Shown here piece by piece: positions 1 to 58,539 of a stretch of DNA of 58,539 nucleotides. Source of the stretch: a virus; the IMG/VR virus record IMGVR_UViG_3300031857_000203, positions 1 through 58,539 of that record; one strand, given 5' to 3'. The position numbers and the translations under genes are program-made. The notes beneath the pieces were generated by a model. The model had not been told where the DNA came from, did no database searches, and saw only the letters and a program-made list of their open reading frames with translations. Every line of letters starts with the position of its first letter. Within the stretch, counting starts at the first letter, position 1.

Positions 1-24
1 CGCAGACATGCCAACAGGAACTGA
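1..24 (+). CDS. 3' end of small phage protein (partial)
   Basis: The first eight codons match the last eight codons of the 50-residue gene at 55888-56040 (ending RRHANRN, then TGA). The gene is cut by the window edge. It overlaps the next start codon at position 8, as it does in the right-hand copy. Confidence 0.75.
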   Translation, partial: RRHANRN

Positions 25-202
25 ACTGGCGGTGTGTCAGGACATCGAATACCGGCAGAAGATGGGCATCAACAAGTACGGAACTACCGTAGCTGAGAAC
101 CCATTGGAGTTGCGGGAATGGCTGCAGCAGGCTTACGAAGAAGCCCTAGACATGGCGATCTACCTCAAGCGAACGATGGAGGAACTTGATGGAACCAGAT
201 GA
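8..202 (+). CDS. conserved hypothetical phage protein, 64 aa
   Basis: A 64-residue protein with a G-x-x-KYGTTV core and a C-terminal helix with spaced acidic residues (YEEALDMAIYL). That helix recalls the E-x-x-x-D helices of MazG-like pyrophosphohydrolases, but no full motif set is present, so no function is assigned. The start overlaps the end of the preceding gene and the stop overlaps the next gene by 14 nt. The last codons contain GGAGG, the ribosome-binding site of the next gene. In the right copy (56024) the C-terminus is changed by an HNH insertion. Confidence 0.7.
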   Translation: MPTGTELAVCQDIEYRQKMGINKYGTTVAENPLELREWLQQAYEEALDMAIYLKRTMEELDGTR

Positions 203-518
203 CGCAATTGAGTACATCTTTAAGCACGGCAAAAAGTACGCAAAGGCCAAGGCTGAACGGATCTACCTCGAGGAGTTCCGCAAGAGCAAGAAGGCTGTGC
301 TGATGCAGTACGCACAGTCTGTAGGCCACCAAACATCCGCGGCGCAGGAGCGTGAGGCATACGCCGATCAGGAATACGTTGACCTGCTGCAGGGCCTTAA
401 AGCCGCTGTAGAGGCCGAAGAAGAGATCAGGTGGGGGTTGGTGGCAGCACAGGCACGCATCGATGTCTGGCGCAGCAGAGAGGCCAGCAGCAGGCAGGAG
501 ATCAAGGCAGTCCTATGA
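189..518 (+). CDS. conserved hypothetical phage protein, 109 aa
   Basis: A helical, charged 109-residue protein, identical in sequence to the product at 56788-57117 although several codons differ, so it is under purifying selection. I chose ATG 189 because GGAGG lies 6 nt upstream; a TTG one codon earlier is possible. It ends in a 4-nt overlap with the Ref-like nuclease gene, and translational coupling suggests a shared role in recombination. No catalytic motif is visible. Confidence 0.75.
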   Translation: MEPDDAIEYIFKHGKKYAKAKAERIYLEEFRKSKKAVLMQYAQSVGHQTSAAQEREAYADQEYVDLLQGLKAAVEAEEEIRWGLVAAQARIDVWRSREASSRQEIKAVL

Positions 519-805
519 CAACACTTGCAGAGAAGAAGCACATGAGCAAGGTGGCCGAGCTTGGCTGCTCTGTATGCAGGAGGATGGGCCACCCTGGTAC
601 GCCTGCAGAGCTACACCACCCTAGGCATGGGGCAGGCATGGGCAAGCGCAGTGGACACTTCAGCGTGATCCCTCTGTGCCCTGAGCACCACCGCGGCAAC
701 ACTGGAGTGCATGGGCTGGGGACTAAGGGCTTCCCAAAGCACTGGGGCTTCACTGAGGAAGACCTGCTGAAGGACACGCTGGAGTTGATTAACCCCACAA
801 AGTAG
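515..805 (+). CDS. Ref-like recombination nuclease (HNH/DUF968 type)
   Basis: A 96-residue protein with a CSVCRR zinc pair, an AELHHPRHG segment and a PLCPEHHRGNTGVHG signature. This arrangement is typical of phage P1 Ref and related proteins: compact RecA-stimulated HNH-type nucleases with bound metals. The role here is probably recombination-linked DNA cleavage; that part is inferred from the family. ATG 515 overlaps the upstream stop by 4 nt. The right copy (57114-57404) encodes the identical protein with clustered synonymous changes (for example around codons 26-34), which argues for function in both haplotypes. Confidence 0.8.
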   Translation: MTTLAEKKHMSKVAELGCSVCRRMGHPGTPAELHHPRHGAGMGKRSGHFSVIPLCPEHHRGNTGVHGLGTKGFPKHWGFTEEDLLKDTLELINPTK

Positions 806-816
806 TCGGGAACCTA

Positions 817-868
817 TTGATGCCAACTTAAACTGTCGCTTACACTAGCATCACTGCGATGTTGCAGT
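817..868 (+). promoter_or_regulatory. promoter plus inverted repeat, unit 1
   Basis: TTGATG (817-822), an 18-nt spacer and TACACT (841-846) form a sigma70-like promoter. Six bases after the -10 box lies the inverted repeat ACTGC-N6-GCAGT (853-868), a candidate operator at the transcription start. The same layout with identical spacing recurs at 2076-2127 and in the right-hand copies at 57416 and 58397. It sits in the only gap of this operon, just before the gene at 890. Confidence 0.7.
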
Positions 869-889
869 AGATCAGTGAAGGATAGCGAA

Positions 890-1216
890 ATGAATGCAGC
901 CCTGACCCCCGCACAAGCCAAGTTCTTTGCAGACGTTGAGCAGTGCGTTGCCATCGACACTCTTGGTTCTTTGATGGCTCAAATCGCAGAGTTGACCAAG
1001 CAAGCCGATGCCATCAAGGACGAACTCAAGGAGCGTGCTTCTATCTCTGGCGAGAAGTCCTTTGAGGGCGCTACCTACAAGGCTACCTACACCGAGTCAA
1101 ACCGCTCCACCGTGGACTGGAAGGCTATCGCCGCGGAACTCAGCATCCCTGCCGACATGATCGCCAAACACACCAAGTCCACCGCTGTGTACAGCATCAA
1201 GACCACCGCCATCTGA
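890..1216 (+). CDS. conserved hypothetical early protein, 108 aa
   Basis: First gene behind promoter unit 1. ATG 890 is chosen because AAGGA lies about 8 nt upstream. It has a coiled-coil-like N-terminal half (ELTKQADAIKDELK) and a more conserved C-terminal half (SNRSTVDWKAI, KHTKSTAVYSIKT). No enzymatic motif is recognised. The right copy differs at about 22 of 108 positions, nearly all in the N-terminal 60 residues and mid-region, while both flanking genes are far more alike, suggesting mosaic exchange. It ends in a TGATG overlap with the next small gene. Confidence 0.8.
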   Translation: MNAALTPAQAKFFADVEQCVAIDTLGSLMAQIAELTKQADAIKDELKERASISGEKSFEGATYKATYTESNRSTVDWKAIAAELSIPADMIAKHTKSTAVYSIKTTAI

Positions 1217-1362
1217 TGTACACCAAGCCAGACGGGACCAGAGCACCAAACGCTCCTCCTGTCTGGCCTTTTGGAACGGTCAGGCCCTCAAAGACGCATG
1301 ACGTTCCACCCACAAGGCCAGACCCAATACCTCACAGCGAACTACCTGAAGGACTATTCTGA
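1216..1362 (+). CDS. small proline-rich protein, 48 aa
   Basis: A 48-residue Pro-rich ORF that shares a TGATG stop/start junction at both ends, with the genes ending at 1216 and starting at 1362. The copy at 57815-57961 encodes exactly the same protein although several bases differ, including three adjacent codons near residues 37-39, all synonymous. That is strong evidence that it is translated and selected. Function unknown. Confidence 0.8.
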   Translation: MYTKPDGTRAPNAPPVWPFGTVRPSKTHDVPPTRPDPIPHSELPEGLF

Positions 1363-1559
1363 TGAACACGACACATCGCACCGGCAACGAATGGGTTGCA
1401 GGACTGGACAGAAAGCCGGGCTTCGGCGCTGACTTTGCAGCAGAAGACATCATTGACGCCCCGTGCTGGATCCCTACGGGCTCAATCAAGGCCTACGAGT
1501 CGTTTGTCTTCTCTCATGACTTCCGCCCAGGCATTTGGGGTAGCGGCAAATATGACTGA
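1362..1559 (+). CDS. conserved hypothetical protein, 65 aa
   Basis: A 65-residue protein rich in aromatic, Gly and Asp residues. AAGGA lies a short distance upstream of ATG 1362, which also overlaps the preceding stop. The right-hand homologue (57961-58158) differs at about nine residues. Its stop overlaps the start of the following gene by 8 nt. No known domain recognised. Confidence 0.75.
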   Translation: MNTTHRTGNEWVAGLDRKPGFGADFAAEDIIDAPCWIPTGSIKAYESFVFSHDFRPGIWGSGKYD

Positions 1560-1836
1560 CCTGCAGCAAAGGGTCATCGCGGCCTGTGAAGAAAAAGCCT
1601 GCAGTGCAGCAGAACTGGTGGATGCTTTTGGTGTGAGCCGGTGGTACGTCTACCAACTTGCCAAGCGGGGATTCTTAAAGAACATCAGCAACGATCACTC
1701 CGCAGCGCAATATGTAGCGGTTGCTAATCCCAAAAAAGAAACAAAACACACCCCCAGAGTGCAACGCAAGTGGAAACCTCAAGCAGCACTACAACAAGCT
1801 CCCAGCATCTGGCATTACGCAGAGAGGCTCAAGTGA
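1552..1836 (+). CDS. helix-turn-helix DNA-binding protein (left haplotype only)
   Basis: A 94-residue protein. Residues about 1-45 form a winged-helix/MarR-like DNA-binding segment (CSAAELVDAFGVSRWYVYQ, recognition helix about 26-36) followed by a basic, Gln/Pro-containing tail. It probably regulates early genes. The start overlaps the upstream gene by 8 nt and the stop overlaps the next GTG start by 4 nt. Exactly 278 bp (1558-1835) are absent from the right copy, where the ATG ACT of this gene is joined to the next gene and becomes its start. Confidence 0.75.
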   Translation: MTDLQQRVIAACEEKACSAAELVDAFGVSRWYVYQLAKRGFLKNISNDHSAAQYVAVANPKKETKHTPRVQRKWKPQAALQQAPSIWHYAERLK

Positions 1837-2066
1837 AAGGCGTAATTCTGAACTGGGGAGACAAGACTCCCTGCACAGTCATCGAGGATCGAAAGAGCAT
1901 CCTTGTAGTGACAGAAGACATCGCAGGCAAGCCATGCCCCGAAGGAACCAAGAGGTACTTCAAGCGCTACAAGGATCACTGGGCAGAGTGTGTCTTCAAG
2001 CCAACAACGAACCGATGGGCTGTTGCAGGAGAGGCGACTCTGGTGATTGACCCTACAAAAAAGTAG
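1833..2066 (+). CDS. conserved hypothetical protein, 77 aa
   Basis: A basic 77-residue protein with a beta-rich pattern (VILNWGDKTPCTVIEDR ... YFKRYKDHWAECVFKPTTNRW). It starts at GTG 1833, overlapping the previous stop (GTGA). In the right copy the same protein starts with ATG ACT AAG at 58151 because the upstream gene is deleted; the proteins otherwise differ at only a few residues. Function unknown; possibly nucleic-acid binding from its charge. Confidence 0.75.
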   Translation: MKGVILNWGDKTPCTVIEDRKSILVVTEDIAGKPCPEGTKRYFKRYKDHWAECVFKPTTNRWAVAGEATLVIDPTKK

Positions 2067-2075
2067 GGAAAGATG

Positions 2076-2127
2076 TTGACCTTCTCTTGAAGGATCGCTT
2101 ACACTGGCATCACTGCAATCAAGCAGT
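2076..2127 (+). promoter_or_regulatory. promoter plus inverted repeat, unit 2
   Basis: TTGACC (2076-2081), an 18-nt spacer ending ATCGCT, and TACACT (2100-2105), then six bases, then ACTGC-N6-GCAGT (2112-2127). Box sequences, spacer length and repeat distance match unit 1 at 817-868. The block CGCTTACACT plus GCATCACTGC is nearly invariant between units, whereas the spacer 5' part and repeat loop differ. This suggests joint control by one repressor or activator. Confidence 0.7.
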
Positions 2128-2149
2128 TCAACAGAGAAGGAACAGAGAA

Positions 2150-2419
2150 ATGAACACCACCTACAAGCGCTACACGGTTCTCGGCATCAGCGACAAGACC
2201 GAGTGTGATGTTTGCGGCAAGACCAATCTGAAGATGACTATCGTGATTGAGTCTCAAGAGTCTGGCGAGATCCTGCACTACGGTTCTGACTGTGCATCAC
2301 GCACTCTGCGCCAAGACTACCGTGGCAAGCGTTACCCAGTAAGCCGCGAAGCCGCGATCAGCATGGGCCGTGCAGCAAAGCGCGGTGAGTACAAGACAAC
2401 CCTTGTAGGCCGCAACTAA
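2150..2419 (+). CDS. small zinc-finger-like protein, 89 aa
   Basis: First gene after promoter unit 2; ATG 2150 has AAGGA upstream. It carries CDVC (about residues 21-24) and a later HYGSDCASR segment, a likely single zinc site, then a basic C-terminal half (RGKRYPVSREAAISMGRAAKR). Probably a DNA- or RNA-binding early protein; no family is recognised with certainty. The right copy is cut by the window end. Confidence 0.7.
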   Translation: MNTTYKRYTVLGISDKTECDVCGKTNLKMTIVIESQESGEILHYGSDCASRTLRQDYRGKRYPVSREAAISMGRAAKRGEYKTTLVGRN

Positions 2420-2459
2420 ACAGTGGGGCTTCGGCCCATACAACTACAGAGAAGACATC

Positions 2460-2687
2460 ATGCTGTACGGATACATCTCCTCCTTCGACCCCGACAGGCC
2501 CGAAACCCCCGAAGAGCTTGAGTTCACTACCATCATCAACGGCACCACTCGCACAGTAGAGTACGACGAAGACGGTGCCTTTATCATCAAGATCAACGGT
2601 AAGACAGCAGAAGACGACATCACTGAAGAACAGTGGAGTAACATTGAACAAATGGTTAACTCCAGACTCAGCAATGACTACGACTAA
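2460..2687 (+). CDS. hypothetical acidic protein, 75 aa
   Basis: A small acidic protein (many Asp/Glu, two short beta-like stretches around FTTIINGTTRTVEYD). It overlaps the start of the small terminase gene by 14 nt, so it is translated just before packaging genes. Function unknown. Confidence 0.65.
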   Translation: MLYGYISSFDPDRPETPEELEFTTIINGTTRTVEYDEDGAFIIKINGKTAEDDITEEQWSNIEQMVNSRLSNDYD

Positions 2688-3165
2688 GAAAAAGATCGGC
2701 AGGCCTTCCAAGTACACGCCTGAGCTTGCAGCAGAGATCTGCCAGAGACTCAGCAATGGTGAGCCACTGCGTCAGATATGCAGAGACGATCACATGCCCT
2801 CTTGGGTTGCTGTGTATCAGTGGATGGATCGCGACCAAGAGCTTTCTTTAGCCATCGCACATGCGCGGGAAGCTGGTCAGGACGCTATGGCTGAGAGGGC
2901 CTACGCTGAGATGTACGACGAGCCTGAGCGCATGCTGACTGAGGGCGGCGGCCGCATTGATCCGGGCTATGTCCAGTTGGTAAAGGCTCGGGCGGAGATC
3001 ACGCTGAAGCTGCTAGCTAAATGGAACCCTAAACGCTACGGCGACAGGATCGCTGTTGCGGGTGATGCTGAGTCCCCGATCAAGGTTGAAGCTGAGATCA
3101 AAGCAGACAAGCTGCTGGAGGCTCTGGTGACCAACGCTGAACTGCGCAAGACTGTCGGTGAGTGA
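2674..3165 (+). CDS. terS: terminase small subunit (Sf6 gp1-like)
   Basis: A 163-residue protein. The N-terminal helix-turn-helix (GRPSKYTPELAAEIC, then LSNGEPLRQIC and MPSWVAVYQWM, residues about 8-55) closely follows the pattern of the phage Sf6 small terminase, which binds the packaging site. The C-terminal half contains the conserved KWNPKRYGD segment and a helical tail. ATG 2674 is chosen because it gives this N-terminus and lies inside the preceding stop region. It overlaps the large subunit gene by 8 nt. Sf6-type packaging is headful, which fits the permuted appearance of the contig. Confidence 0.85.
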   Translation: MTTTKKKIGRPSKYTPELAAEICQRLSNGEPLRQICRDDHMPSWVAVYQWMDRDQELSLAIAHAREAGQDAMAERAYAEMYDEPERMLTEGGGRIDPGYVQLVKARAEITLKLLAKWNPKRYGDRIAVAGDAESPIKVEAEIKADKLLEALVTNAELRKTVGE

Positions 3166-4576
3166 TCTAGCTGAAGCATTCCAGCAGCCTGATGTACTGC
3201 AGGCGCTCAAGACACTGCCGCCTGAGAAGCGCCTAGCCTATCTCTGGCGGGCCAACTGGATCGAGAAGGCCCACAGGCACCAGATGCCGCCTCCAGGCGA
3301 CTGGTGGACGATCTGGCTGCTTCTGGCGGGACGCGGTGCAGGCAAGACACGCACAGCAGCAGAGCAGGTAGGTTGGTGGGCCTGGACAGAACCAGGGACA
3401 CGCTGGCTTGTCGGGGCTCCAACTAGTGCTGACGTCAAGGCTACCTGCTTTGAGGGCGACTCGGGATTATTGAACGTTATCCCCGCTCCACTAATTGCTG
3501 ACTACAACAAGCAGCACCATGAGCTGAAGCTGACGAACGGATCCCTGATCAAGGGCATCCCTGCCAGTGAGCCTGAGCGCTTTCGGGGTCCGCAGTTCCA
3601 CGGGGCATGGCTTGATGAGCTTGCAGCCTGGGAGTACCTGCAAGAAGCCTGGGACCAGATCCAGTTCTCTGTCCGCTTGGGAACCAGAACCCGCATCGTT
3701 GCCACCACCACACCTAGACCCAAAGACCTGATCGTGGAACTGGTGGGCCGTGAGGGTGACGATGTAGCCCTGACGACTGCCAGCACCTACGCCAACCTTG
3801 CGAACCTAGCCCCGTCATTTCAGAAGCAGATCCTGCAGTACGAGGGGACGAAGCTAGGCAGGCAGGAGATCCACGCTGAGATCATCGATCCTGAAGAGGG
3901 CGGGATCGTCCAGCGCAGCATGTTCAAGCTGTGGCCTGATGGCAAGGCCTTCCCTAAGTTCGAGTACATCGTCCAGTCCTACGACTGCGCCACCTCAGAG
4001 AAGACTCAGAATGATCCTACTGCCTGTACGACCTGGGGAGTCTTTAAGCCACTTGACGGGCCTATGTCAGCGATGCTTATTGATTGCTGGCAGGAGAGGA
4101 TGCAGTATCCGGACCTGCGACCGAAGGTTATCGACGAGTACGAGACGATCTTCGGTGAAGGCAAAGAGAAGAAGCGCGTGGATCTCATACTCATCGAGGA
4201 CAAGTCCGCAGGCATTTCTCTGATCCAAGACCTGCAGAGGGCGCACCTTCCGGTGAGGGGATACAACCCAGGAAGAGCCGATAAGCTGCAGCGCCTGAAC
4301 ATCGTCTCCAACATCATCGCAAGGGGCAGGGTGTGGATCCCTGAGTCTTCCAATAGGAAGGGCTACGTGAGGGACTGGGCGGAAGGCTTTGTCAGCCAGA
4401 TCTGCTCGTTCCCTGAGACGACACATGATGATTTTGTGGACAGTGCCTCGATGGCCCTGCGGTTCTTGCGGGACGCTGGCTGGCTCGAGGTTGATCCGCC
4501 TCCGCGGGATGACTGGGATGAAGAAGACTATGCAGACTCTGGCAGACAAAGAAGAACCAACCCCTACGCCGTCTGA
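3158..4576 (+). CDS. terL: terminase large subunit
   Basis: A 472-residue packaging motor. ATPase domain: Walker A AGRGAGKT (57-64), Walker B WLDE (151-154), coupling motif ATTTP (182-186). Nuclease domain (RNase H-like): acidic residues in YDCA (D276), LIEDKS (E347, D348) and HDDFVDS (D424, D425). Length and order are those of the classical Terminase_6/17-type large subunits. It binds the portal and translocates and cuts the DNA. It is coupled to terS by overlap and followed by a small Cys/His protein. Confidence 0.95.
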   Translation: MSDLAEAFQQPDVLQALKTLPPEKRLAYLWRANWIEKAHRHQMPPPGDWWTIWLLLAGRGAGKTRTAAEQVGWWAWTEPGTRWLVGAPTSADVKATCFEGDSGLLNVIPAPLIADYNKQHHELKLTNGSLIKGIPASEPERFRGPQFHGAWLDELAAWEYLQEAWDQIQFSVRLGTRTRIVATTTPRPKDLIVELVGREGDDVALTTASTYANLANLAPSFQKQILQYEGTKLGRQEIHAEIIDPEEGGIVQRSMFKLWPDGKAFPKFEYIVQSYDCATSEKTQNDPTACTTWGVFKPLDGPMSAMLIDCWQERMQYPDLRPKVIDEYETIFGEGKEKKRVDLILIEDKSAGISLIQDLQRAHLPVRGYNPGRADKLQRLNIVSNIIARGRVWIPESSNRKGYVRDWAEGFVSQICSFPETTHDDFVDSASMALRFLRDAGWLEVDPPPRDDWDEEDYADSGRQRRTNPYAV

Positions 4577-4706
4577 GCCTGTAGTCAGGACGCACTATCT
4601 AGGAGAAGGGCATGTGATGACCCCTTTGTGCTGGTGCTTACCTAGGCTGGACTTCAAAGACCCCGAGACGGGCAATGAAGTGTGGGTACATCACCAACCC
4701 TGTTGA
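4530..4706 (+). CDS. small Cys/His-rich phage protein, 58 aa
   Basis: A short out-of-frame continuation overlapping the end of the terL gene. The C-terminal half has CWCLPRLDF and VHHQPC, a pattern seen in many tiny phage proteins of unknown role; two Cys and two His may bind a metal. The start is uncertain: ATG 4530 follows GAAGAAG, and ATG 4518 is also in frame. Confidence 0.55.
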   Translation: MQTLADKEEPTPTPSEPVVRTHYLGEGHVMTPLCWCLPRLDFKDPETGNEVWVHHQPC

Positions 4707-4727
4707 TAGACTTGCCGCCCCATCAAG

Positions 4728-4979
4728 TTGCCGGACCTTACCTTGAGCATAGTTACTCCGCTGTGTGTGTTCTTTGCAGTCAACCCTGAAGAAGAGCTAA
4801 CCAACCATGACATAGGGTTGAAGTGGGGGATGGATCCCTGCAGCGTTAGAAGGACGTTGCAGTCTGCGGAGGAGAAGGGCTGGGTAGTCAGAACCCGCAA
4901 GAGGCATTCTCAAACGAAGTCCTGGCGTTGGCATTACTCTGCTGGACCGCGTTTGCTTAAAGAGATAGGCAGGGGTTAA
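4728..4979 (+). CDS. winged helix-turn-helix protein, 83 aa
   Basis: An 83-residue protein with a winged-helix pattern (LTNHDIGLKWGMDPCSVRRTL, then EEKGWVVRTRK). It has no good ATG; TTG 4728 gives the longest ORF and the start is uncertain. It lies between the terminase and the polyvalent protein. Probably DNA-binding, possibly a regulator of late genes, which is an inference from the fold and position only. Confidence 0.6.
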   Translation: MPDLTLSIVTPLCVFFAVNPEEELTNHDIGLKWGMDPCSVRRTLQSAEEKGWVVRTRKRHSQTKSWRWHYSAGPRLLKEIGRG

Positions 4980-5005
4980 GATTCAGCCGCACGTTAGGAG
5001 CAGGC

Positions 5006-8000
5006 ATGGAATTACCCGAGCAGGACAGGCAGGCGCTTATTGAGGCTGCCCGCAGGCGCACTCAACCTCAAGAAGGTGGTGCTGCATTCAAGTACCCCTC
5101 TTCTGGTAAGCGCCCTGAGAAACTGAACGCCTCCCGTGATGTGAACATGCCTGCCCAGATGGCTCGAGGCTGGGTAGCTGGAACTCTGGGGTTGCCTGGG
5201 GACATCGAGGCACTTGGCCGGATGGGGATTAACTTCGCCTTTGGCCGGGGCGGTGTGAATGTTGATGAGACGCCAGTCCTGCCGACTACTGAGTTCTACC
5301 AAGAGTACCTACCTGGGGGCGATGAGAGACCTGCTGCCAAGTTCGCATCGGGCTTAGGAGCGCTTGGTGGGGGCATGGGTAGCACTACCCTAGCCAGAGG
5401 CGCCGTGAAGGGCTCTAAGGCTGTAGGAAGGGCTCTGGGGCCGAAGGCTGCTGAGATGGCAGAGGGCTACCTGCAGAGGAGTGGACTGGCTCCGCAGTTG
5501 ACTGTGTACCACGGTACTCCGCACAAGTTTGCACCCGAAGAGGGCGCTCCTCTGGGAAAATTTAGGTCAGAGAAGATCGGCACTGGCGAAGGTGCTCAGG
5601 CTTATGGGCAAGGGCTCTATACCGCAGAAGCAAAAGAAGTAGGCAGTAGCTATCAAAAATCATTGTCTGATTTTGACATGTTTGTTGACGGCAAGCCATT
5701 TGACAGTGGCAATCCTGCCCATCGTGCGGCGCTTGAGCTTAAGCAAAGCGGAGGCGAGCCTGGACGCCAAGAGTTGATCGAAAAATACAAGCGGCAAATC
5801 GTTGACTTAAAGTCGAGAGATAAAAAGTGGGCAACAGAACTGGCGGCTTCTAAAGAAGCAGAGCTACCTTTTTTGGAGAGTGGCGACCTTCCTGCTTATT
5901 CTGAACAGTCAAGAGGCTATCTTTACACGGCTGATCTGCCTGACGAGATGATCCCGAAGATGCTGGACTGGGATAAGCCGTTGAGCCAGCAGTCTCCAGA
6001 TGTGCAAGAGGCATTACAGAATAGTGGCCTGCTTGTAGATGTGTCAAAAGTTGGAGAAGTAGCTGCTGAAAAGATCCGAAGGCTTGCGGAGCAACCGCGA
6101 GTTGCTGATTGGGCCAAACGAGACTTGTTGCAAACAGCGGCTCAATTAGAAAAGTCGCCATCTCCAAAGCATGTTGCGGGTGTCCTGAAAGGAATGCAAC
6201 TGGAATACGGGATTAACGCAGATTCTGGGCCGTTTTCAGATGTTGCAAATGACTTTCTGTCCTTTGTCAAAGGAATGCAGGCTGTGCCAAACATGGACAC
6301 AGGCGGTGGTGCTGTGTCTTATTTGGAGGCGATGTATGGCCCAGCAAACGCCTCACAAAGACTGAAAGAGGCAGGAATCCCAGGTATTAAATACCTTGAC
6401 GAGCAATCTCGCGGTATGACTGGCACTGGGAAATGGAAGGTGGATTTCAAAGATGGCACTAGCCAAGAGTTCAATTTCAAGCCTAACGATGATGTGCTTG
6501 AGCAGATGGGGGCAACAGCCACTCCCATCGGAACCCGCAACTTCGTGATCTTTCCTGGGGAAGAGCAAAAGCTACGCATCTTGCAACGCAACGAAGAGAA
6601 GCTGCCTGATCCGGCTGGCATGATTAAATCGCTGGAGGAAGAAGCGAAAGCGATAGCGCAAGGAATGCGAAATCGAGCCAAGGCAGATCGAGCCGCAGGA
6701 CTTGATCAAATCAGCGACGAGACGCTGTTGAGGAATAGAGAGGACAGCGACCGCATCCATAAGTTGATGGTTCAAGTTGAAGAGTTGAAGCGTCCGCAAG
6801 TAAAGATTGCTGCAGAAAAGCCAGATCCATCTTGGATGGAGGGTTTGCCTGATGCGCAGCGCAAAACCGTCAAGTCGTTTGATGAGTGGCAAGGTGACCG
6901 TGGCTTTTCATTGCGAAAGCCAGGATCAAATCCAGAGGATGACCTCCATACATCTGCGCAATCAAATTTCACGGACTACGAAGTAGTTCCTAAAGTTAGG
7001 TCGATACCTTTAGACGCTCTTGGTGGGCTTGGTGGTTATGACTCCCCTAAAGAGTTGGCTAGGATTGAGAACTTGGCGCAACAGATTGAAGGCAATAAAG
7101 AAATTACGCCTATCTTTGTCGGAGTTGACGCGACTGGCATGCCGTATGTTATTGAAGGTCAGCATCGCGCAAGAGCCTTTAAGAACTTGGGAATGCAGTC
7201 AATCCCGGCCAAAGTCATCGTTGACATGACACCTGAAATTGGTCGGGCAGAAGGCGGTCTAGTCACAGACACAGACGCTATTGCTGCAAAGCTCAAAGCT
7301 ACAGGCATGGATGATGAGAAGGCATTCATGCAAGCCTTGCGTATGGCAGATGCTAGGCAAGAAGCTCACATGGCAGGCGGTGGTCTGCTGAAGGCGCTGA
7401 AGGGTGCAGCAAAGGCCGAGGATGTTGCGAAGGTCGCAAAGCCTGCCAAGGCTGCGGCAGAGGCTTCTAAGCCAGCAACAAAGGTGGTGTCTGAACCGCA
7501 GGCATTGCAAAAAGCCAAAAAGGCTGGCTATCCAATGGCCCCCAGAAACCGTTGGTATGGAGAGGGAACTTACGACAAATCTGGCGGAAGACTTGAGATG
7601 ATGTCGCCAGATGAGTTTCTGAACAAAGTAAGGCCACTAGAAATTGACGATGCCTCAAGGGATAACATTGATTATTTGAAGCAGCACATTCAATCTGGCG
7701 GTGAACTTGATCCTTTGCTGATCACAAAGAGCGGGAAAGAGGATGGTCGGCATAGGGCTTATGCGGCTAAAGAGCTAGGCATTTCGGAATTGCCTGTCAT
7801 CCGATACGATAAAGAGATCCCTGCTGCGCCACAAGCAGAAGCACTTGAGACTGCCCGCAAGAATGCTGTGAAGATGCTGGGGTTGCCCGAGAACAACACC
7901 GCGATGGATCGGGCAAAGGCGATGGGGTTTGATACGCAGGGCTACAGAGGATCAACGGCGGTTGAAACCACGCATGACAAACCTGTGTGGTGGTCAGAAG

Positions 8001-8464
8001 ACCCAGACTATGCAAACGCGTATGCGGCGCACACGGTCAGGCCGCCTAAAGGACAACCAGACCCATACGCAGGCAACGTAATGCCTTTGCTGGTTAAGGT
8101 TGGAAAGGACAAAACCTTTGAGAAATTCAGTCCTGGCGGCGTGCCGCTTGATCCTTTCTCTGGGTTCAATGAGGGCGTAGAAACCGGCTTGCGTAGATAC
8201 GCCCACAATCAATTTACGGGCGACATGGGCGGCAAGGTCTGGGAGGCTTTGACTGTTCCGAAGAATGTGCGCTCGAGGTTCGCGGCCTTTGACCCTGCCC
8301 GTTCTTCTGAAAATGACTTGCTAGGCGCTGCCGATCCAGCCTTACTTGCTGGTGTTGCAGTGGGTTCTGGGATAGGTATTGATGCTATTAGGCGTCTTAA
8401 AAAAGAAGAGCAGAAGCCTGAAGAGCAGAAAAAAGCCAGAGGTGGCTTAACAAGGCGTGTATGA
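5006..8464 (+). CDS. polyvalent protein: ART, two ParB-like domains, second ART
   Basis: A 1152-residue multidomain protein between terminase and portal. In order: N-terminal region (1-160); ADP-ribosyltransferase-like domain with YHGTPHKF (about 168-175) and GQGLYTAE (about 200-207), running to about 525; ParB/sulfiredoxin-like domain with EGQHRARAF (about 717-725); second ParB-like domain with EDGRHRAYAA (about 911-920); second ART-like domain with YRGS and WWSEDPDYANAYA (about 979-1007) ending in NVRSRFAAFDP (about 1087-1097). Such chains resemble phage polyvalent proteins thought to be injected with DNA to act on host targets. Gly-Gly motifs occur at about 750, 791 and at the C-terminus. 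Codon use becomes more AT-rich around 5550-7250 than in the flanks, suggesting domain acquisition. AGGAG precedes ATG 5006. Confidence 0.8.
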   Translation: MELPEQDRQALIEAARRRTQPQEGGAAFKYPSSGKRPEKLNASRDVNMPAQMARGWVAGTLGLPGDIEALGRMGINFAFGRGGVNVDETPVLPTTEFYQEYLPGGDERPAAKFASGLGALGGGMGSTTLARGAVKGSKAVGRALGPKAAEMAEGYLQRSGLAPQLTVYHGTPHKFAPEEGAPLGKFRSEKIGTGEGAQAYGQGLYTAEAKEVGSSYQKSLSDFDMFVDGKPFDSGNPAHRAALELKQSGGEPGRQELIEKYKRQIVDLKSRDKKWATELAASKEAELPFLESGDLPAYSEQSRGYLYTADLPDEMIPKMLDWDKPLSQQSPDVQEALQNSGLLVDVSKVGEVAAEKIRRLAEQPRVADWAKRDLLQTAAQLEKSPSPKHVAGVLKGMQLEYGINADSGPFSDVANDFLSFVKGMQAVPNMDTGGGAVSYLEAMYGPANASQRLKEAGIPGIKYLDEQSRGMTGTGKWKVDFKDGTSQEFNFKPNDDVLEQMGATATPIGTRNFVIFPGEEQKLRILQRNEEKLPDPAGMIKSLEEEAKAIAQGMRNRAKADRAAGLDQISDETLLRNREDSDRIHKLMVQVEELKRPQVKIAAEKPDPSWMEGLPDAQRKTVKSFDEWQGDRGFSLRKPGSNPEDDLHTSAQSNFTDYEVVPKVRSIPLDALGGLGGYDSPKELARIENLAQQIEGNKEITPIFVGVDATGMPYVIEGQHRARAFKNLGMQSIPAKVIVDMTPEIGRAEGGLVTDTDAIAAKLKATGMDDEKAFMQALRMADARQEAHMAGGGLLKALKGAAKAEDVAKVAKPAKAAAEASKPATKVVSEPQALQKAKKAGYPMAPRNRWYGEGTYDKSGGRLEMMSPDEFLNKVRPLEIDDASRDNIDYLKQHIQSGGELDPLLITKSGKEDGRHRAYAAKELGISELPVIRYDKEIPAAPQAEALETARKNAVKMLGLPENNTAMDRAKAMGFDTQGYRGSTAVETTHDKPVWWSEDPDYANAYAAHTVRPPKGQPDPYAGNVMPLLVKVGKDKTFEKFSPGGVPLDPFSGFNEGVETGLRRYAHNQFTGDMGGKVWEALTVPKNVRSRFAAFDPARSSENDLLGAADPALLAGVAVGSGIGIDAIRRLKKEEQKPEEQKKARGGLTRRV

Positions 8465-8492
8465 GTACCCTTAACAAGGCGATAATCTAATC

Positions 8493-11036
8493 ATGGCAAC
8501 CGAATTCCCGATTGATCCCGAGTTCAACCGCTTTGTTGGGGGCGAACAGGAAGAGACGCCGGATGAGCCTGTTGAGGTTGAACTAGACCTTGATGAATCC
8601 GAGATTGAAGAGCTTCCTGATGGCTCTGCAATCGTCCGGATGGAAGGCAAAGGTCCGATGGAAGATGAAGACTTCTATCAGAACCTAGCTGACGGCGATG
8701 TAATTGACCATCTTGACCTGAATACGATGGCCTTGCGGTACATCCAACTGGTTGAGAAGGACAAAGAGGCTCGAAAGAAACGGGACGAACAGTACGAAGA
8801 AGGTATCCGCCGTACTGGATTGGGTAATGACGCCCCTGGTGGTGCGCAATTCAACGGGGCTTCTAAGGTTGTCCACCCGGTTATGGCGGAATCCTGCGTG
8901 GATTTCGCTGCTCGGGCGTTCAAAGAACTGTTTCCGCCTGATGGCCCGACCCGTACTCAGATTTTGGGTGATGTGAATGAGGAGAAAGTTGCGATTGCCG
9001 AGCGCAAACGTGACTTTATGAACTGGCAGTTGACCGATCAGATTGAGGAATTTGCTGATGAGCAAGAGCAGATGCTCACTCAGTTGCCTCTTGGTGGCTC
9101 TCAGTACCTGAAACTCTGGTACGACGACAAGAAGAAGCGTCCTTGTGCTCAGTTCCTGCCGATTGACAATGTACTTGTGCCGTTTGCGGCGGGGAGTTTC
9201 CACAATGCCGAGCGTGTAACGGAAGTTGACAACGTCTCCGAATACGAATTCAAGCGTCGAATTGACTCTGGTCTGTACCGAGACGTCAGTTTCATCCGGG
9301 CAACGATGGACCCGGAGCCTACTGGCGCTCAGAAGGCCACCAACAAGATCGAAGGCAAGTCAGAGAACGACAACGAAGACGGTGTCCGCCGCGTGTATCA
9401 CATTTACACATGGCTGGAACTAGAAGACGATCCGATTACGAAGGGTGAGGCAGCCCCGTACATCCTGATGATTGATGACTTGGGCTCAGAGGTCATTGGT
9501 CTGTACCGGAATTGGGAAGAGGGCGACGACACGATGACTAAGCTCGACTGGATTGTCGAGTTCAAGTTCATTCCGTGGCGTGGAGCTTACGGTGTTGGTA
9601 TCCATCACCTCATTGGAAGCCTATCTGCGGCTGCTACAGGCTCTTTGCGGGCCTTGCTGGACTCTGCCCACATCAACAACGCTGCAACGCTCCTGAAGCT
9701 CAAGGGCGCAAAGGTGTCGGGCCAGTCTCAACAGGTTGAAGTGACGCAAGTTGCAGAGATTGAGGCGGCTCCAGGCGTGGATGATGTGCGTAAGCTGGCA
9801 ATGCCGATGCCCTTTAACCCGCCAAGCCCGGTTTTGTTCGAGCTTTTGGGCTGGTTGACGAGTGCTGCCAAGGGTGTGGTGACGACATCGGAAGAAAAGA
9901 TCGCCGATGTCAACGCAAATGCGCCTGTTGGTACGACTCAGGCCCTGATTGAGCAGGGTGCAGCGGTTTTCTCAAGCATTCACGCCCGTTTGCACAAGTC
10001 TCAGGGCCGAGTTCTCAAGATTTTGCAGCGTATCAACCGCTGGTATCTGGATGACATGCGCCGCGGCGAGGTTGTCGAGGATTTGGAGATCAAGAGGGAC
10101 GACTTTGCTCGTTCTACTGACGTTATTCCTGTTTCTGACCCGCATATCTTCTCTGAAACCCAGCGGATGGCTCAGACCCAAGCGGTCATGACCATCATGG
10201 AGAAGAATCCTGACCTGTTTAACCGCAAAGCGGTGGTCATGCGGTTCTTGAAGCAGATCAAGGTGCCCCAGATCAATGAGTTGATGCCTGATACGCCTTC
10301 TCCTGAGAAGCAAGACGCCGCAAACGAGAACGTGGCGATGACTATTGGTCAGACTGCCTATGCGTACCCGGAACAGGACCACCTGGGGCATATCCAGGCG
10401 CACTTGGACTACGCCAAAGATCCGGTGTTTGGTGGGAGCCCGTTGATTGCTCCGAACTACATTCCAAAGGCGATGGAGCACATCAAGCAGCACTTGGCCT
10501 TGTGGTATTTGAACCGCATGAACGGCTACGTGCAGAAGTCTCTGGGTGAGAAGCCCGAAGAGTACGCACTGCTGGCTGATCCGAAGCCTATCGACAAGAT
10601 CATCGGTGTTGCAGCGCAGCATGTGGTGATGGATACGGAGCAGACGCTTGCGGGCATCATGCCGGTTATCCAGCAGATGATGAAGACGATGGAGCAGTTC
10701 AAGCCGAAGCCTGAGATGACTCCGGACGGACAGGTGCTGCTGCAGACCTCTATGGCTGAGACGGAGCGCCGTAAGGCCCGCGATCAGGCAGAGATGCAAC
10801 TGAAGGGACAAGAGTTGGAGTCTGACATCCAGATGCAGATGAAGAAGCTGCAGGACGAGCAGGCTCTGGCTATGGAGGAACTCCAACTGAAGCTGGCCAT
10901 CGCTCAAGGTGATCAGGAGATGAAGGAGCGCATCGAGACGGCCCGTTTGACGCGGGATGCGGCTAGGTTGAGACACGACCAAGACAAGACCGTCATGGAC
11001 TTTTCAACGAAAGGAAACCAGTATGGCTACCAGTGA
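8493..11036 (+). CDS. portal protein
   Basis: An 847-residue protein directly upstream of the co-chaperonin and scaffold genes. After an acidic N-terminus it has a conserved block, ASKVVHPVMAESCVDFAARA and KELFPPDGP (about 128-157), typical of large podovirus-type portals, then an alpha/beta stem-wing region. The last 130 residues are a long charged coiled coil (ERRKARDQAEMQLKGQELE ...). It forms the dodecameric entry vertex that docks terminase and the tail. The family is assigned from pattern and context; size is at the high end, as for P22-like portals. Confidence 0.85.
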   Translation: MATEFPIDPEFNRFVGGEQEETPDEPVEVELDLDESEIEELPDGSAIVRMEGKGPMEDEDFYQNLADGDVIDHLDLNTMALRYIQLVEKDKEARKKRDEQYEEGIRRTGLGNDAPGGAQFNGASKVVHPVMAESCVDFAARAFKELFPPDGPTRTQILGDVNEEKVAIAERKRDFMNWQLTDQIEEFADEQEQMLTQLPLGGSQYLKLWYDDKKKRPCAQFLPIDNVLVPFAAGSFHNAERVTEVDNVSEYEFKRRIDSGLYRDVSFIRATMDPEPTGAQKATNKIEGKSENDNEDGVRRVYHIYTWLELEDDPITKGEAAPYILMIDDLGSEVIGLYRNWEEGDDTMTKLDWIVEFKFIPWRGAYGVGIHHLIGSLSAAATGSLRALLDSAHINNAATLLKLKGAKVSGQSQQVEVTQVAEIEAAPGVDDVRKLAMPMPFNPPSPVLFELLGWLTSAAKGVVTTSEEKIADVNANAPVGTTQALIEQGAAVFSSIHARLHKSQGRVLKILQRINRWYLDDMRRGEVVEDLEIKRDDFARSTDVIPVSDPHIFSETQRMAQTQAVMTIMEKNPDLFNRKAVVMRFLKQIKVPQINELMPDTPSPEKQDAANENVAMTIGQTAYAYPEQDHLGHIQAHLDYAKDPVFGGSPLIAPNYIPKAMEHIKQHLALWYLNRMNGYVQKSLGEKPEEYALLADPKPIDKIIGVAAQHVVMDTEQTLAGIMPVIQQMMKTMEQFKPKPEMTPDGQVLLQTSMAETERRKARDQAEMQLKGQELESDIQMQMKKLQDEQALAMEELQLKLAIAQGDQEMKERIETARLTRDAARLRHDQDKTVMDFSTKGNQYGYQ

Positions 11037-11172
11037 TCAAGAGCAGAAGAGCGTTCTTGTGACCCAGCACAAGCGTATGGCCATGGGTGCCCCGATCAAC
11101 GGGCAATCCATGCAAGGTGGTAATGACAAGCCCAAGCAAGGAGCCCTGACGCAAGCAGCTAAAAAGAAGTAA
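11023..11172 (+). CDS. small hypothetical protein, 49 aa
   Basis: A 49-residue basic protein starting inside the portal gene end (14-nt overlap) with AAGGAAA upstream. It contains MQGGND and a Lys-rich C-terminus. It fits perfectly between the portal gene and the next GTG start. Unknown function, possibly a minor virion component. Confidence 0.6.
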   Translation: MATSDQEQKSVLVTQHKRMAMGAPINGQSMQGGNDKPKQGALTQAAKKK

Positions 11173-11352
11173 GTGGCGACGATATCGGACCTGATCGGCG
11201 GGATAAGGGCACGGCAATCAGAGATTGCTGGATCTCTTGCGGTTGGCAATGCTGCTAACTGGGAGTCTTATCAACGCATGGTCGGGCACTACTCGGGGCT
11301 CAAAGAAGCCCTGGACATATTAGAAAACTTGATGAAGGAAGACGATGAGTAA
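11173..11352 (+). CDS. small conserved phage protein, 59 aa
   Basis: Starts at GTG 11173 immediately after the previous stop, and its stop overlaps the GroES-like gene by 8 nt. The sequence is a helical hairpin (RARQSEIAGSLAVGNAANWE ... HYSGLKEALDILENLMKED), a pattern I recognise from many phage head modules. Likely a small coiled-coil head or assembly protein; exact role unknown. Confidence 0.7.
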   Translation: MATISDLIGGIRARQSEIAGSLAVGNAANWESYQRMVGHYSGLKEALDILENLMKEDDE

Positions 11353-11779
11353 TCAACCGGAAGCTGCTAACGCGGCTGAGATGGCTTGGGCATTTCCGAG
11401 CGTGGACCCCGGTGCAAAACCTCTAGGTGGGCGTATTCTTGTGCAGTTGCGCCGTACCAAAAAGAAGGCAACAAGTGCCGGGATTATCTTGGTGGAAGAA
11501 ACCAAGGAAACCGAGAAGTGGCAGAACATGGTGGCAAAGGTGATCGAGATCGGTCCCTTGGCATTCAAGCACCGCGACACGATGCTCGCGTGGCCTGAAG
11601 GTTCTTGGTGTGTCGCAGGCGACTACATCCGAGTTCCCAAGTGGGGCGGTGATCGCTGGGAAGTCAAAGTCCCCGGCGACGACGATTTTGAAGATCCCGC
11701 CCTGTTCATGGTGTTGAATGACCATGAAATCATCGCCAAACTCACTGGTAACCCCCTGGCAATGAAGGCTTTCCTATGA
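11345..11779 (+). CDS. GroES-like co-chaperonin
   Basis: A 144-residue Cpn10 homologue. The core starts at PLGGRILVQL (about 26-35). The mobile loop includes ATSAGIILVEE, corresponding to the GGIxL motif that binds GroEL, then VAKVIEIGPLAF (the roof/VxAVGxG region) and a C-terminal VLNDHEIIAKL strand. It is longer than bacterial GroES (about 97 residues) by an N-terminal tail and an insertion around 85-120. No GroEL is encoded, so it presumably caps host GroEL to fold the capsid protein, as T4 gp31 does. Its place between portal and scaffold supports that. Confidence 0.85.
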   Translation: MSNQPEAANAAEMAWAFPSVDPGAKPLGGRILVQLRRTKKKATSAGIILVEETKETEKWQNMVAKVIEIGPLAFKHRDTMLAWPEGSWCVAGDYIRVPKWGGDRWEVKVPGDDDFEDPALFMVLNDHEIIAKLTGNPLAMKAFL

Positions 11780-12696
11780 GCACAGATAAAGTTGAAGACA
11801 TCCCCGTTACTGAAGAAAAAGACGGGTCAGTAACGGTTGAGCTGCCTGATGAGCTTGTTTCTGAAGATTCTTCTGACGAGCCGATTCAAGCGCAAGATGA
11901 CGGAGATGCTGACCAGCCCGGTGATACCGATGCGGTGCGAGAAGCCCGCAGGAATCGCCGAAAGGCCAAGAAGGAATACATCAAACGCACCAACGAAGAG
12001 AAAGATCAGCGGTTGGTGTCGCTGCAACGCGAGAACGAAGAGTTCCGCAAGCGTCTAGCCGATGTTGAGAAGAAGAGCCAAGGGTTTGAACTGGCTCGAC
12101 TGGACAAGGCGATTGAAGACGAAGAGTTGCGCCTGAAGTATTTCGATGCCAAGCGCCGCGAAGCCATTAACAACTCAAATGGTGACGCATATACGCAGGC
12201 TAGTAACAACTATGACGAGGCGCGGCGCAAGTACGAGGCGATGAAAGCGCTGAAGAATCGTGCTGCTCAAGCCGAGTCTGAGCCCCAGACTGACCCTCGG
12301 ATGTTGCGGCATGCGAAGAGTTGGATGGAGTCCAATTCTTGGTACGACCCCAACGGTAGCGATGAAGACAGCGAGATTGCCAAGGTTATTGATGCCAAGC
12401 TCGCAAAAGAGGGCTTTGACCCGTCTTCTGCAGATTATTGGGACGAACTTGACGCACGCTTGCAGAAACGTCTTCCGCATCGTTATACTCAATCACAAGA
12501 CGAACCCAGAAGGAGGCCTAGGAGTTTTGTAACTGGATCTGGACGCGAGTCAACTGGTGGCCGACAAGGCAACACTTTGGTGCTTGAGCCTGAACAGGTA
12601 AGAGCAATCAAGGAGGCTGGATTCTGGGATGACCCAGCAATGCGAGCCAAGATGATCAAGCGTTACGCCGAACAAGCACGAAACAACCGAGGTTAA
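11776..12696 (+). CDS. scaffolding protein (putative)
   Basis: A 306-residue protein, very acidic at the N-terminus (about 1-55), with a long central coiled coil (about 60-175: EEKDQRLVSLQRENEEFRKR) and a basic C-terminal part (RRRPRSF). Charge layout, coiled coil and position between portal and capsid fit an internal scaffold that is removed during maturation. No protease gene is obvious nearby. It overlaps the GroES-like gene by 4 nt. Confidence 0.65.
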   Translation: MSTDKVEDIPVTEEKDGSVTVELPDELVSEDSSDEPIQAQDDGDADQPGDTDAVREARRNRRKAKKEYIKRTNEEKDQRLVSLQRENEEFRKRLADVEKKSQGFELARLDKAIEDEELRLKYFDAKRREAINNSNGDAYTQASNNYDEARRKYEAMKALKNRAAQAESEPQTDPRMLRHAKSWMESNSWYDPNGSDEDSEIAKVIDAKLAKEGFDPSSADYWDELDARLQKRLPHRYTQSQDEPRRRPRSFVTGSGRESTGGRQGNTLVLEPEQVRAIKEAGFWDDPAMRAKMIKRYAEQARNNRG

Positions 12697-12700
12697 ACAA

Positions 12701-13243
12701 ATGGATTCACGTCTGAAAAAGTCTCTGTCTGCCGGTGGCCGCGAAACTCGCGCTAGTGAGGACGTATCCCGTCGAGCCCCAGAGGAAAAGTTCATGTCAG
12801 CGCAGGAACGTCGGAAGATGTGGAGCGATGAGTGGACACAAAGTGCGCTGCCAAAGGTTCCGGAAATGCCCGGATGGCACCTTTGCTGGCTCTCAACCAC
12901 TAATGCTTACGACAGCATTGATAAGCGGATGCGGCTTGGGTACGTTCCCGTGAAAGCGGATGAGTTCCCTGGGTTCGACAATTACCGCGTCAAGGCTGGC
13001 GAGGACATTGGTTTTATCGCATGCAACGAGATGCGCCTGTACAAGATCCCTATGGAGGTCTATCAGGACATCATGCTGCAGATGCACCATGAGATGCCCA
13101 ACGAGGAGGCGGACAAGATCCGTGTCCAAGTTGAGAATCTTCAGGGTGCGCGAGACAGTTCAGGCAAGAGCCTGGGCAAGGTTGAAGGCGAAGGCTTTGG
13201 CGATTTCGACCGAAACGTGCAAACCCCAATCTTTCATGGGTGA
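12701..13243 (+). CDS. conserved head-module protein, 180 aa
   Basis: A 180-residue protein with a conserved core GWHLCWLSTTNAYDSIDKRM followed by LGYVPVKADEFPGF (about 63-98). I recognise this core from other phage capsid modules, where it is unnamed. Likely a virion or assembly factor. It follows the scaffold gene by 4 nt and precedes the decoration-like protein. Confidence 0.65.
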   Translation: MDSRLKKSLSAGGRETRASEDVSRRAPEEKFMSAQERRKMWSDEWTQSALPKVPEMPGWHLCWLSTTNAYDSIDKRMRLGYVPVKADEFPGFDNYRVKAGEDIGFIACNEMRLYKIPMEVYQDIMLQMHHEMPNEEADKIRVQVENLQGARDSSGKSLGKVEGEGFGDFDRNVQTPIFHG

Positions 13244-13260
13244 GCACAAAGGAGTAAATT

Positions 13261-13863
13261 ATGTCTTCGACTAATGCTCCGTTCGGCCTGCGTCCTGCGT
13301 TCCATCCCTCTGGTCTGGATCGCGCTCAGGCGCTGGCTAACGGTATTCAAGCTGTCTCTACGAGCGGCAACGTCTCTGCTGGCTATGCCACGACTATCCT
13401 GAAGGGTCAGCCCGTCAAGATGGACACTGGCGGCTACATCGTGGTTGCCGCTGCTGGCGATTCGTTCCTTGGCGCCTTTGCGGGTGTTGAGTGGACTGAC
13501 TCGACTGGTCGTCGGCGTGTGTCTAACTACTGGCCTGCCAACGAGTCGTTCCAAGTCGGCTCTGTCGTTGCCTATTTCTACAGCGATCCCAACATCGTGT
13601 ACGAAATCCAGGCCGACGGCACTCTGGCGCAAACCTCGCTTGGCGCTGAAGCTGACCTGAGCAACACGACTGCTGGTTCTACGACCACTGGCCTGTCTCA
13701 GTGCACGCTGTCCACCAGTGTTGTGGCTTCGCCCAATACTGCGCAAATGCGTATCGTGGATATCGCCCCGTACCCCGACAATGCTTGGGGAGATGACTAT
13801 GTAATCGTCCGTGCAACCATCGCTGAATTCCAATTCGCGGGTGTTGCTGGTACGGCTGTTTAA
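13261..13863 (+). CDS. structural protein, putative head decoration, 200 aa
   Basis: A beta-rich 200-residue protein beginning SSTNAPFGLRPAFHPSG, a start common to phage head proteins encoded just upstream of the capsid. It has no catalytic motif, few charged residues and many Ser/Thr/Gly. AGGAG precedes ATG 13261. Probably a capsid decoration or cement protein; a capsid-fold protein is the alternative. Confidence 0.6.
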   Translation: MSSTNAPFGLRPAFHPSGLDRAQALANGIQAVSTSGNVSAGYATTILKGQPVKMDTGGYIVVAAAGDSFLGAFAGVEWTDSTGRRRVSNYWPANESFQVGSVVAYFYSDPNIVYEIQADGTLAQTSLGAEADLSNTTAGSTTTGLSQCTLSTSVVASPNTAQMRIVDIAPYPDNAWGDDYVIVRATIAEFQFAGVAGTAV

Positions 13864-13878
13864 TAAGGAGGGCAGATC

Positions 13879-14793
13879 ATGGCAGCCCCGATGCGCAGTA
13901 CCGACTTTCGTTCAATCGTTGAGCCTATCCTCAACGAATGCTTCGATGGCGTGTATGACCAACGTACCGATGAATGGTCGCGTGTTTTCCGCGAGCAACA
14001 AGGTATTCCCCGTAACTACCACGAAGAGCCGGTTCTGTACGGCTTTGGCGCGGCTCCGCAGTTGCCGGACGGCACCCCGGTTTCGTACCAGCAGGGTGGT
14101 GTTCTGTTCCTGAAGCGCTATGTCTACAATGTGTACGGTCTGGCCTTTGCGCTGACCAAGGTGCTCGTTGAAGACGGCGATCACATCCGTATTGGTCAGG
14201 TGTACGCCCGTCACCTTGCCCAGTCGCTGATTGAGACGAAGGAAACGCTGTCGGCCAACGTGCTGAACCGCGCTTTCAATAGCTCGTATCCTGGCGGCGA
14301 CGGTGTGCAGTTGAACAGCGCTTCTCACCCCATCGTGAGCGGCACGTTCTCCAACCTGCTGACGACTGCAGCTAACCTGTCCCAGACCTCTCTGGAGCAG
14401 ATGCTGATTCAGATCCGTCAGGCTGTGGACAACAACGGCAAGAAGATCCGTCTGGTTCCCCGCCAACTGGTGGTGGCTCCTGGCAACGTCTTCCAAGCTG
14501 AAGTGCTGCTGAAGAGCGTTCTGCGTGCTGGTAACGCGAACAACGACATCAACCCGATCAAGTCTATTGGCTTGCTCGACGAGGGTGCCGCTGTTCTGTC
14601 GCGTCTGACCAATGCTTCGGCATGGTGGGTTCAGACCGATGCTCCGGAAGGCATGAAGCTGCTGATGCGCCGCAAGCTGGAGAAGACGATGGAAGGTGAC
14701 TTCGAAACTGACTCGATGCGCTACAAGGCCACCGAGCGTTTCGATGTCGGCTTCACCGATCCTCGGGCCATGTACGGCACTCCTGGCGTCTAA
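13879..14793 (+). CDS. major capsid protein (HK97-fold, Mu gpT-like pattern)
   Basis: A 304-residue protein. The block SLEQMLIQIRQAVDNNGKKI followed by LVPRQLVVAPGNVFQAEVLL (about 173-214) and NDINPIKSIGLLDEG is typical of Mu gpT-like and related HK97-fold capsid proteins, as is the RYDVGF-like end (ERFDVGFTDPRAMYGTPG). AAGGAGG precedes the ATG. Codon use is strongly biased to preferred codons here, as expected for the most abundant protein. A terminator-like hairpin follows. Confidence 0.8.
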   Translation: MAAPMRSTDFRSIVEPILNECFDGVYDQRTDEWSRVFREQQGIPRNYHEEPVLYGFGAAPQLPDGTPVSYQQGGVLFLKRYVYNVYGLAFALTKVLVEDGDHIRIGQVYARHLAQSLIETKETLSANVLNRAFNSSYPGGDGVQLNSASHPIVSGTFSNLLTTAANLSQTSLEQMLIQIRQAVDNNGKKIRLVPRQLVVAPGNVFQAEVLLKSVLRAGNANNDINPIKSIGLLDEGAAVLSRLTNASAWWVQTDAPEGMKLLMRRKLEKTMEGDFETDSMRYKATERFDVGFTDPRAMYGTPGV

Positions 14794-14798
14794 GTAAA

Positions 14799-14820
14799 AG
14801 TGGGGGCCTCGGCTCCCACT
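14799..14820 (+). terminator. hairpin after capsid gene
   Basis: AGTGGGGGC, loop CTCG, then GCTCCCACT, with one G-U pair. There is no T-run after it, so it is either a weak terminator or an mRNA 3' stabiliser that helps set capsid versus downstream expression. Confidence 0.6.
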
Positions 14821-14839
14821 CCTCTAAGGAGTAAAGACA

Positions 14840-15289
14840 ATGGCACAGACCTATATTGGGTCCACGCTACGCACTGGCTCTGGTACGTTGACTGACACCA
14901 CCGACGGCGGATTCGTTGTCGTAAGTCAGACCACGACGGTTACCACGGTTGCTGCGGGTACGGCGTCTAGCGCCACTATCACTCTGCCTGCAAGTTCACA
15001 GATCATCAGCTTCTTTGTTGATACTGTGCAAGACGAGGTGGTTGGCGGTGGTTCTGCTACTGCGATTGCGATGACTATTGGTACGGCTGCTGCGGGGACG
15101 CAATATGTGTCTTCGACTGACGTTATCGGTGGCGGTCGGATTGCTCTTACGTTCACCGCTGCTCAATTGGCTGCGATGGCTAACGTTGGTACTTCTACCG
15201 GCGTTGTCATTACTGTCGATCCGAACGGCACCATTTCCACCACTCAGGGCATCTACCGTTTGACGGTGGTCTATGCCCAGAAGGTTTAA
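14840..15289 (+). CDS. Thr/Val-rich structural protein, 149 aa
   Basis: A 149-residue beta-rich protein with almost no charged residues, dominated by Thr, Val, Gly, Ala and Ser. TAAGGAG precedes the ATG. Composition and position next to the capsid gene suggest a decoration or fibre-like virion protein; no family recognised. Confidence 0.6.
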   Translation: MAQTYIGSTLRTGSGTLTDTTDGGFVVVSQTTTVTTVAAGTASSATITLPASSQIISFFVDTVQDEVVGGGSATAIAMTIGTAAAGTQYVSSTDVIGGGRIALTFTAAQLAAMANVGTSTGVVITVDPNGTISTTQGIYRLTVVYAQKV

Positions 15290-15300
15290 GGAGGTTCGAT

Positions 15301-16275
15301 ATGGGCCAATTTAAGCCGATGGTGAAAATGGTCACCACCGAGCCTTCAGTCGAACTGAAGCTCAAGAGTGGCGGCGCGGTGGAGAAGAAGATGCAGATGG
15401 GCGGTGCGCTTGCCGCTGCGCCTGCTGCTGGTCCTGCTATGCGTGCTCCGGCTCGCGGTGGGATGATGCCCGCGGGCGCCCCTGGGAAGCCTTCTATGGC
15501 TGCTCGGCGCCGTGCGATGATGGCCGGTCCTACTGGTGCTGCTCCGGCAGGCCCAGCGGGCATGGCTGGTCGCATGATGAAAGATGGTGGCGAGGCTACT
15601 AGCCTGAAGGCTCACGCCGGCATGCCTGCGTCCAAGGCCCACAAGGGCTTGAAGACGGGTGGTGTGGTGGATGGGCAAGGCGGCTACAAGTCTGGCGGCA
15701 TCATCAAGTCCAAGGTCGGCAAAACCACCAAGATGGACACTGCAAAGCCTGATCACTCACCAGCCAAGACTGGTGATGTGAAGATGGGCAACGCTGGTGG
15801 TTACGCTACTGGTGGCGTGGCGAAGGCAAATGCTGGCGGCTACAAGAAAGGTGGCGCAGCAAAAAAAGCCTACGCCACGGGGGGTCTTGTTGATTCAGGA
15901 CGTCCCGTGGCGATGCCTCAAGGAGCGAAGAAGCCTTCGAAGCCTGTAAGCATCAATCAACTGTCAGGCACCTTCAAAAAGGGTGGGGCGGTGATGATGA
16001 AAGAGGGCGGCAAGGCTGATGTTCCTCCCAAGGGTGTTGAGGATACGATTCAGACTGCACGAAACGAACGGGACTACAGGGCCTGGGAGAAGAGTCAGGT
16101 TGAAGAGAACAAGGCCGCGGCACAAAGCGCTGGCAGCATGTTCTCGTCAATTCCTCGTAAGCTGAAGGAAATCTTCTCGCCAGCTAAGGCGGCTAGTGCG
16201 CCTGGGGCAGTGACAAAGACTGAAAAGTCTGTAACAGTCACTCCAAAGAAGCGCGGCGGGGCCGTTACCTGCTGA
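15301..16275 (+). CDS. Gly-Gly motif repeat protein, 324 aa
   Basis: A very basic, low-complexity protein carrying about fifteen x-x-GG motifs, most as Lys/Arg/Ala-x-Gly-Gly-hydrophobic (KSGGAV, KTGGVV, KSGGII, ATGGVA, KKGGAA, ATGGLV, KKGGAV, and KRGGAV at the C-terminus). An Ala/Pro/Met-rich part (about 36-95) precedes them. Codons are varied, so it is not a simple DNA repeat expansion. The same motif occurs in the polyvalent protein and the giant protein, suggesting a common docking or packaging signal. AAGGAGG precedes ATG. Function unknown. Confidence 0.65.
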   Translation: MGQFKPMVKMVTTEPSVELKLKSGGAVEKKMQMGGALAAAPAAGPAMRAPARGGMMPAGAPGKPSMAARRRAMMAGPTGAAPAGPAGMAGRMMKDGGEATSLKAHAGMPASKAHKGLKTGGVVDGQGGYKSGGIIKSKVGKTTKMDTAKPDHSPAKTGDVKMGNAGGYATGGVAKANAGGYKKGGAAKKAYATGGLVDSGRPVAMPQGAKKPSKPVSINQLSGTFKKGGAVMMKEGGKADVPPKGVEDTIQTARNERDYRAWEKSQVEENKAAAQSAGSMFSSIPRKLKEIFSPAKAASAPGAVTKTEKSVTVTPKKRGGAVTC

Positions 16276-16278
16276 ACC

Positions 16279-16302
16279 AAGCGGGGGCTTCGGCCCCCGC
16301 TT
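16279..16302 (+). terminator. strong GC hairpin terminator
   Basis: AAGCGGGGGC, loop TTCG, GCCCCCGCTT: a perfect 10-bp stem with a stable UUCG-type loop immediately after a stop codon. No long T-run follows (TTCTCCTTT), so termination may be partial. Confidence 0.75.
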
Positions 16303-16318
16303 CTCCTTTGAGGCTGCT

Positions 16319-16621
16319 ATGAAGCTGCAAACTGTTTCCAAAACTGGCGTTGGCTCCAGTTCCTCTTTGGTCATGAACACCAACATTTCCCCGTTCAACG
16401 TGGGATTTGGGGTGATCGTGACTGGCACGGTCAACTACACCGTGCAACATACGTTTGACGATCCTGCCGCGGGATTCACAACGTGGTTCTCTCACCCGAC
16501 GATTGCCTCGCTTGCGGCAAATGCTGATGGCAACTATGCGTTCCCAGTGACTGGCATCAAGTTGCTGGTCAATTCTGGGGCTGGTACTGCCACGCTGAAG
16601 CTGATCCAAGCTGGTATCTGA
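16319..16621 (+). CDS. structural protein, 100 aa
   Basis: A beta-rich 100-residue protein (VGFGVIVTGTVNYTVQHTFD, then GNYAFPVTGIKLLVNSGAG). Similar small sheet proteins are common among phage head/tail genes. TTTGAGG precedes the ATG. Probably a minor virion protein. Confidence 0.6.
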   Translation: MKLQTVSKTGVGSSSSLVMNTNISPFNVGFGVIVTGTVNYTVQHTFDDPAAGFTTWFSHPTIASLAANADGNYAFPVTGIKLLVNSGAGTATLKLIQAGI

Positions 16622-16623
16622 TC

Positions 16624-16860
16624 ATGGCTTACGTTGGGTATACCGACGTTGCAAATCAGGCGAATACGTCTGATGGATTTGCTGCCAATGTCAATGCTGT
16701 CAACGTAGTTGGCGGCGGTGTTGGTGCTGAAGTTGGTGATACGGGCGTAGTTGATCTCTACGGAACTACTCCCGTGGAGACCTTCTACATTGCTGATGAG
16801 ACATCTCCTGGGTATGTACTGCAGGAAGACGACTCAAAGATCATTAGAGAGGCATCGTAA
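16624..16860 (+). CDS. hypothetical structural protein, 78 aa
   Basis: A 78-residue Val/Gly/Asn/Asp-rich protein two bases after the preceding stop; its stop overlaps the next ATG by one base (TAATG). No family recognised; presumed virion component by context. Confidence 0.55.
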   Translation: MAYVGYTDVANQANTSDGFAANVNAVNVVGGGVGAEVGDTGVVDLYGTTPVETFYIADETSPGYVLQEDDSKIIREAS

Positions 16861-17441
16861 TGGCCGACCAGAAGATTTCAGCGATGCCCTCTGCGGCAAC
16901 GCTAACGGGTGCAGAACTCATTCCGTTGGTGCAGTCTGGCGCAAACGTTCAGGCGACACTCAATACGGTCACTGACTTCGTTCGTGACTCGTATGCCGCG
17001 TTCTCTGACTTTACTGATCAGCCTGCAACGCTTGCCAACACGGCATACGCGATGACGTTCAACACCACTGACTACTCCAGTGGTATCACGTTGGTGTTGA
17101 ACTCTCGGATCACCGCCTCTCAGACTGGTGTGTACAACTTCCAGTGGAGTGGTCAGTTTGAGAACACGCAGTCGCAAGATCATGATGTGCGTGTTTGGAT
17201 CAAGATCAACGGCAACAACGTAACTGGTTCCACCGGATACATCTCTGTGCCGTCATCTCACGGTGGCGTGAATGGTCACATCGTGGTGGGGTGGAACTAC
17301 TACATCACGCTGAATGCTGGAGACTACGTTCAACTGTTCTGGGAAGCAGACAACACCAATGTCTCCCTGCAGACGTATGCCTCTGGAGCGAATTACCCGT
17401 CAACGGCTTCTGTAATTGCAACCATCAACAGGGTGCATTGA
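16860..17441 (+). CDS. C1q/TNF-like jelly-roll phage protein, 193 aa
   Basis: The N-terminus ADQKISAMPSAATLTGAELI is a common phage attachment-type segment. Residues about 60-190 follow a C1q/TNF-like jelly-roll pattern: GITLVLNSRI, GVYNFQWSGQF, QDHDVRVWIKINGN, VVGWNYYITLNAGDYVQLFW. Such domains trimerise and often act as receptor-binding or decoration knobs. Encoded with head proteins, so it may decorate the capsid or neck. Confidence 0.65.
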   Translation: MADQKISAMPSAATLTGAELIPLVQSGANVQATLNTVTDFVRDSYAAFSDFTDQPATLANTAYAMTFNTTDYSSGITLVLNSRITASQTGVYNFQWSGQFENTQSQDHDVRVWIKINGNNVTGSTGYISVPSSHGGVNGHIVVGWNYYITLNAGDYVQLFWEADNTNVSLQTYASGANYPSTASVIATINRVH

Positions 17442-17623
17442 TGCCAGCAAGAAGCAAAGCGCAGTTTCGCCTCATGAAGGCGGCTGAAAACAGCCCTGCA
17501 TTTGCCAAAAAGATGGGCATTAGCCCAATGGCGGCGGGTGAGTTTACTGAAGGCAACATCAAAGGCAAGAAATACGCTAAGTTGCCCGAGAAGAAGCTCA
17601 AACGAGGCGGCTGTTGCTGGTGA
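17441..17623 (+). CDS. small basic protein, 60 aa (DUF3008-like)
   Basis: A 60-residue Lys-rich protein starting MPARSKAQFRLM, reminiscent of DUF3008-type small phage proteins, with KRGGCCW at the C-terminus. TGATG overlap with the upstream gene. It carries a Lys-Arg-Gly-Gly motif like several other genes of this module. Function unknown. Confidence 0.6.
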   Translation: MPARSKAQFRLMKAAENSPAFAKKMGISPMAAGEFTEGNIKGKKYAKLPEKKLKRGGCCW

Positions 17624-17626
17624 CTT

Positions 17627-17875
17627 ATGACAAAAAATGTCAATTTAGCAGTTGGCAGGGGCGAAAAACTGTCAGTTGACCGCGGTGCTGGTCTGACTCA
17701 GAAGGGTCGAGAGAAGTACAACCGCGAGACAGGCAGTAACCTCAAGGCTCCGCAGCCTCAAGGGGGTTTTCGTAGAGACTCGTTCTGCGCGAGAATGGGG
17801 TCTATCGCTGAAAAGAGCGAGAAGGGAAGCCGATCAAGGGCTTCAATGAAGCGTTGGAACTGTCCGGGGTGGTGA
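17627..17875 (+). CDS. small basic conserved phage protein, 82 aa
   Basis: Very basic, with the recognisable blocks LTQKGREKYNRETGSNLKAP and RRDSFCARM, ending SRASMKRWNCPGW. This pattern is widespread in phages as an unnamed family (I recall it as DUF6321-like; the number should be checked). It may bind nucleic acid. Its stop overlaps the next gene (TGATG). Confidence 0.65.
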   Translation: MTKNVNLAVGRGEKLSVDRGAGLTQKGREKYNRETGSNLKAPQPQGGFRRDSFCARMGSIAEKSEKGSRSRASMKRWNCPGW

Positions 17876-18051
17876 TGAAGCAAGAATTGTCAGATTCCAC
17901 CAAGCATGTAGTCGATGCGCTGTCTGTCGCTACTGTTTTGGGGACGCTTGTGGAGTTTCTTCCGGCCATTGCTGCGTTGTTTACCATTATTTGGACTGGA
18001 ATCCGTATTTGGGAGACAGATACGGTCAAACGTCTCTTGGGAAGAGAGTAA
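17875..18051 (+). CDS. single-span membrane protein, holin-like, 58 aa
   Basis: A 58-residue protein with one hydrophobic helix (about 22-43: VEFLPAIAALFTIIWTGIRIW) and a charged end (VKRLLGRE). Such proteins are often labelled class II or pinholin-like. It is far from the main holin/endolysin pair at 23919-24922, so it could be a second holin, an antiholin or a neck-related membrane protein. Confidence 0.55.
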   Translation: MKQELSDSTKHVVDALSVATVLGTLVEFLPAIAALFTIIWTGIRIWETDTVKRLLGRE

Positions 18052-18054
18052 ACG

Positions 18055-19116
18055 ATGGCTTACTCGGGAACTGTTGGTCAGACGGTCATTTCTGTCCAGA
18101 CTCTGATTGATCACGGTGCCCGTAGGTGCGGGAAGCTGGCGGAAGAACTGACTTCTGAGCAGGTTCTGTCGGCCAAAGAGTCATTGTTTTTTCTGATGTC
18201 TAACTTGATCAACATCGGAATTCAGTATTGGGCGATTGACAAGACAGTGATTGGTCTGCAGGCTAACAAGTACATCTATGAGCTTCCTGTGGGGGCTAAT
18301 GATGCGCTGAATGCTCTGTATAGGCGTATGAATCGCCCCTCTGGGAGCTACACAAGCAGTGCTGGTGGCACGGTGGCGAATGCCTTTGACAGCAACATAG
18401 ACACCATCTTTACGCAGACGTCTCCCAACGGGAATGTGTTGATCAACTATGGATCAACTGACCCTGTGTACATTGGCTCAATTGGTGTCATGCCTGCCGC
18501 AACGGGCACGACCAATGTTGTCTTTGAGTATTCAAACGACAACACAACGTGGAGTACTCTGTACAACCCTGGTGCTGCTGACTGGGTAGATGGTCAGTGG
18601 CTTTGGTATGACGTTGATCCTGGGCAAAGTGTTCCGTATTACAGAATGCGTGCCACTGGCGGCAGCACGATCAGTGTGCGTGAGTTGTACCTGGGTAATA
18701 ACTCTACCGAGATCACGATGGCACGGTTGAATCGTGATGATTACACCAACTTGCCCAACAAGAACTTCACGGCCAATCAGCCGTTCCAGTTCTGGGTAGA
18801 TCGCACGATCCCTCAAGCCAATCTGTATCTGTGGCCGGTTCCGTCAGATCCATTTGTACAGATGACTGTATGGTACTCAAGGCAGATCATGGATGTGGGT
18901 GATCTTTCTGGAGAGCTTGAGATTCCCCAGAGGTGGTTCTTGGCAGTCCAGAGCATGTTGGCTCACCAGATGAGCCAAGAGCTTCCTGGGGTTGATGTTG
19001 CAAGGATTCAGTACCTTGAAGGGCAAGCTGAAAAGTACCTGAATCAAGCCGAGCAGGAAGAACGCGACAAGTCGCCCATATACTTCGCGCCTAACATATC
19101 TGTATATACGAGGTAG
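18055..19116 (+). CDS. P22 gp4-like tail-head adaptor with inserted discoidin-like domain
   Basis: A 353-residue protein. The N-terminal 95 residues (LIDHGARRCGKLAEELTSEQ ... SLFFLMSNLINIGIQYWAI) are helical like P22 gp4-type adaptors. Residues about 98-218 look like a galactose-binding/F5/8 type C module (NAFDSNIDTIF, IGSIGVMPAA, FEYSNDNTTW, YYRMRATGG, SVRELYLG). The adaptor fold then resumes (TMARLNRDDYTNLPNKNF, QFWVDRTIPQANLYLWPVP). It should sit between portal and tail, with the inserted domain exposed. Confidence 0.7.
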   Translation: MAYSGTVGQTVISVQTLIDHGARRCGKLAEELTSEQVLSAKESLFFLMSNLINIGIQYWAIDKTVIGLQANKYIYELPVGANDALNALYRRMNRPSGSYTSSAGGTVANAFDSNIDTIFTQTSPNGNVLINYGSTDPVYIGSIGVMPAATGTTNVVFEYSNDNTTWSTLYNPGAADWVDGQWLWYDVDPGQSVPYYRMRATGGSTISVRELYLGNNSTEITMARLNRDDYTNLPNKNFTANQPFQFWVDRTIPQANLYLWPVPSDPFVQMTVWYSRQIMDVGDLSGELEIPQRWFLAVQSMLAHQMSQELPGVDVARIQYLEGQAEKYLNQAEQEERDKSPIYFAPNISVYTR

Positions 19117-19118
19117 TC

Positions 19119-19400
19119 ATGCCAAGGTTCTTGGACACCCTCGGAAACTCAGACTTATCGATTGCAGTCTGTGACCGCTGCAAGATGAAGCGGGCTCATT
19201 CTGTGATGAGATCGGACCCCAACTTTCCTGGGTTGCAGGTCTGCAATGAGGGATGTGCGGATGAGTTTGATCCGTATCGTCTGCCTGCAAGAAAGACCGA
19301 AAAGATCACAATTCGGTTCCCGCGTCCAGACGTCAATTTGAATGATCTAGAAGGAGCAGAAATCCCGTATGGGGGCGTTGTTCTGACTGATCAGAGTTAG
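19119..19400 (+). CDS. zinc-binding phage protein, 93 aa
   Basis: Begins MPRFLDTLGNSDLSIAVCDR, followed by CDRCKMKR and VCNEGC (four cysteines, about residues 18-46) and then EFDPYRLPAR. This small zinc-ribbon-like protein is common next to phage neck genes. Role unknown; perhaps a neck or assembly factor. Confidence 0.7.
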   Translation: MPRFLDTLGNSDLSIAVCDRCKMKRAHSVMRSDPNFPGLQVCNEGCADEFDPYRLPARKTEKITIRFPRPDVNLNDLEGAEIPYGGVVLTDQS

Positions 19401-19425
19401 TGAGTGACAAGTAAAGGAATTTGTA

Positions 19426-20193
19426 ATGGCTCAGTCTGGATACACCCCGATTCAACTGTACAACTCTTCTACAGCAAGTGCGGCTCCTACGGCTGGGAAT
19501 CTTTCGGCTGGAGAGTTGGCGATCAATACGGCTGACGGCAAGCTGTACTACAAAGACAGCGGCGGTATTGTTCAAGTCATCGCCAGCAAGGCGGGTGCCA
19601 ACGGTGATGTGGTTGGGCCTGCGTCTGCTACTGACAGCAACCTAGCAGCGTTTGATGGGGTTACTGGGAAGCTCATCAAGCAAGCGGCAACTGTTACTGC
19701 AGTTCAAGGCGGCACGGGTGTAGCTAATAACGCCGCGAACACAATCACGTTCTCTGGTGCATTTGGCATCACGATGACGCTGACCAGCACAACTGCAATA
19801 ACGTTCCCAACGTCTGGAACTTTGGCTACGCTGGCAGGCACAGAGACGTTCACAAACAAGCGGATTACGCAGCGTGTCACATCGATTGCTGATGCCGCCA
19901 CAATCACTCCTACGGGCGATTCTTCAGATCAGTACAACGTCACCGCACTGGCCCAGCCTGCGACCGTTGCAGCGCCTTCTGGAACCCCTACAAGCGGGCA
20001 GAAGCTGATCCTGCGCATCAAAGACAACGGCACTGCCAGAGCCCTGACTTGGACGACAACGTCTGGTGGGTATCGAGTTGTTGGCGTGACCTTGCCCACG
20101 ACTACAACGGCAAATAAGACTTCCTACATCGGGTGCATCTACAACACAGACGCCACGTTTTGGGATGTTGTGGCGGTTGCTACGGAGGCATGA
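19426..20193 (+). CDS. tail fibre-like protein, 255 aa
   Basis: The N-terminus (GYTPIQLYNSSTASAAPTAG, then LSAGELAINTADGKLYYKD) is a common phage fibre attachment segment. It is followed by the DVVGPASATDSNLAAFDG repeat-type motif and a Thr-rich beta region. Likely a trimeric fibre or fibre-base protein. Its stop overlaps the next gene. Confidence 0.65.
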   Translation: MAQSGYTPIQLYNSSTASAAPTAGNLSAGELAINTADGKLYYKDSGGIVQVIASKAGANGDVVGPASATDSNLAAFDGVTGKLIKQAATVTAVQGGTGVANNAANTITFSGAFGITMTLTSTTAITFPTSGTLATLAGTETFTNKRITQRVTSIADAATITPTGDSSDQYNVTALAQPATVAAPSGTPTSGQKLILRIKDNGTARALTWTTTSGGYRVVGVTLPTTTTANKTSYIGCIYNTDATFWDVVAVATEA

Positions 20194-20405
20194 TGATCAA
20201 GATTGACTTTGAAAGACAGACCCGGCACGGCATGTACCGTGATGCCATCACGCTGCCGGATGATCATCAGTTCACCCAAGCTCAAATTGACGCAATGATG
20301 GATGAGCGCGTCAACAACTGGGTGGCCTACATGGATAACCCGCCTCAACCGGAACCTGAGCCAGAAACCGTTGAAATTGACGGTGTGAAGTACCAGAAGG
20401 TCTGA
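20190..20405 (+). CDS. small acidic protein, 71 aa
   Basis: Starts within the previous stop (ATGATGA), so translation is probably coupled. It has a helical segment (FTQAQIDAMMDERVNNWVAYM) and a Pro/Glu linker (PPQPEPEPETVEIDGVKYQKV). Possibly a fibre chaperone or assembly factor; unknown. Confidence 0.6.
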   Translation: MMIKIDFERQTRHGMYRDAITLPDDHQFTQAQIDAMMDERVNNWVAYMDNPPQPEPEPETVEIDGVKYQKV

Positions 20406-20406
20406 T

Positions 20407-23400
20407 ATGGCGACACTTTACTGGGGCGGTGGCACGGGAACGTGGGATGGATTCGCCACGACCAATTGGTACACAGACCTCGCCAGAACCGTTTTGTCTA
20501 CCCGTGCTCCGAGCGCTGAAGACGATGTTGTGTTTGATTCGACTTCAAACGCGACGGGGTACACGGTCACGATCTCAAACAACGCATCTGTTTGCCGTGA
20601 CCTCACGATCAGTGGGCCTGCCTCAGGAAACGTTACGGTTGCGGGCAATGGTAACTTGTATATCTATGGCAGTTTGTCTTTGTCTGCGGCAGGGATTACC
20701 AGAACTTTCACGGGTGAGACTTTTTATTATGGCTCTGGAAGTCGTACTATCACAACAAATGGAGTGACACTTGGTTCAAATATCTACTTTAATGGATCAG
20801 GAACATATACTCTTCAAGATGCATTAAATATTGGAGCGGGAGCTGTCAGTATTAACAGCGGAACATTTGATACTGATGGCAAAAATCTTACTTGTGGTGG
20901 CATAACTGCTACTGCAGGGGCAACTGCTGGTATTTTAACTCTTGGTGCATCAACGGTAAGCGCCACGAGTTTTACTCCCAACGCGCCTGTAATTGTAAAT
21001 GCCGGAACCTCAAACATAACTCTATCTGGCACTACGCCAAATATTGGCGGCGGCACCAATTACACAGGCAACACATTCTATAATGTAACATTTAGTTCTA
21101 GCTCACCCACAAGCGGCAATTTTCGAGGCACAAACACATTTAACAACCTTACATTCACTACTCCTACAAATAGTACACTTGTTCCAATTACATTGTTTGG
21201 GAATCAAACTGTAAATGGCACATTGACTGTAGCTGGATCGGGAGCAATCAACAGATACATGTTCTTGTCTGACCCTATTGGGACGACAAGAACACTTACT
21301 GTTGCCACAGTCGGAACTCTGACTGACGTTGATTTCCGAGACATCACGGTAGCTGGGGCATCTTCCCCGTGGTCAGGAACCCGTCTTGGAAATGCTGGTG
21401 GCAACACCAACATCACGTTTGGCGCTGGTGCAACCAAGTATTGGAACCTTGCTGCAGGTGGAGCTTGGACTGCTGCAGCTTGGGCCACAACAAGTGGTGG
21501 CGCGGCAAGTGTCACTAATTTTCCCTTGGCTCAAGACACCGCAATCATTGAGAACACAGGGTTGAATACCAGCGCCTCAATCACGGGCTTTAGCGGATAT
21601 AACCTCAAAACCTTGGATTGCAGCACGCGGTCTAATGCTGCAACTTTATCTGGAATTGAGCCAAGAATAAATGATGATGTGACATTGAGCACATCAATGA
21701 CAGTTTCTAGCTTATCAATTTTGTTTGAGGGCAGAACAACTCAGACTATTACCTCTGCGGGAAGAACATTAGGTGCTATAGCAGTAAATAACTCTGGAAG
21801 CACTGTAACACTTGCGGACGCATATAACGGCAATTTCATTAGTGTTATATCCGGAACATTTGACACCAATAATCAAAACGTAACTGTGTCTGGTCCCTTG
21901 GTTGTAACTGCAAACTCGTTATCAAAAACAATTACGCTTGGCTCAAGCACGGTTTCTTGCACAACGTTCGGCGCTACCGCAACCGGAATAACGAATTTTA
22001 CATTAAATGCAGGCACATCATCAATTACAGCTTCGAGTACTTATGTTGGAGTTGCGGGGGTTTCTTCTACGTTTTACAATGTTACGTCAACATCAACTGG
22101 TGCCGTAACATTAAATGGCACCAACACCTTTAATAACTTGACTTGTACATCTCCTACCGCTACAGGAGTGACTGCAATTACACTAAGTGGAAACCAGACC
22201 ATCAGTGGAACGCTTGCGTTGGCCGGTGGTACATCTGTCACCCAAAGAAGGCAAATAGTAAGTAGTGTGATTGGTATAACGCGCACCATTACTGCTGCAA
22301 CAGTCACCGGCCTGACAGATATTGACTTCCGCGATATCCAAGGTGCTGGCGCAGCTAACTGGACAACAGGCACCAGACTAGGAGATTGTGGGGGCAACAG
22401 CGGCATCACGTTCCCTGCTGCCAAGACAGTTTATTGGAACCTTGCGGGAACACAAAACTGGTCTGCTACAGCATGGGCCACAAGTAGCGGCGGGTCGCCA
22501 GCAGCAAACAACTTCCCTCTGGCACAAGATACGGCCGTTTTTGATGATACGGGTTCTGCTGGAACAATAACGATCAATGCCGCATGGAACATTGGCACTA
22601 TTAGTTCTGGTGGAAGAACTATTGCATGGACTCTTGCTGGGACTTCTTCCCCATCAATTTATGGTGATATTACATATGGTTCAGGAATAACGTCCTCGGC
22701 TACTGGCAGTTTCACATTTAGTGGCGCATCAACACAGACGTTGACTACTGCTGGTAAATCGCTGTCAAGTACCGTAGCAGTTACAAAACCTGCTGGAGTA
22801 GCGCTTAATTTGGGGGACGCTTTATCTTGCTCAGCCGTAAATGTAACTAGCGGGACATTAAATTCACAAAATTACAATATATCAGCTCTTAGTTTTAATT
22901 CCAATAACTCAAACACTAGGTCAATTACGCTAGGGACAAGCACAATTACATTAAATGGTTCTGGTGCCAATACTTGGCAATTGTCAAACACAACAGGACT
23001 CACATTTAGTGGCGCCTCGTCCACGATTAACTTGTCTTCTGCAGCCGCAAAAACATTTGCAGGCGGCGGACAGACATTTGGCACGTTATCTTCTACAGGC
23101 GGAACCACAAGTCCCCTGACAATAAGCGGCAGCAACACGTTTACGACGTTCACAAACACCGCACGGACGTATCTGATCTTTACATCAGGGACAACGCAGA
23201 CGGTTACTAACTTCACTTACTCAGGTGCATCTGGTAGTGTGGTTCGTTGGTACACCAGCATTCCCGGCCAAAGAGCTACGTTAGCTACGACAACCAGTGC
23301 AGTTGGCGCTAACAGCGTAGACGGCGGTAACAACAGTGGATTGACATTCACTGGATCATCGCCTGACTACTTTTATGTGAAAGACATTGCATATGCTGCC

Positions 23401-23442
23401 CTTGCAGGCGGTGCGGCAGGCAAGTTCTTCCTGATGTTTTGA
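20407..23442 (+). CDS. large beta-solenoid-like surface protein, 1011 aa
   Basis: A Thr/Ser/Gly/Asn-rich protein with no catalytic motif. The start, YWGGGTGTWDGFATTNW, recurs in variant form twice inside the protein as YWNLAAGGAWTAAAWATTSG and YWNLAGTQNWSATAWATSSG, each preceded by a DFRDI-x-GA-x-W-x-GTRLG block. The architecture is therefore about three large repeats (starting near residues 5, 340 and 675), each ending in beta-helix-like strands (NTFNNLTF, SGTFDT). The middle (about 20700-22960) is clearly more AT-rich than its neighbours, a sign of acquisition. Likely an adhesin-like tail or capsid appendage. Confidence 0.6.
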   Translation: MATLYWGGGTGTWDGFATTNWYTDLARTVLSTRAPSAEDDVVFDSTSNATGYTVTISNNASVCRDLTISGPASGNVTVAGNGNLYIYGSLSLSAAGITRTFTGETFYYGSGSRTITTNGVTLGSNIYFNGSGTYTLQDALNIGAGAVSINSGTFDTDGKNLTCGGITATAGATAGILTLGASTVSATSFTPNAPVIVNAGTSNITLSGTTPNIGGGTNYTGNTFYNVTFSSSSPTSGNFRGTNTFNNLTFTTPTNSTLVPITLFGNQTVNGTLTVAGSGAINRYMFLSDPIGTTRTLTVATVGTLTDVDFRDITVAGASSPWSGTRLGNAGGNTNITFGAGATKYWNLAAGGAWTAAAWATTSGGAASVTNFPLAQDTAIIENTGLNTSASITGFSGYNLKTLDCSTRSNAATLSGIEPRINDDVTLSTSMTVSSLSILFEGRTTQTITSAGRTLGAIAVNNSGSTVTLADAYNGNFISVISGTFDTNNQNVTVSGPLVVTANSLSKTITLGSSTVSCTTFGATATGITNFTLNAGTSSITASSTYVGVAGVSSTFYNVTSTSTGAVTLNGTNTFNNLTCTSPTATGVTAITLSGNQTISGTLALAGGTSVTQRRQIVSSVIGITRTITAATVTGLTDIDFRDIQGAGAANWTTGTRLGDCGGNSGITFPAAKTVYWNLAGTQNWSATAWATSSGGSPAANNFPLAQDTAVFDDTGSAGTITINAAWNIGTISSGGRTIAWTLAGTSSPSIYGDITYGSGITSSATGSFTFSGASTQTLTTAGKSLSSTVAVTKPAGVALNLGDALSCSAVNVTSGTLNSQNYNISALSFNSNNSNTRSITLGTSTITLNGSGANTWQLSNTTGLTFSGASSTINLSSAAAKTFAGGGQTFGTLSSTGGTTSPLTISGSNTFTTFTNTARTYLIFTSGTTQTVTNFTYSGASGSVVRWYTSIPGQRATLATTTSAVGANSVDGGNNSGLTFTGSSPDYFYVKDIAYAALAGGAAGKFFLMF

Positions 23443-23447
23443 AAATC

Positions 23448-23918
23448 ATGGAAATCCCTAAGCTCACTCCGGTTGTCCAGTTATGCACCGCTGCGTTTGC
23501 GCTGGCGGTTGGCGGGTTTACCGCTGGGGATAAGTTTGGGTGGTGGTCAACGGAGCGTCCTATTTTGGAGTGGTCGCCTGAGCATTTCAAGATTCAGCCT
23601 GCCAAAATTGGTTCTCCCATAACGGTTCAGGTAGCTCGGATCAAACGGCGTGACGACTGCGCTGTTGAAGGGTTTGTGCCTACGGTGCGTGATGCCTCAG
23701 GGATGATCCATGAAGCAACGCCGAGCATGTCCAAATTTACCGGCCCTGCAAGCCCTGAGGTTGACACATTCACATATCAACTTACCTTGTCGGCCAAAGA
23801 CAAATTTGCGCCTGGGACGGCCACTTTGCTGGCAACGATCACCTACAAGTGCCCCGAGGGGCAGCGAACTGTGACGTACCCGAAGCATAAGAACCTGACC
23901 TTCCTGCTGGAGAAGTAA
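23448..23918 (+). CDS. membrane-anchored protein near lysis genes, 156 aa
   Basis: One N-terminal hydrophobic span (about 10-28: LCTAAFALAVGGFTAG), then a soluble beta-rich domain with WSPEHFKIQ, VARIKRRDDC, VEGFVPTVRDASGMIH and KCPEGQRTVTYPKHKNL. It contains two Cys that could form a disulfide in the periplasm. It is directly upstream of the holin. Not a typical spanin (no coiled coil or lipobox). TTG 23439 is an alternative start. Confidence 0.6.
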   Translation: MEIPKLTPVVQLCTAAFALAVGGFTAGDKFGWWSTERPILEWSPEHFKIQPAKIGSPITVQVARIKRRDDCAVEGFVPTVRDASGMIHEATPSMSKFTGPASPEVDTFTYQLTLSAKDKFAPGTATLLATITYKCPEGQRTVTYPKHKNLTFLLEK

Positions 23919-24422
23919 ATGCTGTCTCTTCTATCTACCCTCGGTGGTCTGTTGATCTCAGGACTTCCTAAGCTGCTGGACTATTTCCAGAACAAGGCTG
24001 ACCAGAAGCACGAACTGGCTCTTGCCCGTGTTCAAACAGAGCGAGAGTTGCAACTCGCGGCTCAAGGCTTTGCTGCCCAAGCTCGGATGGAAGAGATCCG
24101 CACTGACCAAGTGGCGATGCAGACCGAGGCCCAGATGACTGAGGCGGCGCTCAAGCATGACGAGAAGGTGCTGGAGAAGGCCAGCAGGTGGGTTGCCAAC
24201 TATGTTGGTACGGTCCGCCCCACGGTGACCTACATTTTCATCCTTGAGCTTGTCGCCATCAACGCGGCTATCGCTTGGTATGCGTTTAATCAGCCTGGGC
24301 TGATTAAAGATGTAGACAGCCTAATCCGCGTGACCGCTGTAATTTTCTCTGAAGACGAGATGGCGATGTTGGGTGGAATTATTGGGTTTTGGTTCGGCAC
24401 TCGTAGCTGGAGCAAGAAGTGA
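23919..24422 (+). CDS. holin (three-helix, GTA-holin-like)
   Basis: A 167-residue protein: an amphipathic N-terminus, a long charged helix (about 25-85), then YVGTVRPTVTYIFILELVAI (first clear span), a second hydrophobic part and IIGFWFGTRSW at the C-terminus. The RPTVTY and FWFG-R motifs are typical of the holins related to gene-transfer-agent release proteins. Forms the membrane lesion that lets the endolysin out. It abuts the upstream gene and overlaps the endolysin gene by 4 nt. Confidence 0.75.
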   Translation: MLSLLSTLGGLLISGLPKLLDYFQNKADQKHELALARVQTERELQLAAQGFAAQARMEEIRTDQVAMQTEAQMTEAALKHDEKVLEKASRWVANYVGTVRPTVTYIFILELVAINAAIAWYAFNQPGLIKDVDSLIRVTAVIFSEDEMAMLGGIIGFWFGTRSWSKK

Positions 24423-24922
24423 AACTGAGCGCAAAGGGCGCGGACTTGATGCACCGATACGAAGGGTATCGGACGAGGCCGTACCTTTGCCCAGCGCACA
24501 TCTGGACTATTGGCTATGGCCACGTTCTGTACCAAGAGCAGATCAGATTGCCTGTAGTCCGTGTTGGTGACTACCAAGGGATGATCCGCAAAGAGTTCCC
24601 GCTAAAGCCCGAGGACAATCGAGTCTGGAGCAAGGATGAGATTGAGAAGCTCTTCAGCGAAGATGTCGCATCGTTTGAGCGTGGTGCTCTTCGACTGTCT
24701 CCTAATCTGGTTGATCGTCAAGGCGCATTTGACGCTGTGGTCTCTTTTGCGTTCAACGCTGGGCTAGGCAACTACCAGCGCAGCACCATCCGCACGAAGA
24801 ACAACCGAGAGGACTTTGAGGGCGCTGCAGACGCATTTATGATGTGGACAAAGGGCGGCGGAAAAGAGTTGCCTGGATTGGTGCGTAGACGTAAAGACGA
24901 GCGCTTGCTCTTTTTGGGGTAG
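24419..24922 (+). CDS. endolysin, GH24 lysozyme
   Basis: A 167-residue T4/P22-type muramidase. Catalytic arrangement E15-x8-C24-x5-T30 in YEGYRTRPYLC and HIWTIGYGH matches the E-8-D/C-5-T triad of the family. The C-terminal part has FDAVVSFAFNAGLGNYQRST, another family signature. The N-terminus is not hydrophobic, so it should depend on the upstream holin. Start at GTG 24419 overlapping the holin stop (GTGA). Confidence 0.9.
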   Translation: MKLSAKGADLMHRYEGYRTRPYLCPAHIWTIGYGHVLYQEQIRLPVVRVGDYQGMIRKEFPLKPEDNRVWSKDEIEKLFSEDVASFERGALRLSPNLVDRQGAFDAVVSFAFNAGLGNYQRSTIRTKNNREDFEGAADAFMMWTKGGGKELPGLVRRRKDERLLFLG

Positions 24923-24924
24923 AT

Positions 24925-25560
24925 ATGCCTGTTGCAGCAGTAATGACGTATAACAGCTTGGCGGCTGATATTGAGACATATCTGGAGCGTACAGACCAAG
25001 CCACGATTGACAAGATCCCAACCTTCATCATGCTTGCCGAGCAAGTCTTGGCGGCAGACCTGAAGTTCTTGGGGAACCTGACGGTTGCCACCTCAAACAT
25101 GGTGCAGGGTCAAGCAACCATTGATAAGCCTGCACGGTGGAGAAAGACAGTCTCCATGAACGTCACCGTGAGTGGACAGAGGCAACCTGTGCTTCTTCGC
25201 AAGTACGAGTACCTGCGTGAGTATTGGCCCAATCCCGCCTTAGAGGATACGCCTAAGTATTACTGTGACTACGACTACACGCACTGGTTGATAGCACCAA
25301 CGCCAGATGATGACTATTCCTACGAGGTGCTGTACTACGAGCGGTTGGCGCCTCTAGACTCATCTAACCAGTCAAACTGGTTCACTCAGTACGCTCCCCA
25401 GGCGTTGCTGTATGGGTCTCTTTTGCAGGCCATGCCTTTCCTAAAGAATGACGAAAGAATGCAGATGTGGCAGGCGCAATATGATCAAATCGTCAATGTC
25501 CTGAAGACGGAAGACACGCTCAGGATTGGTGACAGGCAAGCGGTTGCGAAGGATTCCTGA
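24925..25560 (+). CDS. head-tail adaptor protein (SU10-like), 211 aa
   Basis: A 211-residue protein with TYNSLAADIETYLERTD, IPTFIMLAEQVLAADL, PARWRKTVSMNV and a C-terminal TQYAPQALLYGSLLQAMPFL. This pattern matches adaptor proteins of SU10-like short-tailed phages that bind the portal. It sits after lysis genes and before the nozzle gene. Its stop overlaps the next start (TGATG). Confidence 0.7.
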   Translation: MPVAAVMTYNSLAADIETYLERTDQATIDKIPTFIMLAEQVLAADLKFLGNLTVATSNMVQGQATIDKPARWRKTVSMNVTVSGQRQPVLLRKYEYLREYWPNPALEDTPKYYCDYDYTHWLIAPTPDDDYSYEVLYYERLAPLDSSNQSNWFTQYAPQALLYGSLLQAMPFLKNDERMQMWQAQYDQIVNVLKTEDTLRIGDRQAVAKDS

Positions 25561-26801
25561 TGAGCTTCAACAGTCCATTCACTGGGAACGTCATCCAGCC
25601 TACGGATGTCTCGTATCGCAGCATTACTCTAACGGCCAACACGATTCTTTCGTGGCCGATCAATGGGAATGCGACGGATGACTATGCTGCCCGCATCATG
25701 GATGTCACGGCATCCTCTGCGGGGCTTGACTTGTCAATGCCTCCTGCAAATCAGGCGTCTGTTGGACAAGATGCTCTGATCAGAAACATCGGCGCAAACT
25801 CGTTTGATGTTTTGGACTACGCTGGCGGTGCGATTGTTACCATTGCTGCTGGAGAAGCCAAGTACATCTACATCAAGACAAACGCAACCACCGCGGGAAC
25901 GTGGGGCATCATTGCGTTTGGCGTTGGAACTTCAAACGCTGATGCGGCAACCCTTGCTGGGTATGGCCTCAAGGCAATCAGCAACACGCTGAATGCGGCA
26001 TCTCCTGTTAATACGTTCTCCTCTGACTACACAGCAGTAGCGGCAGATCGTGCCAGCACTTATGTGTGGACCGCAGGCGCAGGAACGTTGTCTCTTACTT
26101 CGGCTGTTACGCTAGGGGATGATTGGTTCTTCTTTATAAGAAATGGCGGCACAGGAACTTTAGCGGTTACACCGACTGGTGGACAGATCATCAATGGGTC
26201 TTCATCTTTGGATCTGCAGCCATCGGACTCATGTTTGATCGCTTGTTCTGGCTCTGCTTTCTATACGGTTGGTCTTGGCAAGAGCACTCTGTTCAACTTC
26301 TCACAATTGACGAAAGCCGTTACTAGCGGGTCTTATTCTTTGACTGCGTTAGAGGCGGCTAATTCGATTCAAAAGTACACCGGCACTTTGTCGGGCAATG
26401 TGACAATCACGGTGCCTCAGACTATTCAGGTGTACTACGTCACGAATCAGACTGACGGAACGGGTGCTGGTTACACCATCACGTTTACAACTGGAGTCTC
26501 TGGTGGAGGTACAGCAATTGTTCCCGCAGGTCAGCAGGTAATTTTGCTATGCGATTCAGTCAATCTGTTGAATGCTTCAACTGTCGCTGCTGGGGCAACT
26601 AATCTCTCATTGAGTGACGGATTGGTTGGCTCTCCGTCATTGAACTTTGCTAGTGAGACTTCAACGGGCGTCTACCGCCCAGGATCTGGCGAGTTTGGAA
26701 TTTCTATACTTGGCGTCAAACGTTCTGGGCTAACGGCTACAGGATTGTCAATTACAGGAACTGGAGTGTTTAGCGGCGGCGTTCAAGGTGGTACGTTCTA
26801 A
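25560..26801 (+). CDS. tail fibre/structural protein, 413 aa
   Basis: A Thr/Ser/Gly-rich beta protein. The C-terminal block SLNFASETSTGVYRPGSGEF followed by GISILGVKRSGL is typical of phage fibre shafts. The N-terminal 120 residues resemble small beta-sandwich virion proteins. It lies between adaptor and nozzle genes. Probably a fibre attached to the nozzle. Confidence 0.6.
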   Translation: MSFNSPFTGNVIQPTDVSYRSITLTANTILSWPINGNATDDYAARIMDVTASSAGLDLSMPPANQASVGQDALIRNIGANSFDVLDYAGGAIVTIAAGEAKYIYIKTNATTAGTWGIIAFGVGTSNADAATLAGYGLKAISNTLNAASPVNTFSSDYTAVAADRASTYVWTAGAGTLSLTSAVTLGDDWFFFIRNGGTGTLAVTPTGGQIINGSSSLDLQPSDSCLIACSGSAFYTVGLGKSTLFNFSQLTKAVTSGSYSLTALEAANSIQKYTGTLSGNVTITVPQTIQVYYVTNQTDGTGAGYTITFTTGVSGGGTAIVPAGQQVILLCDSVNLLNASTVAAGATNLSLSDGLVGSPSLNFASETSTGVYRPGSGEFGISILGVKRSGLTATGLSITGTGVFSGGVQGGTF

Positions 26802-29009
26802 ATGACTGCTAAAGTCTTCGCCCTAGACACCAAGGCTGGCATCCAGCGGGATGGGACTATTTTTGACAAGCAGTTCTATAGTGATGGGCGTTGGGTAAGG
26901 TTCCAGCGCGGCAGGCCCCGCAAGATTTCGGGTTATAGGGTCATATCTAGCCAACTGACAGGCCCATCTCGAGGCATTTGGGTCAACGCTCAAGACAGTT
27001 TCAACTACATCTTTAGTGGTTACAGCGATGGATTGCAGCAACTTGTCATTGATGACAACGGTGTGGGTGCAGGGGTTACTGAATTTACTTTGAGCAACTT
27101 CACAGCAAGTGCTTTGAACTTGTGGCAGTTTGACGGGTTCTTTGATGTAGACGGATCTGGCAATGCCTCTTTATTGGCTCACCCAGGATTAAATCTGGCG
27201 TCAACGGATGCCACATCAAATACTCCTGTGCTGATTGGCGACATCAACGGCACAACAATGTCTCAGATTGGTGTTTTCACGGACACTGCGACCACCTCCA
27301 GTGGACTTCCAACAGTCACGTTGGCTGCTACGAATCTTTTGATTGGGGCTGGGCAAGCAGTTACGGGGACGGGAATACCCGCAAACACAACAGTTGTATC
27401 TGTCTCTACAACTACGGTAACTTTGTCAAACAACGCTAGTGCTTCAGGCACTGTTACGCTGACGTTTAACAATAACGTTGAGGTATCTGGCGGTGTTGTT
27501 ACCTTGCATCCGTATGTGTTTGTCTACGGGAACAGTGGGCTAATCAGGAACTGCTCTGCGGGCAACGCTCAAGACTGGGTGTCCGCGGATGCCAATGAAG
27601 TAAACGTAGCTACAGGCAAGATCGTTCAAGGTCTTCCTGTTCGTGGTGGATCTAACTCTCCGAGTGGTCTTTTCTGGAGCTTGGACAGCCTTGTCAAAGT
27701 TAGCTTCATAGGTGGTCAAGGAACACCGGCGCAGTATTGGAGGTATGACATTGTTTCAAGTCAGTCTTCAATTCTGTCTAGCCAGTCTGCCATTGAGTAC
27801 GACGGTGTGTACTACTGGTGTGGTGTAGACCGATTCCTTCTGTACAACGGTGTTGTGAAGGAAATACCCAACGACATGAACCAGAACTACTTCTTTGACA
27901 ACCTGAACTACTCTCAGCGTCAAAAGGTATGGGTGACAAAGGTTCCTCGTTTTGGCGAGATTTGGTGGTTCTACCCTCGAGGTGACTCTGATGAGTGCAA
28001 TGATGCAATCATCTACAACATTCGAGAGAACACGTGGTATGACGCTGGTCAGGCTCTTGGTACGAGAAGGTCTGCAGGATACTTCTCACAGGTGTTCGCC
28101 TTCCCTGTCGCTGCGGGATGGGACGCGACTGAAGAAGTTGAAATCACAACTGCCACGGTAAATGCGACAAGCGGCAAAGACATGCTCTTGTTGGACACCT
28201 ACAACGTGGATGTTGTTGTGGGGCAGATGATTGATGGCACAAACATAGCATCTGGTGCTACGGTAGTTTCAATCACCTCCAGCAACATCAAGACGCTGGG
28301 CGCGATTACAGGTGGTTCTGGATATCCGAACAGCACTTACACAAATGTTCCTCTGACTGGAGGCAATGGTGCGGGAGCGCAAGCCACGGTCACGGTCAGT
28401 GGTGGAGCGGTTACTGCTGTCACAATTACGCAGGTTGGCGCTGGGTACGAGATAGGCGATTCTCTAAGCGCGAGCAACACGAATCTTGGCGGCTCGGGGT
28501 CTGGCTTTTCTGTTCCTGTAAGCGCAATCTATCTGCAAGGCATTGAGATGTCCTTGGTGGCGACGGGAACTGGATCGTCAACGGCAACGTTTAGTACAGA
28601 GCCTGGGTTGATCAGTGTCTATCAGCATGAGTTCGGAGTGAACGCAATTGATGGCACTACCGTAACTGCTATTGAGAGCTACTTTGAGACGAATGATCTT
28701 GGATGGGTTTCTGGTGGCCCTACGCAACCTGCAATGGAAGGCGCGAACAGGTGGTTGAGGCTTGAGCGTGTTGAGCCAGACTTCATCCAAGAGGGTGATA
28801 TGTCTCTGATCGTTACGGGAAGGCCTTACGCTCAATCAGAAGATGTTGAGTCAGACCCCTATACGTTTGCCCCGAATACGAACAAAATTGACATGAAGGA
28901 ACAACGCCGTGAGTTGCGGTTGAAGTTCGTGTCAAATGTGGCTGATGGCGACTATCAGCTAGGCCGAGTCATCTTGAGTGCTGACATCGGTGATGTCCGA
29001 GGTTATTGA
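26802..29009 (+). CDS. tail nozzle protein (P22 gp10-like)
   Basis: A 735-residue protein. The N-terminal RWVRFQRGRPRKISGYRVI and later SQSAIEYDGVYYWCGVDRFL, then FGEIWWFYPRG and NTWYDAG, follow the beta-propeller pattern of P22 gp10 and related nozzle/DNA-stabilising proteins. An inserted Gly/Thr-rich segment (about 150-225) and another (about 495-590) look like later domain additions. It closes the tail tip. Confidence 0.7.
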   Translation: MTAKVFALDTKAGIQRDGTIFDKQFYSDGRWVRFQRGRPRKISGYRVISSQLTGPSRGIWVNAQDSFNYIFSGYSDGLQQLVIDDNGVGAGVTEFTLSNFTASALNLWQFDGFFDVDGSGNASLLAHPGLNLASTDATSNTPVLIGDINGTTMSQIGVFTDTATTSSGLPTVTLAATNLLIGAGQAVTGTGIPANTTVVSVSTTTVTLSNNASASGTVTLTFNNNVEVSGGVVTLHPYVFVYGNSGLIRNCSAGNAQDWVSADANEVNVATGKIVQGLPVRGGSNSPSGLFWSLDSLVKVSFIGGQGTPAQYWRYDIVSSQSSILSSQSAIEYDGVYYWCGVDRFLLYNGVVKEIPNDMNQNYFFDNLNYSQRQKVWVTKVPRFGEIWWFYPRGDSDECNDAIIYNIRENTWYDAGQALGTRRSAGYFSQVFAFPVAAGWDATEEVEITTATVNATSGKDMLLLDTYNVDVVVGQMIDGTNIASGATVVSITSSNIKTLGAITGGSGYPNSTYTNVPLTGGNGAGAQATVTVSGGAVTAVTITQVGAGYEIGDSLSASNTNLGGSGSGFSVPVSAIYLQGIEMSLVATGTGSSTATFSTEPGLISVYQHEFGVNAIDGTTVTAIESYFETNDLGWVSGGPTQPAMEGANRWLRLERVEPDFIQEGDMSLIVTGRPYAQSEDVESDPYTFAPNTNKIDMKEQRRELRLKFVSNVADGDYQLGRVILSADIGDVRGY

Positions 29010-29028
29010 TCCCCTGAAGGAGTAAATC

Positions 29029-29433
29029 ATGGCAAACGCCATTTATCCGAAGTACAAGGAAGTCATCCTTGGCGCGGCCACCAACACTAACCTGCTTACC
29101 GGCACGGTCAAGGTTGCGCTGGTTGATACTGGAACGTACACCTACAACGCAGCGGACCAGTTCCTGACTTCGTTGACGGGTGTTGTGGGAACGGCCCAAA
29201 CGATTGGCGCTACCAAGTCTGTGACCAACGGCGTGTTTGATGGGGCCGATGTGACCTACACCTCTGTAACGGGTGCAAGTGTTGAGGCATTGGTGATCTA
29301 TGTGGACACCGGTTCTGCTGCTACTTCTCCGCTGGTGGCGTACATCGATACTGGTGTGACGGGTCTTCCTGTGACCCCGAACGGCGGCAACATCACGGTT
29401 ACTTGGAACGCCAGCGGCATCTTTGCGCTGTAA
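29029..29433 (+). CDS. conserved virion protein, 134 aa
   Basis: Contains YKEVILGAATNTNLLTGTVK, TYNAADQFLTSL and LVAYIDTGVTGLPVTPNGGN, a block seen in many phage structural proteins of unknown name. AAGGAG precedes the ATG. Biased codon use suggests abundant expression. Likely a tail or head minor protein. Confidence 0.65.
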   Translation: MANAIYPKYKEVILGAATNTNLLTGTVKVALVDTGTYTYNAADQFLTSLTGVVGTAQTIGATKSVTNGVFDGADVTYTSVTGASVEALVIYVDTGSAATSPLVAYIDTGVTGLPVTPNGGNITVTWNASGIFAL

Positions 29434-29436
29434 GCC

Positions 29437-31500
29437 ATGACGGCTCTGTACCACGCTTATTCCCAGACGGTTGCGGATGGGACAGCGACATCTGTCGTTC
29501 GTCCTAGCGACTGGAATTCCGCCCACGTTCAAGGCCAGACAATCTCTGGTAATACGGCGGGGTTTTCGTCTTTTACGGGGACGAACATCGTCCTCCAGGG
29601 TGGCAATAACGTCACGCTGAGTGCGGCGACTGCGGCGGGTGCAGCAACAATCATCATCAGCGGGGCGAACACTGTCGCGCAGACGGTACAGACCCAAGCG
29701 TCAGGTGCGATAGCCGGGACCGGGTTTACCTCCACGACGACAGCGGGAACCGCTGTTACGGCAACGATGGGGACAAACGGCCTGTCAATGGCCGTCCCTG
29801 CGTTCATCACGACCTTTGCAAATGACCTAACTTCAGGTCGAGCAGGGACCGGCTTTACGAGCACTACGACGGCTGGTACAGCGATTGTTGCCACCCAAGG
29901 GACCAACGGCCTTTCAATGGCTGTTCCGGCCTACATCACCACCTTCGTCAATGATTTGACCTCTGGACGGGCTGGGACGGGATTCACTTCGACAACAACA
30001 GCAGGAACAGCAATTACTGCTGCGCTGGGCACCAATGGCCTTTCCATGGCCGTCCCTGCGTTTATAACAACCTACGTTGGGCAAACAACCCAGACTCAGC
30101 CAGCAGGCAACATCGCTGGGGCGGGGTACACCAGCACCACACAAGCCGGGTCTACGGTAGGCATCACGCAGAACAGCAACGGGCTGTCTGCTGCTTGGCC
30201 TGCGTTTATCACCACAGCTACGCAGTCCGTTCAAACGCAAGCCTCTGGCGCGATAGCTGGTACTGGCTTCACCTCGACCACCACGGCTGGTACGGCGATC
30301 ACTGCTGCGCTAGGGACTAACGGACTGTCAATGGCAGTCCCGCAGTACATAACGACCTTCGTTAACGACCTGACGTCAGGCCGAGCCGGGACAGGCTTCA
30401 CCAGCACAACCACGGCGGGTACGGCCATCGTCGCCACGCAAGACACAAATGGCCTCTCAATGGCGGTGCCTGCGTACATCACGACTTACGTTAACGACCT
30501 GACCTCGGGTCGGGCGGGTACGGGAACCACGTTAGCAACAACCAACATCAACGCTACATTGAGCGCGAACACCAACGGGGTGGCGCTGTCTATGAGTGTT
30601 CCAGATGTGGACTTTAATGCGTGGAACCTGCTGGGCAATACCTCCGGAACCACTGCTACCACGGTCACTACGCAAGGGGCGCTGTATTTTCACGGTGGCA
30701 ACAACATCACCTTGAGCGGGAACTCCAACACCATCGTCATTTCTGCTGGTGCAGGTGGTGGTACAACCAACCAGACGGGGCCAAACATCGCTGTTGTAGG
30801 CTCGACCATCACATCCGGCACGGTAGTCTTTAGCAACTCCAACGGCGTAAGTTTTGGCCTCAACGGCAGTACGTTGACGGCTTCAGTTCTGCCAAACCCT
30901 GTGCGTGACGGCTGGGCTCCGTATAGTGACCTTGAATTGGTCGCAGGCCAACAAGGGCAAGGAACCTTGTACTTTGAGCCTGAGCATAGCCCTAATTTTA
31001 TTCAAGACCGAGTTGGAATCCCAATTGCGTACACCAACGCCACAAACTCCACCGGGTCAGTAACGCTTAGTTACTATATAGGCTTATACACACAGAACGT
31101 CAGTACTCTTTCACTTGCAAGTAGCACTTCATTTAGCACTGGTTTTACGTTTTCTGGAACCGTTGCAAGCTACTCGTTGTTTTCGGGAATGCGGCTGCTT
31201 ACTATCCCGTGGTCATTGACGTTAGCCGATCAGGAAGTTTACATTGGTCAGCTTTCCAGAACCACAACAGGCGGCAACAACGCCTCTATTTCTCAGATGT
31301 TAGTTACCAACATCAATAGCAATTTTGTTGGTTTCTTCGGTCAATCTCACAACACCACGCAGCAGTTTACGCAAGGGCAAGGTGTGTACTCAACAACTAC
31401 AGCAGCACTGCCAAACAGTGTGGCGTTTAGTCAGATTCGTGGATCTGATTCTCTGGCGTTCCGCGCCCCTGCAATTAGGTTCATCAACAGCACGGTGTAA
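29437..31500 (+). CDS. repeat-containing tail fibre, 687 aa
   Basis: The N-terminal ~85 residues have an attachment-type start (TALYHAYSQTVADGT) and a beta region. Residues about 85-365 hold seven repeats of roughly 36-43 residues (core GRAGTGFTSTTTAGTA-x-x-A-x-x-x-TNGLSMAVPAYITT). C-terminal 320 residues, with SNGVSFGLNGSTLTASVLPN at the junction, form a likely receptor-binding tip. The repeats are conserved in protein but recoded in DNA (see findings). Probably the host-recognition fibre. Confidence 0.7.
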   Translation: MTALYHAYSQTVADGTATSVVRPSDWNSAHVQGQTISGNTAGFSSFTGTNIVLQGGNNVTLSAATAAGAATIIISGANTVAQTVQTQASGAIAGTGFTSTTTAGTAVTATMGTNGLSMAVPAFITTFANDLTSGRAGTGFTSTTTAGTAIVATQGTNGLSMAVPAYITTFVNDLTSGRAGTGFTSTTTAGTAITAALGTNGLSMAVPAFITTYVGQTTQTQPAGNIAGAGYTSTTQAGSTVGITQNSNGLSAAWPAFITTATQSVQTQASGAIAGTGFTSTTTAGTAITAALGTNGLSMAVPQYITTFVNDLTSGRAGTGFTSTTTAGTAIVATQDTNGLSMAVPAYITTYVNDLTSGRAGTGTTLATTNINATLSANTNGVALSMSVPDVDFNAWNLLGNTSGTTATTVTTQGALYFHGGNNITLSGNSNTIVISAGAGGGTTNQTGPNIAVVGSTITSGTVVFSNSNGVSFGLNGSTLTASVLPNPVRDGWAPYSDLELVAGQQGQGTLYFEPEHSPNFIQDRVGIPIAYTNATNSTGSVTLSYYIGLYTQNVSTLSLASSTSFSTGFTFSGTVASYSLFSGMRLLTIPWSLTLADQEVYIGQLSRTTTGGNNASISQMLVTNINSNFVGFFGQSHNTTQQFTQGQGVYSTTTAALPNSVAFSQIRGSDSLAFRAPAIRFINSTV
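29689..30528 (+). repeat. protein-level repeats with recoded DNA
   Basis: Seven in-frame repeats within the fibre gene. Comparing the 22-codon stretch at 29821-29886 with 29950-30015, the amino acids are identical yet 18 of 22 codons differ. A third copy at 30364-30429 again uses different codons. Unequal crossing-over would leave similar DNA, so the pattern suggests selection against direct DNA repeats or long-term purifying selection. Confidence 0.85.
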
Positions 31501-31502
31501 GT

Positions 31503-31664
31503 ATGGACATCAACGACTTTGATAGTTGCCAAAGGATTACGGTTGACGATACTGTTTACATCGTGTTATCCATTCCCGTGCCAAACATTGCTCTGTGCGT
31601 CCGTGAATTTGATGTAACTGGCGGTGCCTCCTACGTGGCTACTGTGATTGTTGGGATGCCCTGA
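31503..31664 (+). CDS. small hypothetical protein, 53 aa
   Basis: A 53-residue beta-rich protein (CQRITVDDTVYIVLSIPVPN, then GGASYVATVIVG) that exactly fills the gap between the fibre and glycosyltransferase genes, with a TGATG overlap to the latter. Function unknown. Confidence 0.55.
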   Translation: MDINDFDSCQRITVDDTVYIVLSIPVPNIALCVREFDVTGGASYVATVIVGMP

Positions 31665-32398
31665 TGCAGCCACAAATCATCTCCTCCTATGACGGCGGCG
31701 CACACAACGCTGATCTGGAAAAGACCGTATCTCGCCTGACTGCGGAGAAGTCTTACAAAGACCTGTCTTGCATCCAGATCGTGCCGTGCTTTGGGCAGAT
31801 CCCCACGCGGGCGGTGGCGTCATGGATGAACCTCTACGCCCCTCCTAATGCCAAATTTACACGCCTGTGGGCTGTAGGCATGGAGGTTGGCAAGGCGTTT
31901 AGCGCTGCCATTGAGAGCATCCTGGCTCACCCAGACCTGAGCAAGTGGAAGTACGTCATCACTCTTGAGCACGACAACATTCCGCCTCCTGATGGGATCG
32001 TGAAGCTCCTGATGCAGATGGAGAACCACCCGGAGTATGCGTGTATTGGCGGTCTGTACTTTACGCAAGGCCCAGGGGGATGTGCTCAGATCTGGGGTGA
32101 TCCCAAAGACCCTGTGACCAACTTCCGCCCCCAGCGTCCTGATCCTGCCGGTGGGTTGGTGGAGTGCTGTGGCACCGGCATGGGGTTCAACGTCTGGCGT
32201 CTTGATATGTTCAAGGACGAGCGCCTACGTAAACCTTGGTTTGTGACGCAGACAGATCAAGGCGTTGCTACTCAAGATTTGTACTTCTGGTCTGATGCTA
32301 GAAAGTACGGCTACCGCTGTGCTATTGATTGCTCAGTGAAGGTCGGACATTATGACCTCGAAGGCAAGCGCGGCGGAATTCCTGACTACGTGTGGTGA
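31664..32398 (+). CDS. glycosyltransferase, GT-A type
   Basis: A 244-residue enzyme. The acidic metal site EHDN (about 105-108) replaces the usual DXD after a strand KYVITL. GLYFTQGPGG, then CCGTGMGFNVWRLDMF (about 169-184) and KVGHYD near the end (metal-ligating His) follow the GT-A/GT2-like pattern. The N-terminal IQIVPCFGQIPTRAVASWM is consistent. Presumably transfers a sugar to a virion protein or host glycan. It is paired with the methyltransferase gene 3 nt downstream. Confidence 0.75.
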   Translation: MQPQIISSYDGGAHNADLEKTVSRLTAEKSYKDLSCIQIVPCFGQIPTRAVASWMNLYAPPNAKFTRLWAVGMEVGKAFSAAIESILAHPDLSKWKYVITLEHDNIPPPDGIVKLLMQMENHPEYACIGGLYFTQGPGGCAQIWGDPKDPVTNFRPQRPDPAGGLVECCGTGMGFNVWRLDMFKDERLRKPWFVTQTDQGVATQDLYFWSDARKYGYRCAIDCSVKVGHYDLEGKRGGIPDYVW

Positions 32399-32401
32399 TC
32401 A

Positions 32402-32944
32402 ATGAAACTTGACCTTGGTTGTGGCGGCAAGAAGAAAGAAGGATTCCTCGGCGTAGATCAGTACGCTATGGAAGGTGTTGATGTCGTCCTTAACATCGGT
32501 GTTGACCCTTGGCCTTGGGAAGACGGCACTGTGGAGGAGATCCACGCCAGCCATTTTCTTGAGCACCTGACTGCACCGCAGCGGGTTCACTTCATGAACG
32601 AAGCATTCCGGGTCATGAAGGAAGGGGCGAAAGCCACGGTGATCACGCCGCACTGGGCCTCGAACCGTGCCTATGGGGACTTCACGCACCAGTGGCCCCC
32701 TGTTTCGGAGATGTTCTACTACTATCTGAAGCAGGCGTGGCGGGACACAAATGCACCGCACACTGACAAAAAGTGGAATGCTGCAGGCTACTCCTGCAAC
32801 TTCGACGCCACCTGGGGTTACTCGTTCTCTCCAGAACTTGGCGCTAGACATCCTGAGCATGTCCAGTTCGCCCTGCAGAACTACAAAGAAGCAGCCCTTG
32901 ACACTCACGCTACCCTGATCAAACCAATCACCAAAGTGGATTAA
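32402..32944 (+). CDS. SAM-dependent methyltransferase (class I)
   Basis: A 180-residue protein. Motif I KLDLGCGGKKKEGFLGVD (2-19) binds SAM; motif about 50-56, HFLEHLT, corresponds to the post-II/IV region of type-11-like methyltransferases; and VMKEGAKATVITPHW is the following strand. A long loop with HQWPP and a C-terminal beta segment follow. Its place beside a glycosyltransferase suggests sugar O-methylation; a different small-molecule or protein target is possible. Confidence 0.75.
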   Translation: MKLDLGCGGKKKEGFLGVDQYAMEGVDVVLNIGVDPWPWEDGTVEEIHASHFLEHLTAPQRVHFMNEAFRVMKEGAKATVITPHWASNRAYGDFTHQWPPVSEMFYYYLKQAWRDTNAPHTDKKWNAAGYSCNFDATWGYSFSPELGARHPEHVQFALQNYKEAALDTHATLIKPITKVD

Positions 32945-32947
32945 GCA

Positions 32948-34402
32948 ATGGCCGCGGCATTTCAGAGTAATGCGTTTCAGAGTGACGCATTCCAAGCAGA
33001 TGCTGCGGTACAAAACCTATCGCCATCGCTGTTCACTAACAGCAATGATTTCTACACACCGACAGTAACCGCTGGAACAGTTGATCTCCAGCCTAGTCGG
33101 TACGACAACACAAACACCTTCTACGCGGCGACTGTTGCAGCCAGCAACACGCTTACGCCTGCGCTTTACACAAACACTAATACCTTCTACACGCCAGTAG
33201 TTGCGTCAAGTAATGAACTACTGCCTGCAAGGTTTGACAACGCCAATGCGTTCTATGCGCCTACTGTCTCGGTCAGCAATGATCTAGCTCCGGCTCTCTA
33301 CACCAATACACAGACCTTCTATTCGGCAACTGTTAGCGCCAGCAACGAACTGCTGCCATCGCTGTACACGAATAGTCAGACCTTCTACTCTCCTACAGTC
33401 TTCCAGTTTACTGAGCTATTGCCGTCGCTGTACGTCAATACGCAGACGTTCTATTCGCCCACAGTCACGTTCAGCAATACGCTGCTGCCTGGGCTATACA
33501 CAAACACAAACACCTTCTACTCAGCAACGGTTGCGAGTTCATATGCTCTTAGCCCGTCGCTGGTAACGAATACTCAGAATTTCTACAGCGCTACGGTACA
33601 GGCAGAAAATGAACTGCTGCCGAGCCTTGTAGTCAACTCGCAGACGTTCTACAGCGCGACTGTCAGCACAGACATCACGCTGCTGCCTTCGCTCTACACG
33701 AACACTCAGACGTTCTATTCGCCTGTCGTTGAGGCCTCGAATGAGCTTCTGCCTGCGCTGTTCACCAACAGCAATACGTTCTACACGCCTACGGTTGTTG
33801 GGACGTACAGCTTAGATCCAGCAAGGTACAACAACACCCAGACGTTCTACTTAGCGTCTGTCACTGCTCAGAGTTTCCTGAATCCGGGGCTCTACACGAA
33901 CCCCAACACGTTCTATTCGCCAACTGTTGACACAAGGTTAGTTCCTGCGCTGCTTGTAAACAGTCAGGTCTTCTATTCACCAACGGTTGCGCCTGGGCCA
34001 GTTAATCTGCTGCCGTCGCTGTACGTCAACACTAACCAGTTCTTCTCTGCTGCGGTAGAACTTGGGACGTACACGATCACCAGAGCCCAGGCCAGATTGC
34101 TGCAGCAGATATACAAGCTCAATGGGCTTGACTCGACACCGTTGACTGTGGGCACTAACTTCAGAGCGGTAGATGACATCGTTCAATCCATCGCAGAAGC
34201 TAGGAATGGGACGATAACTGTTGAAACAACTGCTGGTCTGACTTACACGACTGACAATCCTGGGGTGATGATTGAAGAGCTGGCGGCTCTGTATGCCCTG
34301 ACGGATACGTTGCAGGTGACTCGCAACGGCAGGTTTGTGGGTACGTTGTCTCAGTCCATTGAAACGAACGGGTTCACCACAGTGGTGACGAGGCTGACAT
34401 GA
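32948..34402 (+). CDS. 22-residue repeat virion protein, 484 aa
   Basis: Residues about 24-376 consist of sixteen tandem repeats, mostly 22 residues, with consensus LLPSLYTNTQTFYSPTVSAS plus two. Each holds an Asn-x-x-x-FY core and a Thr-Val strand, so a beta-solenoid or beta-strand ladder is likely. The N-terminus has FQSNAFQSDAFQ triplets. The last ~108 residues are a separate alpha/beta domain (TRAQARLLQQIYKLNGLD ...). I do not recognise a named family. Probably a fibre or appendage subject to the neighbouring GT/MT pair. Confidence 0.65.
   Translation: MAAAFQSNAFQSDAFQADAAVQNLSPSLFTNSNDFYTPTVTAGTVDLQPSRYDNTNTFYAATVAASNTLTPALYTNTNTFYTPVVASSNELLPARFDNANAFYAPTVSVSNDLAPALYTNTQTFYSATVSASNELLPSLYTNSQTFYSPTVFQFTELLPSLYVNTQTFYSPTVTFSNTLLPGLYTNTNTFYSATVASSYALSPSLVTNTQNFYSATVQAENELLPSLVVNSQTFYSATVSTDITLLPSLYTNTQTFYSPVVEASNELLPALFTNSNTFYTPTVVGTYSLDPARYNNTQTFYLASVTAQSFLNPGLYTNPNTFYSPTVDTRLVPALLVNSQVFYSPTVAPGPVNLLPSLYVNTNQFFSAAVELGTYTITRAQARLLQQIYKLNGLDSTPLTVGTNFRAVDDIVQSIAEARNGTITVETTAGLTYTTDNPGVMIEELAALYALTDTLQVTRNGRFVGTLSQSIETNGFTTVVTRLT
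33017..34075 (+). repeat. sixteen tandem ~66-bp coding repeats
   Basis: Sixteen in-frame units of 20-23 codons. The aromatic pair in TFY, the Asn two to four residues before it and the final hydrophobic strand are nearly invariant, while bases and spacer residues vary from unit to unit. It is coding throughout, so it is not a CRISPR array or minisatellite. Confidence 0.85.
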
Positions 34403-34740
34403 CGCCACGTTCAGTAGCGTTATTTGGCATTGGGTTCTCGCCACTGCTGGTGGCTACATTTGGCCTTGCCCCGGAGTCGAATGGGGTGGCGGGAAGTTCT
34501 CCGCTTGTCTATGATCCGAGGTATCACACCTTTGACTCTTGGGCAAGCCTGATGGCAGAACAGTACGCTGTCAATCATCTCGAGATTCCAAGCCAGAACA
34601 CAGACTGGAAGCTCTGGGGCAATGGCTTGAAGGCGATTGACGTCTTCACCAACGAAGCAATCCCAGCAACAGACATCTACGACGACTGGCAAGAGTGGGC
34701 TCAGGCTCTGCTAGGCGCGATAAACCCTGCGGTAAATTGA
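34399..34740 (+). CDS. hypothetical protein, 113 aa
   Basis: Starts with MTPRSVALFGIGFSPLLVAT, a hydrophobic Gly-rich N-terminus that could be a membrane-active or signal-like segment, followed by a soluble helical domain with several Trp residues (WASLMAEQY, DWKLWGNG, DWQEWAQALL). ATGA overlap with the repeat-protein gene. Unknown; possibly a virion protein. Confidence 0.55.
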   Translation: MTPRSVALFGIGFSPLLVATFGLAPESNGVAGSSPLVYDPRYHTFDSWASLMAEQYAVNHLEIPSQNTDWKLWGNGLKAIDVFTNEAIPATDIYDDWQEWAQALLGAINPAVN

Positions 34741-34741
34741 T

Positions 34742-37700
34742 ATGGCAAACCCAAGTATTCGTGATGTTGCGTCAATGCTGCCTAGTGATTGGGCGACAAA
34801 AAGCGGATCACAAAGGATTGCTTGGTTCAATGAGAACAGCGTCACGCCAGATGAGCTGGCAATTGCTGGTATTCCAGATTCCGATATTGATGCCTTTTAT
34901 GACATGGGGTTCAAGGGGGGAGCGACGCGTACTGCATCCGATGCGCAAGTAAATGTGCAGGAGGCTTTTGGCATTTCTGGAGTTGTGGATGTTAAGGCGC
35001 TAAACAGGGCGCTAATTCTTGGGGGCACTTTTTACTTCCCAGCAGGCACATACACTTTTAGCAGCGCTCTGAACATACCGTCTAATGTTACGCTTATAGG
35101 AGACGGTGCTGGGGAAACTGTTTTTTTGGCGGGGGAGAACTACTCTCCTGATATGCCACTTGCGCGAGTAATACACCAAAGTAGCTCTGTAAATATTAAC
35201 GGAGTTACGTTTGATGGCGGCAATAATCCAAGGGGGTCGCGGGCTCTTGTTGAAATCAGAAATGTGTCTGACGTCAATTTTGCAAACAGCGGCGTTCAAA
35301 ATACCCCGTATACCGGGGTTGACCTTGGTGGCTCTCAAAACGTAACCATCCAAAACTCTGTTTTTGCAAATACAGGGAACCCGCAATCTACCAAGATGGG
35401 TGGCCCCGCTATTTACGCTGGCGGTGAAGGCCAATATCAATCTAAGAACATAAACGTGGTAAATAACACGTTTAAGGACAACAACTGGTCAGCCGCCTAC
35501 TTTATGCCAGATGGCGGGCAGTTTTCCAACAACACCTGTGTAAATAACGGCGAATCTACGCTGTTCATGAATCACACTGGCAAGAACGTCACGATTGCAA
35601 ACAATGTGATCGACGGCTCTCGTAGGATGGATATCTCTGGCAGTGGTCTTGAGCTTGGTGGTCAGAACCTGCAGGTCTACGGCAACAAGATTTCCAACTG
35701 CGCTGCAGATGGCATTTCGCTGACGGACGTATCTAACTCCGTCATTAAAGACAACGCGATCTTTAACAACGGTCAGGAGTCGTCTTCTTATCTAGGCTTT
35801 GCGAATGCTTCTGGCATCGGCGTTCATACGACTTCAAACGTATCAAACAACGTAATCCAGGGCAATAGCATCTATGACGACCAGCAGACGCCTACGCAGC
35901 AATACGCGATTGGCGGCTGGGCTGAAAACAACTCTAGCTTTCAAAACAGCACGATCAGCGACAACTCTGTTTATGGGAACGCCAAGGGTGCGGTTCTTGA
36001 GTTGACGCCTATCTTTGGGAGCAGTGTTGCTGAAGCGCAGAAGACGCAACAGCAGGCCCCGCAACCCGTTGCGCAACAGGCGGCGCAACCTGTAGCAGAG
36101 CAGCCTGCCGCTGCGCCCTCGCCTGCGCCGTCTGCCGCGTCGGGTTCAAATCCGTTTGCCAATCTAAAGTTTGAGTCGAGGTATCAGCCTACTGGTGCTT
36201 CTGTTGAGTCAGGTAACCCAACAGAACAATACGCTGGAGAGTTCGCCACTCTTGATGGCGCAGAGGTACAGAAGACATACGATTTAGTTGGGCAAACAGA
36301 ACAGGACACAGGCCAGTCTGTTTTCAGTGGGTACTCAAAATCAGTCGCTGCACCTGAATATGGACAAGGTTTTTATAGAACGGATGTTTACGATACCAAC
36401 GGCAAATATGTAAGTTCCAACATTCACAACCCCGGCGAAGACAAGTATGGTCTTCGTGCTCTCTCGCAATTGGCCGTCATGGCTGTGACCATGAACCCCG
36501 CCATTGGAGCCGTTATTGGCGGGTCTATCACGACTGGTTTGGGTATTTCTGCATCTGCGGCCACTAACGCTTTCATCGGAAACACGGTAATTAACACTGT
36601 GTTGAATGGTGGAGACATTGAGTCCGCCGTTAAGTCCTCTGTTGCCTCTTGGGCTGGTGCTCAAGCAGGACAACTTGCTGGTGAGACCGCTAAGACCATG
36701 TTCAGCAATCCCGAGGGGATCAAGCTGATCAGCAATGTTGCCAATCAAGCTACAAGAGCAGTTGTTCTCGGGCAAGACGTTGAGACTGCAGCCCTAAACA
36801 CGCTGGTTGCTGGTGCTGTTGACTATGGCACTGCCAAGATTCCCGGCTTCGATAGTCTTCCGGACGCGGTAAAGAGCACAATCAAGCAGTCAATCAGTGC
36901 TGCGGTTCAAGGCCAAGACATTGATGCTGGTGCGATGCTGGCTAATGCCGCCAAGGAAGGCTTGCTGGCATATGGCCTAAATCAGATCCCTCAGTTCAAG
37001 GATGCTGATGCGCGTACACAGTCGTTCATTACGACGATGCTGCGCTCGGGTATTGATGGTGGTGATCTGTCTGAGTCCGCGGTCAAATGGGCAATTGGGC
37101 AGGCCCAGCAAGAACTGCAAAAGGTCTTCAAGGCTGGCCCTGCGCTGGACGAACTGAAGAAGGCCGGGATCATTAGCGATGCCAGCTATTACGGCTTGGA
37201 TGACCGTCAGAAGGAGCTTGTTGACCGTCTTTCCCAGCAGAAAGACCCGAAGGCTGCTGCTGCTCAGTACATCAACGAGCAGACGACTACCCCTGAAGAG
37301 ATCCGCCAGTTCTACAAGCAGATCACTGGTAAGGACGCAACGGATGCTGATGCGGAGCTTCTGTCCACCTTTACAGGTATGGATGAGGCTACAGCGAAGG
37401 TGGGCCTAGACAACCAGATCAGGGCCAACATTGCTGTTGATGAGATGCGGTTTGATGAGTTGAACAGGGTGTTCAACGATCCGCAGATGACGGATCAAGA
37501 TCTCATCAACGTGATGAAGGAGTACAACATTACTCCTGCGTTTGTTGAGAAGATCACGGGCCAGAAGTACGACGACATCGTTCGGCAGATGGACGCCCGC
37601 TTCATGTCTGAGGATGAAGTGGTTGATGCGTTTAAGAGCGCACGGGAAGCTGCAGGACTTGAGCCTAGAGATCCGACGCCTGATGAGATCAGGCGGTACA

Positions 37701-40700
37701 CGGGGCTCAACGCAGGGGCTGTTGCGCAGATTCAGGCGGATACAGATAGAGAAGCCACCACGTTTGATGGCAGCACCTTCGGCAGCATGAAGTCTGCTAT
37801 GGAGGCCGCTAAGGCTCAGGGCTACAACAACTTCATTGGGCCTGATGGCAAGACCCACATGGTGTCTTCGCCTGTTGTGGCGATCCAGGCTGGGGCTTTT
37901 GACGGGACTACGTTCGGTTCTGTAAAGGCGGCAAGTGATGCCGCTAGAGAGGCCGGGAAGACGACCTTTGTCGGGCCTGACGAGCAGCACTACATGGTTC
38001 TAGATCCTGCCCAAGAAGGCGCGATCAAAGACGAGATTAAGCAGACTAAGACGTTTGGGCAGGCGTTTGCTGATGCGCGGGCAAAACTTGGCCCAGGCAG
38101 AACGTTTGAGTGGACGAACCCTGAGACTGGACAGACGAAGACCTACAACACCTACACCGCTACGGAACTGTACGACGGCTCCCGTGCGGGATCTAAGACT
38201 GATGCTGCCATCCTTGCCCACCAGAACGGCAAGACGATGTTCCAGTACGACGGAAAGATTTACAACATCCCTGCTGGCTCACTGGATAACGTAGGCAATC
38301 AAAACCGTGCAGAAGCTAGGCGTTTGGTTGAGGCTAATGCAACGGCTATCAGCAACGAGCAAGCCGCGGCTCTTGAGAAGAAGCTGCAGACCAAGAAGCT
38401 GGGTGACTTGGATGGTGTTTCTGGGGCCGTAGCTAATCTGTTTGGCTTGTCCTTGCAAGGCTTGGGAGAACAAGTCCGCTACTTTGCGACTGCCGGCGCT
38501 GCTGCTACTGGCGGGAACATCAACAACTATTACGACCGAGTTGGCGCTGCAATGGTGCAACTTGGTGAGTCGTTGACGTCTAGGTCATTGGATCAACAAA
38601 AGTCCTCCGCTGAAGCGGGGATGCGTGATATTGCCAAGGCAGACTTCAAAGATCAACCTTTGATGTTTGCAAAACTTGCAAGAGACAATTTTGGTTGGTG
38701 GCTGTCAGAAAACGGCAAAGAGATTGTTCAGGAGTTTGCTCCGTATGCTACGGCTATTGGAGTCGGTACTATCGCTGCGACAGGTGGAGCATCTGCCCCA
38801 GTAGTTGCTACTCTGGCCGCAGGTTCATCCGCAATTGTTGATGGGCTTGAAGCATTTGGGTCAGGTGTAAAAGAAGCATACGAAACCCTCAGGAAGCAGG
38901 GCGTACCAGAAGAGTACGCAAGATCACAGGCCATAAAGAATGGTTTGATGCACGCGCTAGTTGTTACGCCAGTTGAGTTTCTTGCAGACAAACTGACTCT
39001 TGGCGCTTTGACCTCTAGCCTGACAGGCGGCATCAAAGCCTACATGGCGAAGAACCTGCAGGCCACAGTTGCGCAGACGGTAGGTGAATGGATAGAAACT
39101 GTTGGTCAAGGGCTTTCTACGAAGATCACCACCCTTGACCGGGCGATGACCGTAGATGACCTCAAGCAAATCAATGTTGAATCTATATTTGCAATGTCTC
39201 TTGGAGGCGGTACTACTGCGTCTATTCTTGCTGGTGGCGCTGTTGTTGATTCTGCGGTAGTCGCAAAGGACAAGCTGGGTCAGAACGTCACTCTGCAAGA
39301 ACTGTTGAGTGGTACGCGAGATGTTGATCTCAACACTCTGAACCCGAACGCCGTAATTGGACAAAACGCACAAGGCCAGAACGTTACTCTTGGGTCGCTG
39401 TCCGCTGTAGCGATTGATCAGGGCTTCACGCCTGCAACGCTAAACGAGTCGTTGCCTAGTTCGTTCACAACGGACAACAACATTGTTCTGAGCCGCGATG
39501 CGCTGGGTAATGACATCACTTTGGGAGATGTGTTCTCGGGTCAGACTCCTGCGGAGCAAGCCCGTACAGTCATTCAAGATTATGTTGGCCTGGGACTGAC
39601 TGCCAAGACTCCGACAAACCGTGTAGTTGCTGTCAATCCTGATGGGACCGTAACCGTTGCTGATCAAACAGGCAACTCAACAACTGTACGAGCTGAGACA
39701 GACCTAAAAGTAGGCGATTCAGTCAATGTTGATCCCAATCGTGGGACGGTGTCCCTTGCGACTTCTCAGGTTGTTTCTGTTGATAGCGCCAACAACACTG
39801 CGACTGTTAAGAGTGAAGATGGCGCCACCAGGGTGGTCTCAACAACTGGTGACGTCAAGGTTGGCGACACAGTAAACACCAACCAAGTCAGCAACACCGC
39901 AACGGTTGCTTCTACTGCAGGGGCAACGACAGGTACTGCTGGAGCTACTACTGGGTCTACTGTAGGTACGGTTGTTGACACTGCAGGCAGCGGAACTGTT
40001 GTTGACACTACAGGCGCCACTACGGGTGCTACTGCAGGTGCTACTACAGGTGCTACTGCTGGGGCCACCTCTGGTGCGGCAACTGACACTACAGGTGCTA
40101 CTGTAGGAACTGTTGTTGACGCGGTAGCTGACACTGCAGGTGCCACTAATGGCGCTACTACTGGCGCTACTGCTGACGCGGCAGGATCTGACACTACAAG
40201 TGGTGCGGACATAACGGCTGGCGTTACTGCTGATAGCGCAGCGTCCGACACAACGCAGAACACTGGGACAGTAATTGCTGTAACCGACAGTGGCGATAAG
40301 GCTGTTGTTGAGCTTTCAGATGGAACTACGGCTGTCGTTGGTACGCCTGGGGGCGTGAATCCGGGAGACTCTGTAACTGTTGACCAGACTACCAACACTG
40401 CCAGCATTACTGGAGGTGGCAATACTGCTGTTACAGACGCGGTGGTGCAGAGCGTCAACACAACTAACGGCACGGCCACGGTTGTGACGGCTGATGGCAC
40501 CAAGACTATCGTTGATACGGGTGGTACGAGTGTTGCGCCTGGGGCTATTGTTAACGTCAACACCAGCACGGCGACTGTTGTTCCTACTGCGGCCCCAGGG
40601 CCTATTGATTCACAAGCTGTAGCAGCACCCGGTCAATATGTAGCGCCTGCTGCTGCTCCGGCGCCTGTATACCCAGTCAATCCTAGAGTTACATCGCAAG

Positions 40701-43700
40701 CTGATCTGAATGCGTATGTTATCAATCGGTACAAGTCTGGCGATACTCCGTCAGATATCTTGATGGATCTCTATTCATTTGGATACACAAGAGACGGCAT
40801 TGGGCCTACTGGGGCTATGCAGGCGCTGACAAACTCAGTCGCCGTTGCTGAAGAGGTCGGTGTTCAGCCTGGAGTGACGAGTGTTGCTGATCTTGGAAGC
40901 TACGTTATTGGTCAACTGTCTGCGGGCAAGACGCTGGATCAGGTTAAGTCAGGCCTTACGTCTCTTGGGTACGCGGCTGATTCAACAGATGTGACTCGGG
41001 CGATTGATGTTGCCAAGGCTAAACGTCCAGACTTCTTCCCGCAGGCTCCAACGCAAAGTGTGGCCGCACCTCAAGTACCGACACAGCAATACAAGGTCTT
41101 GAGCATCTTCCCTGACGAAGGTTTCGCTGTTGCGATGAACTCAAGGGATCAGTCCAGTGTTGCCATGAGGTATGAGCCTGGAGTTCAGGCGGGTACGGTT
41201 GTGCAGTTGCGCCCGCAAGACATTGGTATTCGTGATCCTTTGACGGGTGAGTTGAAGTTTGGGGCTACAACTGGAAGCCTTGCGGTTGTTATCTCCCGCA
41301 ACGGAAACGGCACATATAACGTACAAGATTCCTCTGGGAAGATTTACGCAGTAGCCGCACCTGCGGGTACTGCAATAGATAGCATCATTGAGGTTGATCC
41401 TGTTGCCAAAACAGTTGTTACGGCTGCGGCACCAACTCCTGCGCCTGCTCCTGCTCCGACACCTGCTCCAGCACCTGCAACAATTGCTCTAGACCCGAAT
41501 AAGACGTCCATCGCTCAACTTAATCAGTACATTGATCAGGCCTTGGCTTCTGGAAAGTCATTCGATCAAGTGGCTAATGCAATGCAAGCTGCTGGATACA
41601 GCAGTGCCTACATTGACCAGAAGCGTCAAGATGCCAAGGACGGAACGGCCACGGACGAAACAGATTGGGCCTTGTTTTTTAAGCAGAGAGAAGATCAAGC
41701 AAGACGGGAGGAAGAACTAAGACTGAATCCGCCTGCAGCGCCTACTCAGATTTCTGGTTGGGTGCTTAGTGTTGATGCTGAAAACGCTGTAATTCAAGAC
41801 GGATTTGGGAATAGAACGCTTGTCACTGCATTCCCTGGGATGAAGGTCGGCGGTCAATATACGATTAACCTTCAGAATCAAACGATGACCAACCCGTATA
41901 CGGGGGAGGTTACGTCTCTGACAGGCCCAGCTCCAACTGGTCGGATTGAGGGAAAGATCGTAGATGTAGGCCAGTACGGAGACACCGCAACGGTTGCGTT
42001 AGCAAACGGCAGTGTCGTACAAGTAGCTGCAGGTAATCCTGGGGAAAGTTTCACTTTCGGAGAATCAGTTACGGTTGATACGCAGGCGGGAACCAGATTG
42101 GCGCCTGCGTATAAGGTCACTACCAACCAAGCCACCGTAGTCGCAACAAACGAAACTGGCACCAAGGCGATTGTGGAGTCCCAAGACGGGACCACTGCAA
42201 TTGTTGACGCGCCTTTTGGTGTCACGACTGGTGATACGGTAGCTGTAGACCCTGCGACCAATACTGCGGTCTTGACTACTGAGCCAACCCCTGTAGAGAC
42301 AATTACTGAGCCAGTTACCACGCCATCCGTTGAGCCAACTACTGAGCCGACTGTTGAGCCTTCAACTGTTGTTGCAGTCAATAACGACAACACTTTGGCG
42401 GTTGTTCAGTCTCCTACTGGAGAGACTTCGGTTGTTCAAACATCTCCTGACATCAATGTCGGAGACAGCGTAACTGTTGATCCTGTAACCAACACTGCCA
42501 CGAAGGCAGATGCTGTTGTCAATACAGTTGCCGATACAGCTATTGATTTGACTACAGACAATCAAGCAATCGTAGTCGCAACAAACGACACCGGCACAAA
42601 GGCGATTGTGGAGTCTCCAGATGGGACTACGGCAATTGTTGACACGCCTTCTGGTGTTACGACTGGAGACTCAGTAACTGTTGACTCAACAAACAACACA
42701 GCCACCACAGTTGAAGACACAACTGTGACTGATGCAGCTACACAAACAGATACCACTCAAACTGCAGTAGTTGTTGCTGTCAATGACGATGGCACAAAAG
42801 CTGTTGTTGAGACAAACGACGGCAATGTAAAAGTTGTTGAAACGGTTGACCCTGTTAATACAGGAGATACGGTTTCGGTTGATCCAACAACCAATACGGC
42901 GACCAAGACAGATGTTGCTGTTGATGGCAATCAGGTTGTTAACACCGACACTGGCGTTGCGGTAGACACTGCCACTGGTGTGGCTACAAATCCAAATACG
43001 GGCATTGAGGTAGACACGAACACTGGTGTAGTGGTCAATCCAGATGCGAACACTGCTGTTGATACCAGTGCGAACACCGCAACAACGGTTAATCCAGACA
43101 CAAACACTCAGACAAATGTTGACACCAGCACTGGCACGACGACTACCGTTGATGCCGCCACTGGCACAGAGACTGTGGTTGACCCGACAACAAACACTCA
43201 GACAACCGTTGATCCAAACGCAAATACTCAGACGGCAACTGACGTAACGACGGGGACAACCACAACGGTTGATGCGAACACTGGCACTCAAACGACTGTT
43301 GACCCAACAACCAATACGCAAACAACAACAGACCCGAATGCCAACACGCAGACGAGTGTTGACAACAACACTGGGGTGACTACGACTGTTGATGCAAATA
43401 CAGGCACACAGACCGCAGTTGATGCAGCGACAAACACTCAGACAACCGTTGACCCAAATGCGGGCGTACAAACGACGGTTGATCCAAATGCCAACACTCA
43501 GACCGTCACAGACACGGCTAGTGGCATAACAACAACAGTTGATGCAAACACAGGAACACAGACAACTGTTGATCCAACCAGCAATACACAGACAGCGGTT
43601 GACCTGACAACCAACACTCAAACATCGACTGATGCAGGCACAAAAACAAACATAGATGAGCCTGAAATTCCTCCTGCAGATCCTCGTATCGCCCAATTGC

Positions 43701-44536
43701 AAGAGCGAATTGATCAATTAGTCCAGGCGGGTCTTGATGAGACGGCAGCCACAAATGCTGCAATGTCTGAGTTGACTGGTCAGTTGGCTACTCTGACGCA
43801 AGCACAAACAGCACAAGAACTGGCTGCGGCAAAGGCGGCAGAAGAAGCTGCAAGAAAAAAACGGATGCAAAGTGGCTTGCAGATGTTGGCGCCTGCTGCT
43901 GGTAAGCCTGCTGATGTTTTGCCTACTGTGTCTCCATTACAAACATCGGGCGCCGCAAAGTTCATCAGCCCCCTTGCCGCGTTCTTGTCTCAAGTTGAGA
44001 GGAACGACTACACCCCAACTCCAAGGCAGCAACAACCTATGACTCCAAGCCAACCGATGGAACAACCCGACCGCTACGCATACGGCAAAGAGCAGAGCAT
44101 TGACGAACTGCTTGATCCGTATGGAGAGAGGAAGTCTGAAGAAGCTCCAGCATTCAAGGCGGGTGGTCTAGCTACTCCGCTGTTTGCGATGGGTACTCGA
44201 TATGGCCAGTATGCAAAGGGTGGTTTGAACGTAGTTCACCACTCCGGTAAGGCTCGAGTTGACTTCCGTCGAGGGGATGCTGTGACAGGGCCGGGAGACG
44301 GGCAGTCTGACGACATTCCTGCGATGCTGGCCGATGGTGAATTCGTCTTTCCCGCGGACGTAGTTGCTGCGCTAGGAAATGGCTCAACGAAGGCTGGATC
44401 AGATAAACTCTACGACATGATGCACTCCATCCGTGCTCACGCGAGGTCGTCTGGTCCGAAGGATCTCCCACCGCCTGCCAAGTCTCCTCTTGAGTATCTC
44501 AAGAAGACCAGCAAGCAAAAGTCAGCTAGGGGTTAA
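34742..44536 (+). CDS. giant mosaic virion protein, 3264 aa
   Basis: Domains by rough residue position: helical start (1-75); right-handed beta-helix of pectate-lyase type (78-430) with NVTIQNSVF, NVVNNTFKDNN, NVTIANNVID rungs; Gln/Pro/Ala linker (433-475); mostly helical part with Gly-rich hydrophobic stretches (574-640, 1332-1440); two FDG-S/T-TFGS repeats (1009-1080); SH3-like repeats with VVAVNPDGTVTV and VGDSVNVDP cores (1627-1955, 2333-2736); GAT-x tetrapeptide tract (1725-1837); three small helical repeats (YVIGQLSAGKTLDQVKSGL type, about 1985, 2045, 2255); decapeptide repeats (2734-2970); coiled coil (2980-3060). The C-terminal DGQSDDIPAMLADGEFVFPA element (about 3181-3200) is common at the ends of large phage virion proteins. 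Likely an internal or tail-associated ejection/host-interaction protein; no enzymatic site was identified. Confidence 0.65.
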   Translation: MANPSIRDVASMLPSDWATKSGSQRIAWFNENSVTPDELAIAGIPDSDIDAFYDMGFKGGATRTASDAQVNVQEAFGISGVVDVKALNRALILGGTFYFPAGTYTFSSALNIPSNVTLIGDGAGETVFLAGENYSPDMPLARVIHQSSSVNINGVTFDGGNNPRGSRALVEIRNVSDVNFANSGVQNTPYTGVDLGGSQNVTIQNSVFANTGNPQSTKMGGPAIYAGGEGQYQSKNINVVNNTFKDNNWSAAYFMPDGGQFSNNTCVNNGESTLFMNHTGKNVTIANNVIDGSRRMDISGSGLELGGQNLQVYGNKISNCAADGISLTDVSNSVIKDNAIFNNGQESSSYLGFANASGIGVHTTSNVSNNVIQGNSIYDDQQTPTQQYAIGGWAENNSSFQNSTISDNSVYGNAKGAVLELTPIFGSSVAEAQKTQQQAPQPVAQQAAQPVAEQPAAAPSPAPSAASGSNPFANLKFESRYQPTGASVESGNPTEQYAGEFATLDGAEVQKTYDLVGQTEQDTGQSVFSGYSKSVAAPEYGQGFYRTDVYDTNGKYVSSNIHNPGEDKYGLRALSQLAVMAVTMNPAIGAVIGGSITTGLGISASAATNAFIGNTVINTVLNGGDIESAVKSSVASWAGAQAGQLAGETAKTMFSNPEGIKLISNVANQATRAVVLGQDVETAALNTLVAGAVDYGTAKIPGFDSLPDAVKSTIKQSISAAVQGQDIDAGAMLANAAKEGLLAYGLNQIPQFKDADARTQSFITTMLRSGIDGGDLSESAVKWAIGQAQQELQKVFKAGPALDELKKAGIISDASYYGLDDRQKELVDRLSQQKDPKAAAAQYINEQTTTPEEIRQFYKQITGKDATDADAELLSTFTGMDEATAKVGLDNQIRANIAVDEMRFDELNRVFNDPQMTDQDLINVMKEYNITPAFVEKITGQKYDDIVRQMDARFMSEDEVVDAFKSAREAAGLEPRDPTPDEIRRYTGLNAGAVAQIQADTDREATTFDGSTFGSMKSAMEAAKAQGYNNFIGPDGKTHMVSSPVVAIQAGAFDGTTFGSVKAASDAAREAGKTTFVGPDEQHYMVLDPAQEGAIKDEIKQTKTFGQAFADARAKLGPGRTFEWTNPETGQTKTYNTYTATELYDGSRAGSKTDAAILAHQNGKTMFQYDGKIYNIPAGSLDNVGNQNRAEARRLVEANATAISNEQAAALEKKLQTKKLGDLDGVSGAVANLFGLSLQGLGEQVRYFATAGAAATGGNINNYYDRVGAAMVQLGESLTSRSLDQQKSSAEAGMRDIAKADFKDQPLMFAKLARDNFGWWLSENGKEIVQEFAPYATAIGVGTIAATGGASAPVVATLAAGSSAIVDGLEAFGSGVKEAYETLRKQGVPEEYARSQAIKNGLMHALVVTPVEFLADKLTLGALTSSLTGGIKAYMAKNLQATVAQTVGEWIETVGQGLSTKITTLDRAMTVDDLKQINVESIFAMSLGGGTTASILAGGAVVDSAVVAKDKLGQNVTLQELLSGTRDVDLNTLNPNAVIGQNAQGQNVTLGSLSAVAIDQGFTPATLNESLPSSFTTDNNIVLSRDALGNDITLGDVFSGQTPAEQARTVIQDYVGLGLTAKTPTNRVVAVNPDGTVTVADQTGNSTTVRAETDLKVGDSVNVDPNRGTVSLATSQVVSVDSANNTATVKSEDGATRVVSTTGDVKVGDTVNTNQVSNTATVASTAGATTGTAGATTGSTVGTVVDTAGSGTVVDTTGATTGATAGATTGATAGATSGAATDTTGATVGTVVDAVADTAGATNGATTGATADAAGSDTTSGADITAGVTADSAASDTTQNTGTVIAVTDSGDKAVVELSDGTTAVVGTPGGVNPGDSVTVDQTTNTASITGGGNTAVTDAVVQSVNTTNGTATVVTADGTKTIVDTGGTSVAPGAIVNVNTSTATVVPTAAPGPIDSQAVAAPGQYVAPAAAPAPVYPVNPRVTSQADLNAYVINRYKSGDTPSDILMDLYSFGYTRDGIGPTGAMQALTNSVAVAEEVGVQPGVTSVADLGSYVIGQLSAGKTLDQVKSGLTSLGYAADSTDVTRAIDVAKAKRPDFFPQAPTQSVAAPQVPTQQYKVLSIFPDEGFAVAMNSRDQSSVAMRYEPGVQAGTVVQLRPQDIGIRDPLTGELKFGATTGSLAVVISRNGNGTYNVQDSSGKIYAVAAPAGTAIDSIIEVDPVAKTVVTAAAPTPAPAPAPTPAPAPATIALDPNKTSIAQLNQYIDQALASGKSFDQVANAMQAAGYSSAYIDQKRQDAKDGTATDETDWALFFKQREDQARREEELRLNPPAAPTQISGWVLSVDAENAVIQDGFGNRTLVTAFPGMKVGGQYTINLQNQTMTNPYTGEVTSLTGPAPTGRIEGKIVDVGQYGDTATVALANGSVVQVAAGNPGESFTFGESVTVDTQAGTRLAPAYKVTTNQATVVATNETGTKAIVESQDGTTAIVDAPFGVTTGDTVAVDPATNTAVLTTEPTPVETITEPVTTPSVEPTTEPTVEPSTVVAVNNDNTLAVVQSPTGETSVVQTSPDINVGDSVTVDPVTNTATKADAVVNTVADTAIDLTTDNQAIVVATNDTGTKAIVESPDGTTAIVDTPSGVTTGDSVTVDSTNNTATTVEDTTVTDAATQTDTTQTAVVVAVNDDGTKAVVETNDGNVKVVETVDPVNTGDTVSVDPTTNTATKTDVAVDGNQVVNTDTGVAVDTATGVATNPNTGIEVDTNTGVVVNPDANTAVDTSANTATTVNPDTNTQTNVDTSTGTTTTVDAATGTETVVDPTTNTQTTVDPNANTQTATDVTTGTTTTVDANTGTQTTVDPTTNTQTTTDPNANTQTSVDNNTGVTTTVDANTGTQTAVDAATNTQTTVDPNAGVQTTVDPNANTQTVTDTASGITTTVDANTGTQTTVDPTSNTQTAVDLTTNTQTSTDAGTKTNIDEPEIPPADPRIAQLQERIDQLVQAGLDETAATNAAMSELTGQLATLTQAQTAQELAAAKAAEEAARKKRMQSGLQMLAPAAGKPADVLPTVSPLQTSGAAKFISPLAAFLSQVERNDYTPTPRQQQPMTPSQPMEQPDRYAYGKEQSIDELLDPYGERKSEEAPAFKAGGLATPLFAMGTRYGQYAKGGLNVVHHSGKARVDFRRGDAVTGPGDGQSDDIPAMLADGEFVFPADVVAALGNGSTKAGSDKLYDMMHSIRAHARSSGPKDLPPPAKSPLEYLKKTSKQKSARG
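42941..43651 (+). repeat. about 24 tandem decapeptide coding repeats
   Basis: A strict 10-residue period with consensus D-x-x-T/A-N/G-T-x-T-T/x-V (units such as DPNANTQTTV, DANTGTQTTV, DPTTNTQTTT). Asp/Asn opens almost every unit. Uncharged except for Asp, it looks like a beta-roll or solenoid. Codons vary between units. A long cysteine-rich ORF on the opposite strand is a by-product of this composition. Confidence 0.85.
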
Positions 44537-44538
44537 AC

Positions 44539-45501
44539 ATGAGTATCACCCAAGGCGCTCCGCTGCCGGATATCACCAAGACGACGACGACGACTCAGAC
44601 GGCGCCGGACTACTACACCAACTACCTGACGCAACTGTCCAACACGGGGCAGGATGCTCTAAAGAGAACTGCAGCAGAAGGCATTGCGGCGTATGACCCT
44701 CTGCAAACGCAGGGGTATGGCGCTCTTACTACCGCTGCTGACGCCTACAAGCCTGGGCTAACTGCTGCGGGTCAGACTGCTGCTGCCGCAGCAAGTGGCA
44801 TCACTCCTGACCGCATCAATGCTCTGATGAATCCGTACACCACGAACGTGGTGGATGAGATGGCGAGGTTGAGCCAGCAGAACCTGCAGCGCAATCTTCT
44901 TCCCTCTCTGAAGGCTGGATTTGTAGGTTCTGGTGGTCTTGGAAGCCAGCGCTACGCGGGGGCTCTAGGACAGTCTCTAGCAGACGTTCAATCTAATCTG
45001 ACGGGTCAGCAGTACGGTGCTCTGTCTAAGGGATATGAGGGCGCTCTGAAGGCCGCTATTGATGAGATGACGGGCCAGACTGCTGCATCAAGGGCGCAGG
45101 CTGAGATTGCTGGCAAGGAGCAAGAACTCGGATTGACGGGTGCTCAAGCTCTGACCAAGGCAGGTGCTGAACGTCAGAAGTACGAGCAAAGCAAACTTGA
45201 CTTCCCGCTGAATCAGGCGACCAACGTGTCTGGGTTGTTGCGTGGCTATCAAGTGCCCCTTACCAGCGAACAGAAGTTTGTTGGTCCGGAGGCTGGTGCA
45301 TATCAACAGTCTCCGCTTGCGACCGCTACTGGATTGCTTGGGGTCTTGGGGTCTGCTGCTGCAGGTACTGCTGGTGATCGACTGAAGTCGCTGTGGGAGA
45401 AAGTGTTTGCAGGTACTGCCACTCCGCAAGACACGGCTTCGCTGTACACGTTGTATCAAGTACCAACTCCTGCTGACGAAGATCGTGGGCCTGGGGATTA
45501 A
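44539..45501 (+). CDS. putative internal virion (ejection) protein, 320 aa
   Basis: An Ala/Gln/Gly-rich, almost entirely helical protein: a Thr-rich start, PDRINALMNPYTTNVVDEM, then GFVGSGGLGSQRYAGALGQS (about 131-150), a block found in phage internal or DNA-transfer proteins, and a long helix (EMTGQTAASRAQAEIAGKEQ). A hydrophobic Ala/Gly stretch lies at about 265-280. It is the first of three consecutive genes with this character, matching the E-protein trio of P22-like phages. Confidence 0.6.
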   Translation: MSITQGAPLPDITKTTTTTQTAPDYYTNYLTQLSNTGQDALKRTAAEGIAAYDPLQTQGYGALTTAADAYKPGLTAAGQTAAAAASGITPDRINALMNPYTTNVVDEMARLSQQNLQRNLLPSLKAGFVGSGGLGSQRYAGALGQSLADVQSNLTGQQYGALSKGYEGALKAAIDEMTGQTAASRAQAEIAGKEQELGLTGAQALTKAGAERQKYEQSKLDFPLNQATNVSGLLRGYQVPLTSEQKFVGPEAGAYQQSPLATATGLLGVLGSAAAGTAGDRLKSLWEKVFAGTATPQDTASLYTLYQVPTPADEDRGPGD

Positions 45502-45513
45502 CAGGAGTCAAAC

Positions 45514-47136
45514 ATGGCTGTTGACACACTTGAAGAGTATCAGCGCAAGTACCAAGAGGCTCTTGATCGGGTAACTCAGTCTTTGGACGCAAGAAAGAAC
45601 AGGCTGTTTGATCCGGTTCTGCTTGCGATGGCAGAAGGCTTCTTGGCTCCTACCCGCACGGGTTCTTTTGGAGAGGCCCTAGGAAACGCTGCTGGAAAGC
45701 TGCGAGGCGCTGAAGAAGCAGAGTTCAAGCGAGAGCAGGAACTTGCCCAGGCTCAGTTAGGCGTAGCCCAGCAGGGCATGCAGCTTGAGCAACAGAGGGC
45801 TCGTCAGCGCTTCCTAATGGGTCAAATGGAGCCTGGGGCAGCGCCTCCGCAACCTGGGTCACAAACTCCGGGACAGCCACAACCTGCAGGGCAGCCTGGA
45901 GCACAACCGCCGACTCCTATGGCCGCACCGGCTGGGGCACCTCCTGCACAAGCGGCGGTAGCTCAACAGCCTCCGGGAACTGAAGGCATCAAGGGTGAGC
46001 CTTTCATGCCGCCCAACCCCAATGTCGCCAACAGTGTGAACCTCCTGCGGGCGGCAATGATGGACCCGAGTAAGGGCATTGTTGACATTACCGAGAAGCT
46101 GGGGGAGCTTCAACGCAAGCGGTATCAGGAGACTCCTGAAGGCATGGTGGACTTGGCTACTGGTTTGCTGTATCGAACCAAGAGACCAGACATTACGCCG
46201 GTAGCAATTCAACTGCGGACTATCAAAGGCCTTGAAGGTCAAACTCTCAATGTCCCTATGACTAGGGCAAGAGAACACGATGATGCCTTAAGGGAAGCCA
46301 TGAGCGGCAACCCCGCAAGGCTTAGAGAGATTGAGAAGTCTTTGGTCTCGTCCTTTGCAGAGCAGCCCGCGGCTCCTTCGCAGGGAGCACCAAGTGGCCC
46401 TGGCAGAGTCTTGACTGCTCAAGAACTTGAATCGTCTGCCGCAGAGGAAAAAGAAACTGCAGTAGGACGCGCTAGGACTGCTGTTGAGAGAGAAAAGCAG
46501 GTAACAACAAATACGGCTGCTGCACGATCAATGCTGTTTAACGCCAATCGAGTTCAACAGCTTGTGAGTGAGAGCCCGCAGGGCTTTGGCATGTTCTCTC
46601 GCCCAGGTATCGCCTCTGCGTTCGGCAACCTGATCAACGAAGGCATCAAGGCAGGCACAACCAGTGTAAATCTTGGCGGGTTTGAGAACAGTGTTCGGCA
46701 GCTTATGCCCAACATAAGCCAAAAAGACTTGGATAATGTTTCTAAGACTGCTGGCACGTTGGCTGAAATGGAGCTTGCCTACACGATCTTGTACATGCAG
46801 AAGCAAGGCGCGATTACTGAGGGCGAGAGAGCAATTGTTCGCAATATCGGAGGAAACATAAGTCAAAGCCCAGGCGTATTGATGCAAAAGGCAAAGCTGA
46901 TTGCGATGCGTGCGCAGCATGACATCAACATCGGTGAAGCATGGAGCCGATACCAAGAGCAGAACCCGAGAGCGAACTACAACCAGTTTGAGCGGTCGCC
47001 AACATACAAGAGCCTGATAAGCAACTACGACCAAGACCTTGCTAAGGCATTTTCTGTCAATCCTCCTGCACAACAGCCTGGGGCTACTCCATCCGGTAAG
47101 CCCAGATTCACTATTCGTCCAGTAGGGGGTCAATGA
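45514..47136 (+). CDS. putative internal virion protein, 540 aa
   Basis: Helical N-terminus with a coiled coil (about 70-110), a Pro/Gln/Ala-rich linker (about 108-165) and a mostly helical C-terminal half, with LVSESPQGFGMFSRPG and LMPNISQKDLDNVSKTAGTL, then MQKQGAITEGERAIV. No catalytic motif. Long, flexible, Ala-rich and encoded between two similar genes, it probably travels in the capsid and is ejected with DNA. AGGAG precedes the ATG. Confidence 0.6.
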   Translation: MAVDTLEEYQRKYQEALDRVTQSLDARKNRLFDPVLLAMAEGFLAPTRTGSFGEALGNAAGKLRGAEEAEFKREQELAQAQLGVAQQGMQLEQQRARQRFLMGQMEPGAAPPQPGSQTPGQPQPAGQPGAQPPTPMAAPAGAPPAQAAVAQQPPGTEGIKGEPFMPPNPNVANSVNLLRAAMMDPSKGIVDITEKLGELQRKRYQETPEGMVDLATGLLYRTKRPDITPVAIQLRTIKGLEGQTLNVPMTRAREHDDALREAMSGNPARLREIEKSLVSSFAEQPAAPSQGAPSGPGRVLTAQELESSAAEEKETAVGRARTAVEREKQVTTNTAAARSMLFNANRVQQLVSESPQGFGMFSRPGIASAFGNLINEGIKAGTTSVNLGGFENSVRQLMPNISQKDLDNVSKTAGTLAEMELAYTILYMQKQGAITEGERAIVRNIGGNISQSPGVLMQKAKLIAMRAQHDINIGEAWSRYQEQNPRANYNQFERSPTYKSLISNYDQDLAKAFSVNPPAQQPGATPSGKPRFTIRPVGGQ

Positions 47137-48167
47137 TGGCTGAAATTCAGCAGTACGAGGCGGAAGCCACTGACGGCAGTGGGATGATCATCAGGTTCAC
47201 CGCCCCCAAGGATGCGACTCCAGAGCAACTAAACATAATTGCAGAGCGTCTATTTGAGATGGAGCGCAAGGCCAAGCAACCAGGGACTCCGCCTGCGCGA
47301 GAACCGGGTGCTGCTCCTCAAGCTGCGCCACCACAGACTGCTCCTATGGAGCCCCCTGAGATTCCAGCCCCGGTTAGTGGCATGCCGGACATGGGCGATT
47401 TAGAGGAAAGGATGAATCAAGCTCAGAAGGAGCAAGATGTCCGGATGGGTCAGATCATCGGTGGCGGTGCTGGCCTTGCTCTGGGAACGGGTAAGGCTGG
47501 CCTTGACGTAAGTCGCTCTGCTCTTCAAGGAATCGGGCGCAACATTGCACAAGGCGCAGCAACTGCTCAAGGCCCTCAAGGAGGGACCAGTGGAGAGAAG
47601 TGGGCTCGTAACTGGGCAGGGCAGGAACGCCCAGGCATAGGTGGTGTACCCCAAGCATCTGCTGCATATCAGCGATCCAAGGGGCAGGGCAAGGTCTCGG
47701 AACGTCTAAGCAAGATGTATGGGCCAGCAGGACCAAATGAGCCTAAAGCGTTGGTGGATCGCCTTATAGCGCGTGGTACTCCTCCATCGGGTCTTGAGAG
47801 GGTCAGCGCCATATTCCAATCAATGATCGGTCCTGCATCTTTGGGTGCGAGATATGCACTGCCTCCTCTGGCGCTTGCTGCTGCTGGTGGAGAAGGCATT
47901 CGTGCCAAGCAGATGTACGAAGAGGGCGACACGACTGGTGCGACTCTTGCTGGTCTTTCTGCTCTTGGTGCTGTCGGTTCGCTGACGCCGCTTGCACCTA
48001 TTGCGGCTCCTATTGGTATGGGTGCTGGGGCTATGCAGTACATGCGCAGCCGACTAGAGCCCGACCAGAAGGAACTGTCTTACGAAGAAATGGCGGAAGC
48101 ATCTCAGCCATCATTTGCTACCCCTGCAGGAAGGCAAGCAGTGATGCGCAGGATGCCCCGCCCGTAA
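47133..48167 (+). CDS. putative internal virion protein with membrane-active segments, 344 aa
   Basis: The N-terminal beta domain (IIRFTAPKDATPEQLNIIAE) is followed by a Pro-rich linker (about 50-90), a Gly/Ala hydrophobic segment (QIIGGGAGLALGTG, about 108-121) and a second long hydrophobic region (about 230-300: PPLALAAAGGEGI, GLSALGAVGSLTPLAPIAAP). Such glycine-rich spans fit a channel-forming ejection protein. It is the last gene of the late transcript; a terminator follows within 60 nt. Confidence 0.6.
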   Translation: MMAEIQQYEAEATDGSGMIIRFTAPKDATPEQLNIIAERLFEMERKAKQPGTPPAREPGAAPQAAPPQTAPMEPPEIPAPVSGMPDMGDLEERMNQAQKEQDVRMGQIIGGGAGLALGTGKAGLDVSRSALQGIGRNIAQGAATAQGPQGGTSGEKWARNWAGQERPGIGGVPQASAAYQRSKGQGKVSERLSKMYGPAGPNEPKALVDRLIARGTPPSGLERVSAIFQSMIGPASLGARYALPPLALAAAGGEGIRAKQMYEEGDTTGATLAGLSALGAVGSLTPLAPIAAPIGMGAGAMQYMRSRLEPDQKELSYEEMAEASQPSFATPAGRQAVMRRMPRP

Positions 48168-48225
48168 AGAATTCAGGCAAGTCTCCCGCCTGGATTACCG
48201 CAGTTGCCAATTAAGCGGTATGTTC

Positions 48226-48257
48226 CCCCCACCCTTTAACCGGGGTGGGGGTTTTTT
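48226..48257 (+). terminator. late-operon intrinsic terminator
   Basis: CCCCCACCC (48226-48234), an 8-base loop, GGGTGGGGG (48243-48251) and six T (48252-48257). A 9-bp GC stem plus T-run makes a convincing rho-independent terminator for the rightward transcript. The opposing operon ends exactly here (stop at 48256), but no T-run serves the minus strand. Confidence 0.9.
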
Positions 48258-48474
48258 ATGGTCGCTGATTCGCCAGTGCTTTGGCGACTTCCTTATTCAT
48301 GTGAGACACGATCTCTACGCAACGAGCATGTTCCTCTTTTGCGTGTTCGATCTTGCAGACTGCCTCGATCTTGCGGGCGAAATCTAGGATGTCTACTTCT
48401 CCTACAGGACCCTTGGGGTTCAAAGAGTCTGTGTAGAAGTAGATTTGCTTGATCAGGTCGTCACTCAATGTCAT
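48256..48474 (-). CDS. hypothetical protein, 72 aa
   Basis: Last gene of the leftward operon. ATG 48474 starts the conserved-looking part (MTLSDDLIKQIYFYTDSLNP); longer in-frame starts would run through the next gene and are less likely. Helical, His/Glu-rich C-terminal half (CKIEHAKEEHARCVEIVSHM). It overlaps the upstream gene by 14 nt. Confidence 0.6.
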   Translation of the reverse strand: MTLSDDLIKQIYFYTDSLNPKGPVGEVDILDFARKIEAVCKIEHAKEEHARCVEIVSHMNKEVAKALANQRP

Positions 48475-48676
48475 TGCGAATCTTCCAGAGTTCCCAGTTG
48501 AGGATGGTGTTTTTAACCATTGCCCGTTGAGAAATCGACCTGTAATGGTTGTTCTCGCTAGTGATGAACTCGTTGATGGACTCCTCTCGGGCCAACATGA
48601 ACTCATGCCTATGAGCTTGTTCGGCTGACTCAAATAGCTTGCCGTCTGCAGTCAGGTATGCGGATATTGCTTTCAC
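48461..48676 (-). CDS. conserved hypothetical phage protein, 71 aa
   Basis: The N-terminal AYLTADGKLFESAEQAHRHE pattern followed by a helical Trp-containing end (TILNWELWKIRND) resembles a small early protein family found in many phages, function unknown. It overlaps its neighbours by 4 and 14 nt. Confidence 0.7.
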   Translation of the reverse strand: MKAISAYLTADGKLFESAEQAHRHEFMLAREESINEFITSENNHYRSISQRAMVKNTILNWELWKIRNDIE

Positions 48677-49428
48677 TTGTAGTCACTCCTTAGTTGCCAG
48701 AATTCCAAGAGCTTGCAGAACATTGCAAAGCCCCTCGTCAAATCTTCCTGCGTCCAATGACGCATCGTTACCAAGCCTGGGACGGACCTAGACACAAAGA
48801 TGTTTGCACATCTTGCTTCAGGCATGCCAAGACCTACCCTGTATGCCGCCAGTTGCATCAGATGGTCATCGTAAGCATCCACCTTCGCAGGATCAGTGAA
48901 GTCTTTGGTCTTCACATCAACCACGATGTTGTCGGCATGAAGGTCAACTTTCCCGCCGTACCCAAGTTCGTGGGCAAAGGATCTCTCGGCAACCCACTCC
49001 TGGGGGCCGTAGAAGCCCTCTAGAGCCTCTTTACAGGCGATGACATGGGGTTCATGCCTGCCATATCCCTGACCCTCGTAGAAGCCCTGTATCGAGGCGT
49101 GGATGTCAGTGCCTGCATCTGCTGCAGCTTTGCCTTGGGCTTTGGAGTCCTCGAGGATTCGCTCGATGTAGTCGTCTTCTGACTCGTTGTCGATCTTCGG
49201 AAGCGTCAGCGCAGCAAGGAGAACCTGAGTCTGCAACCACTTCGTCAGAGCAGGCTTTGCGGCCACGTTCAGGATCGTAGTGACACTTGGGACGAGGTTG
49301 AACTCCCTAGCGTCTCTGAGCGTGGTGTTGCGGATCTTCCCGTTCTTCCCAAGGATTGTGTAGGTGGGTTCTCCGTTTCTGGAGTACCAGTGTCCTGCGT
49401 CTGATGGTCGTTCTTTAGCTGTCAGCAT
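48673..49428 (-). CDS. PD-(D/E)XK nuclease
   Basis: A 251-residue enzyme. Motifs: TDIHASIQ (107-114); E149 in AERSF; GGKVDLH with catalytic D162; DVKTK with D171 and K173; and QLAAYR (Q192, Y196). This is the RecB/Cas4-like exonuclease layout. It probably resects or degrades DNA ends during phage recombination, working with the SSB-like protein encoded first in the same operon. Start at 49428 is chosen because GGAG lies 7 nt upstream; a start at 49452 is possible. Confidence 0.8.
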   Translation of the reverse strand: MLTAKERPSDAGHWYSRNGEPTYTILGKNGKIRNTTLRDAREFNLVPSVTTILNVAAKPALTKWLQTQVLLAALTLPKIDNESEDDYIERILEDSKAQGKAAADAGTDIHASIQGFYEGQGYGRHEPHVIACKEALEGFYGPQEWVAERSFAHELGYGGKVDLHADNIVVDVKTKDFTDPAKVDAYDDHLMQLAAYRVGLGMPEARCANIFVSRSVPGLVTMRHWTQEDLTRGFAMFCKLLEFWQLRSDYK

Positions 49429-49621
49429 TCTTGATCTCCATGAAGTCTCCATTAGGGCAAGGCCCGTGACCTGTCCACGGTCCTATCCACGTTTGCCATC
49501 CCGGATGCGCAGGATTTATGTGCACGTTTCGTCCACATCTTTTGCACTGGTCGAGCAAAGGATTGCTCTCGCAGCGCGCAAAGTCTTGCGGCTTGTACTT
49601 GTAGATGTTGCTGCTGATCAT
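49415..49621 (-). CDS. small zinc-binding protein, 68 aa
   Basis: A 68-residue protein with a CKRCGRNVH zinc pair (about 26-34) plus further Cys and His (HGPCPNGDF). The compact form suggests a single zinc ribbon, possibly nucleic-acid binding. It overlaps both neighbours (14 and 4 nt). Confidence 0.65.
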   Translation of the reverse strand: MISSNIYKYKPQDFARCESNPLLDQCKRCGRNVHINPAHPGWQTWIGPWTGHGPCPNGDFMEIKNADS

Positions 49622-49848
49622 GGTTGCCCTCTGATCGCCTCGTTAATCTCTCTGGCGTTGTTGTCACTGATGCACAAGCCAGTCACGATGCGGCAAGCAC
49701 GTTCGCGCTCGGCAGCGGCGACAAGGGCGGCGAAGCGTTCATCACTGACCGCGTGGAAGTCGGGGTGATATTCGCCCACGCATTGCAGATGGTCTTCTGC
49801 CCACTGATCGCACAATTCGCGTAGTCGGATGATGTCGTCGCGAGTCAT
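49618..49848 (-). CDS. conserved hypothetical protein, 76 aa
   Basis: Start at 49848 gives MTRDDIIRLRELCDQWAEDH; the central ERFAALVAAAERERACRIV block is very common in short phage early proteins annotated as hypothetical. Probably helical. 4-nt overlaps on both sides. Confidence 0.7.
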   Translation of the reverse strand: MTRDDIIRLRELCDQWAEDHLQCVGEYHPDFHAVSDERFAALVAAAERERACRIVTGLCISDNNAREINEAIRGQP

Positions 49849-50156
49849 GCGTTGCGCTCCTTCAGCGCGGCCTTGTCGCACCACGCCACCGGCTGCTCCG
49901 GCTGCTCCAGCGCGGCGCTGCGTGCTTCCTCATACTCCTGCCGCTGTTTGTCGCGCTCCGGCGTTTCCGTAACCAACTTGCGCTGTAAAACCCAGTTGGC
50001 CCTGCGCTCCTCAATCCACACCCGGTCTTTGTCGTACTGCTCCAGCGCGGCCTTGAGGGCGGCGATGGCTTTGCCGTGGACCGTAATCGCGGGTGTGCCA
50101 GCGTAGGCCAATTCCAACGCCTCCAGCGCCTGCTGGGCGGCTTCGCGTAGGCTCAT
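49845..50156 (-). CDS. conserved hypothetical protein, 103 aa
   Basis: Start 50156 is set by a strong AAGGAGG site 5 nt upstream. Helical N-terminus (LREAAQQALEALELAYAG), then IAALKAALEQYD, and a charged C-terminal region ending EQPVAWCDKAALKERNA. The pattern is known from many phage early regions without a function. Confidence 0.7.
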   Translation of the reverse strand: MSLREAAQQALEALELAYAGTPAITVHGKAIAALKAALEQYDKDRVWIEERRANWVLQRKLVTETPERDKQRQEYEEARSAALEQPEQPVAWCDKAALKERNA

Positions 50157-50356
50157 ACATCCTCCTTTAGCCCTCTCCAGGGCAGGTCTTGGAACCTTGA
50201 TGGGACTTTGCTGAGAAGTGCCCCGCCGATGGTGAGTGAACCAAAGCACCATTCAGCACCACTCCAGTAGGAGTAGCCAAAGTTTCCACAGTGGTCACGT
50301 TCGTAGACACCGATCCGCACGGGGTTCTCTCCCCCATCAAACCATGGGGTTTTCAA
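50153..50356 (-). CDS. conserved hypothetical protein, 67 aa
   Basis: A 67-residue protein with NPVRIGVYERDH, YSYWSGAEWCFGSL and QDLPWRGL, a small beta domain often found in phage early operons. Start is TTG 50356, overlapping the previous stop (TTGA); SD is poor, so coupling is likely. Confidence 0.65.
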   Translation of the reverse strand: MKTPWFDGGENPVRIGVYERDHCGNFGYSYWSGAEWCFGSLTIGGALLSKVPSRFQDLPWRGLKEDV

Positions 50357-50523
50357 ACGAAGTACCCCACAAGAGCAGCAATCGCGCCGACCACGGCGAA
50401 GATCACCAAAAATCCGATGGCAAACTTGGCGGTCTCCTCCAACATCATTTCCAGGCTGTAGAAGTCTGGCTCTTCTTGCCCAATTTCTGTTGCCGCTTCC
50501 GCCGCTTCTGGATGGTCGTTCAT
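50353..50523 (-). CDS. small membrane protein, 56 aa
   Basis: Acidic N-terminal half (about 1-33) and one C-terminal membrane helix (FAIGFLVIFAVVGAIAALVG). It fits exactly between two overlapping neighbours (ATGA and TTGA junctions). An early single-span membrane protein could target host membrane functions; this is speculative. Confidence 0.65.
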   Translation of the reverse strand: MNDHPEAAEAATEIGQEEPDFYSLEMMLEETAKFAIGFLVIFAVVGAIAALVGYFV

Positions 50524-50714
50524 GCTCCCTCCCCCGCCAGAGTGGCCTTCAGACGTTCAATTCTGGTCTGGTGGTACGTCACCATTGCCTCTGCGTATTC
50601 GCGTGCGCTATGAGCCTCTAGAAGCGCTCGGCGGGCATGGTCATATTCCTGAGCGGCCAGCACTTCCGCAGAGGGCGGCTGGAACAACACCTTGATCTTC
50701 TCCCAGGCGTTCAT
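50520..50714 (-). CDS. conserved hypothetical protein, 64 aa
   Basis: FQPPSAEVLAAQEYDHARRA followed by YAEAMVTYHQTRIERLKATL forms a helical hairpin, widely seen in phage early operons. Function unknown. 4-nt overlaps on both sides. Confidence 0.7.
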   Translation of the reverse strand: MNAWEKIKVLFQPPSAEVLAAQEYDHARRALLEAHSAREYAEAMVTYHQTRIERLKATLAGEGA

Positions 50715-51022
50715 TTGTCCTCCTTCACAAATACGCCGTTGGGCATCATGGTGCCCTTGCGGTCTTTGATCTCGTTGTAGGCCGATTCAAGGCAGTCAAC
50801 AAGATTCAGGTCTTGCAGAGCGCAGTAGTTAATGAGGCAAACCATTACGTCACCAACACCATCTGCAATCTTTTCCAGATCCTTCTTGAGGGTTGCGTCC
50901 GCAAGTTCCCCGAGTTCGGATACGGCCTTGAGGAGTTGTGCCTCCGGGGTGCTGTTAGGGATGATGCCTCTTTGCTCGGCCCATCGAACAATCTCAAGCT
51001 CAAGATAGTTAAAACTGCTCAT
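50711..51022 (-). CDS. MazG-like nucleotide pyrophosphohydrolase
   Basis: A 103-residue all-helical protein. SELGELAD gives E36 and E39, and DGVGDVMVCL gives D54 and D58: the metal-binding acids of the MazG/dUTPase-like superfamily. It probably hydrolyses non-canonical or signalling nucleotides, adjusting nucleotide pools or ppGpp responses. Its ribosome-binding site lies inside the last codons of the HNH gene upstream, with which it overlaps by 4 nt. Confidence 0.75.
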   Translation of the reverse strand: MSSFNYLELEIVRWAEQRGIIPNSTPEAQLLKAVSELGELADATLKKDLEKIADGVGDVMVCLINYCALQDLNLVDCLESAYNEIKDRKGTMMPNGVFVKEDK

Positions 51023-51654
51023 GCGGTTCTCCTGTTTATCGTTTGTTCGTAAAAGTCAATCTGCGATGCGCGTTGTAGTTTTCCGTCCCGCAGCCTATGT
51101 CGTATGCCGCTAATGCCGACATTAAGAATAGCTGTGGCCTGTGTGGCGGTGACTATTCCATCATCGGTATACACATACACAGTTGTTCTTTTGTTGTTTT
51201 GTTGAGTTTTCTGATCGGCCCATCTGCAATTGGCTTTTGAGTAGCCAATGTTGTTGTTGATTCGATCAAGAGAGCATCCATCGGGACGTTCTCCCATGTC
51301 GCGCAAAAAGATTTCAAAGTCATGCCATTCCTGGCATACGCCTATGTTTCTTTCGGGGTAAGACTCATGCCCACCCTTGCCCAAAGACCGTTGCAGCATG
51401 CTGTGCCAGCTACGATATGTGGGCGTTCCTGCGTAGCCGTGCTTGGTTATCTTTTCAACTCTTTTGGCAACAGCGTTGCACCCGCAAGAGGTGCTTGCGC
51501 CGCTAGACAAGCTGCGGAACAAGACTTCTTTTGTTACTCCACAATCGCAGGCGCAGTTCCAGTAAAAGACGCCATATTTTTGTTTCTTGGCAAGCGAAAT
51601 TACTGTCCATTTACCAAAGCGAAGGCCTGAACGGTCAATGAGTTTAGCTGGCAT
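51019..51654 (-). CDS. homing-type HNH endonuclease
   Basis: A 211-residue protein. The N-terminal domain (3-60), with FGKWTVI, FYWNCACDCG and STSCGC, is a zinc-containing module shared with the HNH gene at 56211. The catalytic part has GYAGTPTYRSWHSML, VCQEWHDFEIFLRDMG and CSLDRINNNIGYSKANCRWA, the His-Me finger style found in phage homing endonucleases. A C-terminal helix-turn-helix-like segment (ATQATAILNVGISGIRHRL) may bind DNA. It splits the SSB and MazG genes and is more AT-rich than they are, so it is a likely mobile intruder. Confidence 0.8.
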   Translation of the reverse strand: MPAKLIDRSGLRFGKWTVISLAKKQKYGVFYWNCACDCGVTKEVLFRSLSSGASTSCGCNAVAKRVEKITKHGYAGTPTYRSWHSMLQRSLGKGGHESYPERNIGVCQEWHDFEIFLRDMGERPDGCSLDRINNNIGYSKANCRWADQKTQQNNKRTTVYVYTDDGIVTATQATAILNVGISGIRHRLRDGKLQRASQIDFYEQTINRRTA

Positions 51655-51685
51655 GAGTTATTACCTCAATCAAAGCTGTAGTAAC

Positions 51686-52336
51686 TCAGAAAGGGATTTC
51701 CGATTCCATGTCAGCCAAGAACTCAGCGTTCTGCTGTTTCTGGTATTGCTCTGCAGCAGACCCCTTAGCCTTCCACTCAGGACTGGCTTCGATCTTGGCT
51801 TTCAAGTTGTTGGAGAAGGTGTCAAACAAAGCCATGTCAGGGTTGTCAAGGTCAAAGGTAGTCAGAGGGTTGACGCCTTCAGGAAGACCTGCCTTACGCA
51901 GCGCGGAGGGCACAGGGTTAACGTTGGAGACATTGGCGTAGACCTTTCCATCGTTGCCCTCGGCGTGGATGACAGTCAACATGCACCACGCTCCCAGAAC
52001 GTTCTTCAACTGAAAGCCCCGCAGTTCGTCTGCGGTGAAGTCACGGCCACGCCAAGCCTTCAGATCCGCCCTCAGACGAGACATCTCACCCAAGCTCATC
52101 GTGTAGTTCTTAGAGATGCTCATCGGCTCGTTGCGGTCGGTGACCAGAGCCTTGCCTTGTTCGTCTTCCCCGTGAACTTCCCACAAGATCATGATCTTGT
52201 AAGACTTCTTTTGCTGGCCTTGCCACTCGGTGGATTGAGTTCCCAAGTCAATGATGCGGTAGCACCGGGCAAGGTGCATGCCCGCAGGTACGGGTGTGAA
52301 CTTAGATTCGCTCGAGGCTTTTGCTGTGAGTCCCAT
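51686..52336 (-). CDS. ssb: single-stranded DNA-binding protein (phage type)
   Basis: A 216-residue OB-type protein with FTPVPAGMHLARCYRIIDLG and LRGFQLKNVLGAWCMLTVIH, the pattern of phage SSB-like proteins. The acidic C-terminal tip FLADMESEIPF mimics the D-D-D-I-P-F tail of bacterial SSB, which recruits partner enzymes. Likely coats ssDNA in replication and recombination with the downstream exonuclease. Confidence 0.75.
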   Translation of the reverse strand: MGLTAKASSESKFTPVPAGMHLARCYRIIDLGTQSTEWQGQQKKSYKIMILWEVHGEDEQGKALVTDRNEPMSISKNYTMSLGEMSRLRADLKAWRGRDFTADELRGFQLKNVLGAWCMLTVIHAEGNDGKVYANVSNVNPVPSALRKAGLPEGVNPLTTFDLDNPDMALFDTFSNNLKAKIEASPEWKAKGSAAEQYQKQQNAEFLADMESEIPF

Positions 52337-52345
52337 GATGTTTCC

Positions 52346-52480
52346 TTAAAGTCCAAGTTGTCTACGGATCAGCTTCCAGTCTTGCGCTGTAGCTTCACCA
52401 GCTTCTGCCCGATCAAGTGCTTCGGACAGTCTCTTCAGGAGGTCTTGAATCATTTCGCTGATTTCATCGTCTAACGTCAT
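52346..52480 (-). CDS. small helical protein, 44 aa
   Basis: First gene of the leftward operon. A 44-residue amphipathic protein (MIQDLLKRLSEALDRAEAGE, then QDWKLIRRQLGL), probably two helices. AAGGAAA lies downstream, serving the SSB gene. Function unknown; small helical early proteins often block host factors, but this is not shown. Confidence 0.55.
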   Translation of the reverse strand: MTLDDEISEMIQDLLKRLSEALDRAEAGEATAQDWKLIRRQLGL

Positions 52481-52590
52481 TGCTTCGCTCCATCAAAGTG
52501 ACGAGATCATAGTGCGTTTAACGAAACAATACAATACCCTTTACAACACTCAGACACTTGTGTAAGATCACATCAAACTTTGGAGGATCT
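52481..52590. promoter_or_regulatory. divergent early control region
   Basis: Between the leftward and rightward operons. Rightward: TTTACA, 17 nt, TAAGAT, with the palindrome ACAC-TT-GTGT inside the spacer, then GGAGG before ATG 52591. Leftward (complement strand): TTGTAT, 17 nt, TATGAT, with the palindrome CGTT-T-AACG between the boxes. Each palindrome is a plausible operator for the Cro/YdaS-like product of 52591. Not a strict lambda-type array: only one site per side is visible. Confidence 0.6.
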
Positions 52591-52797
52591 ATGCACCTGC
52601 GCGAATGGTTGAAGTCTCAAGGCCGAGGGTCTCAGCAGAAGCTGGCCCAGAAGATCGGCGTGAGTGAGACTTGGATGTCTTTGCTGGTGAACAACAGAGT
52701 GCCTTGTTCCCCGGCTCTGGCTACTGCGATCCATCAAGTCACTGAAGGTGCGGTGGACCGGATGGAGTTGCGTCCTGACATCTTTGGTGCCCCATGA
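52591..52797 (+). CDS. Cro/YdaS-like DNA-binding regulator, 68 aa
   Basis: A 68-residue helix-turn-helix protein: LREWLKSQGRGSQQKLAQKI, then GVSETWMSLLVNNRVPCSP (recognition helix about 27-37), and ALATAIHQVTEGAV. The pattern matches YdaS/Cro-like prophage regulators. GGAGG lies 6 nt before ATG 52591. Encoded next to the divergent promoter region, it likely represses one or both promoters. Overlaps the next gene by 4 nt. Confidence 0.75.
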   Translation: MHLREWLKSQGRGSQQKLAQKIGVSETWMSLLVNNRVPCSPALATAIHQVTEGAVDRMELRPDIFGAP

Positions 52798-53141
52798 ACT
52801 GGTACAAGTTTGATTTCAAGGCATACCAGTTGGAGACCTACGGTCTGCCCGATGCCGAAGACCTTGCCTACCGCAGGCTGATGGACCGGTACTACGAGCG
52901 AGAAGGGCCGATCCCCAACAACACAGATGATCTTTGCAGCTCAATCGGGCTTGATTGGGACTGCATCATCCCTGTCCTGATCAAGTTCTTCTTGCTGAAC
53001 GAGCACGATCAGTGGGTCCATGTTGAGTGGCAGTTCGACATTGAGAAGCGACACGAACGGTTGCTCAAGGCGGCAGCCGCAGGCAAGATGGGCGGCAGGG
53101 GCAACAAAAAAGGCTTGCGCCAGCCAGCAGAAGTCAGTTAA
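52794..53141 (+). CDS. DUF1376-type protein, short paralogue, 115 aa
   Basis: WYKFDFKAYQLETYGL, then EDLAYRRLMDRYYEREGPIP and FDIEKRHERLLKAAAAGKMG, form the DUF1376 pattern found in phage replication-region proteins. It lacks the long C-terminal part of the next gene. The second gene has the same core (EEDLAYRRLLDMYYTSEKPIP), so these are tandem paralogues. Perhaps a replication-initiation or regulatory subunit. Confidence 0.7.
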   Translation: MNWYKFDFKAYQLETYGLPDAEDLAYRRLMDRYYEREGPIPNNTDDLCSSIGLDWDCIIPVLIKFFLLNEHDQWVHVEWQFDIEKRHERLLKAAAAGKMGGRGNKKGLRQPAEVS

Positions 53142-53192
53142 AGTGTTGCGAAACCCGGCTAGGTCTGGCTGATCCCCTGACCGAAAAGCGTC

Positions 53193-53240
53193 ACACCTCC
53201 GCCTGCCGTTGGTTTCCTTCAGAGGTGTCGTTAGAGGTGT
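53193..53240 (+). promoter_or_regulatory. possible RNA switch before second DUF1376 gene
   Basis: ACACCTC (53193-53199) is exactly complementary to two copies of GAGGTGT (53222-53228 and 53234-53240). The second copy includes the ribosome-binding site of the gene at 53243, so pairing with copy two would hide it, while pairing with copy one would leave it free. The 101-nt gap holds no ORF. Sequence pairing is seen; function is inferred. Confidence 0.45.
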
Positions 53241-53242
53241 TC

Positions 53243-54013
53243 ATGCATTACTACCAGTTCCATGTCGGGGACTACCTGTCCTCAACCAGCCATCTTTCCA
53301 ACGAGGAAGACTTGGCATATCGACGTCTGCTCGATATGTACTACACCTCTGAGAAGCCAATACCGCTCGATACCCAATGGGTTTCCAGACGGTTGCGAGT
53401 GGCAACCGAGACGGTTGAATCCGTACTGCGAGACTTCTTCGTTCGCACGGAAGAGGGCTACTCAAAGGACCGCTGCCAGCAAGAGATCGAGAGATTTCGT
53501 CAGTTAGCTGAAAGAAACAAGCGAAACGGCAGTCTGGGAGGCAGGCCAAAGAACCCAATGGGTTCCCAATCGGATACCAGTGGCATCCCAGAAGAACCCA
53601 GTCGTAACCCTAACCATGAACCAATAACCAAGAACCAAGAACCAATAGATATAGAACCTAAAGGTTCTTTGTCGGGAAGTGCCTTCCCTCCCTGCCCGCA
53701 AAGAGAGATTCTTTGGCTTTGGAAGGAGAAGCTCCCTCATCTTGCCCAGCCCAGAATCTGGGAGGGCTCCAGGGCTGCTGCCTTGAGGCAGCGCTGGGTG
53801 CAGGCTTCTAAGCCTTCCGCCTTCAACAAAGATGGCTATGCCACGCAAGACGCTGGCTTGGAGTGGTGGGGTTCGTTCTTTGACTACATCGCCAAAGACA
53901 CGAAGTTGTCGAACGGCTTTGAGAGTCAAGGCCGTGTCTGGAAGCCAGACTTGGAGTGGGTGGTGAACGCCACGAATTTTCAAAAGATCATTGATGGGAA
54001 GTACGACCAATGA
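53243..54013 (+). CDS. DUF1376-containing replication-region protein, 256 aa
   Basis: N-terminal DUF1376 domain (HYYQFHVGDYLSSTSHLSNE, then EEDLAYRRLLDMYYTSEKPIP, RRLRVA; residues 1-90), basic linker (RNKRNGSLGGRPKNP), low-complexity Asn/Pro/Glu part (about 105-145), then a Trp-rich C-terminal domain. Architecture like lambda-O-type or DnaD-like initiators: DNA binding plus helicase-interaction tail. ATG 53243 follows GAGGTG. With no polymerase encoded, the phage presumably recruits host replication. Confidence 0.65.
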   Translation: MHYYQFHVGDYLSSTSHLSNEEDLAYRRLLDMYYTSEKPIPLDTQWVSRRLRVATETVESVLRDFFVRTEEGYSKDRCQQEIERFRQLAERNKRNGSLGGRPKNPMGSQSDTSGIPEEPSRNPNHEPITKNQEPIDIEPKGSLSGSAFPPCPQREILWLWKEKLPHLAQPRIWEGSRAAALRQRWVQASKPSAFNKDGYATQDAGLEWWGSFFDYIAKDTKLSNGFESQGRVWKPDLEWVVNATNFQKIIDGKYDQ

Positions 54014-54294
54014 GCTACGTCAAGCGTGAAACTGAAGGCACCTATACCGCCTACACCTGCAAGTTCTGCAACAACCCTGCCACGGCTGAAGCTCTCTCTA
54101 CCTTGGGTGCGAGATGCTCAAGGTGCTACGAGGTCTACTGCAAAGACATCTGGCCCGCGATGAAGTTTCCTGCAGGGCTTATTCCGCAGACTCACCTTGC
54201 CTGGGCGCACAAGCTGAAGCACCGCCACGATTGCGGTGAGAAGCTGACCGGCATCCAGATCGAGAAGTTTAAGATCGCGTTGAGGTTGGAATGA
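54010..54294 (+). CDS. zinc-ribbon protein, 94 aa
   Basis: CKFCNNPATAEALSTLGARC, then CSRCYEVYC: two CxxC knuckles (about 17-44) in a treble-clef or ribbon. A basic C-terminal half (AHKLKHRHDCGEKLTGIQIE) follows. Likely a nucleic-acid-binding early factor. 4-nt overlaps on both sides. Confidence 0.7.
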   Translation: MSYVKRETEGTYTAYTCKFCNNPATAEALSTLGARCSRCYEVYCKDIWPAMKFPAGLIPQTHLAWAHKLKHRHDCGEKLTGIQIEKFKIALRLE

Positions 54295-54533
54295 ACTGCA
54301 TGGGTGGCTGGTGCCTGAAGAGGCAGAACTGCGTGTACTACTGGCAGGAGAGCGAGATGACCATGGAGAGGCTTTGTGAGCCAGACAACACCGACGCCTA
54401 CCAACGAGTCACAGTTAACTTTCCAGCATCAGTGCCTCGTAAGGTGGCTTATTCAGTACCGATTAAGGGACAGGCAGGCATCTCACGATTGGCTGGAGCG
54501 ATTCAAGAAGCTGCATCCGACATCTACGCTTGA
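54291..54533 (+). CDS. small Cys-rich protein, 80 aa, overlapping another ORF
   Basis: Starts MNCMGGWCLKRQNCVYYWQE, a recognisable phage motif (CMGGWC-x5-C, then ERLCEPG-like). Family members tend to be shorter; the last 40 residues here overlap an ORF in another frame (54376-54597). Start overlaps the upstream stop. The N-terminal half is credible; the C-terminal half may be translated only incidentally. Confidence 0.6.
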   Translation: MNCMGGWCLKRQNCVYYWQESEMTMERLCEPDNTDAYQRVTVNFPASVPRKVAYSVPIKGQAGISRLAGAIQEAASDIYA

Positions 54534-54597
54534 GCGTGACACGAAGAAGCAGTGGTCATTAGGCAACAAAGGAAGAAAAGGAGAGTGGTATGAGTGA
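54376..54597 (+). CDS. conserved hypothetical protein, 73 aa (GTG start)
   Basis: FQHQCLVRWLIQYRLRDRQA, then SHDWLERFKKLH and KKQWSLGNKGRKGEWYE make a pattern I recognise from phage early proteins (DUF7696-like; name to be checked). GTG 54376 is inside the previous gene, so about 158 nt are read in two frames. It overlaps the next gene by 8 nt, ATGAGTGA. Confidence 0.65.
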   Translation: MSQTTPTPTNESQLTFQHQCLVRWLIQYRLRDRQASHDWLERFKKLHPTSTLERDTKKQWSLGNKGRKGEWYE

Positions 54598-55432
54598 TCC
54601 ATTCAAGATTGATGGTCCCACTTGCATTTCATTTTCTGGAGGCAGGACCAGCGCCTACATGCTGTGGCGTGTGCTTCAGAGTAACGATGGTTTGCCGGAA
54701 GAGGCTAAGGTCTGTTTTGCGAATACGGGGAAAGAAGATGAGGCAACGCTGAGGTTTGTAGACCGTTGCAGCAAAGAGTGGGGCGTTCCGATTACCTGGG
54801 TGGAGTACGTTGATGCGGAAGAAACCAAAGATCGCTTCCGTGTTGTCACGTTTGAAACCGCCAGCAGGGATGGTGAACCCTTTGAAGCAATCATCCGCAA
54901 GCGCAACTACCTACCTAACCCTGTCAGCCGCTTCTGCACGGTGGAGATGAAGGTCCGCGCAATCCACCGTTATCTGAAAAGCATCGGTTGGACTGAGTGG
55001 GATTTAATGCTTGGCATCCGGGCAGACGAACAGCGCCGACTGGCGAAGATTGGCAATCAAGATTACGGCAAGCATGAAGAGAAAGTTGCGCCTCTTGGTA
55101 AGGTTGGCATAACCAAAGAAATGGTTGGCGAGTTTTGGGCAGCGCAGTCTTTTGATCTTGAACTACCAAACATTAGCGGTGTCACTTATCACGGCAACTG
55201 TGATCTCTGTTACTTAAAAGGTGCAGCGCAGATACAAAGCCTGATAGCGGAGAAGCCTGAGCGTGCGGTGTGGTGGATCAAGATGGAGGCCCTGGCCCTG
55301 GCCTCTGCGCCTTCTGGCGCTAAGTTTTGGACTGACCGCCCTTCTTACGCAGCGATGCTGAAGTTCGCCCAAGAGCAGAGAGATATGTTTGATCAGGACG
55401 AAGAAGCCATTGCGTGCTTCTGTGGAGAGTAA
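54590..55432 (+). CDS. PP-loop ATPase, PAPS reductase-like
   Basis: A 280-residue protein. PP-loop SGGRTS (16-21) binds ATP-type ligands; CFANTGKEDEATLRFVDRC, RFCTVEMKVRAIHRYL, and GIRADEQRR are hallmarks of the PAPS reductase/DndC-like family in phages. Cys in RFCTVEMK, GNCDLCYLKG and the C-terminal CFCGE could hold an Fe-S cluster or metal. Possible roles include sulfur or nucleotide metabolism or DNA modification; no partner genes for phosphorothioation are present. Confidence 0.75.
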   Translation: MSDPFKIDGPTCISFSGGRTSAYMLWRVLQSNDGLPEEAKVCFANTGKEDEATLRFVDRCSKEWGVPITWVEYVDAEETKDRFRVVTFETASRDGEPFEAIIRKRNYLPNPVSRFCTVEMKVRAIHRYLKSIGWTEWDLMLGIRADEQRRLAKIGNQDYGKHEEKVAPLGKVGITKEMVGEFWAAQSFDLELPNISGVTYHGNCDLCYLKGAAQIQSLIAEKPERAVWWIKMEALALASAPSGAKFWTDRPSYAAMLKFAQEQRDMFDQDEEAIACFCGE

Positions 55433-55891
55433 ATGAGACTCTTCATCGGGCTAGACCCCGGAGCAGTCTCTGGTGCATGGGGAGTAGTGAACCATCACGG
55501 TGACTACGTTGCCTGCGGGCCAATACCTAACGAGGGTGGCCGAATCAAGGCAATCCAGTTGCGTGACCAGCTTGGACAAGTAATCGGAAGCAATGACGCG
55601 ATATTCGTGGTCGAGGACGTTCATTCCATGCCGAAGCAGGGGGTAGCCTCAACCTTCACCTTTGCGCGTGCTGTAGGGGCCATAGAAGCCGTTACAGAGC
55701 TATTCCGAGACCCGTGGTACATCGTCCGACCGCAAAGGTGGAAGGCAGACATGGGCGTGACAGCAGAAAAATCCACCAGTTTGGAACTTGCGAGGCAACT
55801 ATGGACGACAGCACCCCTCACCCGCAAAAAAGACCACGGCGTAGCAGAAGCACTGCTGCTGGCGGAGTGGCTCCGCAGACAAGAGTTGTGA
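55433..55891 (+). CDS. RuvC-like Holliday junction resolvase
   Basis: A 152-residue RNase H-fold protein: GLDPG with D8, FVVEDVHS with E61, and KKDHGVAEALLLAEW with D134 and E139 as metal-binding acids. Matches RuvC and phage relatives in size and order. Resolves recombination intermediates before packaging. It begins directly after the PP-loop gene stop and overlaps the next gene by 4 nt. Confidence 0.85.
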   Translation: MRLFIGLDPGAVSGAWGVVNHHGDYVACGPIPNEGGRIKAIQLRDQLGQVIGSNDAIFVVEDVHSMPKQGVASTFTFARAVGAIEAVTELFRDPWYIVRPQRWKADMGVTAEKSTSLELARQLWTTAPLTRKKDHGVAEALLLAEWLRRQEL

Positions 55892-56040
55892 GAGAACCGA
55901 CTTTGCTGGATGTTTTTGCGGCTTTCATCCAACACGCGGTGATCGTTAGCGGCCAGCAGCATGTAACGGCGCAGGATGTCTACGACGCTGCTGAAGGGAT
56001 GTTGAGGGAATCGGAGCGCAGACATGCCAACAGGAACTGA
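55888..56040 (+). CDS. small conserved phage protein, 50 aa
   Basis: REPTLLDVFAAFIQHAVIVS, then YDAAEGMLRESERRHANRN, a helical family common in phage early operons. GTG 55888 overlaps the RuvC-like stop (GTGA). The 3' end is repeated at the window start. Longer in-frame starts such as ATG 55801 are less likely. Confidence 0.7.
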   Translation: MREPTLLDVFAAFIQHAVIVSGQQHVTAQDVYDAAEGMLRESERRHANRN

Positions 56041-56323
56041 ACTGGCGGTGTGTCAGGACATCGAATACCGGCAGAAGATGGGCATCAACAAGTACGGAAC
56101 TACCGTAGCTGAGAACCCATTGGAGTTGCGGGAATGGCTGCAGAACGCCTATGAAGAGGCCCTTGATCTCAGCGTATACTTGAGGAGGTCAATGGAGGAG
56201 CTTGATAAGCATGGGGTACAAACTTGTCGATCTAACAGGAAAGACGTTCAGCAGGCTGACGGTGGTTCAGATGATGCCATCGATCAAGTACGGGCTGACA
56301 TCCAAAAGAAGATGGAAATGTAG
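56024..56323 (+). CDS. 64-aa family protein with altered C-terminus, 99 aa
   Basis: Same family as the gene at 8-202 through residue 61 (ending SMEELD), then 38 different residues read into the HNH insertion. Only the final GTR tripeptide of the left version is lost. Several residues before the junction also differ (NAYEEALDLSVYLRRS versus QAYEEALDMAIYLKRT). Probably still functional, since the core is intact. Confidence 0.65.
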   Translation: MPTGTELAVCQDIEYRQKMGINKYGTTVAENPLELREWLQNAYEEALDLSVYLRRSMEELDKHGVQTCRSNRKDVQQADGGSDDAIDQVRADIQKKMEM

Positions 56324-56801
56324 ATGTGAATGCGGAAAAGAAACTGAGGTTGATACTGGTGGGTTAACTTCAGGCAAAACAAAATCATGTGGGTGCCTGC
56401 ATTCCGAAACTTCTGCAGAAAATGGCATAAAGTCTAGGCATTTAGTGGCGAAGACACAGGCCGCATTTAATTCAATAAAGTCTATATACAAATCAAATGC
56501 AAAAAAACGCAATCTTGTCTGGGGTTTAAGCGATGAATATGCGCTGAGTCTTTTGAATGGAAACTGTTATTTTTGTGGAGATCCCCCGTCAAATTTGTAT
56601 AAGACCACATATTACAATCAAAAATACAATGGTATTGATAGATTGAATAATGATATGGGGTATGCAGAAGAAAACACGGTTTCTTGTTGCAAAGTTTGTA
56701 ATCATGCAAAGCACACGATGGATAAGGACACGTTTCTGAATTGGGTGAAAAAGGTTAATGATCATCAGCGAACGATGGAGGAACTTGATGGAACCAGATG
56801 A
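56211..56801 (+). CDS. homing-type HNH endonuclease, inserted
   Basis: A 196-residue protein. N-terminal zinc-type module (KLVDLTGKTFSRLTVVQ, then WKCRCECG and TKSCGC) shared with the HNH protein at 51019. Catalytic part: CYFCGD, then GIDRLNNDMGYAEENTVSCC and KVCNHAKH, the HNH zinc form. The last ten residues (RTMEELDGTR) are those of the gene at 8-202, so it uses that gene's stop codon. Much more AT-rich than its surroundings. The GGAGG of the upstream 15-bp repeat (56192-56206) lies 12 nt before ATG 56211. Confidence 0.85.
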   Translation: MGYKLVDLTGKTFSRLTVVQMMPSIKYGLTSKRRWKCRCECGKETEVDTGGLTSGKTKSCGCLHSETSAENGIKSRHLVAKTQAAFNSIKSIYKSNAKKRNLVWGLSDEYALSLLNGNCYFCGDPPSNLYKTTYYNQKYNGIDRLNNDMGYAEENTVSCCKVCNHAKHTMDKDTFLNWVKKVNDHQRTMEELDGTR

Positions 56802-57117
56802 CGCAATCGAGTACATCTTTAAGCACGGCAAAAAGTACGCAAAGGCCAAGGCTGAACGGATCTACCTCGAGGAGTTCCGCAAGAGCAAGAAGGCTGTGCT
56901 GATGCAGTACGCACAGTCTGTAGGCCACCAAACATCCGCGGCGCAGGAGCGTGAGGCATACGCCGATCAGGAATACGTTGACCTGCTGCAAGGCCTTAAA
57001 GCCGCTGTAGAGGCCGAAGAAGAGATCAGGTGGGGGTTGGTAGCAGCACAAGCACGCATCGATGTCTGGCGCTCAAGAGAGGCCAGCAGCAGGCAGGAGA
57101 TCAAGGCAGTCCTATGA
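56788..57117 (+). CDS. conserved hypothetical phage protein, 109 aa (right copy)
   Basis: Identical protein to 189-518 with only a few silent base changes. Its GGAGG ribosome-binding site and start codon survive inside the last codons of the inserted HNH gene. In-frame starts further upstream lie in the insertion and are not used as the call. Confidence 0.75.
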   Translation: MEPDDAIEYIFKHGKKYAKAKAERIYLEEFRKSKKAVLMQYAQSVGHQTSAAQEREAYADQEYVDLLQGLKAAVEAEEEIRWGLVAAQARIDVWRSREASSRQEIKAVL

Positions 57118-57404
57118 CAACACTTGCAGAGAAGAAGCACATGAGCAAGGTGGCCGAGCTTGGCTGCTCTGTATGCAGGAGGATGGGACATCCGGGTACG
57201 CCTGCAGAACTCCATCACCCTAGGCATGGTGCAGGCATGGGCAAGAGATCAGGACACTTCAGCGTGATCCCTCTGTGTCCTGAGCACCACCGCGGCAACA
57301 CTGGAGTGCATGGGCTAGGCACGAAGGGCTTCCCGAAGCATTGGGGGTTCACCGAGGAAGACCTGCTGAAGGACACGCTGGAGTTGATTAACCCCACAAA
57401 GTAG
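57114..57404 (+). CDS. Ref-like recombination nuclease (right copy)
   Basis: Same 96-residue protein as 515-805, with all differences synonymous, clustered at about 57185-57240 and 57320-57350. Both haplotypes therefore keep an intact nuclease with its CSVCRR, HHPRHG and CPEHHR motifs. Confidence 0.8.
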   Translation: MTTLAEKKHMSKVAELGCSVCRRMGHPGTPAELHHPRHGAGMGKRSGHFSVIPLCPEHHRGNTGVHGLGTKGFPKHWGFTEEDLLKDTLELINPTK

Positions 57405-57415
57405 TCGGGAACCTA

Positions 57416-57467
57416 TTGATGCCAACTTAAACTATCGCTTACACTAGCATCACTGCGATGTTGCAGT
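57416..57467 (+). promoter_or_regulatory. promoter plus inverted repeat, unit 1 (right copy)
   Basis: TTGATG, 18 nt, TACACT and ACTGC-N6-GCAGT as in unit 1. The spacer differs by one base (ACTATCGCT versus ACTGTCGCT) while boxes and inverted repeat are unchanged. Confidence 0.65.
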
Positions 57468-57488
57468 AGATCAGTGAAGGAAAGCGAA

Positions 57489-57815
57489 ATGAATGCAGCT
57501 CTGACCCCAGCACAAGTTCAGTTCTTCGACGCAGTTGAGCAGTGCGTCAAGATCGACACACTCGGCGCTCTCAACGCCAAGATCGCAGAACTCACCAAGC
57601 AAGCCGATGCCATCAAGGACGAACTCAAGGATGTGGCCTCAATGTCTGGTCAGAAGGTGTTGGTCGGTGCTTCGTATGTTGCCGCTTACACCGAGTCCAA
57701 TCGCTCTACCGTCGATTGGAAGGCTATTGCCAAGGAACTCAACATTCCCGTTGACCTGATCGCTAAGCACACCAAGTCCACCGCGGTGTACAGCATCAAG
57801 ACCACCGCAATCTGA
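57489..57815 (+). CDS. conserved hypothetical early protein, 108 aa (right copy)
   Basis: Allele of 890-1216 with about 22 residue changes, concentrated between residues 10 and 75; the C-terminal KHTKSTAVYSIKTTAI end is unchanged. This is the most divergent intact gene pair of the duplication. Confidence 0.8.
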   Translation: MNAALTPAQVQFFDAVEQCVKIDTLGALNAKIAELTKQADAIKDELKDVASMSGQKVLVGASYVAAYTESNRSTVDWKAIAKELNIPVDLIAKHTKSTAVYSIKTTAI

Positions 57816-57961
57816 TGTACACCAAGCCAGACGGGACCAGAGCACCTAACGCTCCTCCTGTCTGGCCTTTCGGAACAGTCAGGCCCTCAAAGACGCATGA
57901 CGTTCCACCCACAAGGCCAGACCCCATCCCCCACAGCGAACTACCTGAAGGACTATTCTGA
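57815..57961 (+). CDS. small proline-rich protein, 48 aa (right copy)
   Basis: Encodes the same 48 residues as 1216-1362. The base differences found (TTT/TTC, ACG/ACA, and the run CCA ATA CCT versus CCC ATC CCC) are all silent. TGATG junctions on both sides are preserved. Confidence 0.8.
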   Translation: MYTKPDGTRAPNAPPVWPFGTVRPSKTHDVPPTRPDPIPHSELPEGLF

Positions 57962-58158
57962 TGAACACGACACATCGCACCGGCAACGAATGGGTTGACG
58001 GCCTGGACAGGAAGTGGGGCTTCGGCATTGACTTCGCATGCGAAGACATCATCGACGCTCCTTCGTGGATTCCTACGGGCTCAACCAAGGGTTACGAGTC
58101 GCATGTCTTCTCGCATGACTTTCGTCCAGGGACTTGGGGAAGCGGCAAGTATGACTAA
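57961..58158 (+). CDS. conserved hypothetical protein, 65 aa (right copy)
   Basis: Homologue of 1362-1559 with about nine substitutions and the same length. Its stop (TAA) overlaps the start of the next gene (ATG at 58151) because the intervening helix-turn-helix gene is missing here. Confidence 0.75.
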   Translation: MNTTHRTGNEWVDGLDRKWGFGIDFACEDIIDAPSWIPTGSTKGYESHVFSHDFRPGTWGSGKYD

Positions 58159-58387
58159 GGGCGTCATCCTGAACTGGGGTAACAAGACCCCCTGCACCAT
58201 CATCGAGGATCGCAAGACCCTCTTGGTGGTGACGGAAGACATCGCAGGCAAGCCATGTCCTGAAGGAACCAAGAGGTACTTCAAGCGCTACAAGGATCAC
58301 TGGGCAGAGTGCGTCTTCAAGCCAACCACCAACAGGTGGGCTGTTGCAGGAGAGGCGACTCTGGTGATTGACCCTACAAAAAAGTAG
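58151..58387 (+). CDS. conserved hypothetical protein, 78 aa (right copy)
   Basis: Homologue of 1833-2066. It starts ATG ACT AAG GGC: the first two codons are those of the deleted helix-turn-helix gene, replacing the GTG of the left copy. The protein body is nearly the same (YFKRYKDHWAECVFKPTTNR). Confidence 0.75.
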   Translation: MTKGVILNWGNKTPCTIIEDRKTLLVVTEDIAGKPCPEGTKRYFKRYKDHWAECVFKPTTNRWAVAGEATLVIDPTKK

Positions 58388-58396
58388 GAAAAGATG

Positions 58397-58448
58397 TTGA
58401 CCTTCTCTTGAAGGATCGCTTACACTAGCGTCACTGCAATCAAGCAGT
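58397..58448 (+). promoter_or_regulatory. promoter plus inverted repeat, unit 2 (right copy)
   Basis: TTGACC, 18 nt, TACACT (58421-58426), six bases, ACTGC-N6-GCAGT (58433-58448). Same arrangement as the left copy; changes fall between the -10 box and the repeat. Confidence 0.65.
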
Positions 58449-58470
58449 TCAACAGAGAAGGAACAGAGAA

Positions 58471-58539
58471 ATGAACACCACCTACAAGCGCTACACGGTT
58501 CTCGGCATCAGCGACAAGACCGAGTGTGATGTTTGCGGC
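58471..58539 (+). CDS. small zinc-finger-like protein, 5' part (partial)
   Basis: First 23 codons of the homologue of 2150-2419 (MNTTYKRYTVLGISDKTECD), cut by the window end. Sequence to this point is the same as the left copy. Confidence 0.75.
   Translation, partial: MNTTYKRYTVLGISDKTECDVCG

Follow-up and report, generated by a model that had tools for sequence, protein, structure and literature searches.

A PacI-like HNH gene between a foreign and a native copy of one gene end in a phage haplotype points to homing with replacement of the cut gene end

The stretch of viral DNA analyzed here (the window, 58,539 nucleotides, IMG/VR record IMGVR_UViG_3300031857_000203) holds two versions of one region, and in one of them we observed a free-standing HNH endonuclease gene that is preceded by a foreign version of its upstream neighbour's 3' end and followed by the native version of that same end. 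Our preferred explanation, to which we assign a probability of roughly 0.7, is that, in this haplotype, a PacI-like free-standing HNH homing gene invaded the upstream gene at its 3' end, and that homing would exchange the end of the gene that is cut for the allele of the donor. A patch of foreign sequence to the left of the HNH gene is also visible in five other phage lineages. This is an ordinary kind of selfish gene, with an informative and recurrent arrangement. The genes, repeats and haplotype segments that make up the locus lie on the strand shown (+).

The two versions of the region form the ends of the window, the first 2.2 kb being one and the last 2.5 kb the other. Haplotype A, which has the empty site, covers positions 1-2218 and aligns to 56017-58539, and the HNH-containing allele belongs to haplotype B, a branch of the contig at 56144-58539. 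The passage from A to B takes place at an exact copy, in 56017-56143, of the first 127 bp of the window (1-127). As 127 is the usual largest k of metaSPAdes, we read this repeat as a branch of the assembly graph, with haplotype A walked once and a 2.4-kb tail of B entered afterwards. Haplotype A is a self-closing circle of 56,016 bp (window 1-56016), and this closure is probably that of the true genome, the record being an over-walked circle with a 2.4-kb tail from a second haplotype. Since the contig crosses the 127-mer twice (at 1 and at 56017), as a de Bruijn assembler would at a branch, it is doubtful that the contig represents a single molecule, but haplotype B itself is not in doubt. Haplotype B was seen only in the tail of the present contig; its final 109 bp equal A again, and it may rejoin A. 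Past A position 589 the two haplotypes are about 10% diverged, and they may thus differ for other reasons as well. A separate IMG/VR record, L064, carries the uninterrupted, HNH-less allele and matches window positions 53024-56143 and 1-323 at 100% identity. Haplotypes A and B are the empty and the filled allele of one locus.

The B tail or its joins could instead be artefacts that arose when related phages were merged during assembly, and both the double passage through the 127-mer and the return to A in the last 109 bp would fit such an origin. However, the switch point is 48 bp to the left of the repeat that flanks the HNH gene and lies in 127 bp common with A, the joins between patch and HNH gene and between HNH gene and native end are both within the B branch, and the same anatomy is present in isolate genomes. 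Record L144, which comes from another sample than the window (the same one as L064) and is identical to window 210-3515, starts just past the first right-hand SNP, suggesting that more than one haplotype exists there, although the base at that SNP site is also present in HNH-less relatives. We regard a chimera as very unlikely.

The net difference in length between A and B is 583 bp, with the rest of the alignment near the joins ungapped, and a 15-bp element recurs at exactly that distance, as ATGGAGGAGCTTGAT at 56192-56206 and as ATGGAGGAACTTGAT at 56775-56789. Allowing up to 2 mismatches, the element occurs 3 times in the window compared with 0.23 occurrences expected by chance. The first-pass annotation had described this 583-bp insertion with its 15-bp repeat at an overlap of gene end and gene start, a ribosome site on the left available to the HNH gene and one on the right kept for the downstream gene, and all of this holds. 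The left copy contains GGAGGAG (56194-56200), the likely Shine-Dalgarno sequence of the HNH gene, whose own start codon is the ATG at 56211 (spacing 10). The right copy covers the Shine-Dalgarno and start region of the downstream gene (109 aa, 56788-57117, relatives in L145-L223), which has kept its own site at 56777-56790 (GGAGGA at 56777-56782, spacing 5, ATG at 56788) and overlaps the end of any preceding gene by 14 nt. In haplotype A the upstream gene ends in KRTMEELDGTR, the downstream ATG at 189 lies inside that end and GGAGGA is contained in the MEE codons. In haplotype B this native end (56767-56801, identical to A 168-202) is displaced to the right of the endonuclease ORF and fused to it in frame, where it now forms the C-terminal tail and stop of the HNH product. 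As the annotation had also recognized, the HNH frame (56211-56801) closes on the last ten codons and the stop of the interrupted gene, and its product ends in HQRTMEELDGTR. Because the native right-hand sequence begins at 56767, the duplication at the protein level is (Q/K)R(T/S)MEELD and extends beyond the 15 bp. A T4-like RNA hairpin covering the ribosome site of the HNH gene did not stand out from shuffled sequences, and no group I/II intron match (Rfam) was obtained in 55400-57500.

The annotation had implied that the repeat is a single element doubled by insertion, but the two copies are different alleles, most simply a foreign one on the left and the native one on the right. The upstream gene is intact in haplotype A (window 8-202, 64 aa) and in L064, and it is a relative of phrog_11184 (2.7e-18), a family of unknown function; the part of it in B that is homologous to the A product lies at 56024-56206. 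Its last 21 shared codons in B (56144-56206) make up the patch, in which 22 of 63 nt differ from A positions 128-190, leaving 7 codons unchanged, 8 with synonymous changes and 6 with replacements, mostly conservative. The 3,120 bp directly preceding the patch are identical to L064, and the right copy matches A without a mismatch over the 41 bp that start at position 168 and has a single difference in its first 60 bp. None of 60 relatives of the upstream gene could be named as donor of the patch at more than 70% nucleotide identity, and the family is closer to A than to B (mean 67% vs 57%). As the left allele is missing from these relatives (best 70%) and A is nearer to the family, the left patch is most simply foreign and incoming. 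Searches of IMG/VR by HNH protein, upstream gene, downstream gene and junction pattern returned no HNH-containing relative of the locus and no donor of the patch.

These alleles bear on the possibility that the HNH gene inserted in the manner of a transposon, duplicating a short target of which the left copy drifted later, as a direct repeat of 15-23 bp flanking the gene might suggest. Such a duplication would give two identical copies from one target allele, and what we found are different alleles, with divergence on one side in the window. The left copy alone has changed, and the change runs past the repeat, leftward to 56144. Moreover, repeat length is far from constant, ranging from about 21 bp to about 100 bp among the cases, and each pair of copies in Pseudomonas and Lactococcus consists of two natural alleles of HNH-less phages, which strongly disfavours this explanation and makes it, in our view, hardly credible.

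The insertion is not without consequence for the upstream gene. After its identical N-terminal part the B allele reads LDLSVYLRRSMEELD in frame and has no stop there, so that the frame continues for 38 extra codons (56207-56323), in another frame over the HNH gene, to a TAG at 56321-56323, giving a predicted product of 99 aa instead of 64. The annotation had stated that the interrupted gene loses only three residues; GTR is indeed lost, but no stop follows MEELD and the product is extended. Little is broken, but 38 residues are gained, and what the annotation called a near-cost-free design makes better sense as a product of homing that brought in the gene end of a donor. That the interrupted gene is not perfectly restored counts against the explanation we prefer.

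The predicted HNH product has 196 aa, with a zinc-finger-like N-terminal domain and a PacI-like HNH domain at the C-terminus, and from about residue 186 on it consists of the native upstream-gene tail QRTMEELDGTR. Family alignments place a conserved cysteine region at about residues 39-64 and the HNH at 119-167, with the motif string CxxC...NGIDR...GY..N....CCxxCNxxK. PHROG matches to HNH and endonuclease VII families reach 2e-18, and in profile comparisons PacI (3ldy, E=2.2e-8) is the best solved relative, followed by the Gme HNH protein (4h9d, 0.0018). The same two proteins are the top Foldseek matches of a structure model built with an 11-sequence alignment, the match to PacI being weak (E=3.2e-3). 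Pfam gave no match for the HNH protein itself. Together, profiles and model identify the predicted protein as having an HNH / beta-beta-alpha-metal nuclease domain. Its relatives, at 27-46% identity, are present in many phages, and a scan of genome contigs for the HNH returned distant relatives only.

For comparison we used the five lineages among the top protein matches that offer clean pairs of HNH-containing and HNH-less phages (Acinetobacter, Pseudomonas, Lactococcus, Streptomyces and Xanthomonas); Rhizobium offered no clean pair. In each of the six lineages, the window included, mismatch profiles place a foreign patch directly to the left of the HNH gene. Counted leftward from the gene, the patch has 8 differences in 22 bp and then 1 in the rest of 600 in Acinetobacter, 47 in 120 bp and then 3 in Lactococcus, 37 in 145 bp and then 0 to 600 in Xanthomonas, and 13 in 37 bp and then 19 in the rest of 600 in Pseudomonas; in Streptomyces the last 60 bp are 28% different against a background of 11%. 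The right side is clean in five of the six lineages when the window is included: its first 60 bp have no difference in four of the five pairs, and the 7 differences in Streptomyces equal the background of that pair. The native end is kept as a fused duplicate in four of six cases, the left patch being present without a native duplicate in Streptomyces Annadreamy and Xanthomonas phiXaf18. Homologues at unrelated positions with no repeat had been named by the annotation as evidence against its model, and here the outcome was divided, as the positions of relatives are indeed unrelated and the duplicate is missing from two of the five pairs (Streptomyces and Xanthomonas), but the left patch is kept in all five. 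The co-conversion that it had proposed for the left flank is backed by the separate empty allele in L064 and by the patches in these five unrelated pairs, and the six pairs taken together are what co-conversion of flanks would leave behind, as judged from sequence rather than from crosses.

Three of these lineages give an insight into where the two ends come from. In Acinetobacter phi1_092033 and Liucustia, compared with CRR8 and other empty phages, the interrupted end is that of a tail-fibre gene; the left copy reads KFIWTRTA with six synonymous sense-codon changes and an altered stop, and on the right the native ATTTGGACTAGAACAGCATAG forms the HNH gene's own end, KIWTRTA. In Pseudomonas PSA11/PA11 the two copies are of the start of the next gene; the left one resembles the HHBS10_2 allele, the right one equals PPAT, and the start codon there has become GTG. 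The methylase of Lactococcus PhiM1127 has the C-terminus of phi145/Phi40, followed by the HNH gene and then by a displaced C-terminal piece of the PhiL.18 allele. Both alleles of the flanking copies were thus found in HNH-less phages in Pseudomonas and Lactococcus.

It is also conceivable that the gene end was duplicated and its left copy recoded under selection against self-cleavage or against recombination between the repeats, with no foreign donor involved. The Acinetobacter phages are what one would expect of this, since none of the six sense-codon changes alters an amino acid and none of four sampled empty relatives has the left copy's complete codon string, and the patch of the window, too, lacks a donor among its relatives. 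Yet the left copies of the window and of Lactococcus contain amino-acid replacements typical of differences between natural alleles, and natural source alleles are identifiable in two lineages, which leads us to consider recoding rather unlikely. Ordinary homologous or illegitimate recombination between diverged phages might also have moved the HNH gene together with a flank, the enzyme itself having no role. Phage genomes are mosaic, and the upstream gene and a helix-turn-helix-like gene of haplotype A also come and go at overlaps of start and stop. On the other hand, the divergent tract is on the upstream side, is short and abuts the HNH gene in six of six lineages, and it is absent from most pairs of empty phages, so that passive exchange appears quite improbable. 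None of the empty-vs-empty controls gave a significant patch, the nearest being two Pseudomonas empties with the two natural alleles. Against a more distant empty phage, or an empty phage with a donor-like allele, the patch is lost in the background, and close pairs of the recipient type are therefore needed. In a blind survey of 78 HNH loci without empty comparators, which measured peptide duplication between left and right and is far less informative than comparison with an empty site, duplication exceeded the 5% null level in 11 loci compared with 3.9 expected, a mild enrichment indicating that duplication of the gene end is not universal.

From the alleles we infer how cleavage, the position of its site, the direction of transfer, immunity and translation would fit together under homing. 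In a mixed infection the enzyme would cut the intact allele within its gene end, near position 167/168 of haplotype A, and repair would copy from the HNH-containing donor, beginning in shared homology upstream of position 128, so that the recipient would gain first the donor's divergent gene end and then the HNH gene. The right side of the break would be rejoined at or near the cut, and the recipient's native end would survive on the right-hand side of the HNH gene and could there provide this gene's stop codon and, for the gene that follows, a ribosome site and a start. If the native end is retained by rejoining at the recipient's cut, the right-hand junction should roughly mark the cut (A 167/168); the native end would remain there when the cut end is not trimmed back. 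The donor end, differing at many bases, should escape cutting while the conserved part of the protein is kept, and the native copy on the right would be without its left half-site.

For other phage enzymes it is established that they home, that flanks are co-converted and that the donor allele takes the place of the cut sequence (PMC2988022, PMC12724721). Among the closest arrangements known to us is that of the mORF gene hybrids of fungal mitochondria, found in atp6 of Allomyces macrogynus and in atp6, atp9, cox2 and nad3 of Glomus, in which a foreign C-terminus with 64-81% nucleotide but 94-100% amino-acid identity to the reference lies to the left of an endonuclease ORF, and the native C-terminus, near identical to that of relatives, is displaced to its right (PMC3630166). 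The order of foreign C-terminus, endonuclease ORF and native C-terminus is the same as at the locus in the window (PMC3630166). The endonucleases of the mORFs are LAGLIDADG or GIY-YIG enzymes, however, and that of the window is a PacI-like HNH in a tailed phage; furthermore, the phage patches are much shorter, and the native end in the phage is reused as stop and ribosome site for neighbours. The locus is nonetheless best explained as a phage counterpart of the mORF hybrids, as far as can be read from sequence.

The free-standing seg and mob genes of T4 resemble the HNH gene of the window in being free-standing, in co-converting their flanks and in overlapping the upstream gene, as do segC, segF, mobA and mobC, for which coupled translation is probable; the T4 enzymes cut hundreds to thousands of bp away, in contrast to the divergent tract of the window, which abuts the HNH gene, and duplication of a gene end is not mentioned in the parts of that account used here (PMC2988022). 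In T4 Mob proteins the HNH domain comes first, which sets the window protein, with its zinc-finger-like N-terminus and C-terminal HNH, apart from that class. PacI-like HNH genes are rare in Skunavirus and counted among its probable homing enzymes, and the parts of that paper used here describe locations of insertion but not a foreign gene end, which was seen here by comparison (PMC12724721). Two of these phages, PhiM1127 and phi93, carry a relative of the window HNH protein. F-CphI of cyanophage S-PM2 is likewise a free-standing phage endonuclease beside the gene that it cuts, as the window enzyme would be, but it is of the Endo VII type and is self-protected by an intron instead of a foreign gene end (PMC6083498). 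A keyword literature search that covered few subscription papers produced no report of HNH elements in phages that have a duplicated or foreign gene end, an absence that is weak evidence.

A 2026 preprint holds that free-standing homing genes are as a rule confined to intergenic sites, which spares the genes of the host (PMC13405050). Several phage lineages appear to have arrived at a different solution, that of bringing a foreign, working gene end. The arrangement resembles the recoded-rescue principle of engineered gene drives. Tentatively, and with rather less confidence than in the case of the window, we propose that PacI-like HNH genes in tailed phages could form a general class that homes into coding gene ends rather than intergenic sites, that persists because each carries a divergent, uncleavable replacement end (a natural cleave-and-rescue), and that reuses the native end as C-terminal tail and stop of the nuclease and as the next ribosome site. 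The signature would be a short foreign patch on the left, a native right side and a nuclease that often ends on its neighbour's tail. As this signature allows the cut site to be predicted along with carrier immunity, the target sites of many uncharacterized phage HNH genes become directly testable. The signature would also link phage homing to the gene hybrids of fungal mitochondria.

Several further observations were made around these loci. Lactococcus phage Phi40 (L281 and L282 being phi145 and Phi40) has the PhiM1127-type foreign methylase end without an HNH gene and picks up again within the displaced native end, which makes it either a donor-type allele or a scar of element loss. In the IMG/VR phage contig L041 (2820-3840) a possible duplicate of a DNA-ligase-like N-terminus, about 30 aa long and with 58% nucleotide identity, flanks a nuclease-like gene with a zinc-finger domain, perhaps the same phenomenon at a gene start. 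In the uncultured crAss-like phage cr111_1 (L276, 728-2625) an HNH relative divides the gene for a flavin-dependent thymidylate synthase into two ORFs.

The related phages L145, L146 and L147 lack the upstream gene, and in them the gene ahead of it stops right on the downstream start (ESERRHGTR at the junctions in L145 2985-3020 and L146 2402-2437), so that one start codon seemingly took two successive inserts. The stop hidden in GGAACCAGATGA is used by three different genes. Elsewhere in the window, haplotype A has at 1552-1836 an extra 94-aa, possibly helix-turn-helix gene that B does not have; it sits exactly on a stop/start overlap (TATGACTGA), and the next gene starts with GTG in A and with ATG in B. 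A second nuclease-like gene, of the RecA-dependent nuclease family PF16786, lies at 57114-57404 just downstream of the 109-aa gene, where the haplotypes begin to diverge. Repeat arrays are present at 29712-30512, 33016-34059, 39899-40401 and 43056-43641 with spacings of 129, 66, 12 and 30-120 bp, and these probably lie within structural or fibre genes.
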